Shown one piece after another: positions 1 through 64,000 of a stretch of DNA of 64,000 nt. The stretch covers positions 1-64,000 of the forward strand of contig JADZFO010000003.1 of NCBI GenBank assembly GCA_020849855.1. The letters run 5' to 3'. Made by a program: the position numbers and the translations under genes. Position 1 is the stretch's first letter; each line of letters begins with the position of its first letter. A model generated the notes under the pieces. It was not told the origin of the DNA, made no database searches, and was given only the letters and a program-made list of their open reading frames with translations. This stretch comes from a bacterium. Its GTDB lineage: Bacteria; 4484-113; JAFGCY01.

Positions 1-1
1 T

Positions 2-100
2 GACTACATCGACAACTTCTACAACTGCAAAAGGCTGCACTCCTCGCTCGGAAATGTCAGCCCTGAACAGTTCGAGAAGCTTCATCCCGTGCTTAACTAG
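2..100 (+). CDS. IS3-family transposase OrfB, C-terminal fragment
   Basis: The first 32 codons, ending in TAG, encode the end of an IS3-type DDE transposase (rve integrase fold). The stretch DNFYNCKRLHSSLGNVSPEQ matches the usual C-terminal signature of this family (YN..R.HSSLG..SP..F), just after the catalytic glutamate. The start lies outside the window. The protein would catalyse cut-and-copy transposition of its element. An IS-like terminal sequence follows directly. Whether the copy is intact cannot be judged from here. Confidence 0.85.
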   Translation, partial: DYIDNFYNCKRLHSSLGNVSPEQFEKLHPVLN

Positions 101-126
101 ACAGGCGTGAAATCGGGGGAAGTCCA
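101..126 (+). mobile_element. Probable right terminal inverted repeat of the IS3-family element
   Basis: Just after the transposase stop, the reverse complement of this stretch begins TGGACTTCCCCCGATTTC. This resembles IS3-family ends, which start TG and carry a C-run, so the element would end in CA at 125-126. The left end is outside the window, so the pairing cannot be confirmed. Confidence 0.5.
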
Positions 127-244
127 GTCTGGTCTCCGCGTTCGCTTTGTCTCTGCGTTTTGCTTTGGAATATGCACTTCAAGCCTTAGGTACAAGCGCG
201 GGCAATTCGCGTCAGTCCCGCGCTGCGCCCCCGGCCCGCGGTTC

Positions 245-250
245 TACAAT
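245..250 (+). promoter_or_regulatory. -10 box of a leaderless promoter
   Basis: TACAAT lies 6 bases before the ATG at 257 and there is no Shine-Dalgarno sequence. The same geometry recurs before many genes in the window, so transcription probably starts at or next to the start codon. Confidence 0.5.
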
Positions 251-256
251 CCACCC

Positions 257-922
257 ATGACCGAGCAGGGGGGACAGGAGTTCAGCCTCGCGCGCTTCGA
301 GGCCTTTTCAGACGGCGTCTTCACCGTCGCGCTGACCCTGCTGGTCATTGAGATCCGTGTTCCGGACCTGCACGGCCTGGACTGGCGCGAGGCGCTGGCA
401 CAGCTCTGGGAGCTCTGGCCGCAGTTTGTCTCCTTCCTGGCTTCCTTCATCGTGATCGGCATCGTCTGGGTCAACCACCACGCGATGAGCCACTTCCTGC
501 GCCGGGTCAGCCGGCCGATGCTGCTGCTCAACCTGCTGCTGCTGCTGACCATCGTCCTGGTGCCCTTCGCCACCGCGCTGCTGGGTGATTACCCCACCGA
601 CCGCGTGGCCTGCGCCTTCTATGGCTTCACGCTGCTGCTGATGGCCGGGGCCTGCAACATCCTCTGGGACCTGCTGGTGGCAAATTACATTCGGCCGCTG
701 AAGCTGCTGGCCCCGGAGGTGCTGCGCCGCGCCCATTTGCGCAACCGCATGGGCGTGCTGACATATATCGTGGCCATTGCTGTGTCGATCTTCTACCCGC
801 CCGCCGCGCTGTTTCTGTACGCCGGCATCGCCCTGCTCTACCTGATCCCCGGCGAGATCGACAAGGAACTGAAGCGCCGCAGCGAGGACGCGCAGCAGGG
901 CGATGTGATCAACGCGAGCTGA
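257..922 (+). CDS. TMEM175-like (DUF1211) potassium channel family protein
   Basis: A 221-residue membrane protein. The N-terminus carries RFEAFSDGVFTVALTLLVIE, the family hallmark (R-F-x-x-F-S-D-G-V followed by an ITLLVxE-type helix), which lines the pore in characterised members. About six hydrophobic helices follow, including the leucine-rich stretch encoded near 515-560. The length fits a bacterial single-repeat TMEM175 protein, which would tetramerise to conduct potassium. I prefer the ATG at 257 over an upstream in-frame start because the family motif follows soon after and a TACAAT box sits 6 bases upstream. The gene stands alone beside the IS end. The family is clear; ion selectivity is inferred. 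Confidence 0.85.
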   Translation: MTEQGGQEFSLARFEAFSDGVFTVALTLLVIEIRVPDLHGLDWREALAQLWELWPQFVSFLASFIVIGIVWVNHHAMSHFLRRVSRPMLLLNLLLLLTIVLVPFATALLGDYPTDRVACAFYGFTLLLMAGACNILWDLLVANYIRPLKLLAPEVLRRAHLRNRMGVLTYIVAIAVSIFYPPAALFLYAGIALLYLIPGEIDKELKRRSEDAQQGDVINAS

Positions 923-1019
923 AGAGACAGGATCCAGCTCGCAGTCAATTTCCGTAACCCGCCGCAGCGCAGAGCGTCGAGGGTTATCATCTACTCAGTA
1001 CTCCTGCCTGGAGGATCAA

Positions 1020-3077
1020 ATGGACCGCCAACTTCGCTTTCTGCTCTTCTGCTTCAGCCTTGTGCTTATCAGCACAGCGGCAGCGATGCCGGCCCTGGCC
1101 CAGCTGCGCTGGAGCGAGGACAGATCCACTGAGCCCTATCGGCCGCAGCAGGCCGCGATGCCGCCCACCTGTTATGAGCCCTCGGCCCAGAGCCTGGAGC
1201 TGGACCGCATTGCCAGGGAGAATCTGCGGCGTCTGCGCCTGGAGTCGATCGGCCAGCATGCACGGCCCTACAGCTTTGGGCCGGGAAGCTCCGGGCTGAG
1301 CGATAACTGGTACACCTGGGAACACTTCACGCTTGAGTTTGAGCCAGAGTGGGAAGGTGATAGCCAGGACCTGAGCAAGATCCCGGGCAGCGCTGCGCTG
1401 TGGCTGGCCTGCCACTACTACTCGATCTCGACCCTGGACTTCAGCCCGCGCCTGCCGGAGCTGATCGCCAGCGGCTTCTGGCCCTACAGCACTTTCAAGC
1501 CCGGTGAGGAGCCGCCATTGCCGCTGCTTGGCTTCGACAAGATGAATGGTCCAAAGAGATTGCTGGCGGTGAGCGAAGTCACTGAACAGGAGACGAACAC
1601 TGCCGTGTGGTTGACAATGGCCAGGGCAGGCATTCTCCAGGCCTATTACGAGGACTTCTTCACGCCAAAGGGCGGCTCAAAGGAGAACCGGCCGCAGCCA
1701 ACGGTGGCTGAGCTGGGCTCGAAGTGCCCAGCATTCTGGATCAACCCATTTAGCGGCGAAGAAATGAAGGAAAGCACGCAGGCTGGTGACTTCCGCATGT
1801 TTACCCCCAAGGAGCTCGAGCACGACGGCTGGCTTGGCGGAATGTGGGGGCGTGCCGGTCTTCCAGCAGACGCCTTGCCTTACTTGATGAGTGGCTACGG
1901 GCTTGGTAGCTATGATGAGAATGCTATCGCCCAGCCGGCCTTTGGCCTAATGTCGGACCTTGACCGCATTGCCCAGATCAATCTAGTTGCGGAGCGTTGC
2001 CGGTCCTACTGGAAAGAACAGCCTGGAGCGGGTTTTGTGCGCTTTGACTCCAACGGCCCACGCCTGCCGGTGGAAAAACTGCCCGCGGGCCGCGCGCTGG
2101 AGCTGGCTGCGGCGGCCTATGCGACTGCCACGCTGGACTTCTCGGTCACCCCGGCCGAGCTGCAGGCAGCCGGCTTCTGGCCATACGAAACCATGCCGGA
2201 AAGCTGGATGAGCGACAACCTGATTTATGAAGTTCGGGGTGGCTCGGCAATCAACTGGTACGGATACAACCTGAGCTCCAGCATAAATAACCTGCCCTTT
2301 ATGCCAAACTCCAAAGAGTGGCTGCTGTGGATGCGGGCGCAGATCCTGAACGCCTTCCACGAGCAGTACTTTTTCTATCCGATTCTGCAGAGCCGCTTCC
2401 CCGGCGATGACTACCCGGGCTATGAAGCGATGGCGCCTCGCGTGAGCGCCTTCTGGGTCAACCCACTGACGGACACACCCTTTGCCAGCGGCTCGGCCAA
2501 GGGCGAGCTCTCGAGCTGGCCGGTGTCCACCTTCCAGCCGCAGTATGACGGCGCACGGCTGGACTATGCCCTGGAGGTACCTCATATCAACCTCTGCCAG
2601 AAGCTGGCGGCATCGCCCAGCGGCCTGCCGGTTCTGTTGCGACAGTATCGCAGCGTGGATATCGAAGGCACGCCGCAGGCAGTTGAGTTCAGCATGGATG
2701 TCGCGGGCAAGACCCACAGCGGAAAGGTGAGCTTTGTCTTCGACGGGCCGGCGTCCCGGACTGAGCAGGTGCCGATGGATGACGGCTGGACCGAGCTGGC
2801 GCAGGGCGGCTGGCCCTGGGCCCCGCCGAGCTTCCGCACCCGGCGCAGCCGCAGCGAGTATGACGACGATGCCCAGTGGGGCAGCGGCCTGCCTGGTGCG
2901 AAGCGCCCGCGAATCCTCTTCGATGAACTGGCGCCGCTCTATGCCCGGGCCAGCCGTGAAAGTGCCCGGGACTATTCAGAGTTCATCATGAACCTCGAGG
3001 TCGGCCAGGCCATCCTGCGTCGCGAGGAACCGGCCGAGCAGAAGCTGGTGGCAGCTGCCGGCGAATCTGGACAGTAA
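1020..3077 (+). CDS. Large exported protein with an internal duplication, function unknown
   Basis: 685 residues. It starts with a signal peptide (hydrophobic residues 7-22, ending AMPALA-Q) and has a strong GGAGG five bases before the ATG. I recognise no known domain. The two halves repeat each other: LDRIAREN and LDRIAQIN; STLDFSPRLPELIASGFWPY and ATLDFSVTPAELQAAGFWPY; ARAGILQAYYEDFF and MRAQILNAFHEQYF; AFWINPFSGEEM and AFWVNPLTDTPF. So there are two modules of about 290 residues plus a C-terminal region of about 150 residues rich in charged residues. It has no lipobox cysteine and is probably periplasmic or secreted. The plan (signal peptide plus duplicated module rich in aromatics) recalls the exported family at 37199-51191, but I see no direct sequence match. 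Confidence 0.75.
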   Translation: MDRQLRFLLFCFSLVLISTAAAMPALAQLRWSEDRSTEPYRPQQAAMPPTCYEPSAQSLELDRIARENLRRLRLESIGQHARPYSFGPGSSGLSDNWYTWEHFTLEFEPEWEGDSQDLSKIPGSAALWLACHYYSISTLDFSPRLPELIASGFWPYSTFKPGEEPPLPLLGFDKMNGPKRLLAVSEVTEQETNTAVWLTMARAGILQAYYEDFFTPKGGSKENRPQPTVAELGSKCPAFWINPFSGEEMKESTQAGDFRMFTPKELEHDGWLGGMWGRAGLPADALPYLMSGYGLGSYDENAIAQPAFGLMSDLDRIAQINLVAERCRSYWKEQPGAGFVRFDSNGPRLPVEKLPAGRALELAAAAYATATLDFSVTPAELQAAGFWPYETMPESWMSDNLIYEVRGGSAINWYGYNLSSSINNLPFMPNSKEWLLWMRAQILNAFHEQYFFYPILQSRFPGDDYPGYEAMAPRVSAFWVNPLTDTPFASGSAKGELSSWPVSTFQPQYDGARLDYALEVPHINLCQKLAASPSGLPVLLRQYRSVDIEGTPQAVEFSMDVAGKTHSGKVSFVFDGPASRTEQVPMDDGWTELAQGGWPWAPPSFRTRRSRSEYDDDAQWGSGLPGAKRPRILFDELAPLYARASRESARDYSEFIMNLEVGQAILRREEPAEQKLVAAAGESGQ

Positions 3078-3086
3078 AGCTGGCGG

Positions 3087-3827
3087 TCAGTGCTGGGTGT
3101 AGCTGGTCAGGAACTGGCCGTCGCGCGGCAGCGCGAAGACCAGCACGTGCTTGATGCCGCTGCCATCCTCCCGTGGAATGGCGATCAGCAGGCACTCGTC
3201 GCGGTAAAGCGCGTAGCTCAGGCGTGTGTCCGGAGGCACCGGCCCGGCCCAGCGCCAGACCTCGCCGTCGATGTGGCGGGCGGCGCGTGGGCTGAGACCA
3301 AGATCATGCAGCAGGAAGTGCCGCAGGCTGGGGATGCCGGTCTGGGCAAAGCTGTGCTCCATGGCGACAAAGGCCTCGGCATGCTCGGGATAGGCCCCGG
3401 CGTACATCCCGGGCATCGGCCCCAGGCGGCGGTACTGGTACTCCAGCGCCAGCACCCGCGCCTTCTGCTCCAGCCAGCCGGAGCAGTCATTGCAGAACTG
3501 GTAGCTGTAAGGGACACGGTAGCGCGGATGCAGACCGCCGGCCATGGTGGCGCGTTCGGCGGTGGCGTATTCGGCACTGCCGGCGTTGTAGAGCTGGCTG
3601 GTGTGCCAGAAACTTGCACAGAAAATCCAGGGATAGGGAAGAAGCACAAGCGCCAGGAGAGCCAGAAGGCTGCGCCGTAGGGCCAGAAGCAGGATACAGC
3701 AGAAGCAGATCAGCAGGTTTACAGGGAAGCTCAGCGCCAGCAGCCACGCACTGGCGGTGCTGATAAGCAGCAGCACGGTGTTGCTTTTCCGCGCTGCGCC
3801 CAGGGGACCCGCGCCGAAAAAGGGCAT
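3087..3827 (-). CDS. Membrane-anchored hypothetical protein
   Basis: 246 residues. Two or three hydrophobic segments lie near the N-terminus (residues 17-80), rich in Leu, Cys and Phe. A soluble domain of about 160 residues follows, with paired cysteines (CNDCSGW) and many aromatics. No family recognised. On its strand a TAGTCT box lies 5 bases before the ATG, the leaderless arrangement seen elsewhere in the window, and there is no Shine-Dalgarno sequence. It converges on the exported protein gene ending at 3077. The function is unknown. Confidence 0.65.
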   Translation of the reverse strand: MPFFGAGPLGAARKSNTVLLLISTASAWLLALSFPVNLLICFCCILLLALRRSLLALLALVLLPYPWIFCASFWHTSQLYNAGSAEYATAERATMAGGLHPRYRVPYSYQFCNDCSGWLEQKARVLALEYQYRRLGPMPGMYAGAYPEHAEAFVAMEHSFAQTGIPSLRHFLLHDLGLSPRAARHIDGEVWRWAGPVPPDTRLSYALYRDECLLIAIPREDGSGIKHVLVFALPRDGQFLTSYTQH

Positions 3828-3924
3828 GAAAAAGACTAGCAGGCCGCCGCCAAAGCTTCAAGCGCAATTAAGGAAAAACGCAAGACAAGGCCCGCCGGGT
3901 AGAATAAGCGTGTTGGTTCGAACT

Positions 3925-4620
3925 ATGCAGGAGGCCCCTTGGAACCCGGAAATGAGCGCTGGCGGCATGGCCGGCTGGATGCGCACGGAGCAGCTGGCCC
4001 AGGCCCGGCGCTGGGTGAAGTATCCGGCGACCATCCTTTTTGCGCTCTGCGTGCTCTGGCTGGTGCGCTGCTACATGCTGGAAAGCACCGACTGGTCCAC
4101 GATCAAGAACCAGATTGAGTCCCTGGGCGGCACCATTTTTGTCCTCTTCGCTTACTTTGGCCTGCCCCTGGGCAGCGCGATCGCCGGGATCGGACTGCTG
4201 ACCCTGCATCGCTGGGCTTATCCTCTGGCGGCGCTGCTGCCGCTGTACCCCATGATTGAGATGACCGGCGCGAAGATCACCCGCATCGGCGCCAAGTTCC
4301 ACGAGTTCCACCAGAGCGCCTCGCAGGCCGGCGGCCCCAACACGACCAAGCTTGGCGACGGGCTGATCGACTGCCTGCTGCTTTTAGGCGCCTGGGCCGC
4401 CATTGTGCTGATGGGCTATTACCTCTGGCGCTCATGGCAGTACCTGGCCCCGGCCAAGTCCCGGCGCCATGCGGCTGCAGCCACAGCCGGCGCCCAGTCC
4501 GCAGCGGCTGCGGGCAACCCGGCCATGCCCGGCAACGGCACAGCACCCCTGGTGGAAGACGATGGCGATGTCTGCTTCCTGCTGCCGGAAGTGCGCGAGG
4601 AAGGCTCGGCGCGCCGCTAG
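3925..4620 (+). CDS. Hypothetical multi-pass membrane protein
   Basis: 231 residues from the ATG. Three clear hydrophobic helices are visible (around VKYPATILFALCVLWLV, FVLFAYFGLPLGSAIAGIG, and LLLLGAWAAIVLMGYYLW), followed by an Ala- and Pro-rich tail of about 60 residues ending in acidic residues. No family recognised. The start is uncertain. TAGAAT at 3900-3905 lies 4 bases before an in-frame GTG (3910) and 7 before an in-frame TTG (3913), so a leaderless start there is possible. The ATG at 3925 has no Shine-Dalgarno sequence. The gene diverges from the membrane-protein gene starting at 3827. Confidence 0.6.
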   Translation: MQEAPWNPEMSAGGMAGWMRTEQLAQARRWVKYPATILFALCVLWLVRCYMLESTDWSTIKNQIESLGGTIFVLFAYFGLPLGSAIAGIGLLTLHRWAYPLAALLPLYPMIEMTGAKITRIGAKFHEFHQSASQAGGPNTTKLGDGLIDCLLLLGAWAAIVLMGYYLWRSWQYLAPAKSRRHAAAATAGAQSAAAAGNPAMPGNGTAPLVEDDGDVCFLLPEVREEGSARR

Positions 4621-4642
4621 GCCTGCACCGCTGATATTAAGC

Positions 4643-4648
4643 TAGACT
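4643..4648 (+). promoter_or_regulatory. -10 box of a leaderless promoter (cupin gene)
   Basis: TAGACT is separated by 6 bases (CCCCAC) from the ATG at 4655. No ribosome-binding sequence lies between them. Confidence 0.45.
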
Positions 4649-4654
4649 CCCCAC

Positions 4655-5020
4655 ATGGAGAAGATCAGCCTGGCGCAGAAGCTCCTGCTTTTTGGCGAGC
4701 CCTGGTCGCCGAAGGTCATCGCCGAGCTAAATGGTCAGCACGTGAAACTGGCCCGCATGCAGGGCGAGTTTGTCTGGCACAGCCATGAGGAAGAGGACGA
4801 GCTCTTTCTGGTCCTGCGCGGGCGCTTCTGCATGCAGCTGCGCGAGGGCGATATCTGGGTGGAAGAAGGCGAGATGCTGGTTGTGCCACGCGGGATCGAG
4901 CACTGTCCCCTGGCTTCCGAGGAATGCTGTGTGCTGCTCTTCGAGCCGGCCAGCACGGTCAACACCGGCGAGGCTGACAGCGAGCTGCGACTGGAGCCGG
5001 AAGCCCTGGACTGGATCTGA
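4655..5020 (+). CDS. Cupin-domain protein
   Basis: 121 residues, a single small cupin barrel. Motif 1 reads WHSHEEEDELFLVLRGRF, giving the H-x-H and Glu metal ligands. Motif 2 reads EGEMLVVPRGIEHCP and gives the last His. This pattern fits cupin_2 proteins that bind a divalent metal. Cupins this small have varied roles (isomerase, dioxygenase, sensor), so the substrate cannot be named. The gene stands alone between a membrane-protein gene and the convergent holA. Confidence 0.85.
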   Translation: MEKISLAQKLLLFGEPWSPKVIAELNGQHVKLARMQGEFVWHSHEEEDELFLVLRGRFCMQLREGDIWVEEGEMLVVPRGIEHCPLASEECCVLLFEPASTVNTGEADSELRLEPEALDWI

Positions 5021-5054
5021 CAGGGCAGAGCGCGATGCCCAGCGGCAAAGTCTG

Positions 5055-6017
5055 TCACGCGCTGAGGTCAGCCACATAGACCTGCAGGGCCGCAAGTTCG
5101 GCGTCCTTGCTGGACTGCGCCGGGATCATGCCACTTTTCAGGTCGTGCTCCAGCTTGGCCAGCCCCTGGATTGCCCGGCCGAGGCGCTGGCTGGGCCAGT
5201 GGCGCGCCAGGGGGCGCAGCTGGTTGCCCAGCCAGGGCGGCTGCAGCTGGCCGCCACGGGCCAGGGTGTTCAGGCCCAGCAGCTTGCGCTTGAGCTCGTT
5301 GACCAGGCGGAAGGTCTCCGGCTCCAGGCTGAACCAGCGGGCCAGCAGCTCCTGCGACTGCGGGCTGCGCAGCAGGATGGCATCCACGAGGCCGTAGAAG
5401 TGCGCGGAAGGTGTGGCGGAAACCGAAGAGCGGAAGACTTCGTCCGGCACGGCCCAGGCCTTGCCCTCCTCCGCCTCGTCGGGCCGCATCAGGCCCAGCT
5501 TGCGCAGTTCGGTATCCGCCAGCGCCGGTTTCTCGGCGGCGAGCTGCCAGAGCCGCTCCAGCTGCGCGCTGCTTAAGCTGATGCCGTAGCGTTTCTGTCC
5601 GCGCTCGCCAAGCCAGCGCTGGCCGGCGCGGGCCTCGCTGAGGCCGCGCAGGTCATCCATCTTTGCCCCCTCAGCGAAGCGGCGAAAGTCCTCGCCCTTC
5701 AGGGCCTTGTCTTCATCGGCCTTGCTCTTGTCCTCAAAGACCTGGGTGCAGATCAGGGTGAGTTCTGCGGGCATGCGGGCCAGGCTGGAGTTGACCTTCT
5801 CCGCGGTGGCCTTGACCAGTTTCAGCTCGAGGAAGTCGCTGTAGATAAAGGCCTTGCGCGGCTCAAACATGTCCACCGTCGAGAGCTGGGCGAAGACGTC
5901 CTCCGCGCTGAGCTCCGAGGCGAAGAAGTGCTCGCTGGGGACTCCCGCCGGAACCAGCGCCTGAGCGGCCTCGGAGGCGATCAGCGGGTCCCGGGCGATT
6001 ATGATGTGGCGGGGCAT
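5055..6017 (-). CDS. holA: DNA polymerase III, delta subunit
   Basis: 320 residues, normal for HolA. The delta subunit is the part of the clamp loader that opens the beta sliding clamp. The N-terminal part has the expected pattern: a short strand (IIIARDPLIASEAAQAL), then the LSTVDMFEPRKAFIYSDF segment that matches the delta-type L-x-T-x-x-F-x-x-R-x-x-V motif, and a C-terminal helical region (LARWFSLEPETFRLVNELKR ... LKSGMIPAQ) resembling the collar domain. Delta diverges widely, so the call rests on this pattern and length. It starts with ATG and is convergent with the cupin gene. The enoyl-CoA hydratase gene lies upstream on the same strand, 56 bases away. Confidence 0.75.
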   Translation of the reverse strand: MPRHIIIARDPLIASEAAQALVPAGVPSEHFFASELSAEDVFAQLSTVDMFEPRKAFIYSDFLELKLVKATAEKVNSSLARMPAELTLICTQVFEDKSKADEDKALKGEDFRRFAEGAKMDDLRGLSEARAGQRWLGERGQKRYGISLSSAQLERLWQLAAEKPALADTELRKLGLMRPDEAEEGKAWAVPDEVFRSSVSATPSAHFYGLVDAILLRSPQSQELLARWFSLEPETFRLVNELKRKLLGLNTLARGGQLQPPWLGNQLRPLARHWPSQRLGRAIQGLAKLEHDLKSGMIPAQSSKDAELAALQVYVADLSA

Positions 6018-6073
6018 TGTCTGCTATCCCGGGCGCACGCTGTGCGCCCCTGCACTAGCTGATCCACTTGCCA

Positions 6074-6871
6074 TTACTCCGGCCACTGCGCCTTGCGCTT
6101 GGCGTAGAAGGCCTCGACGCCTTCCTCGCGGTCAGGGGTGGCCCAGGCCTGGCCGAAGAGCTCGCTTTCATGGTCAAGGCCGGCCGCCAGGGGCTGGTCC
6201 TCGCCGCCATAGATCGCCCGCTTGGCCAGGGCCATGATCCGGCTGCTCTTGTCGCTGTAGCGGGACAGCATCTTCTGCGCCGCGGGCAGCAGGTCACAGT
6301 GCGTCTCCACCACCTCTTCAACAAGGCCGTATTCCAGCGCGGTCGCGGCATTCACCGGCTCGCCCGAGAGGATCATGCGCAGGGCGCGGCTGCGGCCGAT
6401 CAGGCGCGGCAGCCGCTGGGTGCCGCCCCAGCCGGGGATCAGGCCCAGGTTGATTTCCGGCAGGCCGAGACGTGCATTCCGGGCGGCGATGCGGAAATCG
6501 CAGCACAGGGCCAGCTCCAGCCCGCCGCCGAGGGCAAAGCCCGCGATGCAGGCAATAGAAGGGCAGGGCAGGCGCGAAAGCAGACCGAAAACATCGCGTC
6601 CTTCGCGGCTGAACTGCACTGCGGTGCCGGCGGTGAGGTGCGGGAACTCGTTGTCGATGTCCGCTCCGGTAGAGAAAACCTTCTCGCGGCCGGACATCAG
6701 GATCAGCCCTTTCAGTCTGGAGGAGGAAAGCTCAGGCTCGAGTGTCTGGCGCAGCGCGGCAACAAGGCCCTGGCGCAGCAGGTTGCGCTCGTTAGCATCT
6801 GACAGCATGGTCAGCGTAAGCAGGCGCCCGTCAGCGCTGCGTTCAACCTTCAGGAAATCCGCGACGTCCAA
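6074..6871 (-). CDS. Enoyl-CoA hydratase/isomerase family protein
   Basis: 265 residues, typical crotonase-fold length. FSTGADI and AGFALGGGLELALCCDFRIA form the oxyanion hole and carry the first catalytic Glu (GGLE). GLPEINLGLIPGWGGTQRL carries the second catalytic Glu. Both Glu residues are present, which favours a hydratase acting on 2-enoyl-CoA over a pure isomerase; the acyl chain is unknown. It starts with TTG at 6871, supported by a strong GGAGGAGGG a few bases upstream. No other beta-oxidation genes are nearby. Confidence 0.88.
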   Translation of the reverse strand: MDVADFLKVERSADGRLLTLTMLSDANERNLLRQGLVAALRQTLEPELSSSRLKGLILMSGREKVFSTGADIDNEFPHLTAGTAVQFSREGRDVFGLLSRLPCPSIACIAGFALGGGLELALCCDFRIAARNARLGLPEINLGLIPGWGGTQRLPRLIGRSRALRMILSGEPVNAATALEYGLVEEVVETHCDLLPAAQKMLSRYSDKSSRIMALAKRAIYGGEDQPLAAGLDHESELFGQAWATPDREEGVEAFYAKRKAQWPE

Positions 6872-6951
6872 AAGCCCTCCTCCAGGGAGGTCTATTTTAC
6901 ATGGCTGGGACTTGAAGACGCGTGGACAAGTCAGTCTGAGAAGCCCGGCGC

Positions 6952-6961
6952 CGTGAAACGC
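6952..6961 (+). other. Possible parS half-site upstream of parA
   Basis: CGTGAAACGC contains the right arm (GTGAAAC) of the bacterial parS palindrome TGTTTCACGTGAAACA, but the left arm is not conserved. An identical 10-mer lies just after parB at 8755. It may mark a lineage-specific or decayed ParB site. This is weak evidence. Confidence 0.2.
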
Positions 6962-6968
6962 CCGGGGC

Positions 6969-6974
6969 TATAAT
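6969..6974 (+). promoter_or_regulatory. -10 box of a leaderless promoter (parA)
   Basis: A perfect TATAAT lies 6 bases before the GTG start of parA at 6981, leaving no room for a Shine-Dalgarno sequence. It is one of the clearest leaderless promoters in the window. Confidence 0.65.
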
Positions 6975-6980
6975 CCCCCT

Positions 6981-7838
6981 GTGGGGCAGTTTCCGGGGCG
7001 GATTATCGCGGTGGCGAATCAGAAGGGCGGCGTGGGCAAGACCACGACAGCGCTCAACCTTGCCAGCGCGCTGGCAGGCCTGGGCCAGCGCACGATCCTG
7101 CTTGACCTCGACCCGCAGGCCAACGCCAGCGCCGGACTCAGCCTGGACGCCCCAGAGGGCCGCAGCATCTATAACGCGCTGGTCGACGGTGTGAACCTGG
7201 AGGCCTGCCTGCTGGACAGCGCGGTGCCGGGCCTGCGCCTGGTGCCAAGCCATATCGACCTTTCCGCCGCCGAGCTGGAGCTGGCCGTGCTGGAGCAGCG
7301 CGAGTTCATCCTGCGCCGGGTCCTGCACAGCGCCCTCGAGCGATTGGCCCAGGCCGGGCAGGGCGCGGACTTTGTGCTGATCGACTGCCCGCCCAGCCTG
7401 AGCCTGCTGACCCTCAACGCGCTCTGCGCTGCCAGCTCGGTGCTGATCCCGGTGCAGTGCGAGTATTACTCGCTGACAGGGCTGGCCAAGCTGCTGGATA
7501 CGCTTAGCCGGGTCCAGGCGGGCCTTAACCCGGGCCTGACCGTTGAAGGGGCGGTACTGACCATGTTTGATGCCCGCACCAACCTGGCCAAGGATGTGGT
7601 GCGCGAGGTCCGGGCATCCTTCCCCGGTCGGGTCTTCAACACAGTGATTCCGCGCTCAGTGCGCCTGGCGGAGGCCCCGTCCTTCGGCCAGCCGATCAAT
7701 GTCTATGACCCCGACGGTCCCGCGGCCCGGGCCTTTGAGCTGCTGGCCTGCGAGCTGGCGGGCCTGACGCCCCCCGAGCGCAACAGCGCCTTTGACGGCC
7801 GCATCCGCATCAACCTCCCTGTGGGAGCCGAGCAGTGA
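6981..7838 (+). CDS. parA: Chromosome-partitioning ATPase ParA (Soj)
   Basis: 285 residues. The deviant Walker A motif NQKGGVGKTTTALNLA follows almost directly after the start, as in chromosomal Soj-type ParA without an N-terminal helix-turn-helix. DLDPQANAS (A') and DFVLIDCPPSLSLLTLNAL (Walker B region) follow. It binds DNA nonspecifically as an ATP dimer and moves ParB-bound origin regions. It starts with GTG, directly downstream of a TATAAT box. The last bases overlap the parB start (GTGA), so the two are translationally coupled. Confidence 0.96.
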   Translation: MGQFPGRIIAVANQKGGVGKTTTALNLASALAGLGQRTILLDLDPQANASAGLSLDAPEGRSIYNALVDGVNLEACLLDSAVPGLRLVPSHIDLSAAELELAVLEQREFILRRVLHSALERLAQAGQGADFVLIDCPPSLSLLTLNALCAASSVLIPVQCEYYSLTGLAKLLDTLSRVQAGLNPGLTVEGAVLTMFDARTNLAKDVVREVRASFPGRVFNTVIPRSVRLAEAPSFGQPINVYDPDGPAARAFELLACELAGLTPPERNSAFDGRIRINLPVGAEQ

Positions 7839-8746
7839 CGAAGAACCGACCCGGGCTGGGCAGGGGCCTGGCTGAACTGCTGCCTGCCGCCGCGCCTCCG
7901 CGCGCCGGTGAAAGCGTGCAGGAGCTGCCGATTGAGCTGATTGACCCCAACCCCTATCAGCCGCGGCATGAGTTTGACCCCGCCGAACTGGCGGAGCTGG
8001 CCGCCAGCATCAAAAGCCAGGGCCTGCTGCAGCCGGTAACCGTGCGGCCTTCGCCGGGCAGCCCGGGGCGCTACCAGCTTATTGCGGGCGAGCGGCGTCT
8101 GCGGGCCAGCCGCGAGCTGGGCCTCAGCACGATCAAGGCCATTGTGCGCAATGTTGAGGACCGCCAGCTCATGGAGCTCTCGCTGGTCGAGAACCTGCTG
8201 CGCACGGACCTGAACGAGATAGAAGTGGCTGAAGCCCTGCTGAACCTGATGAACCAGTATGCCTACACCACAACGAGGCTGGCGGAGGTGCTGGGCAAAA
8301 GCCGGCCGGCGGTGAGCAACACCCTGCGCCTGCTGGAGCTGCCGCGGGGCGTACAGGAGCTGATCCGCCGGGGCCAGCTTTCGGCCGGCCACGGCCGCGC
8401 GGTGCTGAGCTTCCCACAGGAGCAGCGCGACACGGTGGCCCTGGAGGCAGCCCAGCAGGGCCTGAGCGTGCGCCAGCTGGAGCGCCGCAGCGCCGAGGCG
8501 GCCCAGCGTGAAGTGCAGTCGCGCCCGCGGCGCAGCCGGGCGGAGAAGGCCAGCGCGCCGGATGGGCCGGACAGCGCGGGCCAGCGCCGCCTGCGCCAGG
8601 CCGAGCGCCAGCTGACCGAGCATCTGGCCACCAAGGTCAGCGTGCAGCAGCAGGGTGAAGGCGGCAGCATTGCCATTGCCTGGTACAGCGATGAAGACCT
8701 GCAGCGCCTGCTTGACCTGCTGCTGGGCTCGGCGAGCCCCTTTTAG
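7835..8746 (+). CDS. parB: Chromosome-partitioning protein ParB (Spo0J)
   Basis: 303 residues in the usual order: a ParA-stimulating N-terminus (NRPGLGRGLAELLP), the CTPase/Srx domain with IDPNPYQPR, GLLQPV and AGERRLRAS (the GERR box), the ENLLRTDLN segment, a helix-turn-helix (TRLAEVLGKSRPAVSNTLRL), a charged linker at about residues 220-250, and a C-terminal dimerisation region. It is a CTP-dependent clamp loading at parS. It starts with GTG overlapping the parA stop. No complete parS is seen in the window. With parA it usually marks a region near the replication origin, though no dnaA, gidB or mnmE is present here. Confidence 0.95.
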   Translation: MTKNRPGLGRGLAELLPAAAPPRAGESVQELPIELIDPNPYQPRHEFDPAELAELAASIKSQGLLQPVTVRPSPGSPGRYQLIAGERRLRASRELGLSTIKAIVRNVEDRQLMELSLVENLLRTDLNEIEVAEALLNLMNQYAYTTTRLAEVLGKSRPAVSNTLRLLELPRGVQELIRRGQLSAGHGRAVLSFPQEQRDTVALEAAQQGLSVRQLERRSAEAAQREVQSRPRRSRAEKASAPDGPDSAGQRRLRQAERQLTEHLATKVSVQQQGEGGSIAIAWYSDEDLQRLLDLLLGSASPF

Positions 8747-8754
8747 CCGCCGCG

Positions 8755-8764
8755 CGTGAAACGC
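8755..8764 (+). other. Possible parS half-site downstream of parB
   Basis: CGTGAAACGC is identical to the 10-mer upstream of parA at 6952, so the pair brackets the parAB genes. It contains one arm of canonical parS. The significance is unproven. Confidence 0.2.
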
Positions 8765-8905
8765 AGTAATGGCCTTCAGGCAGGGCCGAAGTAACCTTCA
8801 GCCATTTCCCGAGTCTGAGTATGTCTGGCTGCTGAGCTGGCCAGGGCTGAAATGTTCAAGCTCAAACGTGTTAACATTCCCGCCTCCGGGTATAACAAAG
8901 GTTCA

Positions 8906-9397
8906 GTGGCCGCCGATGCGGCCAGCGAACCGCGGATGGAATGGATGGGTAAAGCATCAGACAGACGGCTGGAACAGGTGAAGAGCCTCTTGCAGCGCAC
9001 GCTTGATGAGCTGATACGCGAGGAGCTGAAAGACCCGCGCATCGGCATCTTCAGCCTGACTGAGATCCATCTCTCCCGCGACCTCTCGCATGCCGACATC
9101 CTGATAGCGGTTGTCGGCGGCCGCCAGGCCACGGATGAGAGCGTAGCCGTGCTGAACCGCGCGGCACCGCTGCTGTGGAACCGCCTGCGCGAAGCGACCG
9201 ACCTGCGCTCCGTGCCGCGCCTGCGTTTCCTGGCCGACCACCGCGGCGAGTACGCGGACCGCATCTTTACCCTGCTTGAAGACCTGCAGCCGGACAGCGA
9301 TTCTGCCGATGATGACGGGATGGATACCGAAACGTTGGTTGATGCTGAGCAGACTGATCCCAGCGCTGCGCTGAGCCCCGACGAGGTGCGGCAATGA
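8906..9397 (+). CDS. rbfA: Ribosome-binding factor A
   Basis: About 163 residues. The core matches RbfA: SDRRLEQVKSLLQRTLDELI, then the E-L-K-D-P-R-I signature, then LSRDLSHADILIAV. RbfA is a KH-like protein that helps mature the 16S rRNA 5' end in the 30S subunit. The start is uncertain. GTG at 8906 lies 9 bases after a TATAAC box (8891-8896); ATG at 8936 or 8945 would give a more typical N-terminus. The C-terminus has an extra acidic tail. It overlaps nrnA by 4 bases (ATGA), the common rbfA-nrnA pairing. Confidence 0.88.
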   Translation: MAADAASEPRMEWMGKASDRRLEQVKSLLQRTLDELIREELKDPRIGIFSLTEIHLSRDLSHADILIAVVGGRQATDESVAVLNRAAPLLWNRLREATDLRSVPRLRFLADHRGEYADRIFTLLEDLQPDSDSADDDGMDTETLVDAEQTDPSAALSPDEVRQ

Positions 9398-10497
9398 ATG
9401 CACTGCGTTTCCAGGCCGGCCCTGACGCGGTTGTCCCCTCGCGCGAGCAGATTCGCCGCGTGGTGGAGGAGATCGCCAAGGTCGCCTTCAATTCCAAGAC
9501 CTTCTGGATTTTCTGCCATGAAAACCCGGACGGCGACACTATCGGCTGCAGCCTGGCGACCTATGCCGCGCTGGTGCAGCAGGGCAAGCAGGTGCGGGTC
9601 TTCAGCCCCCACCCGATCCCCCGCATGTACCGTTTCCTGCCTTTCGCCGACAAGATCGAGCACACTACGGAGCTGCCCCCGGGCCTGCCGGATGTGGTGA
9701 TGTTCACGGATAACGCCTCTTTTGAGCGCGTGGGCGACAAGCTGATGCGCCAGCTCTCCGAGCGTGGCATCGGCCCGCACGCTACCCAGCGCAACCCGCA
9801 CAGCGTGCTGATCAACATTGACCACCACATGAGCAACCGCGGCTATGGGGACATCAATCTGATCGACCCTTCGGCCAGCGCCTGCGGCGAGGTCTTTTAC
9901 GCCGCCTTCAAGCAGCTGCACCTGCCGATCACCCGGGAAGTGGCCGTGAACATCTACGCCACCATCATCACGGATACCGGCCGTTTCAGCTATGGCAACA
10001 CGAACTACGGCACCTTCCAGATCGCCAGCGAGCTGATCCGCCTTGGCGTGGACCCCTTCGATGTGGTCAACCGCGTCTACAACACGCGCACGGTGGACCA
10101 GATCAAGCTGCTGGGCCTGATCATGGACACCATCACGCCGGTTCCCGACCTGGGCTATTTCTACTGCTGCGCTACCCAGGAGATGCTGGAGGAGACCCAG
10201 ACCGAGCTGACGGATACTGAGGGCGCGGTGGACATCATGAAGACCGTTGGGGAATACGACGTCTGCTTCTTCCTCAAGGAGGAGGCCGACGGGCGGGTGA
10301 AAGTCTCTGTGCGCTCCAACGGCAATGCCGATGTGAACCGCTTTGCCCAGCGCTTTGGCGGCGGCGGTCACCCGGCGGCCTCCGGCTTCCGCATGAACTG
10401 CACCATCGCCGAGGCGCCGGCTATCCTGCGCCGCGAGATGGAGGCGGCCCTGGCCGAGATCGGCGTCAGCCGCATCCCGGGCGGAAACTTCCAGTAG
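9394..10497 (+). CDS. nrnA: DHH-family phosphoesterase, NrnA-like oligoribonuclease/pAp phosphatase
   Basis: 367 residues. DHH-domain motifs appear in order: CHENPDGDTIG, a D-N-A-S segment, NIDHHMSN (the DHH triad), and TDTGRFSYGNT. The DHHA1 domain ends with the glycine-rich GGGGHPAASGF substrate loop. NrnA degrades 2-5 nt RNAs and dephosphorylates pAp to AMP using Mn2+. The protein is slightly longer than typical NrnA (about 315-330 residues), with an extra stretch near ERGIGPHATQRNPHS. It is translationally coupled to rbfA. Confidence 0.92.
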   Translation: MNALRFQAGPDAVVPSREQIRRVVEEIAKVAFNSKTFWIFCHENPDGDTIGCSLATYAALVQQGKQVRVFSPHPIPRMYRFLPFADKIEHTTELPPGLPDVVMFTDNASFERVGDKLMRQLSERGIGPHATQRNPHSVLINIDHHMSNRGYGDINLIDPSASACGEVFYAAFKQLHLPITREVAVNIYATIITDTGRFSYGNTNYGTFQIASELIRLGVDPFDVVNRVYNTRTVDQIKLLGLIMDTITPVPDLGYFYCCATQEMLEETQTELTDTEGAVDIMKTVGEYDVCFFLKEEADGRVKVSVRSNGNADVNRFAQRFGGGGHPAASGFRMNCTIAEAPAILRREMEAALAEIGVSRIPGGNFQ

Positions 10498-10625
10498 ACC
10501 GCCCGCACGCGGCCTGAGAATCCGGTCCACCGCTCTCATTGCGCCTTCGCACGCAGCTTCTCCGGCAGAACTGCGCCTGTGCCGATATACTCTGCTGCAG
10601 GCCCAAATCGCACGGAGGTGGAAGG

Positions 10626-11174
10626 ATGAAGATCCTCTCCCATTACACGCCCCTGACGGCCCTCAGTGCCGCCTTGCTGTGCCTGGGCCTCGCGCTCAGC
10701 GCCTCCTGCTCCGCCAGCCCGGCGGCCAGCGACCTGAGCAGCGGCCCGCTGCGGGAAGACCGCCTCGCTTCAGAGAGCGTCGTCCTGACCATCCTGCCTG
10801 ATACCTATGTCGCCGGCGGCATGGCCGAGGCGATAGAGGTCACTGAGCGCCAGGGCAAGGGCGAGCTTTTGATTGACGTTTCAGTGCGCGGCGCGGAGAA
10901 GCTCAAGGCGGTCTATTTCCACATGGAATATGACAAGTCGCGCTATGGCGCGGGCCGCCTCGACAGCCGCTTCCTGCTGGCCCCGAAGAACGAGGTGCTG
11001 GCGCTGTACCTGGCGAGCCCGGACAAAGGCCTGGTGGAGTACGGCGAGCTGATCATGCTGCCGCAGGAGCCCGCCGCCGACGGCAGCGAGAAGGGCTTCA
11101 GCGGCGATGGCCTGCTCTGCACCCTGCACCTGAAAGAGCTGGCAGCGCAGGGCCAGGGCCTGCCGCGCAGATAA
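10626..11174 (+). CDS. Short lipoprotein with a cohesin-like domain only
   Basis: 182 residues. A lipobox signal peptide ends LSASC (Cys 28). The rest is the cohesin-like N-terminal domain shared with the large lipoproteins at 16504-25495: VVLTILPDTYVAGG, the LLIDVSVRGAEKLKAVYFH strand, the EYGELIMLPQE segment, and the closing FSGDGLLCTLHLK. In its relatives a dockerin-like region follows; here the protein stops ten residues after the domain. A GGAGGTGGAAGG ribosome-binding sequence precedes the ATG. It may be a truncated paralogue or a free partner for dockerin-like domains on the others. It is the only family member on the plus strand. Confidence 0.75.
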   Translation: MKILSHYTPLTALSAALLCLGLALSASCSASPAASDLSSGPLREDRLASESVVLTILPDTYVAGGMAEAIEVTERQGKGELLIDVSVRGAEKLKAVYFHMEYDKSRYGAGRLDSRFLLAPKNEVLALYLASPDKGLVEYGELIMLPQEPAADGSEKGFSGDGLLCTLHLKELAAQGQGLPRR

Positions 11175-11254
11175 GGTCGTCCGCTTCCGCCAGCTAATCA
11201 GGCGCTGCTGGACGGCTCTTCGCATGGTGTCGATCTGGGCGCAGTTGACCTCGA

Positions 11255-13168
11255 CTACTGGGTCAGTACCCGCTTCACCATCAGCATGTCCTGGTCGGTG
11301 TCTTCGGTGATCTCCCCATCGAAGCGATCGGGGGTCTCGCTGACAGTCACGACTGCATCTGTCGAGACAGTGGCAGGGCTGCTGACAGTCGGGCTGAGGC
11401 TTGAAAAAGTCCCGCTGCCGGCCTTGCCGGTCAGGCTGCCGGCACCGGCTGGGGTTACCGTGGGCAGCAGCGTCGCCCCGAGACCGGTGAAGCTGTTGGT
11501 GTAAAGCTCGCCGGGAGTGAAGCGCCAGTCGACGAAATACCAGCCATAGGTAGTCCCGGAGAGCGGGCCAAGATCGCCGTCGAACTGGATCAGCGACGTT
11601 ACGCCGCCAACCGGGTTGCCCTGGTCGTCAACCCGTGCACCGGCCATCTGCGGGCCGCCTGAAGCCTCGTTATAAATCACGCGCCAGACTGACAGTCCGA
11701 CTGTGCCGTCTTCGTCGCTGTAGCCGCTCTCCAGTGAAAGCGAGCCATTACCCTCGATGGTCAGCATCACCGAGTCGCTGGCGTTCTCAAGGTTGACCGC
11801 GGCCACCGCGCTGCCGTTGCCCGCCCGGCTGATGCCGGTGCAGTAGTCGCTGTCAGGCCCGCCGTACTGGCGAACCCAGTTGGGGGCGCCACCGGAAAGC
11901 GCAACAGACATAAGGAAGGCGTCGCCAAGCAGCGAATCCCCGTCCATGTCGCCGGCCAGCAGGATCTTCCCGCCAGCCTCGTCGAGGTCGATATAGCGCG
12001 GCACTTCGCTGGTGTCGGTGATCTCATAGACCTTGCTGTCGGTCATTTCCCCGGTCGCGCCGTTAACTGTGATCAGCCAGGCGTCCTGGTGGAAGTTGTC
12101 GTCGGCATAGAGACTGTTCCCGGCGCAGACCAGGTCGCCATTGGCCTTGAGCGCAGCGCAGTTCAGGTCGTCGTCCGCACCGGTGTCATAAAGACGCGCC
12201 CAGAGTATGTTGAGATCGGCGTCTAGCTTGATGATTACGCCGTCCTCGCCGGAGGGCGTTCCATTTGAGCGGCCGACAAGATAGAGCGTGCCGTCGTCCT
12301 TGCGCAGCAGCTCGGCGAAGATCAGAAGTTCGGAGGCAGGAGTATCGTCAAGGATCTGGAATGTCTTGGCCTGCAGCAGGCTGCCGCTGGGGCTCATCTT
12401 CAGCAGGGCCATGCGCTGGAAGTCATCATTGCCAGCACTAAGGGAGTCGTAGCTGCTGGCAAAGAGGATGTTGCCGTCGGCGTCAATCGCCATCCGGCTG
12501 CCGATGTCCACGCCCGGGCTGCCCCAGGTGTGGGTCCAGCCGGGGTAGAAGCCGCTGGCCAGGCCAAGACGCGCCAGCAGCAGGTTGAACTGCGCCTTCC
12601 AGCCCAGCACCGCGACATACATCTTTGTGCCGTTGCTGTAGACGCCGGACACGCCGCCAAGGTCAATGTTGTAGCTGCCGTTGCCGCTGGGCTGCAGTGT
12701 CTGCCAGACGCCGGAGCTGTAGTTGGCAATCGCGACCCAGACGTTCTCGCCGGAGTCCACCCCGGACAGCTCTATGGCGAGCGAGGCGGCGCGGTCCGCG
12801 GGCAGCAGCTCGAACTCCTGAATGCCAAAGGCCAGCTCACCGTCGGCGGGATTGAAAGCGGCGGTGTGGCCGACCGTATCCAGGGTGACGTTGGCGCTCT
12901 TGCGGTACAGCACGTCGCCGGCCAGTTCCTGCTCTTCAGCGGTGGAAGCGCTGCGCCCGGCGCTGCTGCCGGAGCCAAGGCTGGAGAGTGGCGGCAGGCC
13001 GGCCAGCAGCCCGGCGGGGGCCATCTGGCCCCTGGCGCCGGTTTCCGCGCGGCCCTCCTGCAGTCCGGTTGAAGCGGACTGGCCGCAGGCGCAGAGGCCA
13101 AGAGCGAGCAGGCCGGCAAGGATGGCCTTCAAGGCGGCGGCAAAAGCGGTATTAGCAGAGCGCTGCAA
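11255..13168 (-). CDS. Lipoprotein with N-terminal beta-sandwich and beta-propeller
   Basis: 637 residues. The lipobox signal ends LGLCAC (Cys near 28). A domain around SGVDSGENVWVAIANYSSGV resembles the 'WVxxxxGxxFIGLxxxxxxxWxW' domain of the lipoproteins at 52637, 56454 and 60139. It is followed by about six propeller-like repeats that track records (DGNILFASSYD, DGTLYLVGRSN, NGDLVCAGNSLY, GGKILLAGDMDGD), as in SBBP or delta-60 repeat proteins. The probable start is TTG at 13168 behind GGGGGAAACATC; no ATG lies near the signal peptide. The function is unknown; surface recognition is inferred. Confidence 0.7.
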   Translation of the reverse strand: MQRSANTAFAAALKAILAGLLALGLCACGQSASTGLQEGRAETGARGQMAPAGLLAGLPPLSSLGSGSSAGRSASTAEEQELAGDVLYRKSANVTLDTVGHTAAFNPADGELAFGIQEFELLPADRAASLAIELSGVDSGENVWVAIANYSSGVWQTLQPSGNGSYNIDLGGVSGVYSNGTKMYVAVLGWKAQFNLLLARLGLASGFYPGWTHTWGSPGVDIGSRMAIDADGNILFASSYDSLSAGNDDFQRMALLKMSPSGSLLQAKTFQILDDTPASELLIFAELLRKDDGTLYLVGRSNGTPSGEDGVIIKLDADLNILWARLYDTGADDDLNCAALKANGDLVCAGNSLYADDNFHQDAWLITVNGATGEMTDSKVYEITDTSEVPRYIDLDEAGGKILLAGDMDGDSLLGDAFLMSVALSGGAPNWVRQYGGPDSDYCTGISRAGNGSAVAAVNLENASDSVMLTIEGNGSLSLESGYSDEDGTVGLSVWRVIYNEASGGPQMAGARVDDQGNPVGGVTSLIQFDGDLGPLSGTTYGWYFVDWRFTPGELYTNSFTGLGATLLPTVTPAGAGSLTGKAGSGTFSSLSPTVSSPATVSTDAVVTVSETPDRFDGEITEDTDQDMLMVKRVLTQ

Positions 13169-13288
13169 GATGTTTCCCCCGGTCAGCCTGCGGCTGATAG
13201 TAAGGAAAGGTTAGCATTCGCATGCAAGTAAGCCCGGCCGGACTGACACGAATTTAGCAGCTTATCGCGTGACGTCCGACAGGCATTT

Positions 13289-13346
13289 CTGGAGCGCCAG
13301 CCAGAGGCTGGCGTCTGCAGTAACAGATCCCAGCCAGCGCTCCAGC
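13289..13346 (+). repeat. Hairpin repeat, copy 1 (downstream of nuclease-RAMA gene)
   Basis: 25 bases (13291-13315) are identical to 14495-14519. They contain CGCCAGCC-AGA-GGCTGGCG, an 8-base stem. The outer ends CTGGAGCGC and GCGCTCCAG (13338-13346) are inverted. This copy ends just downstream of the nuclease stop codon on the minus strand. It is REP-like. Confidence 0.7.
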
Positions 13347-13349
13347 GGC

Positions 13350-14462
13350 TCAGCTCGACATGACTTCAAGTTTGCTGCGTGTGCCTTGAACGGTCCGCGA
13401 CAGGTAGTCCTGACGCAGCACATCCATCAAAACAGTTTGGCCTTTGTATTGGCAGCTCCACCAGAGCCAGCCATTAGTCTGATAATAGGGCCGGCCATCT
13501 GAAGGCAGGCCGCTGATACTGTTCCTGGCATAGCCCGCTGCTACGGACAATGAGTTATATGTCTGTTTACCGAGGCTCACAGTCCCGTCGCGGTTGATCG
13601 TTGCCACAACTTGCTGTTTCTTGAATGTGGTGAAGATCTGAAAAGGCGTGCTGATCAACCCAACTTCAATGAGATCACCAAGCGTGACTGCCCCTGCAAC
13701 TGGTTTGCGGATCGGAGTTCTTGGCTTTGAGTGCAGCTTAGTGCCAGACCTGGTGGACTTTGCCGTGATACCGGAAGCAAAGCTCACTTCTACCTTCGCC
13801 CGGCTGAGGATGTCCATCAGGTGCTGCATCCCGACCTGGCCCTTAAGGCTTGCCGCCAGCAGGTTCACATACTTCTTGTCGCGGCTTTGGATGAGCTCCT
13901 GGATTGCCGCGCGCACGCTGTTCTCCAGCTGCTCCTGCTCCCAGCGACGGATGATTCGCTGCTCCTGCAGTGCTGCCATGGTCAGGCACTCCAGCATGTC
14001 GGCGGCCTCCTCGGGAACAGTCTGGCCGATGCTGCACTGCCCGACAGTTTTCTCCTGCAGCGGCACCTTGGCGTGGGTATTGAAGATGCGGTAATCACGG
14101 CCGTTGGTCAGCACGCAGATCTCGACCCCGGCGCTGTTGGCATAGTTGACGATCTGGGCCATCCATTTGTGGTCGTCGATCGGCAGGCCGATGGCCTTGG
14201 CCTCAAGGAACATGATCGGCCGGCCGCTGGCGAAGAAGGCATAATCCACCGGCAGGTCCTTTTTGTTGTGCTTGTACTCGCGGCGCACGACCTCAAGGTC
14301 GGCGAGGTCCCAGCCCAGTGCGGCCAGCACGGGCTCGATCAGGGTGCCCTTCGTGTCCTGCTCGCTGATTGGACGGCGTCCGCCGCTGACCGTGGCGATC
14401 TTCCCGGCGATAGCGCTTAGCGTGTCATTCAAACGAAGTCTGAGCTGCTCTGGGCTCTGCAT
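13350..14462 (-). CDS. PD-(D/E)xK nuclease with C-terminal RAMA domain
   Basis: 370 residues. The N-terminal half resembles the HsdR-type nuclease: conserved Glu 43 (TLIEPVLAALGW), Asp 73 (PVDYAFF), and Glu 87-x-Lys 89 (IMFLEAKAIG). The middle (about 150-250) is helical and charged. The C-terminal part (about 259-340, LGDLIEVGLI ... NGWLWWSC) looks like RAMA (DUF4357), a domain associated with restriction and modified-DNA recognition. There is no helicase or methylase beside it, so it is not a standard type I HsdR. It may be a modification-dependent restriction or defence nuclease. TAAACT lies 6 bases before the ATG (leaderless). Hairpin repeats flank it. Confidence 0.78.
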   Translation of the reverse strand: MQSPEQLRLRLNDTLSAIAGKIATVSGGRRPISEQDTKGTLIEPVLAALGWDLADLEVVRREYKHNKKDLPVDYAFFASGRPIMFLEAKAIGLPIDDHKWMAQIVNYANSAGVEICVLTNGRDYRIFNTHAKVPLQEKTVGQCSIGQTVPEEAADMLECLTMAALQEQRIIRRWEQEQLENSVRAAIQELIQSRDKKYVNLLAASLKGQVGMQHLMDILSRAKVEVSFASGITAKSTRSGTKLHSKPRTPIRKPVAGAVTLGDLIEVGLISTPFQIFTTFKKQQVVATINRDGTVSLGKQTYNSLSVAAGYARNSISGLPSDGRPYYQTNGWLWWSCQYKGQTVLMDVLRQDYLSRTVQGTRSKLEVMSS

Positions 14463-14491
14463 GGGGGTAGTTTAGCGCAGCTTGAAATTGA

Positions 14492-14548
14492 TTGGGAGCG
14501 CCAGCCAGAGGCTGGCGTCATGCGCCAGACCATGTCTGGCGCTCCCAA
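14492..14548 (+). repeat. Hairpin repeat, copy 2 (upstream of nuclease-RAMA gene)
   Basis: 57 bases with outer inverted ends TTGGGAGCGCCAG and CTGGCGCTCCCAA. Two inner hairpins are CGCCAGCC-AGA-GGCTGGCG and GCGCCAGAC-CAT-GTCTGGCGC. It shares 25 identical bases with copy 1, in the same orientation, on the other side of the nuclease gene. It resembles REP/BIME elements. Confidence 0.75.
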
Positions 14549-14744
14549 AGTTGCCGGGCGGAGGGAAAGTGCTCGGAGCGAGGGCTGATCGCGCAGCGAT
14601 AGCCCGCTTTCTTCAGGCAGCATACTGGACTGACTGTGGCACGACTTCAAGGTCAGGCGTTTGAACACAAGCGGGTTTGTGCTTCGCACGCAGCCCGCGT
14701 TCCGCGCCGAGTCCGCTTTGGCGAGGAAATTTGCAGTGTGCCTG
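14549..14744. other. Intergenic region between nuclease and guaA
   Basis: About 200 bases with no convincing gene. A hairpin at 14582-14605 (GGGCT and AGCCC arms with inner pairing) is followed by CTTTCTT on the plus strand and could act as a terminator, though no plus-strand gene ends here. The rest shows nothing I recognise. Confidence 0.4.
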
Positions 14745-16412
14745 CTACTCCCACTCGATCGTCGCCGGGGGCTTGCTGGTGATGTCGAGGCAGACGCGGT
14801 TGATGCCCTTGACCTCGCCGATGATGCGGCTTGAGATGCGCTCGAGGTTCTTGTGCGGGATGCGGCTCCAGTCGGCAGTCATCGCGTCCTCGGAGCTGAC
14901 CGCGCGGATCACCAGAGGGTAGCCATAGGTGCGGTGGTCGCCCATCACGCCGACGGTCTTCACCGCCGGCAGCACGGCGAAGTACTGCCAGGGGCGCTCC
15001 ATCTCCGCCATCTCGATCTCGTCGCGCACGATCTTGTCCGCCGCGCGCAGGATGCGCAGGCGCTCGGCCGTTACCTCGCCGATTATGCGGATGGCGAGGC
15101 CCGGACCGGGGAAGGGCTGGCGGTAGACCAGCGGCCGCGGGAGGCCCAGCTCCAGCGCCAGCTTGCGCACCTCGTCCTTGAAGAGGTCGCGCAGCGGCTC
15201 GACGAGGCCCAGCTTCATGCGCTTGGGCAGGCCGCCGACATTGTGGTGCGTCTTGATGGTGTGGGCCTGCATGCCCACGCCGGAAGATTCGATGACGTCC
15301 GGGTAAAGCGTGCCCTGGGCCAGCCACTTCACCGCGACTTTGCTGCGCTTGATGCGCAGGGCTTCCTCGTCAAAGACCTTGATGAACTCGCGGCCGATGA
15401 TCTTGCGCTTGCGCTCGGGGTCGGCGATGCCCTTGAGCAGAGACAAGAAGCGCGGGCCGGCATTGACTCGGATCAACTCGGACTTGAAGTGCGTCTTCCA
15501 GGCCTGCACCACCTTGTCGCCTTCCTCGTGGCGCAAAAAGCCGTGGTCGACAAAGATGGAGTGCAGGCGGCTGCCCACCGCGCGGTCGATCAGCGCGGCG
15601 GTGCAGAGGCTGTCCACGCCGCCGGAGACGGCGCAGATGACATCCCCGCTGTGCTCAGCGTCCGCGCTGCGCAGGCCGGCGCCCATGACCTGGCTGCGGA
15701 TGGCCTCGACGGACTGCTCGACGAAGTTGCCCATCGTCCAGTCACCGCGGGCGGAGCAGCCGTCGTAAACGAAGTTGCGCAGCAGCTCGGTGCCCCAGGG
15801 CGTATGCGTCACCTCGGGGTGGAACTGCACAGCGTAAAGCTTGCGGGCGCGGTTCTCAAAGGCGGCCACCGGCGTGGCCTCAGTATGCGCGGTGATCTTC
15901 GTGCCGCGCGGCAGGCCGCTGGTGGAGGCCACGCAGTCGCCATGGCTCATCCAGCAGATCAGGTTCGGGTTCAGGTGGCGGAAGAGCAGGGAGTCTTCAT
16001 GGTTGTCCACCCACAGCTCGGTCTTGCCGAACTCCTGGCGCCGGGCTTCCTCGATCTTCCCGCCCAGCAGCTGGCCCATGAGCTGCATGCCGTAGCAGAT
16101 GCCCAGCACCGGGATGCGGCCGTCCAGCAGCGCCGGGTCGATCAGGGGGCTGTTGAACTTGTAGACCGAGTTCGGCCCGCCGGAGAGGATCAGGCCGATA
16201 ACTTCAGGCCGCCTAGCCAGCTGCTTGGCCGTCAGCTTGTTGCTGACGATCTCGCTGTGGACGTTCAGCTCACGGATGCGCCGGGCGATCAGCTGGGTGT
16301 ACTGGGCGCCAAGGTCCACGATCAGGATGGTCTGGAATGCGCCGGCGGCGGGTGAGACGCTGACTTTTGTTGATGCAGAAGCGGCTGCAGAGCTGGGGGG
16401 CGGGGTTGCCAT
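14745..16412 (-). CDS. guaA: GMP synthase (glutamine-hydrolysing)
   Basis: 555 residues. The N-terminal class I glutamine amidotransferase has the Cys 106 nucleophile (VLGICYGMQ) and the His of AVQFHPEV. The ATP pyrophosphatase domain follows with its P-loop AVSGGVDSL. The C-terminal dimerisation domain ends SKPPATIEWE, as is usual for the family. It converts XMP, ATP and glutamine to GMP in the cytosol. An extra Ala/Ser-rich N-terminus of about 25 residues precedes the amidotransferase. TATAAT lies 5 bases before the ATG, so the mRNA is probably leaderless. Confidence 0.97.
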   Translation of the reverse strand: MATPPPSSAAASASTKVSVSPAAGAFQTILIVDLGAQYTQLIARRIRELNVHSEIVSNKLTAKQLARRPEVIGLILSGGPNSVYKFNSPLIDPALLDGRIPVLGICYGMQLMGQLLGGKIEEARRQEFGKTELWVDNHEDSLLFRHLNPNLICWMSHGDCVASTSGLPRGTKITAHTEATPVAAFENRARKLYAVQFHPEVTHTPWGTELLRNFVYDGCSARGDWTMGNFVEQSVEAIRSQVMGAGLRSADAEHSGDVICAVSGGVDSLCTAALIDRAVGSRLHSIFVDHGFLRHEEGDKVVQAWKTHFKSELIRVNAGPRFLSLLKGIADPERKRKIIGREFIKVFDEEALRIKRSKVAVKWLAQGTLYPDVIESSGVGMQAHTIKTHHNVGGLPKRMKLGLVEPLRDLFKDEVRKLALELGLPRPLVYRQPFPGPGLAIRIIGEVTAERLRILRAADKIVRDEIEMAEMERPWQYFAVLPAVKTVGVMGDHRTYGYPLVIRAVSSEDAMTADWSRIPHKNLERISSRIIGEVKGINRVCLDITSKPPATIEWE

Positions 16413-16417
16413 AGGGG

Positions 16418-16423
16418 ATTATA
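16418..16423 (-). promoter_or_regulatory. -10 box of a leaderless promoter (guaA)
   Basis: TATAAT on the minus strand lies 5 bases before the guaA ATG at 16412. No Shine-Dalgarno sequence fits between them. Confidence 0.6.
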
Positions 16424-16503
16424 CACAGCGCGGCGCGGCTGTGAATAGCTGCGCGCGTAGGCATAGGCGCTGGCGTCCCGCCTTCCTGGCTCTTTCCAGT
16501 TTG

Positions 16504-19485
16504 CTATGGCAGGAAGGCGAAGTAGATCCCGCCGGAGCTGCCGGTGGCGAACGAGATCGCCGGACGGTTGTTCCAGGCAGCCAGATGGATGCCCAGAACG
16601 GGTGCGCCGCCCCAGGCGCAGGCGGGTTCCTGCCACTGCGCGCCGCTGCTGTCGGTCGCTTCGCAGTACCAGAGCTGACCGGGGTTCAATTCAAAGGCCA
16701 CCGCGGGCTTGCCGGCGATTGTTGACATCGATATCTCGCCGATTGCCACCTCCGGCGGACTGGCGACAAGGACAGGCTGTTCCCATGCCGTGGCGTCGGC
16801 GTCGGCGGACCGTGAGCTGTAGAGCAGATTGAAGTTGCTGTGGGCGACGAAGGCGCGGTCACCGGCGCCGGTTGTGCTGAAGTGGAGCCCCAGGTTGTGC
16901 CCCAGATCAGTCGGGCTGTTAAAGGAGCCGCCCAGCGCATCATTGGCCGGATAGGCCAGCAGGCTGTCTAAACCGTCAAGGCTGTTAAACTCCTGGGAGA
17001 CGACCACCGGCCGCGCCAGATCGCCGATCAGATGCGGATGGATCGTGCTCTGATCAAGCTGCATCAGGGTCGCGTCGGCCCAGGTATCGCCCAGGGCATC
17101 AGTGGCCCGGCGGTACAGCGTGGCGCTGTTGATTGGGTTATAGGCCACGGCCGGGAAGCCATCCACAAAGTCAAGCGACACGCCGAATCCTGCTACGAAG
17201 AAGTCGCTCGTATCAATGGCGACCGGCGCAGCCCACTGCGTCCCGCCGACGTCCTCGGCCCGCATAAAGTACAGGCCGTTAATGCCGCTGGCGTCGTAGG
17301 CCAGGGCGGCAAAGCCGCCAAGCGTCAGCAGATCGAACTCGCCCGAGCAGTCCCCGACAATAGTCGAGGCCGAGCTGAAGTTTGCACCGTTCTCGTCGCC
17401 CAGGGAACAATAGAGGTCTCCACCCTGGTTACCTGTTCCCAGCCAGACCACCAGCGGCTTGACCGTCGGCCCCTCGTCCACGACCGGCACGATTCGAGTA
17501 GCTGTGCCCAGGTAGGCCGCGTTCTTGACCGGACTGACCTTCCAGCCGCCGTTGACCTGGATCTCCACCGAGTCGGCAACCGACGGGATCTGGTCGTTAT
17601 CGACAGCGGTCACTCTTGCAGTTATGAGGCCTTCCGTGCTGTAGGTGAAGCTGGTGAAGGGCTCAGCGGTTTTCAGGTCCTCGGAGCCATCACCAAAGAA
17701 GTCCCAGATATAAGTCTCGACGGTCCCGTCTGTGTCGAAGGACGCAGAAGCGTCGAAACTGACCTCCAGCGGAAAGTCGCCGCTGGTCACATCCGCCTGC
17801 AGGTCGGCTACCGGCGCCAGGTTGCTGTCGTCAGTCACAACAACCTGCTTGATGTCGGTGGCGCGGCTGCCGAGGTTGTCGGTTACCCGGCAGTAGATGT
17901 AGTAGCTTCCGGCGTCGAAGAAGACGTAGTCCAGCACACCGCCTTCTGTTGTTATCAGCTCATACTCGCCGTCCCAGCGGGCGTCAATCTCATACTTCAC
18001 GATGCTGCCATCGGGGTCGCTGCTGCCGGACAGGTCGATATGCACCGCCAGCGGCGCGGGGCCTTCAAGAGGGCTGACCTGCATGTCCAGGCTCGGCCCC
18101 TGGTTGGTCGGGTCGCGGACTTCGGTATCCCAGCTGGTAGTCGTCTGGGCGTCATCATCATCCGTTACCCGCAGCGTGGCGATCCAGAGACCGGGCTGTT
18201 CATAGTTATGGTTTATCTGGACCGGGTTCTCGGTGAAGGTCTGTTCGAAAATGCCGTCGCCCTCGGCGTCGAACTCAAAGAGCACTATGCTGCCGTCGGG
18301 GTCGAAGCAGTTCGCCACGATGAAGACGGCCTCGGCCGGCGGCTGGTCGAATGGTATGAACGGACCGGTCCACTGTGCCTTGGGAGGCTGATTGAAGAGC
18401 GAGCTATCGAGCGGGGAGGACGCCGTGCCATCGGCGCCGCTGCCGTCAGCGCTGTCGTTGGGGCGCACCCAGTAGACCGTGTTGCCGGGCAGAGGCCCGA
18501 GGACATGGCTAAAGCCGATGCGGGCGGTGCCGGCATTGCCGCTGTTCTGGTTGAATGGGATGGTGGCCAGCTTCTGTGCGCCTGCGCCGTTCGCGCCGCT
18601 GTTGCTGGCCGGCAGATCAGCCAGGGCGCCCTGGTAGATGTTGTAGGAGCTGACCCGGTCCTGGAAGTTCAGGCCGATGGCGGTCAGGTCAGAGACATTC
18701 ACCTTGCCGTCGTTGGAGCCGTCGACAACATCCTCGATAGATGCGGCGTCGCGGCCGTCGGGATCACTGCCAGCAGGCACATCCTTGTTGAAGTGGATGC
18801 CAATGGGGGTGAGGTCGCTCACCGCAACCTGGCCATCCTGGTTGTAATCACCAGGGCTGAAGTGCTGCCATTCCAGGGTCTGGGCTTCACTGTCATAGGC
18901 AAGCGTGCTGGCCGCGCCATCGCTGTCAGGGGCCGCGCTGGGCTTGCGACCGCCGGTCGCAGGGCCGGTCTTCAGGTGCAAGGTGCACAGCAGGCCGTCG
19001 CCGGAGAAGCCCTTCTCCGTACCGTCGGCCCGCGCTTCCTGCGGCAGCATCAGCAGCTCGCCGAACTCGACCACGCCTGCCCCGGGGTCGCTGAGAAAGA
19101 GCGCCAGGCACTCGCTCTCCGGGCCCAGCAGCCAGGGGTTGTCGAGGCGGCCAACGCTGTAGCGAGCGGGGTCAAACTCGAGATGAAAGAAGAAGGCCTT
19201 GAGCCTGTCAGCACCCCGGACCTGCACGTCAACCAGGATCTCGCCCTGGCCCTGGCGCTCAGAGACTTCGAAGGCCGCCGCCTTTCCGCCTGCGATGTAA
19301 CTGTCCGGCAGGACCGTCAGGACCACGCGCTCTGAAGTGATTCGCTGTCCACCAGTCAGGCCGGCCGGATTGCTGAAACTCTCCGGTGCGCCTTTGCCGC
19401 CGCAGGCGCCCAGGCTCAGCAGGAGCAGTCCCAGGCCGAGCAGACGCAGGCTGTTTTTCATGATGCGGACATTGAATCGGTGCAT
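16504..19485 (-). CDS. Cohesin-like/dockerin-like/PKD/propeller lipoprotein 1
   Basis: 993 residues. Lipobox Cys 28 (LSLGAC). A cohesin-like domain spans about 54-172 (LTVLPDSYIAGG to GFSGDGLLCTLHLK). A dockerin-like pair spans about 212-277: GDYNQDGQVAVSDLTPIGIHF and, later, GSNDGKVNVSDLTAIGLNF. The first loop keeps the D-x-N-x-D-G-x-V-x-x-x-D calcium pattern. A short FN3-like segment ends YWVRPND. Three PKD-like domains lie at about 370-455, 463-552 and 557-645 (DPDGSI motifs). The final 340 residues are propeller-like repeats. GAGG lies upstream of the ATG, with TATAAT at 19512-19517 on the minus strand. Surface anchoring and calcium binding are inferred; the substrate is unknown. Confidence 0.8.
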   Translation of the reverse strand: MHRFNVRIMKNSLRLLGLGLLLLSLGACGGKGAPESFSNPAGLTGGQRITSERVVLTVLPDSYIAGGKAAAFEVSERQGQGEILVDVQVRGADRLKAFFFHLEFDPARYSVGRLDNPWLLGPESECLALFLSDPGAGVVEFGELLMLPQEARADGTEKGFSGDGLLCTLHLKTGPATGGRKPSAAPDSDGAASTLAYDSEAQTLEWQHFSPGDYNQDGQVAVSDLTPIGIHFNKDVPAGSDPDGRDAASIEDVVDGSNDGKVNVSDLTAIGLNFQDRVSSYNIYQGALADLPASNSGANGAGAQKLATIPFNQNSGNAGTARIGFSHVLGPLPGNTVYWVRPNDSADGSGADGTASSPLDSSLFNQPPKAQWTGPFIPFDQPPAEAVFIVANCFDPDGSIVLFEFDAEGDGIFEQTFTENPVQINHNYEQPGLWIATLRVTDDDDAQTTTSWDTEVRDPTNQGPSLDMQVSPLEGPAPLAVHIDLSGSSDPDGSIVKYEIDARWDGEYELITTEGGVLDYVFFDAGSYYIYCRVTDNLGSRATDIKQVVVTDDSNLAPVADLQADVTSGDFPLEVSFDASASFDTDGTVETYIWDFFGDGSEDLKTAEPFTSFTYSTEGLITARVTAVDNDQIPSVADSVEIQVNGGWKVSPVKNAAYLGTATRIVPVVDEGPTVKPLVVWLGTGNQGGDLYCSLGDENGANFSSASTIVGDCSGEFDLLTLGGFAALAYDASGINGLYFMRAEDVGGTQWAAPVAIDTSDFFVAGFGVSLDFVDGFPAVAYNPINSATLYRRATDALGDTWADATLMQLDQSTIHPHLIGDLARPVVVSQEFNSLDGLDSLLAYPANDALGGSFNSPTDLGHNLGLHFSTTGAGDRAFVAHSNFNLLYSSRSADADATAWEQPVLVASPPEVAIGEISMSTIAGKPAVAFELNPGQLWYCEATDSSGAQWQEPACAWGGAPVLGIHLAAWNNRPAISFATGSSGGIYFAFLP

Positions 19486-19563
19486 GTTTTCCTCGCGGCG
19501 GGGATTGTCTGATTATAGCCAGTAGTACTGACCAAACCGGGCCATTGTGGACTCCTGAGCAGG

Positions 19564-20466
19564 CTACTCCGGTGTAAAGCCTCTGAAGAATGCCGCCTTG
19601 ACCCGCTTGTTGCTGAGGTCAAAGTATGTGATCAGCAGGTCGCTGCCTGCGCTGGCGATGGATGCGAAGCGGCCTACCCGGCCGGCCTGGTCCAGGCGCA
19701 GTGGCTCGTTCCATGCGCTGCCAGCGCCGCCCCCTGGCGGAGCAGGCTGTTGTCAAGTGTGATGAAAATGGCCCTCATCGTCGATGCTGGCGGATGCGAT
19801 GAAGTGAATGCCAATCGGTGTCAGGTCGGTCACCGCGATTTCGCCGTTCTGGTTGTAGTCGCCGGGGCTGCGATAGGCCCAGCTTAAGGTGCCGTCGCTG
19901 CCGTCTACACTCAAGGTCGAGCTGGCGCCGTCGCCAAGCGGGGCCTGGCTTGCCAGCCGCTGGGCAGCCCTTGCCGGCCCCTCCTTCAGATGCAGGGTGC
20001 AGAGCAGTCCGTCACCGCTGAAGCCGGGGCTTGCGCCCTCAGGTCCATCCTGCTGTGGGCGGACCAGCATCTCACCATACTCAGCGCGTCCCGCACCGTC
20101 ATCCAGTCGCAGCGCGAGGCACTGATCCTCTGGCGCAAGCAGCCAGTGGCTGTCAACTTCGCCTGCGCTGTAACGGGCGCTGTCGTATTCAAGCTTTAGG
20201 AACAAGCCCTTCAGTGACTGAGCGTCCCTGACGCTCACATCCAGCAGCAGTTCCCCGCCGGCCTCGCGTTCCCGCACACTGAAGCCCGCGGCTGAGCCAC
20301 CGCCTGAATAGGTCTCAGGCAGAACGGTGAGCACTGCCCGGCCAGTGTCAATTCGCTGCGCTGTGCTGCTGGAGGCCGAATCGTCCAGGCCGCCGGAGCG
20401 GCCGCAGCCCAGCAGAGCGGCGCACAGGAGCAGGGAGCTGAACAGGGGAGCAGAGATGCGCGGCAA
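19564..20466 (-). pseudogene. Broken cohesin/dockerin lipoprotein with in-frame TGA
   Basis: The readable first part (20466-19753) has a signal peptide ending LLGCG, a cohesin-like domain and one dockerin-like loop (GDYNQNGEIAVTDLTPIGIHF), then a TGA. The same frame continues past the TGA for about 63 codons to TAG at 19564-19566. That continuation reads like a last propeller blade: SAWNEPLRLD, then SDLLITYFDLSNKRVKAAFF. So the second dockerin loop, the PKD domains and most of the propeller are missing, and the remnant joins the start to the end of a longer relative. The start is TTG with GAGGAG five bases upstream. A TATAAT box is at 20501-20506. Confidence 0.7.
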
Positions 20467-20540
20467 GGTAACTCCTCGGGGGCCCTATAGGCACCAGAGG
20501 ATTATACCGATTCAGATCAATTGAGCTTTAAGTGTTTTGG

Positions 20541-23525
20541 TTAGTTGGACCTGAGCAGCGCCATCCTGAGCTGCTCGTCAGCATCGCAGCCATAAGCAAT
20601 CAGCGGCTGCCCGCCGAAGTCAATCAGGCTGCAGCCGGTGCCAGCCCCATCGCGGGGGTCAACAACTTCAGGCGGGAACCAGCTGGCGCCAAGGTTGTTG
20701 TCGGACTGGATAAAGATCAGGCGGCCGTTGTAAGAGTCATGGAATGCGATACAAGGCAGGCCGTCAATGCTGACCATGTCGATGCTGCCGACATTCCAGT
20801 TTGGCAGGCTGTAGAGCAGGACCGGGTCCAGCCAGAAGGTCGCTTCGGCGCTGGAGGCGCGGCGGAATACCAGATCGCCGCCGGAGCGGTAGACCAGCGC
20901 GGGGATGTCCTCCAGCAGCAGGGCACTGCAGGCCTCGTTGCCCACGTCCAGTGCGATGCCGTCAACCGCGTTCCAGGCGTCGCCGCCGGGGTCCTCGGCA
21001 AGCATGCGGGCTGGGTGGAAGGATGAGAAACCGAAGGGCTCGCTGTACATGCCAATGATCAGCGGCGGCTCGGTAAGGCCTGCATGCAGAATGCTCGGCT
21101 TGCCCCAGGTCTGGTCATCAATCGTTGCCGGCTGGGGCCAGGTGCTGCCGGTGATGTTATCGGCCTGGCAGTAGTACAGGTTGTTGGTTGCTGCGCTGTA
21201 GACCACCGCAGGCTGGAGGCCGATGATCCGCAGGCAGATGCCGTTGGCGGCGTGGCCTCCGCCTGCGGAGCTGATCTGCACCGGCGCGCCCCAGTTGTCG
21301 CCCAGCTTGTCCAGCGCGCGGACATAGACCGGACCACCGACGCCGACAGTGCCCGCACGGTTGTAGACGACTGCGGGGAAGGTCACCACGTTTTCCAGGT
21401 CAAATGTGCGGCTGCAATCGTCGGCAAGCAATGTAGTACCGCTGAAGAACTCACCATTCGCGGTGCCCAGTACTGTCCGCAGATCACCGTTGTGAAGGCT
21501 GAATGCCACCAGCGGGAACTCCGTAGCGTCGTTGTCCTTGCAGATCATGCTGTGGGTCTCAGCCACAGTATCGCTGGTGTTGAGGATGTAGGAATCCCAG
21601 CCTGCTGTTACCTCAACGTCCTTCGATGCGGTGTTGGACTGGGCCCCGTCATCATCCACCACATAAACCGAGGGGCTGAAGCTTCCTTTCATGTTATAGA
21701 CAAAGCTGCTCGCGGGAATCTCGGTGACTTCGTCATACTGGCCGTCGCCGCCATAGTCCCAGTAGTAGTTGATGATATTGCCATCGGTATCCAGCGAAGC
21801 CGAGGCGTCCAGGTCCACTGTGAGCGGGCGCTCGCCAGTGTCGGCTGAGACGCTGAGGCTGGCGATCGGCGCCAGGTTGTCCAGGTCAACAACATTAATC
21901 TCGATGAAGGCCTGGTGGCGGCCGCCCTTGTCATCCGTGACGCGCAGCTCGGCCGTGTAGGTGCCGAGAGTGTCGTAGGTGAAAGTCGCAAGCGGGTCAT
22001 CGGCGCTTTCAATGGTATAGCCGTTGCTGTACTGGCTCCATTCGTAAAGCACGATACTGCCGTCGGGGTCTGAACTGCCGCTCCCGTCAAAGTGTACGGT
22101 CAGCGGCACATCGCCAGTGTCGAAGTCAACCTGGATATCGGCTATGGGCTGCTGGTTGGCCGGGTCTGGAATGTCGATGTCCTGGCGGCTGATGTCGCTC
22201 GCGCCGCGGTCATCCGTGACCCGCAGTGTCGCCCGGAAGAGGCCGCGCTCGGTATAGGTGTGCGCGACCGGACTGGGGTTAACCGCTGAACTAAGCTCGT
22301 AAACGCCATCGCCTTCAAAGTCGACTTCCCAGAGTTCAATGCTGCCGTCGGGGTCAGAAGCGTCGCATGTAAAGGTCACGTCCAGGGGCGGATCGTTGGC
22401 AAAGGCCACATCCGCAGCGATCGACGCCTGCGGTTGCTGATTAGGGGCCCCCGGGCTGATGCTGCTGGAGGGGGTGCCGCTGGCTCCACTGCCGTCCGCG
22501 GCGTCGTTGGGCCGCACCCAGTAAACCTTGGCCGGATCAGGCGCGGCCAGCGGGCGCTCAAAGCGGACGCGCTCGCTGCCGGCATTGCCCTGGCGCTGGT
22601 CAAAGCCCACCGATTCAACCAGCTCAGCGCCGGAGCCGTTGTCGCCGCGGTTGCTGGCGGGCAGGTCGGACGGCTCGCCGCGATAGACGTTATAGGCGCT
22701 GGTGCGGCTCTGGAAGTTCAGGCCGATGGCCGTGAGGTCAGCTACATTGACCCTGCCATCGTTGGAACCGTCCACAACATCTTCGATGGAGTTTGAGTCG
22801 CGGCCGTCCGGGTCATCGCCTGCAGGGACATCCTTGCTGAAGTGGATGCCGATGGGGGTCAGGTCGGAGACAGCGACATTGCCGTCCTGGTTGTAATCGC
22901 CCGGGCTGAAGTGCTGCCAGGAGATGGTCTGGGTCGAAGCGCTGTAGCTCAGGCTTGCCCTTGCTCCATCGCTGCCGGGGGCTGCGCTGGGATGGCGGCT
23001 CTGGCCCGCGGGACCGGTCTTCAGGTGCAGTGTGCAAAGCAGACCGTCGCCGCTGAAGCCCTTCTCTGTACCATCCGCCCGAGGCTCCTGGGGCAGCATC
23101 AGCAGCTGGCCGAACTCGACCACGCCGGCTCCCGGGTCACTGAGAAAGAGCGCCAGACACTCGCTCTCGGGGCCCAGCAGCCATGCGTTGTCCAGTCGGC
23201 CCACGCTGTAGCGCTTTGGGTCAAACTCCAGGTGGAAGAAGAAGGCCTTAAGTGCATGGGCATCCCTGACGCTTACATCAATGAGTAGCTCTCCATTGCC
23301 CTCCCGTTCAACAATGTCAAAGGAAGAGGCCTGACCGCCGCCAAGGTAGGTATCCGGCAGAATAGTCATCACAAACCGCTGTGAGCTTATGCGCTGGCCG
23401 GCGTTGTCAACAGACGAGGGCAGATTGTTGCTGCCACCGCTGCTGCAGCCAAGCAGCGCAAGTACCAGGCTGAAGAGAGCCAGGCCAGTCAGGGTGGAAC
23501 GGCAAGAGCTGCGCTGAGCGGGCAT
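20541..23525 (-). CDS. Cohesin-like/dockerin-like/PKD/propeller lipoprotein 2
   Basis: 994 residues from the ATG at 23525, which has AGGAG upstream and starts a clean signal peptide ending LALLGC (an in-frame ATG farther upstream would put 39 extra residues before it). The domain order is as in lipoprotein 1: cohesin-like (LTGLD-independent FSGDGLLCTLHLK close), dockerin-like pair (GDYNQDGNVAVSDLTPIGIHF; GSNDGRVNVADLTAIGLNF), FN3-like, three PKD-like domains (SDPDGSIELWEVDFEGDG; SSDPDGSIVLYEW; SLDTDGNIINYYWDY) and a propeller of about 340 residues (DNWGAPVQISS, FPAVVYNRAG). It is closely related to lipoprotein 1, and the two probably arose by duplication. Confidence 0.8.
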   Translation of the reverse strand: MPAQRSSCRSTLTGLALFSLVLALLGCSSGGSNNLPSSVDNAGQRISSQRFVMTILPDTYLGGGQASSFDIVEREGNGELLIDVSVRDAHALKAFFFHLEFDPKRYSVGRLDNAWLLGPESECLALFLSDPGAGVVEFGQLLMLPQEPRADGTEKGFSGDGLLCTLHLKTGPAGQSRHPSAAPGSDGARASLSYSASTQTISWQHFSPGDYNQDGNVAVSDLTPIGIHFSKDVPAGDDPDGRDSNSIEDVVDGSNDGRVNVADLTAIGLNFQSRTSAYNVYRGEPSDLPASNRGDNGSGAELVESVGFDQRQGNAGSERVRFERPLAAPDPAKVYWVRPNDAADGSGASGTPSSSISPGAPNQQPQASIAADVAFANDPPLDVTFTCDASDPDGSIELWEVDFEGDGVYELSSAVNPSPVAHTYTERGLFRATLRVTDDRGASDISRQDIDIPDPANQQPIADIQVDFDTGDVPLTVHFDGSGSSDPDGSIVLYEWSQYSNGYTIESADDPLATFTYDTLGTYTAELRVTDDKGGRHQAFIEINVVDLDNLAPIASLSVSADTGERPLTVDLDASASLDTDGNIINYYWDYGGDGQYDEVTEIPASSFVYNMKGSFSPSVYVVDDDGAQSNTASKDVEVTAGWDSYILNTSDTVAETHSMICKDNDATEFPLVAFSLHNGDLRTVLGTANGEFFSGTTLLADDCSRTFDLENVVTFPAVVYNRAGTVGVGGPVYVRALDKLGDNWGAPVQISSAGGGHAANGICLRIIGLQPAVVYSAATNNLYYCQADNITGSTWPQPATIDDQTWGKPSILHAGLTEPPLIIGMYSEPFGFSSFHPARMLAEDPGGDAWNAVDGIALDVGNEACSALLLEDIPALVYRSGGDLVFRRASSAEATFWLDPVLLYSLPNWNVGSIDMVSIDGLPCIAFHDSYNGRLIFIQSDNNLGASWFPPEVVDPRDGAGTGCSLIDFGGQPLIAYGCDADEQLRMALLRSN

Positions 23526-23590
23526 CACAGGGCTCCTACTGAGACTGAGACTTGAAGGAAAAGTATAGGACACTGTGAAGCTGGGAATGT

Positions 23591-23638
23591 AAAAGGCCCG
23601 ACCGGGAGGCAGACTTGCCATCCGGCCGGGCCCATTTT
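23591..23638. terminator. Bidirectional intrinsic terminator
   Basis: GGCCCGACCGG (23595-23605) pairs with CCGGCCGGGCC (23622-23632) with one mismatch. AAAA lies on one side and TTTT on the other, so it can terminate on either strand. On the minus strand it ends the lipoprotein gene at 23660. Confidence 0.75.
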
Positions 23639-23659
23639 GCACCCGGATCAGGCTGTGAA

Positions 23660-25495
23660 TCAGGGGGCCGTGACCGTGATCACAATTGGGAAGGCAGTGG
23701 TGCCTTCAATGCCGTCCTCGGCGCGGACGAAGCAGTTGTAGCTGCCGGGCGTGGTGTAAGTGTGTGACTCCATGTCGGTTCCGGCAACCCAGGCGCCAGT
23801 GCCTTCAAAGTCCCAGAGGTAATTCACCGGGTCGCCGTCAATGTCGCTGGCGCTGCAGCTGAAATTCACCGTCAGCGGAGCCGGGCCGCTGGCAACATCG
23901 CTGTTGAAGAAGTCGAAAGTCGGCGGGTTATCCGGCGGCGAGACGCTGATATCCACCGTGGCAAAGGCTGTGTCAACGCCGTCCGAAACGGTGCAGCGCA
24001 CTGTATAGAAGCCGCCGCCGAAGTCTGTATAGCCGTAAGTCTGCATGCTGTCCGGCACGGGGCCGATCTCGTCGAAACCATCGCCATCGAGATCCCAGTA
24101 GTAACTGAGGGTCTGTCCTGCGTCCGGGTCTGAGGCCACAGCGGTGAAGTCCACGTTCAGCGGCGAGAAGCCGCTGGGCGGATTGGCGCTGAGCGAGATT
24201 GAAGGCACAACGTTGCCGCCGGCGGTAGTTACCCGGATTGGAAGGCTCGCCGTGCTCTGGTCTGTACCGTCATAAACAAAGACTGTGACGTTGAAGAGCG
24301 CGGAGTAGTCGAAGCTGTGGCTGGTAGTGTTGACGGCAGCGGTATCAGCATCATTGAAGCCGTCGCCGTTGAAGTCCCAGTAGAAGTGCAGCGGGTCGCC
24401 TTCGGCATCTGTTGCATCAGCGGTGAAGTTGACCACCAGTGGGAAGACGCCTTCGGTGATATCTGCCAGCAGGTTCACTGTGGGCGGGGTGTTGACCGGC
24501 ACGCTTGTGTCGTAGATGCCGCTGGCCGTGCCTTCGACCCCGTTGTTATCAGCCGGACGGACCCAGAAGGATGCCGCGATCGGACCGGCGAGGGTATAGC
24601 TGAATTCCAGGCGCCGGGCCACCGGATCACCAGACGCACTGCTGAACGGTACGCTGTCGATGGCCGCCAGGCTGCTGGGTTCGGTATTGCCGGCGGGATA
24701 GCCGCTGCCATCTAGGCTGGAATAGACCTTGTAATGGTTGACCTGTGCGCCGAAGTTAAGGCCGATCGGCGTCAGGTCGCTGAGGGCGACCTGGCCGTCA
24801 ACATTGCCGTCGACGACAGACTGGATGCTGTAGGAGTCAGCTGGCACGCTCTCGCCAAAGTGCAGGCCGATGGGAGTCAGGTCGGAAACGGCGACGCGCC
24901 CGTCCTGGTTGTAATCGCCAGGGTTCTTGTAGGGCCAGTAAAAAGTCTGCGCGCCAGAGTCGAAGGTCATGAAGAAATGGGCGTCATTGCTGGAAGGTGC
25001 GGCGCAGGCAGCGCGGCCGGCAGTGAATGCGGCTTTGCGCAGGCGCACGGTAGCCAGCACGCCATCACCGCTGAAGCCAGCCTGCGGGTGGTCCTGGGGT
25101 CGGATCAGCATCTGGGCATGTTCCAGATGCCCGGGCTGAGACATCAGGCTCAGCTCAAGGCGCTGCTCCGGGGCAGCAATCGCGCCGCTGCTGCTCACTG
25201 CCTGCGGGCTGAGCGCCGCGGCGTTGTAGTCCAGCTCGAACATGAGAGCCTTGAGGCCGGTGGCCTCGCGGGCCACCACATCGACTTCCAGGCTGTCGCC
25301 CAGGTCGCGGGTCTCAAGGTAGACAGCCTCAGCGCTGGCCCCACCCTGCCAGGTGTCGGGCAGGACTGTCAGGCGCGGCTGCGCCGGACCGGGGTCCAGC
25401 GGCGCGCTGTCCAGGTTGCCGCTGCGGCCGCCGCAGGATGCGGCCAGCGCCAGCAGCAGGGTCATGACTGTCACAGCGATCGGGAAACGGTGCAT
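23660..25495 (-). CDS. Cohesin-like/dockerin-like/PKD lipoprotein 3 (no propeller)
   Basis: 611 residues. The signal peptide ends LALAASC. A divergent cohesin-like domain spans about 40-160 (LTVLPDTWQGG ... AGFSGDGVLATVRLRK). The dockerin-like pair has DYNQDGRVAVSDLTPIGLHF and GNVDGQVALSDLTPIGLNF. After a short FN3-like stretch come three PKD-like domains with D-G-D-P and FYWDFNGDG motifs, and the protein ends there. It therefore lacks the C-terminal propeller of its relatives. GGAGG lies 4 bases before the ATG. The PKD array could be a spacer holding the cohesin part off the membrane. Confidence 0.8.
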   Translation of the reverse strand: MHRFPIAVTVMTLLLALAASCGGRSGNLDSAPLDPGPAQPRLTVLPDTWQGGASAEAVYLETRDLGDSLEVDVVAREATGLKALMFELDYNAAALSPQAVSSSGAIAAPEQRLELSLMSQPGHLEHAQMLIRPQDHPQAGFSGDGVLATVRLRKAAFTAGRAACAAPSSNDAHFFMTFDSGAQTFYWPYKNPGDYNQDGRVAVSDLTPIGLHFGESVPADSYSIQSVVDGNVDGQVALSDLTPIGLNFGAQVNHYKVYSSLDGSGYPAGNTEPSSLAAIDSVPFSSASGDPVARRLEFSYTLAGPIAASFWVRPADNNGVEGTASGIYDTSVPVNTPPTVNLLADITEGVFPLVVNFTADATDAEGDPLHFYWDFNGDGFNDADTAAVNTTSHSFDYSALFNVTVFVYDGTDQSTASLPIRVTTAGGNVVPSISLSANPPSGFSPLNVDFTAVASDPDAGQTLSYYWDLDGDGFDEIGPVPDSMQTYGYTDFGGGFYTVRCTVSDGVDTAFATVDISVSPPDNPPTFDFFNSDVASGPAPLTVNFSCSASDIDGDPVNYLWDFEGTGAWVAGTDMESHTYTTPGSYNCFVRAEDGIEGTTAFPIVITVTAP

Positions 25496-25627
25496 ATGTC
25501 CTCCATGGCGTTGAACCGGGCTTTATACCCGCTTTTGGCTGCAGGTAAAGGCTCGGCCGGGCAGTTTCAGCCACATGGAGCATTATCGGGAAAGTTGCAG
25601 TGCTGCTCAAGCGGCGGCCAGATCATT

Positions 25628-27283
25628 TCAGGGAATCAGAATCACCTCGCTGCAGGCGCTTTCGAGATGCTCGCCGGAAAGGCCATCGTATATGAGCTGC
25701 CGCACCCAGACATATACCCCGCTTTGCAGGTCCAGCTCAGCCTCAAAGCGGCGGCGGCTGCTCTGCTCAAGGATGCTGCGGAAACCAGACTCGTCCTGGG
25801 CAGCATATTCCACCAGCGGGGCCAGGGCTGGTGGCGCATGCGGGTCGTCGGGTACTTCGGCAGGATTCTGGGTCGCATAGACCCTGACTCCCTCATATCT
25901 CGAATAGAAGCTGTTTTCAATTGCGTTCAGCTCAAGGGCGCTGACCACGCCGTTGCGCACGGCATCAATCATCCAGGTCTCGCTGCTGCGGTCGAAAGGC
26001 ACAACCTGGTTGATGTAAAGGCCGAGCGGGTTCAGATCAAAGGTGTTGACAACATAGTCCTGGTCCAGGTCGCCCCACAGGGAGTAGTACCAGGAGAGAA
26101 CCTGCTGCTCAGAGTCAAAGCTGAGCACATAGTTAGGGTCATAGGCCATCGCCGGTGAATAGCAGAGGTTGGAGCAGGAATACTCGCGGCCACTGATGAC
26201 CGCGCGGGCAAAGTAGAGCAGGTCAGGGTCGATACTGTCCACACTGGTCCCGAAGTGCTCCACCAGCCCATCGCCATAGGGTGTCATGCTGGCCTCGCGA
26301 AGCTCCAGCATTGGCTCAATGACACTTGGCAGATCGACAGTCTCGGGAACTGCGTTGCCAAACTTGGGGTCGCCATAGATGTTAAAGCCTTCAAGGCGGT
26401 CACCGAAATGGAGGCCGATCAGTGTCAGGTCGCCGGCCGAGATTAGCCCATTAGCGTCTCCGTCCAGACGCAGGTACTCTTCAGTCAGCGTCGTAGCTTG
26501 GATCTGCTCCTTCTCTTCGTCAGTGGCTTCCGGCGGCAGGGCCTGATAAACCTCCCGCGCCTTGTCTGGTGTGCGCCAGCCCCAAAACTGGCCAATGAGG
26601 CCCATGTCGTGGATGCTGACCAGTTTGTCCATGTTGTAGTCGCCCGGGACTATTCCCCTGATCTTCCCGCTCGGTTCCCTGTAACGCACACTCATTGTTC
26701 CGGCTGCCTTGTCAATGTAGAAGCGTCCGAGCTGAGCTATGTAGCAGTTTTTGGGGGGCGGGGCGGCGAGTGTTTCGCGGCCGGTCAGGTTTGCTGACGG
26801 CCCGGGGGCGAAGCGCAGCTGGACCACAGGTCCGCTTGAGATAGCGTTTTGGCTATTCTGCGCAGCGTTGGATGATCCACGAGGCACCAGGCCGCACTGC
26901 AGCTGTCCAGGCTCCGTTTCGATGGAGTAGAAGATCTCGGCTTCCGGCCTGCTGGCCTCAGCATCCAGAAAGTGCCAGCGCGAGTTGTCAAAGCTGAGCA
27001 GGAAGAACAAGCCATCCGGAGTCCGTGAGCCCGTGGCTGTGATCTGAATGATCCTATGCTCATCACCAGCGACCTGTATGGACTCAAGGCTGAAGCTTTG
27101 GCGGCTGTCTGAAGCAGGCGGAGAGGCAATACCGTTGACGCTGAAGCCGGAAGCCAGATTTGCCACTGCGTTATCAGCATTGATGGACGAAGATGTGCCG
27201 CTGCTGCAACCGTAAATCAGGGGCAGCAGAAGCAGGCCAACGGCCAGGCAAAGGGAATCAGTTCCACGCAGGGCCATTTCCAT
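25628..27283 (-). CDS. Lipoprotein with cohesin-like domain and two dockerin-like modules
   Basis: 551 residues. The signal peptide ends LLPLIYGC. A diverged cohesin-like domain follows (about 45-170). A first dockerin-like module (GDYNMDKLVSIHDMGLIGQF; GDANGLISAGDLTLIGLHF) and a second after a spacer (GDLDQDYVVNTFDLNPLGL; RNGVVSALELNAI) can be seen. Some calcium ligands are changed, so binding may be weaker. The last 100 residues are unrecognised. The closest start is the ATG at 27283; a second ATG lies 2 codons on. A TATACT box at 27305-27310 (minus strand) could be the promoter. It is part of the lipoprotein series. Confidence 0.7.
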   Translation of the reverse strand: MEMALRGTDSLCLAVGLLLLPLIYGCSSGTSSSINADNAVANLASGFSVNGIASPPASDSRQSFSLESIQVAGDEHRIIQITATGSRTPDGLFFLLSFDNSRWHFLDAEASRPEAEIFYSIETEPGQLQCGLVPRGSSNAAQNSQNAISSGPVVQLRFAPGPSANLTGRETLAAPPPKNCYIAQLGRFYIDKAAGTMSVRYREPSGKIRGIVPGDYNMDKLVSIHDMGLIGQFWGWRTPDKAREVYQALPPEATDEEKEQIQATTLTEEYLRLDGDANGLISAGDLTLIGLHFGDRLEGFNIYGDPKFGNAVPETVDLPSVIEPMLELREASMTPYGDGLVEHFGTSVDSIDPDLLYFARAVISGREYSCSNLCYSPAMAYDPNYVLSFDSEQQVLSWYYSLWGDLDQDYVVNTFDLNPLGLYINQVVPFDRSSETWMIDAVRNGVVSALELNAIENSFYSRYEGVRVYATQNPAEVPDDPHAPPALAPLVEYAAQDESGFRSILEQSSRRRFEAELDLQSGVYVWVRQLIYDGLSGEHLESACSEVILIP

Positions 27284-27363
27284 ACCCCCGGACAGTACTG
27301 CATCAGTATACGAGTCCGGGAGGCAGGCTGTTCAGTTCTCAGTTGAAACATGCGTCTGTCGGG

Positions 27364-27984
27364 CTAATCGTACATCCGCACGAGGCTCTTCAGGCGGCCC
27401 AGGATGCGCAACTCGTTGAAGTACATGTCGGGATAAAGCGGGTTGGCGGCCTTCAGCACAACACGCCCGCCCTGCTGGAAGAAGAACTTAACAGTCGCTT
27501 CGTCCTCCACCATGGCCGCCACGATATCGCCAATGCCGGCGCTGGGCTGCTCGCGGAAGACGGCGATATCGCCTTCGCGGATGCCGGCCCCGACCATGGA
27601 ATCACCTTTCACACGCAGGGCGAAGTGCCGCGCCTCATCCAGGCTGCCGTCATCAAAGGGCAGGTTGACATAGTCCTCAACGTTCTGGTCGGCATAGGTC
27701 ATCACGCCGGCGGCGATGCGGCCCAGGATGGGGATGCGGCGCGGCTCCTCAATCCGCAGCACCTGCTTGCCCTTGGTGGCAAGCAGAATGGAGCGGCTGC
27801 GGTTCTTGGCGCGCTCGATCAGCCCCTTCTTTTCCAGGGCGACAACGTGGTCATAGGCGCCCTTGACACTGCAGTCAAAGTGCGCGGCCACGTCGCGGAT
27901 CGCCGGCGAATATCCGTTGTCCTCGCCGTAGGTGGCGATGAACTGCAGGACCTGACGCTGCTTGTCTGTTACCCGCTTAGCCAT
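27364..27984 (-). CDS. lexA: LexA repressor
   Basis: 206 residues, normal for LexA. The winged helix-turn-helix (about 1-65; GYSPAIRDVAAHFDCSVKGA) is followed by an S24 peptidase domain. Catalytic Ser 129 is in KGDSMVGAGI and the general-base Lys 166 in EATVKFFF. The cleavage bond is probably Ala 92-Gly 93 (RIAAGVMTYADQ). LexA represses DNA-damage genes and cleaves itself when RecA filaments form. A TATAAT box sits 6 bases before the ATG. The AT-rich stretch around it could hold an autoregulatory operator, but I cannot name one. Confidence 0.95.
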   Translation of the reverse strand: MAKRVTDKQRQVLQFIATYGEDNGYSPAIRDVAAHFDCSVKGAYDHVVALEKKGLIERAKNRSRSILLATKGKQVLRIEEPRRIPILGRIAAGVMTYADQNVEDYVNLPFDDGSLDEARHFALRVKGDSMVGAGIREGDIAVFREQPSAGIGDIVAAMVEDEATVKFFFQQGGRVVLKAANPLYPDMYFNELRILGRLKSLVRMYD

Positions 27985-27990
27985 AACATA

Positions 27991-27996
27991 ATTATA
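27991..27996 (-). promoter_or_regulatory. -10 box of a leaderless promoter (lexA)
   Basis: TATAAT on the minus strand is separated by 6 bases (TATGTT) from the lexA ATG at 27984. The surrounding sequence is unusually AT-rich for this genome and is a natural place for LexA to bind its own promoter. Confidence 0.65.
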
Positions 27997-28114
27997 CTTA
28001 ACAATCGTAAGCTGTCAAGCACGTTTTGATCTTTCTGTCAGGATGCCAGTTGGACCTGGTCAGACCGCCGTCAGGGCATTACTCGCCCAGGCTGTGTGTT
28101 CGCGGCATTGCCCA

Positions 28115-29821
28115 TTAGTGGGCCTGCAGCTCCGGCGCGGGTGGCAGGCGGTTTGGAAAGCGCAGGCTGGCGGTGAGGCCGAGGGCCAGCAATACGCAGC
28201 AGACCCAGAACACGCCGGACAGGGAATGCTGGAAGATGCCAAGCGGCACCGCCTTGCCGATCTGCTCGCTGCGCGCGGCCAGCATCATTTCGCGCCCGCC
28301 GAAATGGTGCAGGAAGAGCCCCAGTGCCAGCGCGCCCAAGGATGTGCCGCTCATGAAGCCCAGGTTGCGCATCAGGCTTGCCAGGCTGGAGGCCTGGGGC
28401 CGCAGGCTGTCGCCGGCCGCGCCCATCATGGCGCTGGTCAGCGGGCTTTGGTAAATGCCGGACGATAAGCCCAGCAGGGCCATAGCGATGCTGATCACCA
28501 CAATGTTGGCATGGCCCGGGCCAGCGATGGGCAGGCTGACACCCCAGGCCAGAAGGGCGTAGCCCAGGCATGACAGGCAGAGGCCGGCCACGATGGGCAG
28601 GCGAAAGCCCAGGCGGTCAGAAAGATGCCCAGAAAGCGGGGCGATGATCAGCGTCAGCAGAGGGCTGAGGCCGAGGATCAGTCCCATGCGCGCTTCGCTG
28701 TAACCCAGGAAGTCCGTGAAGTAAAAGGGCAACAGCAGCAGCATGGCGAAGAGCACGATGTTGCTCATCAGGAAGGCGATCGAGCCCATGCGGATGATGG
28801 GAATCCGGAACAGTGCATAGTTGAAAAGCCTGCGGCCGCGGGCCTCACTGAAGGCAAAGACCGCACCTGCCAGAACAGCTGCACTTATCAGCCAGCCCAC
28901 ATACTGGATCAGCAGACCCTTTGAGAAGGCTTCACTCACCAGCACCCCTGCGCTGGTGAGCAGGAGCCAGGCGCCGACCGACAGCCAGGGGAAAGGCATG
29001 GGGGCGCCGATGGGGTCCCGCGGAAGCTTGCGCAGGCCGCCGATGAAGCCCAGCAGATGCAACGGAAGCTGGACCCAGAAGATGCCGCGCCAGCCGATGC
29101 TGGAAAGCAGCAGGCCGCCGATCAGCGGGGCCAGGGTGACTGAGAGCGCCACCGTGGCGCCGGCCATGCCAAAGGCCATCCCCCGGCGCTGGGGCGGGAC
29201 AATGCGGGTGATCAGGGCGCCGAAAAGCGCGAACATCAGCGCGGAGCCCAGGCCCTGGATGCAGCGGCAGGCCAGCAGGAGGCCGAACTCACCGCTGGGC
29301 ACCAGCGAGCAGAGCAGGGTACCCAGGCCGTCTACGGCCATGCCGGCGATGAACATCCTTGCTTCGCCGAAGCGGCGGCCGAGGTAACCGGTGACCGGCA
29401 CCAGAAAAGTGGTGACAACCCAGAAGATCAGGGTCATCCACTTAACAGTCTGCAGGTCGATGTTGAAGTCGCGGGCGATGCTGGGCTGGGCGATACCGAC
29501 GATCATGCCGCCCAGCGGGCCCAGCAGGGTGCCGACCAGCACCACCGACAGCACGCTCCAGTCAATCCTGGGCCGCTTGTCAGCTTCGCCGGCCTGCCCT
29601 GAGCGCAACAGGCGTTCTTCTTCCAGCGCGGCCTGCAGGGCGGCGTCGGCCTCAGCGCCGGCGGACTCAGCTTCAGCCCGGGCCTCAGCTTCCAGCAGGG
29701 CCTGGGTGGCGTTTAGCTGCTCAGGGCTGAGCTCTGTCTTTGGGGCTGCATCGTTTGTTGGGGGGTCTTTCAAGGCCAGATATGTTAGTACCAGCATCAG
29801 TCCCGGCTGATTCTGTAACAT
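28115..29821 (-). CDS. MFS transporter, DHA2/EmrB-like, with N-terminal coiled-coil extension
   Basis: 568 residues. After about 85 soluble residues rich in Ala and Glu (likely helical) comes a membrane region with about 14 hydrophobic segments. It has the typical MFS loop motif PVTGYLGRRFGEARMF after the second helix and a long repeat of helices, as in DHA2 drug-proton antiporters. It probably exports hydrophobic compounds or lipids; the substrate is unknown. The start is unclear: ATG at 29821, ATG at 29797 and TTG at 29773 are in frame, and none has a good Shine-Dalgarno sequence. It diverges from the secreted protein gene at 29864. Confidence 0.82.
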   Translation of the reverse strand: MLQNQPGLMLVLTYLALKDPPTNDAAPKTELSPEQLNATQALLEAEARAEAESAGAEADAALQAALEEERLLRSGQAGEADKRPRIDWSVLSVVLVGTLLGPLGGMIVGIAQPSIARDFNIDLQTVKWMTLIFWVVTTFLVPVTGYLGRRFGEARMFIAGMAVDGLGTLLCSLVPSGEFGLLLACRCIQGLGSALMFALFGALITRIVPPQRRGMAFGMAGATVALSVTLAPLIGGLLLSSIGWRGIFWVQLPLHLLGFIGGLRKLPRDPIGAPMPFPWLSVGAWLLLTSAGVLVSEAFSKGLLIQYVGWLISAAVLAGAVFAFSEARGRRLFNYALFRIPIIRMGSIAFLMSNIVLFAMLLLLPFYFTDFLGYSEARMGLILGLSPLLTLIIAPLSGHLSDRLGFRLPIVAGLCLSCLGYALLAWGVSLPIAGPGHANIVVISIAMALLGLSSGIYQSPLTSAMMGAAGDSLRPQASSLASLMRNLGFMSGTSLGALALGLFLHHFGGREMMLAARSEQIGKAVPLGIFQHSLSGVFWVCCVLLALGLTASLRFPNRLPPAPELQAH

Positions 29822-29863
29822 GCCGGGCCTTAGCGAATCCTATATGTATCTGAGGAGGACGCC

Positions 29864-30481
29864 ATGCGTGTCTTGATGGGGATTGTGCTGGCTTTAACGG
29901 CACTCGGCCTGGCGGGCAGCAGCAGCGCCGGGCAGCAGAGCTGGGAGGAACTTATCGCCGGGGCCAGCATGCAGGACATCGACAACAGCAGTATCTACCG
30001 CGCCCTTGAGCTTCAGGGCACTGAACTGGCCTACCTGATCCACGATGCGCAGGTGCGCTATCGCGATGACCAGGGCCACTGGGCCGAGTATCAGGTTGAG
30101 CTGGAGAGCGGTGGATACCTGCAGATCCCGCAGATCATGCTGGAAAACGCTGATTTCATGATGGTCGCGATGCACGACATGGAAGCACCGGGCTATCCGG
30201 TGAGCAGCTATGAAGCCGAAGTGACGGTCCGCGACCCGCAAAGCGGCTGGCAGTATGGTTGCGTGGTAAATCACCTTGGCCGCATCATTGATATCGCAGA
30301 CACATACGAAAGCAGGGAAGTGAGCGTCAGTTCAGCGGGCACGGATGTGAATACGCGAGTGATGGGTTCGGTCTGGCCGCGACCCGTGCTGAACAATGTC
30401 CTGCCCATGACAGCGCGCCTGCGCGAAGCGGCACTCAGGCTGAGCAGCGAGCGGGGAATCACCGGGCCGGACAAGCCCTGA
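29864..30481 (+). CDS. Small exported protein, function unknown
   Basis: 205 residues. The signal peptide (residues 1-23) ends SSSAGQQ, with no lipobox. The mature part is acidic and rich in beta-type sequence (IHDAQVRYRDDQGHWAEYQV; VTVRDPQSGWQYGCVV). No family recognised. A strong GAGGAGG precedes the ATG by 5 bases. It is convergent with pyrE. Confidence 0.65.
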   Translation: MRVLMGIVLALTALGLAGSSSAGQQSWEELIAGASMQDIDNSSIYRALELQGTELAYLIHDAQVRYRDDQGHWAEYQVELESGGYLQIPQIMLENADFMMVAMHDMEAPGYPVSSYEAEVTVRDPQSGWQYGCVVNHLGRIIDIADTYESREVSVSSAGTDVNTRVMGSVWPRPVLNNVLPMTARLREAALRLSSERGITGPDKP

Positions 30482-30505
30482 GCGGCCGCCACGGGCAGAA
30501 GCGGC

Positions 30506-31033
30506 CTAGAAGCCGAAGTCCTCGCGGCTGAAGAGCCACCAGAAGGGGATGTTCGCTTCGCCAAAGGCCTCGATGGATCCTTCTTCGCGGTTCAGCACCG
30601 CGAGGCAGCCAACGATGTTCAGGCCCTGCTCCCGCAGCTGGTTGATCAGAATGATGGCCTGGCCGCCGGTGGTGACTACGTCCTCGACCACCAGGATCTG
30701 GTCGCCGGGGTTATGCACACCTTCAATCTGCTTCTCGGTGCCGTAGTCCTTGGCGCCCTTGCGGATGAAGATGGCGGGCAGGTCTGTCTCGAGGGCCAGT
30801 GCGGTTGCGAGGGGAATGCCGCCCAGCTCAATACCGGCGAGGCGGTTAACGCCTTCAGGCACCAGGCGGGACATGTGGTGCGCCACCGAGCGCAGGATGC
30901 CGGGGATGCCCTCAAAGCGGTACTTGTCGAAGTACCAGGAGCTCTTCTTGCCGCTGCGCAGTGTGAAGTCGCCGTGCAGGAGGGCGATTTCCTTCATCTT
31001 CTCGATAAGTTCCGCACGGCTGTAGTACTGCAT
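30506..31033 (-). CDS. pyrE: Orotate phosphoribosyltransferase
   Basis: 175 residues. It joins orotate and PRPP to make orotidine 5'-phosphate in pyrimidine synthesis. GIPLATALALE and RKGAKDYGTEKQIEG are typical type I PRTase segments, and the PRPP loop VVEDVVTTGGQA is intact. I start at the ATG at 31033, which has GGAGAGGAG about 7 bases upstream; an earlier in-frame start would add about 58 residues not seen in the family. No other pyrimidine genes are adjacent. Confidence 0.93.
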   Translation of the reverse strand: MQYYSRAELIEKMKEIALLHGDFTLRSGKKSSWYFDKYRFEGIPGILRSVAHHMSRLVPEGVNRLAGIELGGIPLATALALETDLPAIFIRKGAKDYGTEKQIEGVHNPGDQILVVEDVVTTGGQAIILINQLREQGLNIVGCLAVLNREEGSIEAFGEANIPFWWLFSREDFGF

Positions 31034-31143
31034 GTTGGGGCTCCTCTCCTGCCATCGCGGGCGCCCGGCCCGCTGGGTCGGCGAGTATAGCACCGCGTGG
31101 CCCTTCATGATGCCCCGTGACAGAGGGCCCCGGTTGGGCCGGG

Positions 31144-31965
31144 CTACTTGTCCTGCAGGCGGATCGGCTTTCCAGCCGGATGTTCCGGGCTGGCGAAGAA
31201 GTCGCACAGGGCGATGAGTGCCGCGCGACGCCGCAGGGTCACGCCGATTGGCAGCAAGAGCACAGGCAGGAGCGGCAGGACGATCAGGAAGGCGCCGAAA
31301 GGAATCAGGCAGGCGCAGCAGAACCAGCGCGAGATGAAGGCAGTGACTTCATCCACCCAGCGGCTGAAAGCGCAAAGCACAAAGCGCCAGCGCAGTTGCA
31401 GCTGCGGACGTTCGTCGATGATCGCCTCCAGACAGGGGAAGAAGTCAGCCGCCTGCTTTAGCTGGGCCTTCAGGCTCGAGCCCGGGGCCAGCAGGGCGAG
31501 GCGCCACCAGTCCTCGCTGCCCGACAGGCCGGCAATCAGGCCAGGAAGGTCGTATTGCACGGCAAGAAGCGCCAGTTCCGGCCGTCGCAGCTCCTTCCAA
31601 ACCCTGTCTGAGGCCCGCTCAACTGTCCTTCGGGGCCAGGCTTCTCCCCACTGTGAGCCTTTGGCCAGGCCAACCACACAGCCTATCAGTGCAAAGATAG
31701 CCATCAGCCAGGATGGGATGGCCTGGCGGATGCTGAATAGTTCGTCAAGCGCTACTCCGAGGCCAATGGCTAGCATGGTGCCAAACAGCAGCCCGCCGAG
31801 GGTGGCGGTAATCTGGATCAGGCCGGCAAGCGAGCGCATGTCTTCTTCCGCCTGGGCGCGGATGGGCGCGAGCTCTGCGATAGGTCCGAGCTTGGCGACG
31901 GCAGCCGGATCCGGCGCGGCATTAGGCGCAGGGCTCCTCTGCCGCCGGCCCTTTTTGCGCGGCAT
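31144..31965 (-). CDS. Hypothetical membrane protein
   Basis: 273 residues. Two hydrophobic helices lie near residues 45-100 and two near 215-250 (AFISRWFCCACLIPFGAFLIVLPLL). The N-terminus is basic and Pro/Ala-rich. Between them is a soluble stretch with acidic and Trp residues. No family recognised. Its ATG overlaps the stop of the upstream lipoprotein gene by one base (TAATG), so the two are probably co-translated. Confidence 0.6.
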   Translation of the reverse strand: MPRKKGRRQRSPAPNAAPDPAAVAKLGPIAELAPIRAQAEEDMRSLAGLIQITATLGGLLFGTMLAIGLGVALDELFSIRQAIPSWLMAIFALIGCVVGLAKGSQWGEAWPRRTVERASDRVWKELRRPELALLAVQYDLPGLIAGLSGSEDWWRLALLAPGSSLKAQLKQAADFFPCLEAIIDERPQLQLRWRFVLCAFSRWVDEVTAFISRWFCCACLIPFGAFLIVLPLLPVLLLPIGVTLRRRAALIALCDFFASPEHPAGKPIRLQDK

Positions 31966-33815
31966 TAACCCGGCGGATTGAAGTCCGGCACGAAGCCGGA
32001 ACGGATGAGCTGTGGCACCGCCTCAAAGAGGCGGCTCTGGGGCTGGTCATCCAGGCCGATGTGGTGCAGCACCAGGAGGAAGCTGTTCTCCAGACCGCCG
32101 GTGATGGTGTAATCAAAGCCCGTGGTCGGCCCGACAGCCTGGACTCCGGCAAAGGTGAACTGCGGGGAGAGGGTCAGGGCCAGATCCTCAGTGTTGCCGG
32201 CGATCGGGTTGCCGTAAAGGCGTATGTGGATCTCGGGGCGGACATAGGTGGTGATGCTGAAGGACTGGCCGCCGCCGTCCACGAAGGGCGCGCCGGGATC
32301 GGTCTGGGTCGGTGTGTACTCATTGAAATGGGTGATGCCTGTCGAATCGGCAATGCCGCCCATCTTCAGCGCCCCATAGCTTGAATCGCAGCTGGCCACA
32401 TAGGTGCCAAAGAAGTCGCCCTCACCCTTGACGCCCACGTACACGTCGTACTGCAGGGCCATGGTGACCGGGACGTTGTTCTGATAAGCGATGAAGTCAA
32501 AGGTAAAGCCGGTCAGCTTGTGCTCAAAGAAGGGCACGTCCGCCGGGGTCGGCGGGAACACGCCGCTCCATTCGCTGGCACTGAAAACGGTGGTGCACTT
32601 GAAGTCCAGCGGTCCGCCCTGGGCCAGGCCGCGCAGGTAGGTGACTCCGCCAAATTCGTTGTAGTTGACCGCCACATCCGCCGCCGGCAGGAAGGTCACA
32701 GAGCCGGATTCGATGGTGGCGTTCAGCTCCGCGGTCTCGCAGAGCGTCTGGCCGTCGAGGGTCAGCGTATACACGGCGGGGGGCACCTGGCTGATATCAG
32801 TCAGGCCTTCGGAAAGCCCGCCCTGCAGGAATACGTCACTAAGAATGGCCGGCTCGGTCATGACCTCAACTTCGTTGCCGGTCTGGCTGATATCCATAGC
32901 CTTCATCAGATAGCCGCCCTGCTCCTTGCCGACGATGATGTCGCCGGGTGAGACGGGGTTCTCAACGCCCTCCGGCAGCATCAGCACGACGCGGTCGATG
33001 TCATGCGAGACATACTGCGGGCCGCCGGGCTGGCCGACGATGCGGGTCTTCTCGCTGATCTTGAAGTCTGTGGAAGGCAGGCTGGGCTCACCTGGGTTGC
33101 CCTCAGGGTCAAGGGGCACCACGCGCCAGGATTCAGCCGGGACAGGCGGTGTGAAATGGAACATGCGGATACCGGTCAGCATTGGCGTGCCGGTATCAAA
33201 GCCGGTCTGGCTCTGCTCCGTAAAGGGGCCGTCAGGTCCAGGCCCGGACTCAATGCGGTAGCCCCCGACCTGGCTGAGGAAGTTCGCACCAATCGGGGTC
33301 AGGTCGTTGATGCTGACGCGGCCGTCGCCATTGCCGTCGGCGAAGCGAGCCTGGTTCTTCCAGTCGGGGCTGTCTTCATCCTTATTGAAGTTGATGCCGA
33401 TCTGCGAAAGGTCCTGCACCGAGACAATGCCGTCGAAGTTGTAGTCGCCCTGGTTGAGGTAGTTCCACTGGATGCCTTCATTGCCCAGGTCATCCACGCC
33501 GCTGGTCAGGTCGCTGATCACGTTGCCGGGCCCCGTGGGCGCCTTGGCCACCAGCCGCTGGCCTGGAGGCAGCTGTTCCAGCATCGCCCGCAGGCCGGAC
33601 TTCAGCTCAGCGAACACCGCCGGGTCGGCACCGGGAGGGGTAGGCAGGGCGTCAAGCTGCGCCAGGGCCTCGGCAGGTGTAGCCGGCAGGCCGGAGCTTA
33701 GCGCCGGGTCGGGCTGCTGCAGGCGCAGTTCACCGGAGCCGGAGCAGGAGACAGCACTGAGGCCCAGGGCCACAGTGCCAAGAAGAGGCAGAGCAAGTTT
33801 CCGCAGGTCACGCAT
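31965..33815 (-). CDS. Dockerin-like lipoprotein without cohesin domain
   Basis: 616 residues. The signal peptide ends LSAVSC. An alanine/proline-rich stretch leads to a dockerin-like pair at about 120-185: GDYNFDGIVSVQDLSQIGIN and GNGDGRVSINDLTPIGANF, both with Asp/Asn ligands in place. About 400 unrecognised residues follow, rich in beta strands. There is no cohesin-like domain. Upstream is AGGA 7-10 bases from the ATG and a TATAAT box at 33845-33850 (minus strand). The next gene starts inside the stop codon. Confidence 0.72.
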   Translation of the reverse strand: MRDLRKLALPLLGTVALGLSAVSCSGSGELRLQQPDPALSSGLPATPAEALAQLDALPTPPGADPAVFAELKSGLRAMLEQLPPGQRLVAKAPTGPGNVISDLTSGVDDLGNEGIQWNYLNQGDYNFDGIVSVQDLSQIGINFNKDEDSPDWKNQARFADGNGDGRVSINDLTPIGANFLSQVGGYRIESGPGPDGPFTEQSQTGFDTGTPMLTGIRMFHFTPPVPAESWRVVPLDPEGNPGEPSLPSTDFKISEKTRIVGQPGGPQYVSHDIDRVVLMLPEGVENPVSPGDIIVGKEQGGYLMKAMDISQTGNEVEVMTEPAILSDVFLQGGLSEGLTDISQVPPAVYTLTLDGQTLCETAELNATIESGSVTFLPAADVAVNYNEFGGVTYLRGLAQGGPLDFKCTTVFSASEWSGVFPPTPADVPFFEHKLTGFTFDFIAYQNNVPVTMALQYDVYVGVKGEGDFFGTYVASCDSSYGALKMGGIADSTGITHFNEYTPTQTDPGAPFVDGGGQSFSITTYVRPEIHIRLYGNPIAGNTEDLALTLSPQFTFAGVQAVGPTTGFDYTITGGLENSFLLVLHHIGLDDQPQSRLFEAVPQLIRSGFVPDFNPPG

Positions 33816-33904
33816 GGGACACCGTCCTATGGGTTGGCACCCAGATTATAGAAGTTCGCTTCGAGATCCGTGCAGGTCTTCCCAGTCAAGGGCTGACCGG
33901 AGTA

Positions 33905-36166
33905 CTAAGGCTGCCAGTAGTACAGCTCGCCAGCCGCGCTGAAGTTGCCTTCAAACAGGTCGGTAGCACTGAGTGCCAGGCTGCGTACACAGGCGCAGCA
34001 GGGCTGCCCCTCTGGGTTGAGGCCCCAGCTGAAACTGCGCGCACTGTCGCCGTCGTAGTAGCCGGAGGGCACGAAGGCCCCCTGCCTGCGCATGTACTGG
34101 GCGTCTCCGTCTATTGAACCGTCCTGGGGGATGAAGTCGGTGATACCCACCGTGATATCCCCGATGAACTTGCTGTAACACAGCTCGTCAGCCTTGGCCC
34201 AGCTGACATCACTGGCCAGGTTAAGCTCAAGTGTGGCAGTACCGCCAAGAATGTCCAGCGAGATGCCAAAGGTGCTTTCATAGGCATTGTCAAAGACCCA
34301 GGCGCTGCCGTTCCAGTCGGCGACGTTGACATCAAAGAGCAGCGAGGCGGTGAAGGGGTTGCCGGGAATGGGGATGGTGAAGTCCCGGGCAGCGGTGAAG
34401 GCGAGCTGCGGCGTGCCATCGGCGGCAAAGCCGAGGTCAAGCAGCAGCGGAGAATCAGGGTGCGGAACGGCGCTGAGATTCCAGGTCCCGCCGCTGCGAC
34501 GGCCCTGCTCTAAGCTGAACTGCAGGGAGAGCACGCCGCTGGTGTTGATGGTGCCGTGGGTGAATAGCAGCCAGGGGTCGCCGCCCTGGCGGTCAAAGGC
34601 AAGAGTCAGGCCGCCGACAGTTTCACCATCGTAGACCCCCTGGCTCTGCCAGACGCCGCTGGAGTCCAGGTAGCTGTAGTCCACGCTGCCCGTGCCCAGG
34701 CCGGTGTAGGCATGCGCGACGCCGATAGTGCCGCTGGCCGGGTCGCGGTCCACATCCATGCCAAAGAACACTCCGCCACCGTTGTCGATATCCGTCGTGC
34801 CGGTGTACTGCCACTGGGAGTCGAAATCGAGCTGCACCAGCTTCTGGCTGTCCTGGGAGTAGGCGATCACCATGCCGTGGCCGGGGTCATCCCCTTCGCC
34901 TTCGATCCACATGGCGTGCGGCCCGGCGAAGTTGCCGCCGCCGCCAACTTCCTCTGTGGTCCAGCCAGCCTCGCCGTAGTAGCAGAGATAGAGCGGGCTG
35001 AGACCGCCGCCGCCGCCAAGCGCGGTATAGAGCACCACCGGCGCACCGGGCTGGGCCAGCCCGGGGATGCCGGGCATCATGACCAGGCTGGGGCTCTGGG
35101 CCTGCACGGCATCGGCAATCTGTCCGCCGGCCGTGGCAGGCACCCTGAACTTGACCAGGCTGCTGGCGGTGTACTGCACCGTGTTGGACGGCGCGTCAAT
35201 CGCTCCGCCGGCAAGCTCGTAAGGTTCGACGAAGTACCACTGGCCCAGCACAAGCTCCGCCGCCGGCACCGGGAAGCTGTAGGCGCGGCGGGCGTCGCTG
35301 GGCGCCTGGCCCTCGGCACTGGGCAGCTCGCCGACCAGTGTGCGAAGTGCGCTGACAGGATCGCTGGAGTCTGCGCGATAGATGCGGTAGGCGTCGATCT
35401 GGTTCAGGAAGTTGATGCCGATTGGCGTCAGGTCGCCGATGGCCACCTGGCCGTCAGCGTTGCCGTCAACAACATCGCCGATTGAACCGGCGGGGAAGGG
35501 GCCGGGGAAGGTGTCGGACTGCAGGCCAAAGTGGATACCGATCTGCGCCAGGTCGGCGATGGAAACGCGGCCGTCCTGGTTGTAGTCGCCTGAGTTGCGG
35601 TAGGACCAGCCAAGGCTGAAGCCGCCAAGGCCGTCCTCCGTGCCGCTGAGGTTGGAAACAGTGCAGGAGGCTGCCGGAGGCAGCTTGGATGCCTTACGCA
35701 GGCCGGCAGCGGTGGGCCGCAGCACGGCGCGCAGCAGCCTGCCGGGGGCAATAGCCTGCCCCGGGGCCGCGATGATGCCAAGTGCCAGCACCTCTTCGCG
35801 ACCGGATACCAGCAGGTTCAGGCGCCCCTGCGGCGCGAGCTGCTCGGCCTCGCTGGCCATCATGCCCTGTGGCAGATAGCACTCCAGCAAGACCTGTGAG
35901 GCCGGCGCAGCAGCAAGGCTTGTCAGGCTGAGCTCATAGGCTCCGCCGCCCAGGGGGCTGAGGCTGATCTCTACATCGCTGGCCTGCCAGTCACTTTCCG
36001 GCGCGGCAACAAGGCGCAGCTGCGCCGAGCTGCGGAGACCGGATGAGTCGCTGGCTGGCAGAGCGCCGCCACAGCCGGCGGCCAGGGCCGACAGTATAAG
36101 CAGCAGCGCCAGGACAGGCAGAAGACCAGAGCGCAGACACTGACGCGCTGAGCGTGTAACACTCAT
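33905..36166 (-). CDS. Cohesin-like/dockerin-like lipoprotein with propeller, no PKD
   Basis: 753 residues. The signal peptide ends LSALAAGC. A cohesin-like domain (about 45-160) is followed by a dockerin-like pair, GDYNQDGRVSIADLAQIGIH and GNADGQVAIGDLTPIGINF, then a short FN3-like region. The rest is propeller-like (DSSGVWQSQG; GDPWLLFTHG; ADGTPQLAFT). No clear PKD is seen. A TATACT box lies at 36237-36242 (minus strand). It closes the lipoprotein series. Confidence 0.75.
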   Translation of the reverse strand: MSVTRSARQCLRSGLLPVLALLLILSALAAGCGGALPASDSSGLRSSAQLRLVAAPESDWQASDVEISLSPLGGGAYELSLTSLAAAPASQVLLECYLPQGMMASEAEQLAPQGRLNLLVSGREEVLALGIIAAPGQAIAPGRLLRAVLRPTAAGLRKASKLPPAASCTVSNLSGTEDGLGGFSLGWSYRNSGDYNQDGRVSIADLAQIGIHFGLQSDTFPGPFPAGSIGDVVDGNADGQVAIGDLTPIGINFLNQIDAYRIYRADSSDPVSALRTLVGELPSAEGQAPSDARRAYSFPVPAAELVLGQWYFVEPYELAGGAIDAPSNTVQYTASSLVKFRVPATAGGQIADAVQAQSPSLVMMPGIPGLAQPGAPVVLYTALGGGGGLSPLYLCYYGEAGWTTEEVGGGGNFAGPHAMWIEGEGDDPGHGMVIAYSQDSQKLVQLDFDSQWQYTGTTDIDNGGGVFFGMDVDRDPASGTIGVAHAYTGLGTGSVDYSYLDSSGVWQSQGVYDGETVGGLTLAFDRQGGDPWLLFTHGTINTSGVLSLQFSLEQGRRSGGTWNLSAVPHPDSPLLLDLGFAADGTPQLAFTAARDFTIPIPGNPFTASLLFDVNVADWNGSAWVFDNAYESTFGISLDILGGTATLELNLASDVSWAKADELCYSKFIGDITVGITDFIPQDGSIDGDAQYMRRQGAFVPSGYYDGDSARSFSWGLNPEGQPCCACVRSLALSATDLFEGNFSAAGELYYWQP

Positions 36167-36308
36167 TTCAATTCCGGTGGAGCAATGCTCGAGGGGGTTA
36201 ACAGCCTGTGTGCAGCCCTAAAGGACTGGCGCGGCGAGTATACACCGGAACAATGCAAGTGTTGTCCGCGAGGGTCATGGCGTAACTTCTGAGCATTGCT
36301 GTGTGTCC

Positions 36309-36314
36309 TAAACT
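36309..36314 (+). promoter_or_regulatory. -10 box of a leaderless promoter (VOC gene)
   Basis: TAAACT lies 6 bases before the ATG at 36321, with no Shine-Dalgarno sequence. Confidence 0.45.
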
Positions 36315-36320
36315 GCTGAC

Positions 36321-37154
36321 ATGTCTGATGTTGATGTTCAGCATATTGAACGCCCGGAAGGCCTGCGGGTTGTTGAGCTGGTCTGTTACTGCTCGAACTT
36401 TGAGGCCGCGCGGGACTTCTACACTACGCGCCTGGGCTTCAAGCTGAGCTGGCAGGCCGAGGGCTTCTGCGGCCTTGAAGTGACGGACCAGTACCGCCTG
36501 TCCCTGGTGGACGCGAAGTATGAAGAGGGCTGGCAAGCGGGGCAGCCGGTGCCGCCGGCGCAGCTCTCGCTGCAAAGCGATGACCTGCTGGCCAGCATCC
36601 AGCGCATCCGCAGCCTGGGCCACGGGATTGCTGATGCCAGTGGCGACCCGGCGACAAACATCACCACCAGCCTGAGCAGCCCGGACGGGCAGCAGATCTT
36701 CATCTTTCAGGACAGCTCCGGCGGTGAGCTGGTGGTTCCCGGCAGTGCCGGGCAGCCTTATCCCTTTGCCGAGGCCCTGGTCTTTGTCGGCGACCTGCCG
36801 GCCGCGGAACAGTTCTACGGCGACTGCTTTGGCCTGCAGCCCTTTATCCGCCAGGGCGATGTGTATACAGCCCTGCGCAGCGGAGGCGAGGCGGGCGCGG
36901 GGCTCGTCGTCGGGCTGATGCGCTGGGAGGCCTGGTGGGACACGCCGGCCACCGGCAGCAAGCCTGCGCCGGCCCGGCTGGCCATCGAGTGCCCCGGCCT
37001 TGGCGCAGAACACGCGCGCCTGAGCGCCGTGGGCGCCAAGCCAGGGGAGCTGCGTGGAAGCTCACCCGGCCTGAGCTGGTTCAGCGTGGCAGACCCGGAC
37101 GGCAACCTGATCACCTACTGGGAGTATGCCAGCCCGGCCGAAGCGGGAAGCTAA
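36321..37154 (+). CDS. Two-domain VOC (glyoxalase/bleomycin-resistance fold) protein
   Basis: 277 residues. Two vicinal-oxygen-chelate domains are visible. The first (about 15-135) has VCYCSNFEAARDFYTTRLGF and ends SPDGQQIFIFQD. The second (about 155-265) has LVFVGDLPAAEQFYGDCFGL and ends ADPDGNLITYWE. Each domain would supply parts of a metal site. Similar proteins are dioxygenases, isomerases or resistance proteins, so the role cannot be fixed. It is a single gene with a leaderless promoter. Confidence 0.85.
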   Translation: MSDVDVQHIERPEGLRVVELVCYCSNFEAARDFYTTRLGFKLSWQAEGFCGLEVTDQYRLSLVDAKYEEGWQAGQPVPPAQLSLQSDDLLASIQRIRSLGHGIADASGDPATNITTSLSSPDGQQIFIFQDSSGGELVVPGSAGQPYPFAEALVFVGDLPAAEQFYGDCFGLQPFIRQGDVYTALRSGGEAGAGLVVGLMRWEAWWDTPATGSKPAPARLAIECPGLGAEHARLSAVGAKPGELRGSSPGLSWFSVADPDGNLITYWEYASPAEAGS

Positions 37155-37198
37155 GGCGGACAACACGCACTTCCGCCCAGAACTGGCCAGGCCGGCGT

Positions 37199-38185
37199 TT
37201 ACTTTTCCTGAGCCGAGTGGATATCCTTCACCTGCTGCGCGGTGATCTCGGTCATCAGCACTGGGCTGCGCGTTTCCAGGTCCGCCGCTGTAGCCACAAG
37301 CTGGCCGTCATAGGAAAAGATCACGCCGATTTCGCGGGTGTCGCGCTTCTCAAAGACCGTGCAGCCCCGGCGTACCGAAGGCAGACGCTGGGCCTTGAGC
37401 TGCTCCACCAGCACCTTGGCTGTCCAGTCCGGAACATACAAGGCCTGCCACATCTCGCCGATCAGGGTCTGGCCGAGAAGCGTGCCGTCCGGGCCGTAGC
37501 GGTGGTAGGCCTGCGGCTTGGCGAAGGCGCTGGCGGAAGCATCCGTAGAGGGCAGGGCTGAGCCCAGCGGGCCCAGGGTGACAACATCGCCGTTGGGCAT
37601 CACCATATTGCGGATCGCCGGCTTCTCGGCCAGCCATTCCGGGATGCGCGGGTACTTCTCAGCCCAGAGTTCACTGCGGCGGGCGGCGAGCTGCTGCTTC
37701 ATCTCCTCGCTCATCACGCCATAGAAACTGACCTGGTTGACGCAGTGCTCCGTGGAGGGCGGCACGGCCCCGCTCAGGCGGCCCAGGCCTTCCTCAAGCT
37801 CGGCGAGCTGCGGCTTGATGAAGCCGTCCTTGGTGACTACAGCACTGAACCACTGGCCGCCTTCCTGTTGCGTCATGCTGACCAGGCCGCGCGCGCCGGC
37901 CTTGGCCAGGGCCTGCTCATAGATCCAGCGGTCCCAGTCGCTGTACTGCGCAGCAAAGGGGCTGGCGGGGTCGTTGATGTCGCGCACGGCGACAGGATTT
38001 TCGCCTCAGGCATAGGCCATCAGCACCGGCTTTTGGGGCTCAGCCGGAGCTGTCGCCGCAGCCGCGGGGGCTGCAGCGGTCTGTGCTGCGGGGCTTTCTT
38101 CCGCGCGGGCCGTAAGGAAGGGAAGCAGGCCGCTCAGGACCAGATAGCTGAATGCTGCATATATGTAGTTTCGATTCATCTTCAT
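37199..38185 (-). pseudogene. Exported NPYR-module protein, single module, interrupted by TGA
   Basis: Reading from 38185, a signal peptide (AFSYLVLSGLLPFLTARA-E) and an Ala/Pro linker are followed by a TGA at 38006-38008. In the same frame the protein resumes with GENPVAVRDIN, then one complete module: DPASPFAAQYSDWDRW, YPRIPEWLAEKP, MPNGDVVTLGPLGS, YHRYGPDGTLLGQ, and a final FSYDGQLVA. It is shorter than its neighbours (one module instead of two). The nonsense codon separates the export signal from the mature part, so this is either a pseudogene or needs readthrough. A second in-frame ATG lies at 38179; a GAGG sits before it. The TGA is the last codon of the signal/linker. Confidence 0.65.
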
Positions 38186-38241
38186 CCTCACGATCATTCT
38201 AGTCTTATCCCTTGCTGTGCTGAGTTGGTTCAGGCGCATTT

Positions 38242-40470
38242 CTAGTCCGGGCCCTGCGCCTCGTACATGCGCAGCAGCTCGTTGTAATCCCACCAGCGCA
38301 TGGCCAGCGGGTGGCCGCAGCGCGGCTGGTCCAGCGGCAGCGGTGTGCCATCCCAGTCGTAGGCCTCGGTCACTTCGCGGCTTTGCGCGTCCCTCACCAG
38401 AGTGACGCCGGCAAAACTGTTCCAGTGCATGCCACTGGCCTCAAGGTCGCTGAAGCGCTGCAGCAGCGCCAGGTTGTACAGGGCGCAGGCCGGTGTTGCG
38501 CTGGGCAGCGCGGCCAGCTCCTGGCCATCCGGGCCATAGCGGTGGTACTGTTCGTCGAAGCTCTCGGTCCGGCGCTGATTGCCGTACTCCAGGGTCAGAT
38601 CTGGGTTGTAGCTGCCAAGCGGGCCATAGGTGATCACGTCACCATTCGGGGCAAAAGCTGCCCGTTCCACCGGCTGCTCCATCAACCAGGCCGGGACCCG
38701 CGGGAAGGCCAGTCCCTTGGCTTCAAGCTGGTCCTGCTGCGCTTCGTAAAGCAGCGCCTGCATGTCGGCGGGCATCAGGCCCCCGGCGCTGAGGCTGAAG
38801 CTGTATGCGCGATCCTGCTCTCCGCGCTGCGAGCCCAGCAGCTCGCGGCTGGCGTCTTCCAGCAATTCCGCCACGCTTGATATCGCGTAAGGAATCACAT
38901 AGCCCTCCGGGCTGACCTGAAGTTCAAAGCGCTGCCAGGGATCCGAGAGATCCATGCGGACGCCGTAGTCGCTGAGCACCCGCTGTTCATCTGCGCTGGC
39001 TTCGCGCTTTTCCGTGGCCAGCCTGGCCCGCAGCTCGGACTGCTGCCTGCGCTGCTTTTCGAGGGCCGCCGTCACAGCCGGATTGCTCTGGCCCTGCTGG
39101 TCCAGCAGCCAGCGGTCCCAGGGGCCGTACTTGCTGCGCCAGGGGTTCGACGGGTCATCCAGTGGCAGCACCAGCACCCAGCGCTTTGAGCGGCCATCAT
39201 GGACGGTGCACTCCTCCAGACTCAGTGAACGTCCGCTATAGCGGTCGCCCGCAATGAGAGGCCTGGGTCGCGGCGCAGAATCCGTCAGCACCGGGCCATT
39301 CGGTTTGCCTGCAAAGGGTGACTGGCTGTCCCGGCTGGTCAAGCCGCTTTCAAGCTGGCCCTGGTAGGCGCGGGCCACTGTGGATGACTGCAGCGCTGTG
39401 CCGTAGTGCTGCGCCATCCGCGGCGTCGGCTGGAAGGGATCTATTGGCGTGCCGTCGTAGTCGAAGCTGGCCAGGATATTGCGCTTGGACTGGTCGGGCG
39501 GGACTACGCCCAGCATCAGCGGGTCGGATTCGTCCTTGATGATCGAAACAAAGCCAAAGCCGAAGTGCCGCCCCAGCCCCGTCCCCTGGTACTTGCCCAG
39601 CTCACTGTTCATCTCGGGCCAGTAGATCAGCAGCCAATCGGCGGCTTCAGGGCGGGCAAAATCGTATGTGCCCAGCAACTGGCCCTCGCCGCTGTAACGA
39701 TAGGTCAGCAGGCCCTGGTTTTCATAGAAACGCGGAGTCTCGTCTTCCGTATAGCGCAGCCCCAGCGGTCCGATGCAGAGAATCTCGCCGTTGGGGACAA
39801 AGATAGTCCGCAGCGGCGGGTTCTCACCCAGCCAGGCCGGGATGGTCGGATAACTGGCCGGGTCAATCTGCGACCACAGCTCCTTTTGAAGCTGCGCCAG
39901 CTGCGGCGCAAGTACGCCGGCCGAGTAGAACTTGTGTAGTCCGGCAAAGATCCTGTCCGGCAGGTCCGGAGTCATTCTGAAGAGAATGGAGTCGGCCGGC
40001 CGCTCGCGCGAGAAGACCTGCTGGCGGCGGCGGTACTGCTCGGCCATGGGCAGCATGAAGCCCTGTTCGTCTGCATAGCCGACTTCAAGCACCCAGCCTT
40101 CCGGGCGGGTTGAGGCCAGAACTCGCGCCTCCGGGCCGGGGCCGTACTGCGCAATGTACTCCTCGTCGCTCATCAGGGTGGCGTTGGCGTAAACCCAGGC
40201 GTCAAGCTCGCTGTACTTCCCGGCATAAGGATTCCCCGGCGCGTCCAGCGGCTGCAGATACAGAGGGCCGCTTTCGCTGGCGCCAATGATCTTGGGCGCC
40301 AGGGGGCTGCTTTCTGTGCCGGCATCCAGGGGAGGGCTTAGCGGCTCCGGCGCAGCAGCAAGCACGGGCGCAGGGTCAGCCGAGGCTGGCTGCGCAGCAG
40401 CGGATGTGAGTTGTCCCAGGCACAGACTAAGCAGGAGAATTACGCCAGGAAGACCCAGTCGGATGCTCAT
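38242..40470 (-). CDS. Exported two-module NPYR protein A
   Basis: 742 residues from the ATG at 40470, which starts a clean signal peptide (ending TSAAAQPASA). It has no lipobox. Module 1 begins LDAPGNPYAGKYSELDAW (about residue 74), with IPAWLGENPP, VPNGEILCIGPLGL, YRYSGEGQLLG and FDYDGTPIDP. Module 2 begins LDDPSNPWRSKYGPWDRW, with VPAWLMEQP, APNGDVITYGPLGS, YHRYGPDGQEL and YDWDGTPLPL. The function is unknown. The start lies 11 bases after the previous gene's stop, so the two probably form one operon. It has only a weak ribosome-binding sequence (GGATT). Confidence 0.75.
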   Translation of the reverse strand: MSIRLGLPGVILLLSLCLGQLTSAAAQPASADPAPVLAAAPEPLSPPLDAGTESSPLAPKIIGASESGPLYLQPLDAPGNPYAGKYSELDAWVYANATLMSDEEYIAQYGPGPEARVLASTRPEGWVLEVGYADEQGFMLPMAEQYRRRQQVFSRERPADSILFRMTPDLPDRIFAGLHKFYSAGVLAPQLAQLQKELWSQIDPASYPTIPAWLGENPPLRTIFVPNGEILCIGPLGLRYTEDETPRFYENQGLLTYRYSGEGQLLGTYDFARPEAADWLLIYWPEMNSELGKYQGTGLGRHFGFGFVSIIKDESDPLMLGVVPPDQSKRNILASFDYDGTPIDPFQPTPRMAQHYGTALQSSTVARAYQGQLESGLTSRDSQSPFAGKPNGPVLTDSAPRPRPLIAGDRYSGRSLSLEECTVHDGRSKRWVLVLPLDDPSNPWRSKYGPWDRWLLDQQGQSNPAVTAALEKQRRQQSELRARLATEKREASADEQRVLSDYGVRMDLSDPWQRFELQVSPEGYVIPYAISSVAELLEDASRELLGSQRGEQDRAYSFSLSAGGLMPADMQALLYEAQQDQLEAKGLAFPRVPAWLMEQPVERAAFAPNGDVITYGPLGSYNPDLTLEYGNQRRTESFDEQYHRYGPDGQELAALPSATPACALYNLALLQRFSDLEASGMHWNSFAGVTLVRDAQSREVTEAYDWDGTPLPLDQPRCGHPLAMRWWDYNELLRMYEAQGPD

Positions 40471-40481
40471 CGTAATCCAGC

Positions 40482-42869
40482 TCACTTTGTCTGCTCCTGT
40501 GCTGCTGCGGTCGGCTTTGAATCCTGCAGCTGCTGCTGATAGAGGTTCCAGAGGTAGTCCCACTCAAAGCGGCGGCTGCAGCCGGGGACAGGATGGATCG
40601 GCTGGCTGAAGTCCACGGCATTACCCTGCCAGTCCCAGGCCGAAATGATCTGCTTGCTTTCCTTGTCGCGGTAGATCAAGACGCCCGGCCCACCGCTGGC
40701 TTCATAGCCCAGCGTGCTGGCTGTCTCGTAGACCTGCACCATACCCAGGTTGTACAGGGCGCTCAGCGGCCCGGCCATGCGCGGCAGGCTGGACTGCAGC
40801 TCACCGGCGGAGTTGTAGCGGTAGTAGGTATCAGCCCAGTTCGCCAGCTTGCGCTCCTTGTTCTCCTTTTCAGCGTCGGGATCCCAGGAGCCCAGCGGGC
40901 CCCAGGTGATCACATCGCCATTGGGCATGAAGATGGCGTCGCGCACGGCAGACTGCATCAGCCAGTCCGGAATGGGCGGCATTGTCCTCAGCACTGCCCG
41001 CAGGTTCTCACGCCCGTACTCTTCCAGCAGCGCCGGCTCCATGACGCCGCCAGCATCAAAGTGGAACAGATCGTCAAAGCTCCTCGAAAGCCAGCTTGTT
41101 TCCCGCAGGTCAAGACTGGGATCGGGCTCTGCGTAGACATTCATGCGCTTCTGGTTCAATGGCAGCGGCCAGCCGTCCTTGTCCACATATACAGTAAGTC
41201 TCTGCCAGTCCTCAGGTGCCTTATTGCTCATGTAGCCCTGCAGTTCTTCATGCTCCTCACGGCTCAGCTCGCGCTTCTCCCGGGCCGCCAGAATCTGCAG
41301 TTCCTTGTAGCGCTCCTGGTACTTCTGCCAGTCGATGGGCTCGTCAGGCACCATGCGGTGGGCATTCTGATATGCCCAGTGGTCCCAGGCCCGGTACTGG
41401 CCGCGATAAGGGTTAGCCGGGTCGTCCAGCGCCCGGACCAGCACCCAGTCACGCGGCCTTTCCACGGCCTCCGCACAAACCGGGTCAAGGAAGAAGCCGC
41501 GGCTGCGGTCACGGCCCGTCGCTATCGGCTGCCAGGGCCGCGGGCCCTGCGCGATCACCGGGCCTTCTGCTGTGCCGGCATAGGGTGAGTGCGAGTCGGC
41601 GCTGACAATGCCAAGTGCCAGCTGCGCCTTGTGCAGGCGCCTGATGGTGTCGCGGTCCAGGTTGTTACCGCAGTACTGGCGCTGCGCGCTCAGCCGGGTT
41701 GCCGGGTCCACAACCTTGCCATCGAAGTCCCACAGGCCGGCCAGGCTTTGCGGCCGCGCCTCGCTTCCGTCGGCCTGATAGCCGTGGCCCTGCTCGCCGT
41801 AGTCCAGTATCGCTGCATAGCCATAGGAATTGCTGTGTTGATAGCGCTGGCGGTTGGTCTGGGCCGTGCGCTGGTTGATAAAGCCGCCGAGCACTTCCCC
41901 GGCCCCCGGCCAGTAGATCACCCGCCAGTCGGGATAGATCGAATAACTGCCAAGGTCATACTTGCCCAGCAACTTGCCGTCGGCGCTGTAGCGGTACCAC
42001 AGCTCGCCGCAGGGTTCAAGCAGGTAGACATAGTTCTGTCCGCCGCTGCGACCGGGGATACCGGTGACTTCCAGGCCCAGCGGTCCATAGCAAAGGATCT
42101 CGCCGTGCGGCACAAAGATGCTGTAGAGCGGGGGGTTCTGTCCCAGCCAGACGGGCACCGGTGGGTAAAGCGCGGCGCGCTTCTCCCAAAGCAGTTCCTC
42201 GCGCTGTGTCAGCAGCTCCGCGGGCGCTACGCCGCCGGCATAAAACTGGGCGCGGCTGGCGTATTCCTCACGCTGCGCCTCCGAGTCATAGAAGCCAAAC
42301 CAGCCCTTGAGCAGCACGTCGCCAAGTTGTTCGCCCTCAACATTGCGCTCGAAGCGGGTCATCATGCGGGTGTAGGGAATCTGAAATCCCTGCGCGTCCG
42401 TCTGGCAGTGATAAAGCTCATAGCCTTCCGGGTAACTGCTGCGGATGGCCTGGCCTTCCGGGCTGCGCGTGCCGCTGAAAGCGGAGAGCTCGTCGCGGCT
42501 GGGGTAGATCTGGTGCTGGTGCGCCCAGCGATCGAAGGGGCTGTACTCGTCGCGATATGGGTTGGCCGGGTCGTCCAGGCTTTTCAGATACACCGGTCCA
42601 CTGGCGCGGATCTCCAAAACGGGCTCGCCCTGCGGCCCCGGCGGGGCACCGCGGGAGATCAGCATCCTTGCCGCCAACTCGTCCAGCCAGCTGGCCTGAG
42701 GATCGGCGGCTGCGTTTGCCTGCTCAGCCCCAGCAGAGTCCGCCGACTCGGATGCTGATACAGAGTCTTCAGCTCGCGCGGCAATGTCCGGGCCGGACAC
42801 GGTAAACAACCCGGCAAGCAGGATGAGAAGCAGGACGCGCACACGGGCGCATGAAACGCAGTCAACCAT
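40482..42869 (-). CDS. Exported two-module NPYR protein B
   Basis: 795 residues. The signal peptide is followed by a Ser/Ala-rich stretch of about 60 residues. Module 1 starts LDDPANPYRDEYSPFDRW (about 98), with VPVWLGQNPP, VPHGEILCYGPLGL, YRYSADGKLLG and WDFDGKVVDP. Module 2 starts LDDPANPYRGQYRAWDHW (about 480), with IPDWLMQSA, MPNGDVITWGPLGS, YRYNSAGELQSSLP and WDWQGNAVDF. No known domain recognised. GAGGAGG lies 7 bases before the ATG. It shares the operon with protein A. Confidence 0.78.
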   Translation of the reverse strand: MVDCVSCARVRVLLLILLAGLFTVSGPDIAARAEDSVSASESADSAGAEQANAAADPQASWLDELAARMLISRGAPPGPQGEPVLEIRASGPVYLKSLDDPANPYRDEYSPFDRWAHQHQIYPSRDELSAFSGTRSPEGQAIRSSYPEGYELYHCQTDAQGFQIPYTRMMTRFERNVEGEQLGDVLLKGWFGFYDSEAQREEYASRAQFYAGGVAPAELLTQREELLWEKRAALYPPVPVWLGQNPPLYSIFVPHGEILCYGPLGLEVTGIPGRSGGQNYVYLLEPCGELWYRYSADGKLLGKYDLGSYSIYPDWRVIYWPGAGEVLGGFINQRTAQTNRQRYQHSNSYGYAAILDYGEQGHGYQADGSEARPQSLAGLWDFDGKVVDPATRLSAQRQYCGNNLDRDTIRRLHKAQLALGIVSADSHSPYAGTAEGPVIAQGPRPWQPIATGRDRSRGFFLDPVCAEAVERPRDWVLVRALDDPANPYRGQYRAWDHWAYQNAHRMVPDEPIDWQKYQERYKELQILAAREKRELSREEHEELQGYMSNKAPEDWQRLTVYVDKDGWPLPLNQKRMNVYAEPDPSLDLRETSWLSRSFDDLFHFDAGGVMEPALLEEYGRENLRAVLRTMPPIPDWLMQSAVRDAIFMPNGDVITWGPLGSWDPDAEKENKERKLANWADTYYRYNSAGELQSSLPRMAGPLSALYNLGMVQVYETASTLGYEASGGPGVLIYRDKESKQIISAWDWQGNAVDFSQPIHPVPGCSRRFEWDYLWNLYQQQLQDSKPTAAAQEQTK

Positions 42870-43036
42870 CCATCAACCTCCTCGCTCGTCCCGGCGGGCG
42901 CACAGCCCTTTCCCCCGGGCCACCCCAAACTGCCATCTATCAGCGGCGGCTCAGCCACTGTCCCTACAAGTCCATACTCGGACTCATCTGGCGAAGCGTC
43001 AAACAGGCCGCGCAAAATGCCTGGCAAATCAGCAGC

Positions 43037-45241
43037 TCAGCGTGGCAGCCGTGAAGCACTGCGCTGGCGCGCGCAGGGCCAGCTTGCGGAGGGCAGATGC
43101 TGCGCCTGCATACCGGATTTGCGCTGAGCCGCGTGCACCGCCTGCATGTCTGGCCACAAAAGCCAGCTGCCCCAGGCCTGCGGGCGGATGATCGGCTGGT
43201 CGATGGCAAGGGGCATGCCATTCCAGTCCCAGGCGGCAAAGAGCTCGCCGCTGTTCTGTGCCAACGACAGCCAGACGCCGCGGTAGTCAAAGATCATGCG
43301 TCCGGCGGCCTTCTCAGCATCGTGCTGCGCCAGCATGGACATGTTGTAGAAGGCGCACCAGGGGGCGGAATCCTGTGGCAGGCTGCCAAGCAGGGTCCCG
43401 TCAGGGCTGTAGCGGTACCAGCTCTTTTCGACCAGGGCGGCGCGGTCCCAGTAGTCCTTGCTGTCGTCAGGGTCCCAGGCGCCCAACGGGCCGCGTGTAA
43501 TCACATCGCCATTGGGCATGAAGCAAGCCTGCTGCACTGGTGCCGCCACCAGCCAGTCCGGGATGAGTGGATAGCGCTGCGCGCGGAGCGCATTCAAGGC
43601 TTCGTCATACTGGGCCTGCAGATCTGCCGGCATATCGCCGCCGGCCTTCAGCTCCCATTCGCCATCATCAAAGCCGCGGTTCCAGAGCCGTAGGTCCTGC
43701 TGGCCCAGGCGCTGCCAGCGGCGCTCAAAGTCCAGCAGCGCCGGTACCTGCCAGCCGCCGGCCTCAACCTCAACATAGAAGCGGCGCCAGGGGTCGCTGG
43801 GGTCGTTCTCAATCCGGCGGATGATCGCCCGGTCGGTATCGTCCAGCTCGCGGCCGGCCAGCTTCGCGGCCTGTTCAAGCTCGCTGCGCTTGGCCCGCCC
43901 GTCCTGCCAGCGCTGCTGCTGGCGCGGGTTGTCACGGTTGGCATTTTCGCGGATCCAGCTGTCCCAGGGCTGGTACTGGCCGGCGTATGGATTGCCCGGC
44001 GCGTCCAGCTCGGCCACCTTGGTAAAGGGCTTTGGCATGCCGCCCCAGAAGATGCTGCCCGGCTGCGGGTTGGAAGGCTTGAAGGCCACTACCGGCCATG
44101 GCTGCGGCCCTTCCGGAGCCACAACGGGGCCATCCGGGCGACCCTCATAAGGCGAGCGCTGCGCGGGGTCCACCAGGCCGGAGGCGCACTGGGAGGCAAA
44201 GGCTTCCTTGATCTGGTCGCGGAAGACAGGCTGGCCCATTCCGCGGCGCTCCGGAGGGAAGGGTGTATAAGGATCGATCGGCGTGCCATCAAAATCATAT
44301 GCAGCCACGATTTCCTGCGGTGTGATCGCATCACCGCCGCCCGGGCCTCCCTTGACGATGGCCACCGAGCTGTTGCCATGAAAGCGATGGGTCCCATCCT
44401 GGCGCTGGAGTATGAATTCAGGGCTGTTCAGCTCTGGCCAGTAGATGCCCATCCAGCCGCTGCCCAGCTCAAGCTCTTCCCAGATTGTCTGCAGCAGCTG
44501 TCCCTCGGCGCTGTAGCGGTAAATCGGCTCCCGGACTATCTGTCCTGACGGGCCAGGGTAGAGGAAACTGTATTGGGTTGTGTGGTCCTCGCCAATGAAG
44601 TGCAGGCCCAGGGCGCCGCAGACCAGATACTCGCCATTGGGTACGGCAATCATCCAGATCGGCGGGCGGTTGCCGATCCAGGCCGGAATACGTGGCATTG
44701 GCATGCTGTTCCCGCCCCAGCCCTGGTGGTAGAGCGCAGCAGTTTTCTCGTCCATCACTCCAGCGCTGAACAGCTCGGTGTGGCGCTGCTTCCAGGCCTC
44801 GACTTCCTTCTCATGCTGCGCACGCAGATAGCGGTAATTCACCAAGCTGTTGACAGACTCGTCCAGATCCGGATCGCGGAGGGCTTTGCGCTGCAATGTA
44901 AATGGCACCAGCCAGCCGGCCTGGTCGGCATAGCAGCGCACAGCCACCAGGCCTTCCGGGCGGGACTCGCGCAGAGCCTTGGCCTCGGGGGTCTGGCTGT
45001 GCTTCACAAAGGCATCGATCTCCTCGCTGCTAAGAACGCTTAGATGCGCGGCCAGCCAGTGATCAAGCTCGCAGTACTGCGCGCGGTAAGGATTTGCCTG
45101 GTCATCCAGAGGCCGGATGAGTCCCCCGCCAGATTTCGCAGGCGGCTCCGCCGACCGGGCCGGAGCAGCCAGGACAAACAGGCAGATCAAACAAACACAA
45201 AATGTCGCTGGCCAGGCCAGCCTTCCAGGCCTCAGAAACAT
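43037..45241 (-). CDS. Exported two-module NPYR protein C
   Basis: 734 residues. The signal peptide ends APARSAE. Module 1 spans about 43-355 (LDDQANPYRAQYCELDHW; RIPAWIGNRPP; VPNGEYLVCGALGL; YRYSAEGQLLQ; YDFDGTPIDP). Module 2 spans about 411-705 (LDAPGNPYAGQYQPWDSW; IPDWLVAAP; MPNGDVITRGPLGA; YRYSPDGTLLGSLP; WDWNGMPLAI). A basic tail ends the protein. GGGAGG lies 5 bases before the ATG. Family and role are unknown. Confidence 0.78.
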   Translation of the reverse strand: MFLRPGRLAWPATFCVCLICLFVLAAPARSAEPPAKSGGGLIRPLDDQANPYRAQYCELDHWLAAHLSVLSSEEIDAFVKHSQTPEAKALRESRPEGLVAVRCYADQAGWLVPFTLQRKALRDPDLDESVNSLVNYRYLRAQHEKEVEAWKQRHTELFSAGVMDEKTAALYHQGWGGNSMPMPRIPAWIGNRPPIWMIAVPNGEYLVCGALGLHFIGEDHTTQYSFLYPGPSGQIVREPIYRYSAEGQLLQTIWEELELGSGWMGIYWPELNSPEFILQRQDGTHRFHGNSSVAIVKGGPGGGDAITPQEIVAAYDFDGTPIDPYTPFPPERRGMGQPVFRDQIKEAFASQCASGLVDPAQRSPYEGRPDGPVVAPEGPQPWPVVAFKPSNPQPGSIFWGGMPKPFTKVAELDAPGNPYAGQYQPWDSWIRENANRDNPRQQQRWQDGRAKRSELEQAAKLAGRELDDTDRAIIRRIENDPSDPWRRFYVEVEAGGWQVPALLDFERRWQRLGQQDLRLWNRGFDDGEWELKAGGDMPADLQAQYDEALNALRAQRYPLIPDWLVAAPVQQACFMPNGDVITRGPLGAWDPDDSKDYWDRAALVEKSWYRYSPDGTLLGSLPQDSAPWCAFYNMSMLAQHDAEKAAGRMIFDYRGVWLSLAQNSGELFAAWDWNGMPLAIDQPIIRPQAWGSWLLWPDMQAVHAAQRKSGMQAQHLPSASWPCARQRSASRLPR

Positions 45242-45426
45242 GCGTACCTCCCACCGGTCCCGCAGGACCTCTGATAGCTAGTAATCCTAACGTGCAGCGG
45301 ACCTCTGGCGTTCATGCAAACGGAGGAGGTGCTGCGGATTCACTGTTGAGATTTGACGGCCTGCGGCGAACCGCGGCTGCGTTCGAACGGTCTGCCAAGT
45401 GTCAGGTGGGGGCGCAAGGATGTGCC

Positions 45427-45936
45427 ATGAGCTCAACAAAGTTTGCCCCGGCAGAGAACAATGAAACTCAGGAGGGCGCGCGCTGCTGGCTGCTGGTGGC
45501 CCCCCTGGAACAGGTGCGCGCACTCCAGCGCGCAGGCATCTGTCAGGCGGGTAACGGGGGCGCCGAACTGCTGCGAAGCATGCGCGGCGGCGACTGGCTG
45601 GTGTACTACTCCGGGTATGAGGGCGCGCAGTCACGCCAGCCTTGCCGCCTGTTTTCAGCCGCGGGGCGGGTAGGAGACGGAGAGGCAGGGCGCTGGCAAC
45701 TGCCAGATGGCAGGCTGGTGGAGCGCCGCAGGGTGGAGTACTTTGAACCTGCGCAAATGGCGGATATCCTGCCCCTGTTGCCGCAGCTCAGTCTGACCGC
45801 CGCCACCAGCAGGCGCTGGGGAGCGGTGCTGTCCAGCCCGGTCATGGAGATAAGTGCCTCAGACATGGCGCTGATCGTTCAGGCCATGGGGCTGGAGGAT
45901 GTGGCCGCCCAGATCTGCGGTGCCTTTGCGTACTAG
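45427..45936 (+). CDS. EVE-domain (PUA-like) protein
   Basis: 169 residues. It reads like an EVE domain: CWLLVAPLEQVRALQRAGIC near the start, GDWLVYYSGYEG in the middle (the family's GDW-x-x-Y-S motif), then a beta-rich end. EVE domains bind modified bases in DNA or RNA and often sit in defence or repair loci, so it could be a modified-base reader. The start at 45427 has AAGGA upstream. It lies in the same direction as the polymerase at 46005, 68 bases away. Confidence 0.8.
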   Translation: MSSTKFAPAENNETQEGARCWLLVAPLEQVRALQRAGICQAGNGGAELLRSMRGGDWLVYYSGYEGAQSRQPCRLFSAAGRVGDGEAGRWQLPDGRLVERRRVEYFEPAQMADILPLLPQLSLTAATSRRWGAVLSSPVMEISASDMALIVQAMGLEDVAAQICGAFAY

Positions 45937-45984
45937 GAAATCTTGCCCGAACTGCAGAAAGTGCTTGAAAACTGGCCTGATTAC

Positions 45985-45998
45985 GGTATACTATACAT
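45985..45998 (+). promoter_or_regulatory. Shared 14-base element with palindrome (polymerase promoter)
   Basis: GGTATACTATACAT is identical to the sequence at 51333-51346. It contains the perfect inverted repeat GTATA-C-TATAC. Two candidate -10 boxes overlap it: TATACT (12 bases before the ATG at 46005) and TATACA (7 bases before). It is a candidate operator covering the promoter. Confidence 0.5.
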
Positions 45999-46004
45999 AC
46001 GTTT

Positions 46005-47645
46005 ATGGGTGAGCGGATCGTGATGCTGGCCGACCTCGACTCTTTCTTTGTCGCGGTCGAGCGGATATACCGGCCGGAGCTGCGCGGGGTGCCGGTGGTG
46101 GTCGGAGGGCCGCCGGAGAGCCGCGGCGTCATCGCTGCCTGTTCCTATGAGGCTCGGGCACTGGGCCTGCACAGCGCGATGCCGATGGGCCAGGCGGTGG
46201 ACATCGCCCAGGCCAGCGCCTATGCCGTGCTCAATCGCCAGCGCCTCAGCCCCAGTGCAATGTTCACCCCACGCAGGCGTCAGGCGCCCCCCGGCCTGCC
46301 GCCCAGCCGTCAACGCGCAGAGCCGCAGGCCGTCCCACTGCTGGATCTGGCCCGCGTAGCACTGCCTTTCATGCAGCGTATCCGCGCGCAGCAGATTGCA
46401 TGTGGCAGCATAGTCGGGCCGATTGTGTTTTTGCATGGCGACTGGCTGCATGGCGGTTACAGCGAACATAGCCGGCGGGTGCAGGACATCCTGCGCGAAA
46501 GCGTGCCGGACTTCATCACCCGCAGTATTGACGAGTTCGAGCTGGATATCTCCGGCTGCAGCGAGTACCTGCAGGGACGCTTCGGCGGCGTGCTGGATTT
46601 CGCCCAGCACCTGCGCGCCAGGGTGAAAGGCGAGTGCAACCTGAACCTCTCGCTTGGCATCGGGCCAAACCGCATCCTGGCCAAGATGGCCTCCAAGCAG
46701 GCCAAGCCGCATAAGGCCCTGCCGGGCATAAGACCCCAGGCCGGTGAGCGCGGCAGCGGCATCATGCTGCTGCGGCCTGAGGATGCGCGCGCCTTCCTTG
46801 AGCCACTGCCGGTACAGGAGGTGCCGGGCATCGGCCCGGCGACTACTGCGACGCTGAACAAGGATGGCATCCGCCTGATCGGCGATCTGCTGGGCAAGCC
46901 GCGCAACCTGCTGCTTCGGCTGTACCACAAGCCTCTGGCCGGCCTGGTGGAAACCCTGCTTGACCACACCGAGGGGCGGGCCGACTCCGCCCTGCCCGCC
47001 ATCAGCCGCCGCATCCGGCCCAAGAGCATCGGCCACTCGTCGACCTTTTCCAGCGACCAGAGCGACCCTGCAGTCTTTGAGCGCAAGCTCTGGGAGCTGC
47101 TGGAGAGCGCCTGCCGGCGCTTGCGCGCGGCGGACCTGCGGGCGCGGCACGTCACCGTCACTGTCCGCTACAGCGATTTCACCACGGTCAGCCATGGCGG
47201 GATGCTGGCTGAGCCCTGCGACAATGAGCGGCAGATCTTCCCCTCAGTGCAGCGCTTCTTTGCCGAGGGACGCAAGCGCAGCGACCGCATCCGCCTGCTT
47301 GGTGTGCGGCTGGAACAGCTCGGTCCCGGCAGCAGCCAGCCCCTGCTCTTCGGCGGAGTGGATGAAGAGCGCGAGCGGCGCTTCTTCGGCGCGCTGGATC
47401 TGATCCGCGACCGCTATGGTGACGAGGCACTGGTTTTTGGCCGTTCTACCCTTACCCCGCGCTCAAAGCGTGAGCGTCCGGGCCTGGCGGCCGGCGGCCA
47501 GCCCAGTTCCTTCGCCGAGGCCAGCCCGGCGCTGCAAAAGACCCTCGACGAGCGCAGAGCCCAGGAGCGCTGGCTGCTGGGCCAGGGGATCACCCCCGGT
47601 ACCAAGGCCGCCGAGCGCGCGCTGGGGAAGTACCCGGGAACCTGA
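46005..47645 (+). CDS. Y-family DNA polymerase (DinB-like) with a large insertion
   Basis: 546 residues, much longer than typical Pol IV (about 350-410). The N-terminal metal site is LADLDSFFVAVE (Asp 10), and the palm motif SIDEFELDIS gives Asp 176 and Glu 177. In E. coli Pol IV the equivalent residues are 8, 103 and 104, so about 70 extra residues lie between them, around 76-143 (Arg/Pro-rich). Helix-hairpin-helix-like VPGIGPATTATLNKDG and the little-finger region follow. Near the C-terminus QPLLF looks like a beta-clamp binding motif. It would bypass DNA lesions. The unusual insertion and shared promoter element suggest damage control. Confidence 0.88.
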   Translation: MGERIVMLADLDSFFVAVERIYRPELRGVPVVVGGPPESRGVIAACSYEARALGLHSAMPMGQAVDIAQASAYAVLNRQRLSPSAMFTPRRRQAPPGLPPSRQRAEPQAVPLLDLARVALPFMQRIRAQQIACGSIVGPIVFLHGDWLHGGYSEHSRRVQDILRESVPDFITRSIDEFELDISGCSEYLQGRFGGVLDFAQHLRARVKGECNLNLSLGIGPNRILAKMASKQAKPHKALPGIRPQAGERGSGIMLLRPEDARAFLEPLPVQEVPGIGPATTATLNKDGIRLIGDLLGKPRNLLLRLYHKPLAGLVETLLDHTEGRADSALPAISRRIRPKSIGHSSTFSSDQSDPAVFERKLWELLESACRRLRAADLRARHVTVTVRYSDFTTVSHGGMLAEPCDNERQIFPSVQRFFAEGRKRSDRIRLLGVRLEQLGPGSSQPLLFGGVDEERERRFFGALDLIRDRYGDEALVFGRSTLTPRSKRERPGLAAGGQPSSFAEASPALQKTLDERRAQERWLLGQGITPGTKAAERALGKYPGT

Positions 47646-47661
47646 TCTGAGTCAATGCTCT

Positions 47662-49872
47662 CTAGGGCTGCTTCTGAAATTCCCACAAGACGTGGATTAC
47701 AGGCCAGTCCAGAAATCTCTGCTGCTGCGATCTTTCGAACTGCGATGCATTCAGGGGTACGCCATTGAGGTCATAGTAGGACGCTTCCCTGCTGCCAGCC
47801 ACATCCTGAATGGCCAGGTACTGACCACGGCTGAACACCCGCATTCCCAGCGTCCTGGCGTCCTGAGCCACCTGGGCCAGACCTGGTTCAAACAGCGCCT
47901 GCCACGGCGGCATGTCCATCATCATGCTGGCGCTGGGGAAACTGCCAAGCAGGCGGCCATCAGCGCTGTAGCGGCAACTGCTGGTTTGCTGCGGGGTGGC
48001 AGGCCAGTTATGGAACACACCGTCGTTGCTTTGCCAGGGCAGCAACAGGTTCTCCGCCTCAGGTTTGAGCAGCTCGCGCCATGAGCCAAGCTCGCCATAG
48101 GTCACAACCTCGCCGCTGGGGAGTATCAGCGCCTTGCCCACGGGGTTCTGCCCCAGCCAGTCCGGGATGCGCGGATAGTAAGCCGCCAGAGCTGGCCAGA
48201 TCTCACTGCGCAGTGTCTTCTGCAGCTCTGGGCTCAGGGTACCGCCACTGTGCATAAAGGAAGTCCCGGCGAGACGTGCCTCGGCCTCTGCCTGCCTGGT
48301 TCCGGCCCCATACAGCGCCTCGTGCTCAAGGGTCAGAGCCAGGGCCAGCGGCAGCGGATAGCCCTTGGCGTCAACCCGGGTGCGCAGCTGCTGCCAGGTT
48401 TCGCCATTCTCTGAGGAGTTCTTATCAATCGGTCGCCCTCTCAGATCGAGCACGATATTGAAGTTCGCCGGGTCCGGCCAGCCTTCATGCTGCCAGAGCC
48501 AGTCATCGATTTCCTGGTACTGGCCAGCATAGGGATTGCCTGCTGAATCATGCGCCAGCACCGGCCGCGCATCATATTCCAGCGCACCTCTGAAGGGAGG
48601 TGTACTGCTAGCGATAGCCCAGCGGGTGCGCGGCTGTGGGTCGGAGTTCACTGCGGTGACGGGGCCCTCTGCTGTGCCGGAATGTGGCGAGGCCGACGCC
48701 GATGTGAGGCCCAGCTCCAGCTGGGCTCTGTAGAGCAGGCCAAGTTGCTCAGCGCTAATCGGCATGCATAGAGTGGCGTGATACGGCCTTAACGGCGCGT
48801 TCAAGTCGATGTCTGCCCCGTGGTAATCCCGGGCCCATTGCAGCTTAATTGGTTCCCGCGGACTCTTACCAGCGTCAGGGAAAATACCCCGTCCGGTCCA
48901 CCAAATCCCATAGATGTTTGCATCATTGCTGTCTCGCCGGCCCGAGACAAAGTTCAGCTGCATGGCCAGTTCCTGGTTTCCATACAGGGCCGCAAATCCG
49001 CCGGGACCTCGCGGCACGCCAATCTGCATTGCACGGATCAGCAGCTTGCCGTCTTTGTCATACAGAAAGCAGGGTTCGCGCCGTGTTGCCTCATACCAGA
49101 CGCCCGGGGCCTCGGGCCAGTCAGCAGCAGATACCTGTCCGCCAAGTGGACCCAGGCAAAGCCAGTCTCCTTCAAGCGTCATCAGGGCTTCCTGCGGCGG
49201 GTTCCCGCCCAGCCAGCCGGGAATCGGGGGATAGTCAGGAGCCATCGCCAGCGCCTCTTCGTGACTGCGGCGCTCGGCCATTGCGACCGGCATGCAGCCG
49301 GCACTGCGATAGCGGAAAAGCAGCTCATCGCCAATCTCGGGAAAGAAGCCGCCGCTGCTGCTGGCCAGGGTCGCACCGGCCGGTAACTGCGTCTGCTTTC
49401 TCCAGGTCTGTCGCTGTGGGATCAGCCAGCCGTCGGCGCTGACGAAGCTGTGATAGTCCCGCCACTGATCGCTCTTGCCGCCCTGCTCCTTGATGCGAGC
49501 CTGTTTCAGAGGCTCAAAGTCAGGTTCGGTCCAGTTCGGAGCAAAGTAATTTCCATAGAACCAGCGGTCCCAGTCTTCGTACTGGCCCCGGTAGGGGTTC
49601 GCCGGGTCGTCCAGCGGCCGCACACGCGTGGACTCATAGCCGCGGTCTTCCATGGATGCGTGGTACCAGCGGCTGGCCAGCGGCTCACGTGTCGCGCCCG
49701 GGATCTCGATATTGCGCAGCACCTCGCCTGCCTCAGGCAGCCGGCCCGGCAGAGGCACATCGAGGCTTGCTTCCTCTGCGCCTGCAGCGCTGGAAACAAG
49801 CTGTAGTACAAACACGCCCGCGCTCAGCCAGCGCAGCGTCAAAGTTCTTACACTTAGTCGAGAGAGCTTCAT
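47662..49872 (-). CDS. Exported two-module NPYR protein D
   Basis: 736 residues. The signal peptide ends SSAAGAEE. Module 1 spans about 84-395 (LDDPANPYRGQYEDWDRW; IPGWLGGNPP; CFLYDKDGKLL; WARDYHGADIDL). Module 2 spans about 438-736 (SAGNPYAGQYQEIDDW; SADGRLLGSFP; IPDWLGQNP; LPSGEVVTYGELGS; YYDLNGVPL). In module 1 the PNGE motif is degraded (LEGDWLCLGPLGG). AAGGAG lies 5 bases before the ATG. It is convergent with the polymerase gene, ending 17 bases away. The function is unknown. Confidence 0.78.
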   Translation of the reverse strand: MKLSRLSVRTLTLRWLSAGVFVLQLVSSAAGAEEASLDVPLPGRLPEAGEVLRNIEIPGATREPLASRWYHASMEDRGYESTRVRPLDDPANPYRGQYEDWDRWFYGNYFAPNWTEPDFEPLKQARIKEQGGKSDQWRDYHSFVSADGWLIPQRQTWRKQTQLPAGATLASSSGGFFPEIGDELLFRYRSAGCMPVAMAERRSHEEALAMAPDYPPIPGWLGGNPPQEALMTLEGDWLCLGPLGGQVSAADWPEAPGVWYEATRREPCFLYDKDGKLLIRAMQIGVPRGPGGFAALYGNQELAMQLNFVSGRRDSNDANIYGIWWTGRGIFPDAGKSPREPIKLQWARDYHGADIDLNAPLRPYHATLCMPISAEQLGLLYRAQLELGLTSASASPHSGTAEGPVTAVNSDPQPRTRWAIASSTPPFRGALEYDARPVLAHDSAGNPYAGQYQEIDDWLWQHEGWPDPANFNIVLDLRGRPIDKNSSENGETWQQLRTRVDAKGYPLPLALALTLEHEALYGAGTRQAEAEARLAGTSFMHSGGTLSPELQKTLRSEIWPALAAYYPRIPDWLGQNPVGKALILPSGEVVTYGELGSWRELLKPEAENLLLPWQSNDGVFHNWPATPQQTSSCRYSADGRLLGSFPSASMMMDMPPWQALFEPGLAQVAQDARTLGMRVFSRGQYLAIQDVAGSREASYYDLNGVPLNASQFERSQQQRFLDWPVIHVLWEFQKQP

Positions 49873-49958
49873 TTCGACTCCTTCGATCCGTCAGATTGAC
49901 AACTCTACAACGTCAGATCACGGGTCAGTGTTCTAAGCGCGTCCAGTTACTGCGAGTC

Positions 49959-51191
49959 TCAACAGCCATCCGGTCCCGCGCTGCCGTATGTCAGACCCAG
50001 CTCGAGCTGAGCCTGATAGACCTGCTCGATCAAACTGCCGTCTATCGCGGTGAACAGCAGGCGGCTGTATCTTGGCAAAGGCTCGTCGAGACCCACGGGC
50101 TGGTCCAGCAGATCTGTGGCGTAGAGCGGTACGAAGCTCCAGTTGCCCTTGTCCGGGTCAATCGTGCGGCGGAGGCGAATCTTCCAGGGACCGCTGCGCA
50201 GCTGCTGCTCGTCGGCCGGCATATCGGGCCAGGTTTCATAAGTGAAGGTATCCAGCCTTCTGGGCGGCTCCGAGGCCGACCACATGCCCCGCAGCAGTGT
50301 CCGGCGCGGGTCGTCCACAAGGCCCAGGTCCTGTCCATCAGAGCTGCAGCGGCGCCATTCGCCCTTCAGGCTCAGCTGGGCGAAGCGCTCCGAGACGCTG
50401 AGATCAAGCGAGGAGGTATCAACCCCGGCGCCAGCACTGCTGCACACGAAGTCGCCGCACGAGGTCAGGACGACAAAAGCTGGTGCGTCGAGGCCCAGCC
50501 ACTGCGGGATCGGAGGGAAGTCGGCAGCGAGGGCCAGCGCGCGGTCGTGCTCCATCCGCGCGCGCATGTCGGCAGGCATCACCCCGGCGCAGGGCATCAG
50601 CCACAGGCGCTCATAGCCGGGCGCGGGAATGGTCCGGCGGCTGGCGATTGCGCTCAGGGTGCCGGCCTCCGGTTGCGGACGCCAGCGCTCCCAGCTCACG
50701 CGGCTGGGCAGCATGAAGCCGGCCTTGTCCACTTCAATCTGCAGCTCAATCCAGTCGCCCTCGCCGGCTCCGGCCTGGGCCAGTAGCTCGGTCTTCAGCT
50801 CAGAGTAGAAGTCCGGCGTGCGGCCCCAGGGGAAGTAATGCTCAAAGAGCCAGCGGTCGTAGTCCGTATACTGGCCCAGCCAGGAATTGCGGGGATCGTC
50901 CAGTTCACCCACCGGCTGCCAGTCTTCCTGCGAGTCCATGAAGCCCAGGCGCAGCGCTTGTCGCGGCTGCCTGAAAGCCATACTGGCGGGCGGGGCTTCA
51001 GCGATGCTGTCCACCACGCTGCGGTTCTCGAGCGCCGTCGCCTGCATCTGCGGCAGGCCTTCATCCGGCAGCTCGTAGTCCGCCAGGGCGGCGGAGCTAA
51101 GGCACACAAGCAGCGGCGCGCTAAGCAGCAGAACTGCAGCGTGCCAGTTCAGTGCGCCACGCTGCCTCTGAGGCCAGAGATGAGTACTCAT
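49959..51191 (-). CDS. Exported single-module NPYR protein E
   Basis: 410 residues. The signal peptide ends SSAALAD. One module spans about 97-410 (LDDPRNSWLGQYTDYDRW; IPQWLGLDAP; a poorly kept SCGDFVCSSAGAG at the PNGE position). The protein stops after LELGLTYGS, exactly where the second module would begin in its relatives. GGGAGGAA lies 6 bases before the ATG. The next family gene starts 86 bases downstream, so it may be the upstream half of a split pair. Confidence 0.72.
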   Translation of the reverse strand: MSTHLWPQRQRGALNWHAAVLLLSAPLLVCLSSAALADYELPDEGLPQMQATALENRSVVDSIAEAPPASMAFRQPRQALRLGFMDSQEDWQPVGELDDPRNSWLGQYTDYDRWLFEHYFPWGRTPDFYSELKTELLAQAGAGEGDWIELQIEVDKAGFMLPSRVSWERWRPQPEAGTLSAIASRRTIPAPGYERLWLMPCAGVMPADMRARMEHDRALALAADFPPIPQWLGLDAPAFVVLTSCGDFVCSSAGAGVDTSSLDLSVSERFAQLSLKGEWRRCSSDGQDLGLVDDPRRTLLRGMWSASEPPRRLDTFTYETWPDMPADEQQLRSGPWKIRLRRTIDPDKGNWSFVPLYATDLLDQPVGLDEPLPRYSRLLFTAIDGSLIEQVYQAQLELGLTYGSAGPDGC

Positions 51192-51332
51192 CGCAGCTTC
51201 CTCCCGGGGCTCTCGTCAGGCTGTTATGAGCTAATCGACGCGGCAATAGCGCGGGTTAAGCTCCTGACCGGGCGTTGCTGCCAGCGCGAAGGAGAAACAT
51301 CCTGCGCAATGCAGCAGAGCAGGTGTAGAATT

Positions 51333-51346
51333 GGTATACTATACAT
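51333..51346 (+). promoter_or_regulatory. Shared 14-base element overlapping the alkB promoter
   Basis: GGTATACTATACAT is identical to the element before the polymerase gene. Here TATACT is the -10 box, 6 bases before the GTG start at 51347. The 11-base palindrome GTATACTATAC therefore covers the promoter, so a repressor bound to it would block transcription. Confidence 0.55.
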
Positions 51347-51949
51347 GTGCTAAGCTTATTTCCTGACCTTCTGCAGCTTCCGGCGGGGATGCCCGCGGGC
51401 TTTCACTATGTTCCGGAGTTCCTCAGCCATTCCGAAGAGGCAGAGCTGCTGGAGCTGTTTGGCCGGCTGCCGCTGAACAATTCCACTTACCACGAATACA
51501 CGGCCCGGCGCCGCACAGCTGGCTTCAGCCTTGTGGCTGCGGACGAGCTGCCGGAGGGCAAGACTCCCGCACCGCAGCTGTTAAGGCAACTGGCATCCAG
51601 GGTGGCGGATCAATTTGGTTTCCAGGTCTCAGCGCTGCAGCATGCCCTGGTCACGGAGTATCCCACCGGTGCGCCGATGGGCTGGCACCGCGACGCACCG
51701 CCGCACGCTGAGATCTTCGGCGTGTCGTTTGCCTCCGCCTGCCGCTTCCGTCTGCGGCCAATGTGCGTCGCCGGGCCGGAGGCCAGCGCCGCAGAGCGTC
51801 GAAGAGCCAGTTTGAGTCTGGAGCTGCAGCCGCGCTCGCTGTACTGCATGAGCGGGCCGGCGCGCAGCGACTGGCAGCACGCCATCGCAGCAGTTCGGGA
51901 ACTGCGCTACAGCGTGACATTCAGAACGCTGCAAAGGCAACTAAAGTAG
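51347..51949 (+). CDS. AlkB-like 2-oxoglutarate/Fe(II) dioxygenase 1
   Basis: 200 residues, normal AlkB size. Fe ligands are His 114 and Asp 116 (GWHRDAP) and His 178 (WQHAI). The 2-oxoglutarate-binding Arg is probably in RYSVTFRT at the end (Arg 187, Arg 193). The NSTYHEY and VTEYPTGAPMGWHRD segments are typical of the family. It should demethylate alkylated bases (1-methyl-A, 3-methyl-C) in DNA or RNA. The GTG start sits 6 bases after TATACT within the shared promoter element. Confidence 0.88.
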   Translation: MLSLFPDLLQLPAGMPAGFHYVPEFLSHSEEAELLELFGRLPLNNSTYHEYTARRRTAGFSLVAADELPEGKTPAPQLLRQLASRVADQFGFQVSALQHALVTEYPTGAPMGWHRDAPPHAEIFGVSFASACRFRLRPMCVAGPEASAAERRRASLSLELQPRSLYCMSGPARSDWQHAIAAVRELRYSVTFRTLQRQLK

Positions 51950-51966
51950 TTGTTTCAAATACAACT
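51948..51966 (+). promoter_or_regulatory. Inverted repeat between the two AlkB-like genes
   Basis: AGTTGT and ACAACT, 7 bases apart, form a perfect 6-base inverted repeat just upstream of the second gene's promoter. It overlaps the stop codon of the first gene. It could be an operator or a weak terminator. Confidence 0.35.
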
Positions 51967-51986
51967 TTATATGCTATCTTTATGTG

Positions 51987-52640
51987 ATGCAGGATGGATT
52001 GTTTACTGCACAGCCAGTGTCGAGCTTCCTCGATGGACTGACTTACCGGGAAGAAGTACTTGAACGCGAAACCGAATCCCGGCTGATCAGCTTGATAGGC
52101 GGGCTTGAGTTTGAGCCCTTTGTCGTCAGGGGCTATCCAAGCAAGCGGCGGGTGTGCTCCTTTGGCATGGCGCTGAGCTTTCGCAGCGGCACCAGCTGGC
52201 CGGCACGCAAGCTGCCTGACTGGCTGGAGCCGGCGCTCGCCGCAGCGGCGCAAAGCAGCGGACTGAAGGCGGATGACTTCGCCCATGTGCTGGTGACGGA
52301 GTATCCGCCCGGGGCGATTATCAACTGGCACCGCGACGCGGCGGAGTTTGAGCTGATCTGCGGGCTCTCGTTGGGCAGCTCTGCCCGGCTGCGTTTGCGG
52401 CCGGCAAGCGGGGAACAGAGACCAGGCAGCGGCTATGGCCCTGGCCGCAAGCCCGGTACTTCCGGCCTTTCTGTTGTATCACTCCAGCTTGCGCCGCGGT
52501 CTCTCTACATCATGGCCGGGCCGGCGCGCCATGACTGGGAGCACAGCATCGCGCCCTTGCAGGACACGCGGTACAGCATCACGCTGCGCACGCTTGCGGC
52601 GTCGCAAGGCGGCACGGCGCGGCATCTGCGAAGCAACTAG
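51987..52640 (+). CDS. AlkB-like 2-oxoglutarate/Fe(II) dioxygenase 2
   Basis: 217 residues, paralogous to dioxygenase 1. Fe ligands are His 115 and Asp 117 (NWHRDAA) and His 187 (WEHSI); Arg 195 and Arg 201 are in RYSITLRT. A loop of about 20 residues rich in Gly and Pro lies before the last strands (GEQRPGSGYGPGRKPGTSG). I start at the ATG at 51987; TATCTT lies 6 bases upstream, and an in-frame GTG is one codon earlier. Two such genes in tandem suggest different substrates. The stop overlaps that of the convergent gene by the CTAG sequence. Confidence 0.87.
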   Translation: MQDGLFTAQPVSSFLDGLTYREEVLERETESRLISLIGGLEFEPFVVRGYPSKRRVCSFGMALSFRSGTSWPARKLPDWLEPALAAAAQSSGLKADDFAHVLVTEYPPGAIINWHRDAAEFELICGLSLGSSARLRLRPASGEQRPGSGYGPGRKPGTSGLSVVSLQLAPRSLYIMAGPARHDWEHSIAPLQDTRYSITLRTLAASQGGTARHLRSN

Positions 52641-55468
52641 TCCACGCGCGGACGGGCGAAGTGGAGCTGCTGGCTCACGCTGTCGTAATAGGACACCATA
52701 GGCAGCTGGTCAAAGGAGGAAACAGAGCAGGACACCAGAGCGCCCGCGCCATCTCCTTCAATAGTTACCGGCGCGCCCCACTGTGTTGCATCGAAATCAA
52801 CAGAGCGGACAAAGCGCGTCTGTGACCCGTTGTCCCCGAAGAAGATAGAGTGGTAGCCGTTGACCCTGACAAGCTGAATGCTGTTGATATTGCCGGTAGC
52901 AGCAACAACCGGCGTTCCCCAGCTCGTGCCCAGGATGTCATTAGCCTTGACATACTGCAGGGCATTGTCCGTGTCATTGAAGTAGGCGATGCTCGGGGTA
53001 ATGCCACTGGCGAGCAGGGAGGCATGCAGGCCCACATCGTCGGCGTTGCTGTCAACAATGATCGGGGAGTTCCAGCTGCTGCCTGTTGAATTGGCGGCGT
53101 TGACGACAAGCAGGTTGCCGTTGTCCTGGCGGTAGTAAGCGATCATCGGCCCCGTGGCCCCGTTTGTCAGGCAGGTATAGAGGCCTGTGTTACCTGTGTC
53201 GTCAACAAGGACTGAAGCTTCCCATGCGCCCGAGCCGCTCGAGTTTGCTGCACGGACATACAAAAGTGCGCCGCTTGTCGCATTGTGGTAGGCAATCGCC
53301 GGGCGGCCGGCAACCAGGGCGCAGCTGCAGAAATTACCAGCATTGTCTACAGTGTTATCCGGCGTTCCGGTGACATTAAAGCTCCCGCCGTCGTTCTGGC
53401 TCGCCTTAAAGAACAGATCGCCATCGCGAAAGTATGCCAGGTTGAACTGAGACGCGTCCTGCGCAAAGCTCATCCACTCACCGCCGCTGGCATCAACCGT
53501 GATTGGTGCAAGCCAGTCGGTGGCCATACGGTCCGTGCTGCGCAGGAAGAGCAGGTCATCTGTCGTGATGTTGTTGTAGGCAATACCAACCAGGCTGGAC
53601 AGGGCCGCCAAAGCCGTCGTTGACGTGTTGCCATTAAGAGAGTGTCCGCTGGTGGGTACAACCGGGGCAAAGCGCTTCACCCGAACCAGGCAATAGCCCA
53701 GTGCCTCCAGGCCTGCGGTGTCGCGCACCTTGGTCGCTACCAGGTAGTTCCCCGGTGATTCATACACAGCTTCGATGCTGGAGCTGCTGGAGTAGCTGGT
53801 GAAAAAGCCGTCGGCCTCGGGATCGAAGGCAAACTCCAGCGCACCACCTTCAGGGTCATAGCTGGCGCTGGCATCCAGAATCGGATCCACGGAAGCAAGC
53901 AACTGGCCCAGAATTACTACCGGCACATCGCAGAGCACATGCGCCACCGGGGGGAGGTTTGGCGCAGCGCCTTCTGCAAGGATGCTGACACTGTCCACGT
54001 CAAAGTCGCCCTGGTCGTCAACAACCTTCAGCTTGGCATTGAAAAGTCCGGCTGAGTTGTAGGTGTGCTGGACACTGAGCTGGGCAGTCGAGTTGGCGTC
54101 GAACACTTCATAGACGCCGTCGCCGTCAAAGTCCCAGCCCCCGCCAACTACGCTACCGTCAAAGTCCGTGCTGGCCGTTCCGTCAAAGTTAACCTGCAGC
54201 GGTGCCGGCCCGCTGGCCGGGTTGACAATCGCATCCGCAACCGGACGGCTGTTGCCAGCAACAATCAGACTGACGCCGCCGTAAGCCTGGAAATCGCCCT
54301 CAACGCTGCTCGCCCGGACCAGTGGACGGATGATGCCCACGGAAGTGGTATCAATGTTCTGGCTGGTCTGGCTGCTGCCGCTGATCTCAAAGCTGCCATC
54401 GCCGTCAAGGTCGTAATCAAGAAGCAGTGCGGCGTCCGCCTGCACGCTCAGGACTGCTGTCTCAGTGCGCAGAACGCTGGGCTGAGCTAGAGAAAGCCCA
54501 ATAACCGGCGGGCTGCCCGCTAGTGGGCTCGCCGATGCTTCGGCGGACAAGGCGCTTTCATTTCCATTGTGGTCAAGTGCTGAGATGCGGACAAAGCACT
54601 GGCCGGCAAGATCACTGAGCAGCATGCGAGTGCTGGCTTCCACGTAGCCCGCCGAGCTCACACCAGGGTCCGACGGGCTGGAGAAGCTGCTCCCGGAGAA
54701 GTAGACACGGTAGCCAGCCAGATCATCTGCGATCACGCCGTTCCACTGCAGGCTAAGCCCGCCGGCAACGGGGGTCAGACTAAGGCCCTGAGGAACCGGA
54801 GGCGCAGTAAGGTCAGCGCTGTCCAGCGTTTCAGTCTCGAGAGCCAGCACATCCGCGCGGCTGCCGTCATAGGCCACGATGGTCACGAAGCTGTTGCCCA
54901 GCGCTGAAAGGTAGGAATCGGCGGCCATAACATCAGGCCCCGGGCTGGCCGCGCGGGCCAGCCGGACATGGTTGTCGCTGTAAGGCCCGTGCCATTCCCA
55001 GCGCAGGCTGCTGTAGTCGCTGAGCCCGACAAAGTAGCTCGATGCTGAGCCGTCGCTGCGCAGGGGCAGGTTCACATCCAGGGCAATGGCTCCCGGCTCT
55101 GCGCTGTCCAGCTCCAGCCGGTACATGGCCCATGCCACTTCGCCGGAGCCCGACGTGCCGCTTTCGAGCCGGCTGGCTTCACCAAGGTCACTTACAGTAC
55201 CTGCTTCCAGAAAGCGCTCTACACCAGGGAGCATCTCAGTCTGCGCGTCAAAGGCGCTGCCAGAGCGGCCGCTCTCCCAGGGCTGCAGCCGGTCCTGAGG
55301 AAGTCCCTGGGGCCAGCTGGCGGGTGGAGACTCAGGCTGCGCGCTCTCAGGGGAAGTGCCGGCCTGGTCACCAGTACCCGAGCAGCCGGCGAACATCAGA
55401 ACAAGCAGAACAAGCCCCGCGAAGGACTTGCCAGCATTACAAGCACATCTCTGATGCCACTTGATCAT
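52637..55468 (-). CDS. FN3/PKD/propeller lipoprotein
   Basis: 943 residues from the ATG at 55468 (GAGG eight bases upstream; signal peptide ending LMFAGC). An N-terminal beta domain (YFVGLSDYSSLRWEWHGPYS) resembles the lipoproteins at 11255, 56454 and 60139. An FN3 domain follows (about 235-325; APPVPQGLSLTPVAGG ... GNESALS), then two PKD-like domains (DFDGSVVGGGWDFDGDGVYE; SYDPEGGALEFAFDPEAD) and a propeller of about 320 residues with GSAWNSPIIVD-like repeats (DWLAPITVD, SWNSPIIVD, SWGTPVVAA). There is no dockerin-like or cohesin-like domain. Confidence 0.77.
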   Translation of the reverse strand: MIKWHQRCACNAGKSFAGLVLLVLMFAGCSGTGDQAGTSPESAQPESPPASWPQGLPQDRLQPWESGRSGSAFDAQTEMLPGVERFLEAGTVSDLGEASRLESGTSGSGEVAWAMYRLELDSAEPGAIALDVNLPLRSDGSASSYFVGLSDYSSLRWEWHGPYSDNHVRLARAASPGPDVMAADSYLSALGNSFVTIVAYDGSRADVLALETETLDSADLTAPPVPQGLSLTPVAGGLSLQWNGVIADDLAGYRVYFSGSSFSSPSDPGVSSAGYVEASTRMLLSDLAGQCFVRISALDHNGNESALSAEASASPLAGSPPVIGLSLAQPSVLRTETAVLSVQADAALLLDYDLDGDGSFEISGSSQTSQNIDTTSVGIIRPLVRASSVEGDFQAYGGVSLIVAGNSRPVADAIVNPASGPAPLQVNFDGTASTDFDGSVVGGGWDFDGDGVYEVFDANSTAQLSVQHTYNSAGLFNAKLKVVDDQGDFDVDSVSILAEGAAPNLPPVAHVLCDVPVVILGQLLASVDPILDASASYDPEGGALEFAFDPEADGFFTSYSSSSSIEAVYESPGNYLVATKVRDTAGLEALGYCLVRVKRFAPVVPTSGHSLNGNTSTTALAALSSLVGIAYNNITTDDLLFLRSTDRMATDWLAPITVDASGGEWMSFAQDASQFNLAYFRDGDLFFKASQNDGGSFNVTGTPDNTVDNAGNFCSCALVAGRPAIAYHNATSGALLYVRAANSSGSGAWEASVLVDDTGNTGLYTCLTNGATGPMIAYYRQDNGNLLVVNAANSTGSSWNSPIIVDSNADDVGLHASLLASGITPSIAYFNDTDNALQYVKANDILGTSWGTPVVAATGNINSIQLVRVNGYHSIFFGDNGSQTRFVRSVDFDATQWGAPVTIEGDGAGALVSCSVSSFDQLPMVSYYDSVSQQLHFARPRVD

Positions 55469-55579
55469 GGTTAAAACCTCGGGCTGTGGAGTCACGGCGG
55501 CCTCGTTGCATCTGAGCTGCAACCCGGAGAGTATATGCTCATGCCACTCCATGTACGCAGAGTGCTGCGCGGCACCTAA

Positions 55580-55585
55580 TAAAAT
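55580..55585 (+). promoter_or_regulatory. -10 box (amidase gene)
   Basis: TAAAAT lies 5 bases before the GTG at 55591 (2 before the GTG at 55588). No Shine-Dalgarno sequence is present. Confidence 0.4.
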
Positions 55586-55590
55586 CAGTG

Positions 55591-56442
55591 GTGCGTGCCA
55601 AGCGATTTAACCCCCTCTTGCCGGCAGCCTGTCTGTGCGGCATGCTCTTCTTGAGCGCCGCCAGTCCGGCCGTGCCCGAGGGCGCCGCCATGCCGCGGGT
55701 CGAGATCCCGGCGAACCCGCGAGCAAAGGCGCTGAAGTATCCCGGCCTGGTTGTGGTCATCGACCCGGGCCACGGCACTATGGACAAGGACGGCAGGATC
55801 ACCGGCCAGGGTGCCAGCGGCAGCCTGAATGCCTCGCTCGCCAAGGGCCTTGGCCTCAAACTGCGGGCGGGCGGCAGCGCCGAGCTGCCGGAAGAGCTGA
55901 TCACCCTGGACTACGGCATGCGGATCATGGCGCGCCTGCGGGAGGCTGGCGTCGAGACCTACAGCATTCGCAGCTATGAGCCCGGCGACGAGCGGCCCTG
56001 GTTCAAGGTTGACTACAAGGGCCACGACCAGGAGGCCAACAACAAGCTGCGGGCACAGTGGGCCGAAAAGCACAAAGCCGTCCTCTTCCTGCGCATCCAC
56101 TTTGACGGCTCGGAGAACAAGCAGGACAGCGGCTTTTCGATCTGGTACAACGACCAGTCAATCCACGACAAGGACGGCGCGCTCAAGAAGGCGTCATACG
56201 ACTGCAGTGAGTCCATCCGCCGGCGTCTGGCCAGCGCGGTGGAGCTGAAAGACCTCGGGCTAAAGCGCTTCGAGCGGCCGATCTATGGCTTCAAGCACGC
56301 CAGCATGCCGGCAGTACTGCTGGAGCTGGGCTACCTCAGCAACCCTGACGACACGCTGTATGTCTCGCGGCCGGCAAACGCCGATATCTATGCCGAGGCG
56401 ATCAGCCAGGGCATCCTGGACTACTTTGCTGAAAGTCACTGA
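55591..56442 (+). CDS. N-acetylmuramoyl-L-alanine amidase (Amidase_3)
   Basis: 283 residues. The signal peptide ends SAASPAVPE. The catalytic domain has VVVIDPGHGT (first zinc His), PEELITLDYG (Glu), LFLRIHFDGS (second His) and AVLLELGYLSNPDD (catalytic Glu). It cleaves the lactyl-alanine bond of peptidoglycan in the periplasm. GTG at 55588 is also possible. It is flanked by convergent and divergent lipoprotein genes; I see no link to them beyond export. Confidence 0.92.
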   Translation: MRAKRFNPLLPAACLCGMLFLSAASPAVPEGAAMPRVEIPANPRAKALKYPGLVVVIDPGHGTMDKDGRITGQGASGSLNASLAKGLGLKLRAGGSAELPEELITLDYGMRIMARLREAGVETYSIRSYEPGDERPWFKVDYKGHDQEANNKLRAQWAEKHKAVLFLRIHFDGSENKQDSGFSIWYNDQSIHDKDGALKKASYDCSESIRRRLASAVELKDLGLKRFERPIYGFKHASMPAVLLELGYLSNPDDTLYVSRPANADIYAEAISQGILDYFAESH

Positions 56443-56453
56443 GCCTGCCAGTC

Positions 56454-58784
56454 CTATTCGTACCAGCTGGCGTAGATTGTCTTTGTGGCCGCGTCGTAGT
56501 AGCAGACTACAGGCTTGGAACCGGCCATCTCCGCCTCGCACAGGCTGACCCTGGAGAGATCCGATGACCAGATTGGATAGGGCGGCTGCCACTCCTGCCC
56601 GAAGGGATCGCCTGCCTTTCGGTACATCAGATCAGCGCCGACGTTGGAGGCAAAGAAGATAGCCGGCTTCAGGCTCTCGAGTACCGCATCGCAGTCCCCG
56701 CCACCGGGATAGCCATGTGGCGTATGATCGATAAGCTGCGGGCTCCAGGCCAGCTGCCCTCCCTGCATCGAAGAGGAGATCTGCTGCAGCTTGCCATCCC
56801 GGAAGGGATCTCCAACAAGGAACATCAGGCTGCCGTCTGACATGCGCAGCGGATTGATGTACTCCCGCCACAGCGGCCAGATTCCGGCGCTGAGCCATTC
56901 AACTGCGCCGGAGCCGGTCTGCTGCAGAACATCAACCCCGCTGCCCTGGATGTTCCCGCTGATCGCTTGTGAAAAGGCGCAAACCGGTCCCTGCGGCCCC
57001 TGCACAAGAGCGGGACGCGAGTACTCATCCGCGCCGGCCAGAATCGTCTGAGGTGCGGACCAGTCGTTACCGGACGCATCCTGGGCGCTGTGATAGTAAA
57101 GGTGAGACTGGCTGCTTTCATGATAAGGATCGCAGCTGACAATGGCGGGATTGCCATCAATGACCGCCAGTGAGAGCGAATCATTGGAGTACTGCGCGGT
57201 ATGGAGGGCCTGCGGACTGCTCCAGTCCGTGGCTTCCAGGTTGGTGCTGTGCAGGTAGTACAGGGTATTGGTCAGGGTGTCCTGCTGCTCTTCGCTGTAG
57301 GCGAGGCCAAGAGTGTAAGTCGAAAGTTGCCTCAGCTTCAGGCTGTGCCCTGTCTCAACCTTGTCCGGCGCGTCGCGCAGCAGCATTGGCGATCCCCATG
57401 CGCTGCCGTTCTGCTGACTTGCCACCACCACGTACATGGCGTTGCCATACTTGGTCGGAGAGCCGGCCAGAGAATAGGCGAGGGCTGGCCGGACGCCGGT
57501 TGTGATGCCGGTGACCGCCATGCTCATGTCCTTCACACTGACCGAACTGACAACAGGTGCCCGGCGCCAGCCTTTCAACACTTCGACTGTTGCTGAAGCA
57601 GTATCCGTGGCGAAGTTGTTGTCTGTGACCTCAAGCGTCACTGAGTTCTCACCCCAGGCACCGAAAGTCCAGTCCACCGTGCTGATATCTTCGCTGTCAA
57701 ACTCAAAGCTGCCGTCGCTGTCTATGTCAAAGCGGTAGCGCGTGATCTCGCCGTCCGGGTCGGAGCTGCCGCTGCCCACCAGGCTGGAGCTCAAGGGGGC
57801 ATCGCCGCTGGCCTGCAGCGCCAGGAGCTCTGCCACCGGCGCCTGGTTCGCCGGGTCGACAATCGTGAAGTCATAGGCAAGATCGTGGGTGTCGCCGCGG
57901 TCGTCGTGCAGCCTGACATTGAATTGATAGGCACCTGGCAGCTCGTAGAGCTGGCTCACCTGCCCCTCAGTCCTTCCGACCAGCTCATAGCCCGGCTGTC
58001 CGTCGCAGTCAATGTCCATGCTGACAAAGTCAGCGCCGGCAAGCTGGGCAAAGACCTGCCAGTTCACGGTCCGCGGGGCCAGGTTCATGGCCTTGTTCGG
58101 GTTGAGGTCCTTCACCAGCTGGATCCGGGCCCAGGCCTTCTCCCCCAGCGCCAGGCAGTCCAGCAGCGCGGGCTCTCCGCTTTCGACCAGTACTGCCACG
58201 TAGGTAAATCCAGTGCCACCACCGTTGGCTTTCAGGCACGGCAGGATGTCCGGAATGATTACTGTCTCGTCCTGATTCAGGACACGCCAGTCCCAGCGGT
58301 TTTGCTCAAAGTTGGCCAGGCCGACAAAGCAGCTTCCGCTGGGCGCCTGCACCCAGTCAATACAGAGCCGCGCCTGCTGGGAGTCAAGCGGCATGCCGGT
58401 AAGGCTGTAGAAGGCGTAGGCCGCATGCTCAAGGCCGGCTGGCGTGTCGGACTGGGGAATGAAGCGCAGGTTCTGGTTCGTGTTCCAGTCGAAGCTGCCC
58501 TCGCCTTCGTCCGTAGCCTCAACATTACGGCTGGGCAGCCAGTCGGCAAACTTTGACCCGTCAACCTGAGTGCCATCGGAAGCCTGCAGATCGCTGCCCT
58601 TGCGCAGCAGTTCGGAAGGAAGGGGAAAGGTGCCGCCGGCACTTTCAAGGCTGTGCGGCGATTCGCCGGAAGCGCCAGTCCCCTGTGCCGCTTCCAGACC
58701 ATCCAGAAACGTCTTGCGGCTGCCACCACAGGCGCCAAGCAGCCCGAGCAGCACAACACTGCAGATCAACAGCGGGAATCTCAT
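56454..58784 (-). CDS. PKD/propeller lipoprotein, sister of the 60139 protein
   Basis: 776 residues. The signal peptide ends LGLLGAC. An N-terminal beta domain (APSGSCFVGLANFEQNRWDW) is followed by a segment shared with the 60139 protein: NLAPRTVNWQVFAQLAG and IDCDGQPGYEL. Two PKD-like domains come next (one with SDPDGEITRYRFDIDSDG), then a C-terminal propeller of about 370 residues (GSAWGSPMLL; NDWSAPQTIL). GGAG lies 6 bases before the ATG. It is probably surface-exposed. The function is unknown. Confidence 0.75.
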   Translation of the reverse strand: MRFPLLICSVVLLGLLGACGGSRKTFLDGLEAAQGTGASGESPHSLESAGGTFPLPSELLRKGSDLQASDGTQVDGSKFADWLPSRNVEATDEGEGSFDWNTNQNLRFIPQSDTPAGLEHAAYAFYSLTGMPLDSQQARLCIDWVQAPSGSCFVGLANFEQNRWDWRVLNQDETVIIPDILPCLKANGGGTGFTYVAVLVESGEPALLDCLALGEKAWARIQLVKDLNPNKAMNLAPRTVNWQVFAQLAGADFVSMDIDCDGQPGYELVGRTEGQVSQLYELPGAYQFNVRLHDDRGDTHDLAYDFTIVDPANQAPVAELLALQASGDAPLSSSLVGSGSSDPDGEITRYRFDIDSDGSFEFDSEDISTVDWTFGAWGENSVTLEVTDNNFATDTASATVEVLKGWRRAPVVSSVSVKDMSMAVTGITTGVRPALAYSLAGSPTKYGNAMYVVVASQQNGSAWGSPMLLRDAPDKVETGHSLKLRQLSTYTLGLAYSEEQQDTLTNTLYYLHSTNLEATDWSSPQALHTAQYSNDSLSLAVIDGNPAIVSCDPYHESSQSHLYYHSAQDASGNDWSAPQTILAGADEYSRPALVQGPQGPVCAFSQAISGNIQGSGVDVLQQTGSGAVEWLSAGIWPLWREYINPLRMSDGSLMFLVGDPFRDGKLQQISSSMQGGQLAWSPQLIDHTPHGYPGGGDCDAVLESLKPAIFFASNVGADLMYRKAGDPFGQEWQPPYPIWSSDLSRVSLCEAEMAGSKPVVCYYDAATKTIYASWYE

Positions 58785-58919
58785 CCATAGCTCCAGATCA
58801 GGATTGCCCCGGGTGGACCCCCGGACCGCCTAACCTTACCCATGCCGGCGCGCTAATCACGAAGCTGTGATATCCAATGATTAGATGACCGGGACAGGGA
58901 GCCATGAACGCGGTTCAGC

Positions 58920-58925
58920 TAAAAT
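58920..58925 (+). promoter_or_regulatory. -10 box of a leaderless promoter (pentapeptide gene)
   Basis: TAAAAT lies 6 bases before the ATG at 58932, with no Shine-Dalgarno sequence. Confidence 0.5.
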
Positions 58926-58931
58926 CGAAGC

Positions 58932-60113
58932 ATGTGGTGGCTGTATCTGCTCTACGCGGTCCTCGGCATCGCCTCAACCTGGCTCCTGTGCTGGCTGCTG
59001 CCCAAGTGGTATGTGCGCAGCCATGCGCCTGGTGCGGGCGAAAACGAGCGCATCAACCTGGAGCTGCAGGTCGTTGACCTGGTGCTCAAAATCCTCGGCG
59101 GCGCGGTGGTGATTGCCAGCCTGCTGCTGCAAAGCAACCACTTCCTGGCCGAGCAGCGCGCGGCCAACCGCCGGGAGGCGGAGCAGGCGGCCCGGGAGCA
59201 GCGCGACCGCCTGGAGCAGCGCTTCAACGATGCTGTCGGCCGCCTGGGTTCAAGCGATGCCGGCCAGCGGATGGCCGGCGCCTACGCGCTGGAAGAGCTG
59301 GCCAGCCAGCAGCCTGAGGAGTACTACTGGAAGAGCCTCGACCTGCTTTGCGCCACTCTGCGCAGCCGCAGCCAGCTGGACCGCGCGCTGGCCAGTCCCA
59401 GCGCCACCATCGGCGGGGCCTCGCAGAGCGGCGCCATGCGCCAGAGCCCTGACATCCAGGCCATGCTCCTTGTGCTGGGACGCCGGGACCGGAGTCTGGA
59501 AGAGAGCGCCACCATCCCGACGCGCTTTGCGGTGATGCAGGCTTACTACGACCCGGACAAATACGAGCGCCAGCTGCGCAGCCGCCTGGGGCTTCCCGCG
59601 GCGGAGCCGGTCAAACTGCCCAGTGATGAACAGGTGGAGGTGCGGCCCTGGCTGGACCTGTCCTACACCGACCTGACTGGCGCAGACCTGACCATGCAGC
59701 ACTTTGAGGGTGCGAACTTTGAGGGCGCGGATCTGTCAGGCGCGCGGCTTAATGGCGCGTACCTGGACAGTGCTCTGCTCTGGAGCGCGACGATGCGCAA
59801 AGCTGACCTCTCCGGCGCAGATCTGAGTCATGCCCGCTTCTGGGACACAGACCTGCGCGGCGCAGACCTCAGCGGTGCACGGCTGAACGGCGCCACGCTG
59901 TGGCTGGCACGTCTGGACGGTGCCAACCTGTCCGGCGCCGACTTCCAGGATGCCGACCTGCGCAAGGCCCATCTGGAGGGCGCGGACCTCAGAGGGGCGC
60001 AGAACCTGAGCGCGGCCGAACTGGCTAAGGCCTTTGTGGATGCCAATACCAAGCTGCCGGATGGCATTCAGCGCTCAGAACTTCAAAGTCCGCCTGCTGC
60101 ACCGAAGTCCTAG
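58932..60113 (+). CDS. Pentapeptide-repeat membrane protein
   Basis: 393 residues. Two hydrophobic helices at the N-terminus (about 3-23 and 55-66) are followed by a charged coiled-coil and RFNDAVGRLGSSDAGQRMAG, a start often seen in multi-domain pentapeptide proteins. The C-terminal 150 residues are A-D/N-L-x-x pentapeptide repeats (GADLSGARLNGAYL, GADLSHARFWDTDL), forming a right-handed quadrilateral beta-helix. The role is uncertain; such proteins act as structural scaffolds. Leaderless promoter. Confidence 0.85.
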   Translation: MWWLYLLYAVLGIASTWLLCWLLPKWYVRSHAPGAGENERINLELQVVDLVLKILGGAVVIASLLLQSNHFLAEQRAANRREAEQAAREQRDRLEQRFNDAVGRLGSSDAGQRMAGAYALEELASQQPEEYYWKSLDLLCATLRSRSQLDRALASPSATIGGASQSGAMRQSPDIQAMLLVLGRRDRSLEESATIPTRFAVMQAYYDPDKYERQLRSRLGLPAAEPVKLPSDEQVEVRPWLDLSYTDLTGADLTMQHFEGANFEGADLSGARLNGAYLDSALLWSATMRKADLSGADLSHARFWDTDLRGADLSGARLNGATLWLARLDGANLSGADFQDADLRKAHLEGADLRGAQNLSAAELAKAFVDANTKLPDGIQRSELQSPPAAPKS

Positions 60114-60138
60114 AGCCCTACGCGGTCGCATGCCAAAC

Positions 60139-62481
60139 TTAAGGGCCGTCCCAGTAGGCGACCCACAGCTCGCTGCCGGCAGCAACGTCGCTGGTGAACG
60201 CGATGACGGGGAAGAGGCCGCTGACGACGGTCATGGAAGCCAGTTCACCAGTTTGGCCAAGACTCCAGATGCTGTAAGGCTCGCCCCAGCTTGTGCCCTG
60301 TGTATCCATGGACTGCATGGCCATCAGCTCACCGCTGGACCAGGACTGGAAGCAGATTATGGGCAGGCCGTTCCAGACAGCTATCTCGCAGGCGCCGCCG
60401 CTGCGCGGGCTGGGCGGGGTCAGGTCAGTCAGCACGCCGGGCCAGGTGTGGCCGTCGTTGCTGCCCCGGACCTTGCGCAGCACTGCATCCTGCGCATCAA
60501 AGCCATAGGCCAAAATCGGCTTGCCGCTGTCATCAGGGGCGAAGGAGACAAAGTCAGCCCGCTCTCCGTCCCAGATAGTCTGGTTGCCCCAGGCCGTGCC
60601 GCTGGCGTCTGCGGCCACCAGGATGTTCAGTTCGCTGCTGCCCACGGGCGGGGTCAGACCGACCGCCAGAATCGGGCCACTGCTGCCATCGAACAGTGCC
60701 GGCGTATCGAAGGTAGCCGGACCAAGTTCGCCGATCATCTGGGCACTGCCCCAGCTGTTAGCCATGGCGTCGGCGCAGCGGTAGTAGTGCAGGCGCGCGC
60801 TGCTGCTGATGCCGCCCGACTTGCTGACTATGGAAGGCTGGCCGTCGATCAGCTCAATGCAGTTGTCCTCTCCGGTACCGGTGCCTGCGTCGATGGTAAT
60901 GGGCGCATTCCAGGCGTCCGCCGCCCAGTTGGTGGCCTTGGCCAGCTTCAGCACCGTGTTGCTGTCGGTGTCTGACACTTCCTCGCCAAAGGCTATAACC
61001 GGAGTGCCCGAAGCGAGGGCGCAGATGGATGGGTCGATGCCGCCCAGCCGGTCCCCGGTATAAGCCAGCTCCTTAATTGAGTTCCAGTTGACGCCGGCGG
61101 AGTCCATGCTGGAAATCGTGTTGATTCGGTCCGCGTTGTAGCAGGAGTAGGCCAGCACAGCCTTGGACGGGCCTCCGCCAAAAGTCTGGCAGATGTCCAG
61201 GCTGTCAATCTCCTGCGGGTTGGTTGTATCCAGCAGCTTGGTCTTCCAGCCGCTCGTAATCGTCACAAAATCTGTGCCGGTGTCGAGGCCGAAGTCGTTG
61301 TCCTGGGCCTCAACCACGCAGAAGATCTGCCCCTCATATCCATAGCTGCAGGTAAGCTCCGGCTCGGTGGTTGTGAAGTCCCAGTCGCTGTCTGCGTCAA
61401 TGTTCCAGCGATAGCGGATGATCTGGCCATCCGGATCCGTGCTGCCCGAGGCATCCCAGATCACATCCAGCGGAGCCGGGCCACTGGCGACCGAACCACT
61501 GACATTCACTGTCGGCAGCTGGTTGCTGGGGTTGACGATGGTGAAGCTGTCTTCATAGTTAAAGACGCGGTCAAGTTCGTCGGTCACCCTGAAGCGCACG
61601 GTGTAGTCGCCGGGCACGGTGTACTCGTACTGGTTAATGCCGTCATCGTCGTCACTAATCTCGTAGCCCGGCTGGCCGTCCAGGTCCATCTCAATAGTCT
61701 TGACCTCTGTCCCCGCCAGAGGGATCTGGACCTGGAAGTCAACAGTCCGTGGCGCCAGGTTCTGGGTCACATCTGAGTCGAGGCCGATGTATACAGCCAT
61801 AGGCGGATTGGTCGGTTCGCCGATCAGGACATAGTCCAGCTCGTGGGCCTCTGTGCCAGTCAGCATCACGGTCGCCATGAGTATGTTGAAGAGGTTTGGC
61901 CCATCTGAAACAAAGCGCTGCGTGTCGCTTACGCTGAGCCTGCCGCTGGCGGGCACGGGGTACCAGACCCAGCCATCGCGGTCCCAGTCGCTCAGGCCGA
62001 TAAAGGCCGTGCCCGGCGCCGGCGGAGTCACCCAGCGCAGGTAGATGTCGTAGTCCCCCGTTGCAGCCCCAAAGCTGTCAAACCAGTACTGGCCGTAAGC
62101 CGCATCCTCAAGGCTCTTGCTGACACCATTGACGTAGTTCGGGCTGTAGCTGGCATTGGCTTCGTACCAGTAGCGCAGCAGGTCAATCGTTGCGGTGGGG
62201 GTCACGCGGTTGCTGAAGGTCGGGTTGCAGGCCGCACCGCCAATGACGCGGTCGATGTCGTTTGGCGTGGTTGAAATTGAGCGCAGCAGTTCGGAGGGCT
62301 TTGCCAGCTGGCGGCCATCACGAGGCAGCTCGAGCTGGACCGAGCGCACAAGCTCGCCGAAAGGACCTTCCTTCCCTAGCTCCGGCGCGGCAGTCTGCCT
62401 GACAGCGCAGGCCGGAAGGGCGACCAGAAGGGTCAATGCAAGGGCTTGGCACACGCGCGCCAGGCTGCTGTTCAGGTTCAT
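60139..62481 (-). CDS. PKD/propeller lipoprotein
   Basis: 780 residues from the ATG at 62481, which has GGAG 8 bases upstream; starting there removes about 14 residues that precede the signal. The signal peptide ends LVALPAC. An N-terminal beta domain (GTAFIGLSDWDRDGWVWYPV) is followed by NLAPRTVDFQVQIPLAG and DLDGQPGYEIS, matching the 56454 protein, then PKD-like regions (one with STDPDGQIIRYRWNIDADSD) and a C-terminal propeller (NSWGSAQMIG; SGTPVIAFGE). A TATAAT box at 62523-62528 (minus strand) lies about 42 bases upstream. Confidence 0.75.
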   Translation of the reverse strand: MNLNSSLARVCQALALTLLVALPACAVRQTAAPELGKEGPFGELVRSVQLELPRDGRQLAKPSELLRSISTTPNDIDRVIGGAACNPTFSNRVTPTATIDLLRYWYEANASYSPNYVNGVSKSLEDAAYGQYWFDSFGAATGDYDIYLRWVTPPAPGTAFIGLSDWDRDGWVWYPVPASGRLSVSDTQRFVSDGPNLFNILMATVMLTGTEAHELDYVLIGEPTNPPMAVYIGLDSDVTQNLAPRTVDFQVQIPLAGTEVKTIEMDLDGQPGYEISDDDDGINQYEYTVPGDYTVRFRVTDELDRVFNYEDSFTIVNPSNQLPTVNVSGSVASGPAPLDVIWDASGSTDPDGQIIRYRWNIDADSDWDFTTTEPELTCSYGYEGQIFCVVEAQDNDFGLDTGTDFVTITSGWKTKLLDTTNPQEIDSLDICQTFGGGPSKAVLAYSCYNADRINTISSMDSAGVNWNSIKELAYTGDRLGGIDPSICALASGTPVIAFGEEVSDTDSNTVLKLAKATNWAADAWNAPITIDAGTGTGEDNCIELIDGQPSIVSKSGGISSSARLHYYRCADAMANSWGSAQMIGELGPATFDTPALFDGSSGPILAVGLTPPVGSSELNILVAADASGTAWGNQTIWDGERADFVSFAPDDSGKPILAYGFDAQDAVLRKVRGSNDGHTWPGVLTDLTPPSPRSGGACEIAVWNGLPIICFQSWSSGELMAMQSMDTQGTSWGEPYSIWSLGQTGELASMTVVSGLFPVIAFTSDVAAGSELWVAYWDGP

Positions 62482-62522
62482 TGTTTGGACTCCACGCTCC
62501 GCGGCGTTGCGACGGTATCGCA

Positions 62523-62551
62523 ATTATAGGCCCGCAGGCCGAGCCTAAAAT
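62523..62551. promoter_or_regulatory. Divergent promoter pair
   Basis: Minus strand: TATAAT at 62523-62528 for the lipoprotein gene. Plus strand: TAAAAT at 62546-62551, 6 bases before the ftcD ATG. Each -10 lies only about 20 bases from the other, so the two may compete for polymerase. Confidence 0.5.
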
Positions 62552-62557
62552 ACTTCC

Positions 62558-64000
62558 ATGCAGCGTATCGTTACATGCGTCCCGAACATCAGCAACGGCC
62601 GTGACCCCGGCGTCTATAACGCAGTGGCCGACGAAGTGCGCAAGGTCGCGCAGGCCAGCGGTGGCGCGGTAAAGCTGCTGGACATTGACCCCGGCTTTGG
62701 CACCAACCGCACGGTTATCACCTTCGCCGGCGAGCCGGAGACGGTCCTTGAGGCGGCCCTGGCCCTGGCGCGCAAGGCCTATGAGCTGATCGACATGCGC
62801 GAGCACCACGGCGAGCACCCGCGTCACGGCGCAGTGGACGTGATGCCATTCGTACCGGTCAGCGGCGTGAGCATGGATGAGTGTGTCCAGCTGGCCCGCC
62901 GGGCCGGCGCCGCGCTGGGGCAGATGGGTGTGCCGGTCTGGCTTTATGAGTACGCCGCCAGCCGGCCCGAGAGGCGCAACCTGTCCGACCTGCGGGCCGG
63001 CGAGTATGAAGCCCTGGCGCATAAGCTCAACCCTGACAGCCCCGACGCTGCCCACTGGGACCCGGACTTCGGCCCGCAGGTCTGGGCCGAGGCCCAGCAG
63101 CGCACCGGCGTATGCACTGTCGGCGCCCGCAAAATGCTGATCGCCTACAACATCAACTTCAACACCCGCTCTTCCAAGCTGGTCGGCGACATCGCGCTGA
63201 GCATTCGCGAGAAGGGCCGCATCGCCCGCACGGAGGATGGCAAGTTCGTCCGCGACGAAAGCGGCAGCCCGGTTTACAGCCCGGGGCTCTTTGAGCACTG
63301 CAAGGCCATGGGCTGGTACATCGACGAATACAAGCTGGCCCAGATCACCATGAACCTGACAGACTGGGAGGCCACGCCGCCGCACCAGGTCTTTGATACC
63401 GTGCAGGAGCTCGCGCTGGAGAAGGGCCTGCGGGTGACCGGCTCAGAGCTGGTTGGCCTGATCCCGCTGGCGGCGCTGACCGAGGCCGGGCGCTACTTTC
63501 TGGACAAGCAGAGGAGCGTCTGCACCGGGGTGTCGCAGGATGAGCTTATCCGCGTCGCTGTGCAAAGCCTTGGCCTGTCCGAGATCGCACCTTTTGATGT
63601 GCGCCGCCGGGTGATCGAGTTCGCTCTGGAGGGCAGCGAGGAGGAGGCCCGGGCCGCCCGCCCGCTGGTCAACCTCAGCCTGCGCGGCTTTGCCGATGAG
63701 CTCGCGTCAAGCAGCCCGGCGCCTGGCGGCGGCTCGGTGGCCGCTCTGGCCGGGGCGATGGCCGCCGGGCTGGCGGCTATGGTGCCTTGTCTGTCGGTCG
63801 GCAAGCGCGGCTTTAAGGATCTGCGCGAGCAGCTCAATGCGGCGGCAATCGAAGCACAGAAGCTGAAGGATGAGTTCCTGGCGGCGATCGATGACGACAC
63901 CGCGGCCTTTAACGTACTGATGGATGCCTTCCGCCTGCCAAAGGAAACACCTGAGCAGCAGCAGGCCCGGACTGAGGCAATAACCGCGGCGACGATCGGC
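62558..64000 (+). CDS. ftcD: Glutamate formiminotransferase / formiminotetrahydrofolate cyclodeaminase (partial)
   Basis: 481 codons are visible; the gene runs off the window. The N-terminal formiminotransferase is clear: VTCVPNISNGRDPGVYNAV, HGEHPRHGAVDVMPFVPVSG and LIAYNINFNT. At about residue 380 the cyclodeaminase begins: FADELASSSPAPGGGSVAAL, a conserved folate-binding start. The enzyme passes the formimino group from N-formiminoglutamate to tetrahydrofolate, then releases ammonia, the last steps of one histidine degradation route. Leaderless promoter (TAAAAT, 6 bases). No hut genes are visible. Confidence 0.95.
   Translation, partial: MQRIVTCVPNISNGRDPGVYNAVADEVRKVAQASGGAVKLLDIDPGFGTNRTVITFAGEPETVLEAALALARKAYELIDMREHHGEHPRHGAVDVMPFVPVSGVSMDECVQLARRAGAALGQMGVPVWLYEYAASRPERRNLSDLRAGEYEALAHKLNPDSPDAAHWDPDFGPQVWAEAQQRTGVCTVGARKMLIAYNINFNTRSSKLVGDIALSIREKGRIARTEDGKFVRDESGSPVYSPGLFEHCKAMGWYIDEYKLAQITMNLTDWEATPPHQVFDTVQELALEKGLRVTGSELVGLIPLAALTEAGRYFLDKQRSVCTGVSQDELIRVAVQSLGLSEIAPFDVRRRVIEFALEGSEEEARAARPLVNLSLRGFADELASSSPAPGGGSVAALAGAMAAGLAAMVPCLSVGKRGFKDLREQLNAAAIEAQKLKDEFLAAIDDDTAAFNVLMDAFRLPKETPEQQQARTEAITAATIG

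Follow-up and report, generated by a model that had tools for sequence, protein, structure and literature searches.

REPINs flanking a putative restriction nuclease gene downstream of guaA in an uncultivated bacterial lineage

When a gene lies between two identical hairpin repeats, is it the cargo of a small mobile element, or did the repeats arrive beside a gene already in place? The question is raised by a locus in the window analysed here, a 64-kb stretch of DNA (64,000 nucleotides; positions 1 to 64,000 of contig JADZFO010000003.1), in which a gene coding for a nuclease domain and a RAMA domain sits between two copies of a 25-mer. A preliminary description of the window proposed that the repeats are REP-like and that the gene is a defence gene carried by, or inserted between, them in the manner of a small mobile cassette. 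The REP-like nature of the repeats stands, and a matching RAYT exists; carriage of the gene as a cassette does not, given the gene order of a related genome that has no such repeats.

Repeat elements beside the nuclease gene

The 25-mer GGAGCGCCAGCCAGAGGCTGGCGTC is present in exact copies at 13291-13315 and 14495-14519 of the window, and the single gene between them is the minus-strand nuclease-RAMA gene at 13350-14462 (Table 1). A 20-mer core of the repeat has perfect matches at those two sites alone in the 64-kb window, where 0.03 matches with up to three mismatches are expected by chance; in the whole genome it has three perfect matches, the third on contig C58. Local copying between the two 25-mer sites is possible, because this exact identity is common to just one further copy in the genome. 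The preliminary description was accurate to the base on the identical 25-base stem-loop to each side of a single gene, and equally so on the outer inverted ends of both copies, as both regions fold closed (z from -3.9 to -8.3).

The right-hand copy makes up the left half of a near-perfect 57-bp palindrome, 14492-14548, which forms a complete REPIN whose two inverted REPs lie 27 nt apart start-to-start (the 5-nt spacer class). Its left hairpin is GGAG-CGCCAGCC-aga-GGCTGGCG and the hairpin on the other strand is GGAG-CGCCAGAC-atg-GTCTGGCG; as single-stranded DNA, the palindrome folds along its whole length (z = -7.3 for the plus strand and -8.3 for the minus strand). The left-hand element contains one intact REP at 13291-13313, with the guide GGAG and the stem CGCCAGCC/GGCTGGCG, and only this one half-site matches the family pattern. 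Its outer ends, CTGGAGCGC...GCGCTCCAG, retain the inversion and also pair, with fold z-scores of -3.9 and -4.3 across 13286-13347. The common 25 bp are simply the better-preserved REP of each element. On direct reading, the sequences next to the two copies have no bases in common and show no target duplication, and neither repeat scored as an intrinsic terminator.

Table 1. Features of the guaA-nuclease locus, in window coordinates.
Feature	Coordinates	Strand	Remarks
637-aa protein gene	11255..13168	-	Next gene downstream; no Pfam family; paralogue family in the lineage
Degraded REPIN/REP	13289..13344	.	One intact REP and a diverged second half
Nuclease-RAMA gene	13350..14462	-	370 aa; both domains above Pfam cut-offs
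Complete REPIN	14492..14548	.	Two inverted REPs, CCAGCC-type left and CCAGAC-type right
Second-family REP-like hairpin	14575..14614	+	34/40 positions match the REP flanking the C5 RAYT
Inverted, diverged partner of 14575-14614	14671..14703	-	Resembles the C5 REP less closely, score 36
guaA (GMP synthase)	14745..16412	-	Directly upstream of the nuclease gene, same orientation

The elements lie close to both ends of the reading frame, the left one about 6 bp from the stop codon and the right one about 30 bp from the start codon. Such positions are compatible with functional expression parts kept by selection, the downstream hairpin protecting the 3' end or terminating transcription and the upstream one acting as an attenuator, and roles in ending transcription and stabilising mRNA have been hypothesised for REPs, which are also implicated in the control of translation (PMC3733652, PMC6006769). 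However, the downstream copy is decayed, and the homologous gene in the related genome described below has no such repeats; we regard a selected expression role as improbable.

A second family is represented in the space between the nuclease gene and guaA. The hairpin at 14575-14614 matches the REP that flanks a RAYT on contig C5 with a local score of 60, against a window background with a mean of 18 and a standard deviation of 3.9, and the window tile spanning its inverted partner has the third highest score, 42. The two members together fold into one long hairpin, and REPs of more than one family have landed in the guaA-nuclease gap.

A GGAG-tagged REP/REPIN family and its RAYT

Copy counts were obtained by pattern search. 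The 3.8-Mb genome contains 39 REP half-sites of the window family (up to one mismatch), compared with one match for a control pattern, and the same search of 11 relatives returned none. The half-sites group into about 22 elements; 13 intact doublets can be aligned, and they fall into two spacer classes, 27 and 31 nt start-to-start. Sixteen stem pairs are conserved in 99% of cells of this alignment, which varies too little for a test of covariation: it has one compensatory pair, a level reached by 85 of 500 shuffles. Nearly all copies carry the guide GGAG. Some of the REP copies are overlapped by ORFs of 90 aa or more, most of them lacking a known domain. One REPIN (L125:5277-5329, on contig C55 of this genome, G000) lies within the 3' portion of an ORF of 970 aa that has a hydantoinase as its N-terminal part, and may have extended or disrupted that reading frame.

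Like the REPINs described by Bertels and Rainey (2011, PMC3116915), these elements have a pair of inverted REPs around a short spacer, which fold into one long hairpin, and they occur in many copies, with singlets explained as decayed doublets. They differ in how very short the spacer is, 27 or 31 nt start-to-start as opposed to the 71 bp between 16-mers in the GI REPINs of P. fluorescens SBW25, in their low copy number (about 22 elements), and in a GGAG rather than GT(A/G)G guide.

The preliminary description had suggested a search for a RAYT, and one was found on contig C57 with copies of the window REP on its flanks. Y1_Tnp has nine matches in the genome, and a model of REP-associated tyrosine transposases has 18, weak ones included. 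The C57 gene (C57:265-852) codes for a 195-aa protein that has PNHVHALV as its HUH motif, also contains the motif NYIHFNP, and scores 104.5 bits against NF047646, for which the cut-off is 80. One inverted REP lies upstream of it and five tandem copies lie downstream, of the type GGAGCGCCAGACATRGTCTGGCG, which is the right half of the window REPIN. The arrangement resembles known RAYT/REPtron loci (Nunvar 2010, PMC2817692; PMC6006769) in having a Y1_Tnp protein above the NCBIfam REP_Tyr_transpos cut-off and inverted flanking REPs with extra tandem copies downstream, and departs from them in its host, a member of an uncultivated lineage, and in a REP tag that is neither GTAG nor GTGG. Further RAYTs are found on contigs C10, C5, C40, and C27, each with its own distinct REP. 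With the C57 gene there are at least five RAYTs in this one 3.8-Mb genome (L026-L030), with tags of GGAG or GGAA and never GTAG.

The family thus combines a repeated tagged hairpin, an inverted doublet that folds into one long hairpin, and a RAYT flanked by the same repeat, and the proposal that the repeats are REP-like was well founded: the window hairpins are REPINs, ordinary small mobile repeats scattered over the genome. The canonical class is defined by a GTAG or GTGG guide, and guide-recognition motifs are known to differ in RAYT subclasses 2.1 and 2.3 (PMC6006769); GGAG therefore excludes the canonical GTAG-tagged class and not REPs in general. What is new is limited to this GGAG-tagged family and the lineage it comes from; the gain is such a family, RAYT included, from an uncultivated lineage of bacteria. 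Among the relatives searched, the family occurs only in this genome, where it was most likely mobilised by the C57 RAYT, and we infer that the route was an IS200/IS605-like single-strand cut-and-join at GGAG-tagged hairpins.

A predicted modification-reading nuclease

The N-terminal domain of the product is a PD-(D/E)xK HsdR-N-like nuclease (PF04313/PF13588) with the motif VDYAF...FLEAK, and the C-terminal domain is RAMA (PF18755). HSDR_N scores above its cut-off, and the catalytic residues are present in a D...ExK motif that aligns with those of homologues. PADLOC returned domain-level matches only, and sequence comparison found no relative of solved structure. A search of genome contigs recovered no named close relatives of the nuclease, and the phage and plasmid collections gave only partial matches, of less than 40% identity, to the nuclease half.

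RAMA has been proposed as a reader of modified DNA, with its reading of 6mA disputed, and RAMA-Mrr-NTPase and GIY-YIG-RAMA fusions have been noted (PMC11037411). The gene product would most likely serve as a restriction-like nuclease coded by one gene, with RAMA as its reader of DNA modification, and the presence of RAMA suggests that it may cleave modified DNA only. Like the type IV-like RAMA-fused restriction nucleases (PMC11037411), it joins an endonuclease domain to RAMA, the proposed reader of modified DNA; unlike them, it has an HsdR-N-like PD-(D/E)xK nuclease and no NTPase.

The same gene order in a genome without the repeats

G001 is a genome from the same family and another genus. In it a nuclease-RAMA homologue immediately follows guaA, with the orientation seen in the window; it has both HSDR_N and RAMA, and 97% of its length aligns at 36% identity. 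It is the only homologue that matches through the RAMA end in the 60 genomes searched, and a 12-row tree of homologues groups it with the window gene as sisters, with support of 81/92. G001 guaA is intact and 76% identical to the guaA of the window. The genome has no copies of the window REP family, and no pair of matching hairpins encloses its nuclease gene. Since the gene occupies the same place there in the absence of the repeats, the repeats probably landed beside the gene and were not its carriers. No close relative was found in which the window locus is empty or free of the repeats, so the order of insertion is deduced from another genus.

These observations bear directly on the proposal that two REP/REPIN copies delimit a small cassette which has the nuclease as its cargo and is moved as a unit by a RAYT. 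The tight bracketing of the ORF, the identity of the 25-mers, and the matching RAYT in the genome are all what such a cassette would show. A gene moved in this way should be absent, or sited elsewhere, in relatives without the repeat, and in G001 it is in the same place; moreover, there is only one nuclease-RAMA copy in the window genome, and neither shared bases nor a target duplication lie beyond the two repeats. Close pairs of elements are over-represented in the genome, with five observed and 0.16 expected under random placement. Two of these pairs surround the nuclease gene and the RAYT locus, respectively; between the members of each of the remaining three lie stretches of roughly 220-740 bp, and no gene could be recognised in them. 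The pairs indicate that REPINs cluster as such and that the bracketing of genes is not recurrent. Copies occur elsewhere with no tie to gene gain, essentially the outcome that the preliminary description had named as fatal to its proposal, although their number is moderate and not abundant. We rejected the repeat-bounded cassette, which now seems scarcely credible: the repeats probably did not move the nuclease gene, and a plausible-looking case of repeat-borne mobility of a defence gene is removed as wrong.

A variable slot after guaA

How the gene came to lie beside guaA is a separate question. Its GC content is 58%, compared with 66% for guaA, and in G001 the values are 52% and 66%; the lowered GC of the nuclease gene is consistent with a foreign origin. 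Other contents occupy the slot after guaA in two further relatives: ORF6N genes are found there in both G002 (L083 5816-7791) and G003 (L084 2790-3389), and G002 has an HNH nuclease as well. This suggests that the slot is variable in the family and adds an example of a guaA slot that is occupied, in several relatives, by genes of nuclease or phage type.

By far the most probable account, in our view, is a horizontally acquired single-gene restriction-like nuclease in the variable slot after guaA, with REPINs landing later in its flanks. The gene would probably have been acquired before the split of the window genus from that of G001, or else have come independently to the same hotspot, and non-coding REPIN copies would have inserted later into both of its flanks, the upstream copy persisting as an intact REPIN and the downstream copy becoming half decayed.

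In a variant of the second origin, the nuclease would have arrived independently in the window genome and in G001 on integrase-driven islands at the guaA 3' end that then shrank to one gene, with the repeats incidental. The 3' end of guaA is an integration site, and the GAGTGGGA that it carries in the window is the documented attachment core of GIsul2 (PMC9376610). The differing slot contents between genera, the lowered GC of the gene, the low identity to the G001 homologue (36%), and the moderate tree support could all be read in the same way; yet the two genes are mutual nearest relatives in the set and have the same two-domain architecture. Apart from the nuclease, no ORF between guaA and the next gene could code for an integrase, and no second GAGTGGGA core was found beside the nuclease gene in the window. 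The locus therefore resembles guaA-targeting islands such as GIsul2 (PMC9376610) in having a probably foreign gene right after guaA and the core at the guaA 3' end, and differs from them in lacking the flanking attachment repeats and integrase of such an island. Since there is neither a second core nor an integrase, an island origin is a possibility and not a result, and we judge independent arrival by this route to be unlikely, though less so than the other alternatives considered here. An integrase island with both attachment sites was rejected, as only one GAGTGGGA core is near the gene.

In a further reading, a guaA-linked stand-alone HsdR-N/RAMA nuclease would have been kept vertically across genera of the family as a modification-dependent restriction system of one gene, and the REPIN hairpins inserted at both ends would have come to shape its expression secondarily; we consider this a long shot.

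Other repeated features are present in the window. On the minus strand at 16504-29821, around guaA, are paralogous large genes, several with repeated internal segments that by eye are PKD/dockerin-like, and family-specific paralogues also occur in the relatives. Farther along, 37475-50912 consists of tandem paralogous segments, with 63-nt and 35-41-nt stretches recurring every ~1.1 kb (families D2 and D7-D9).
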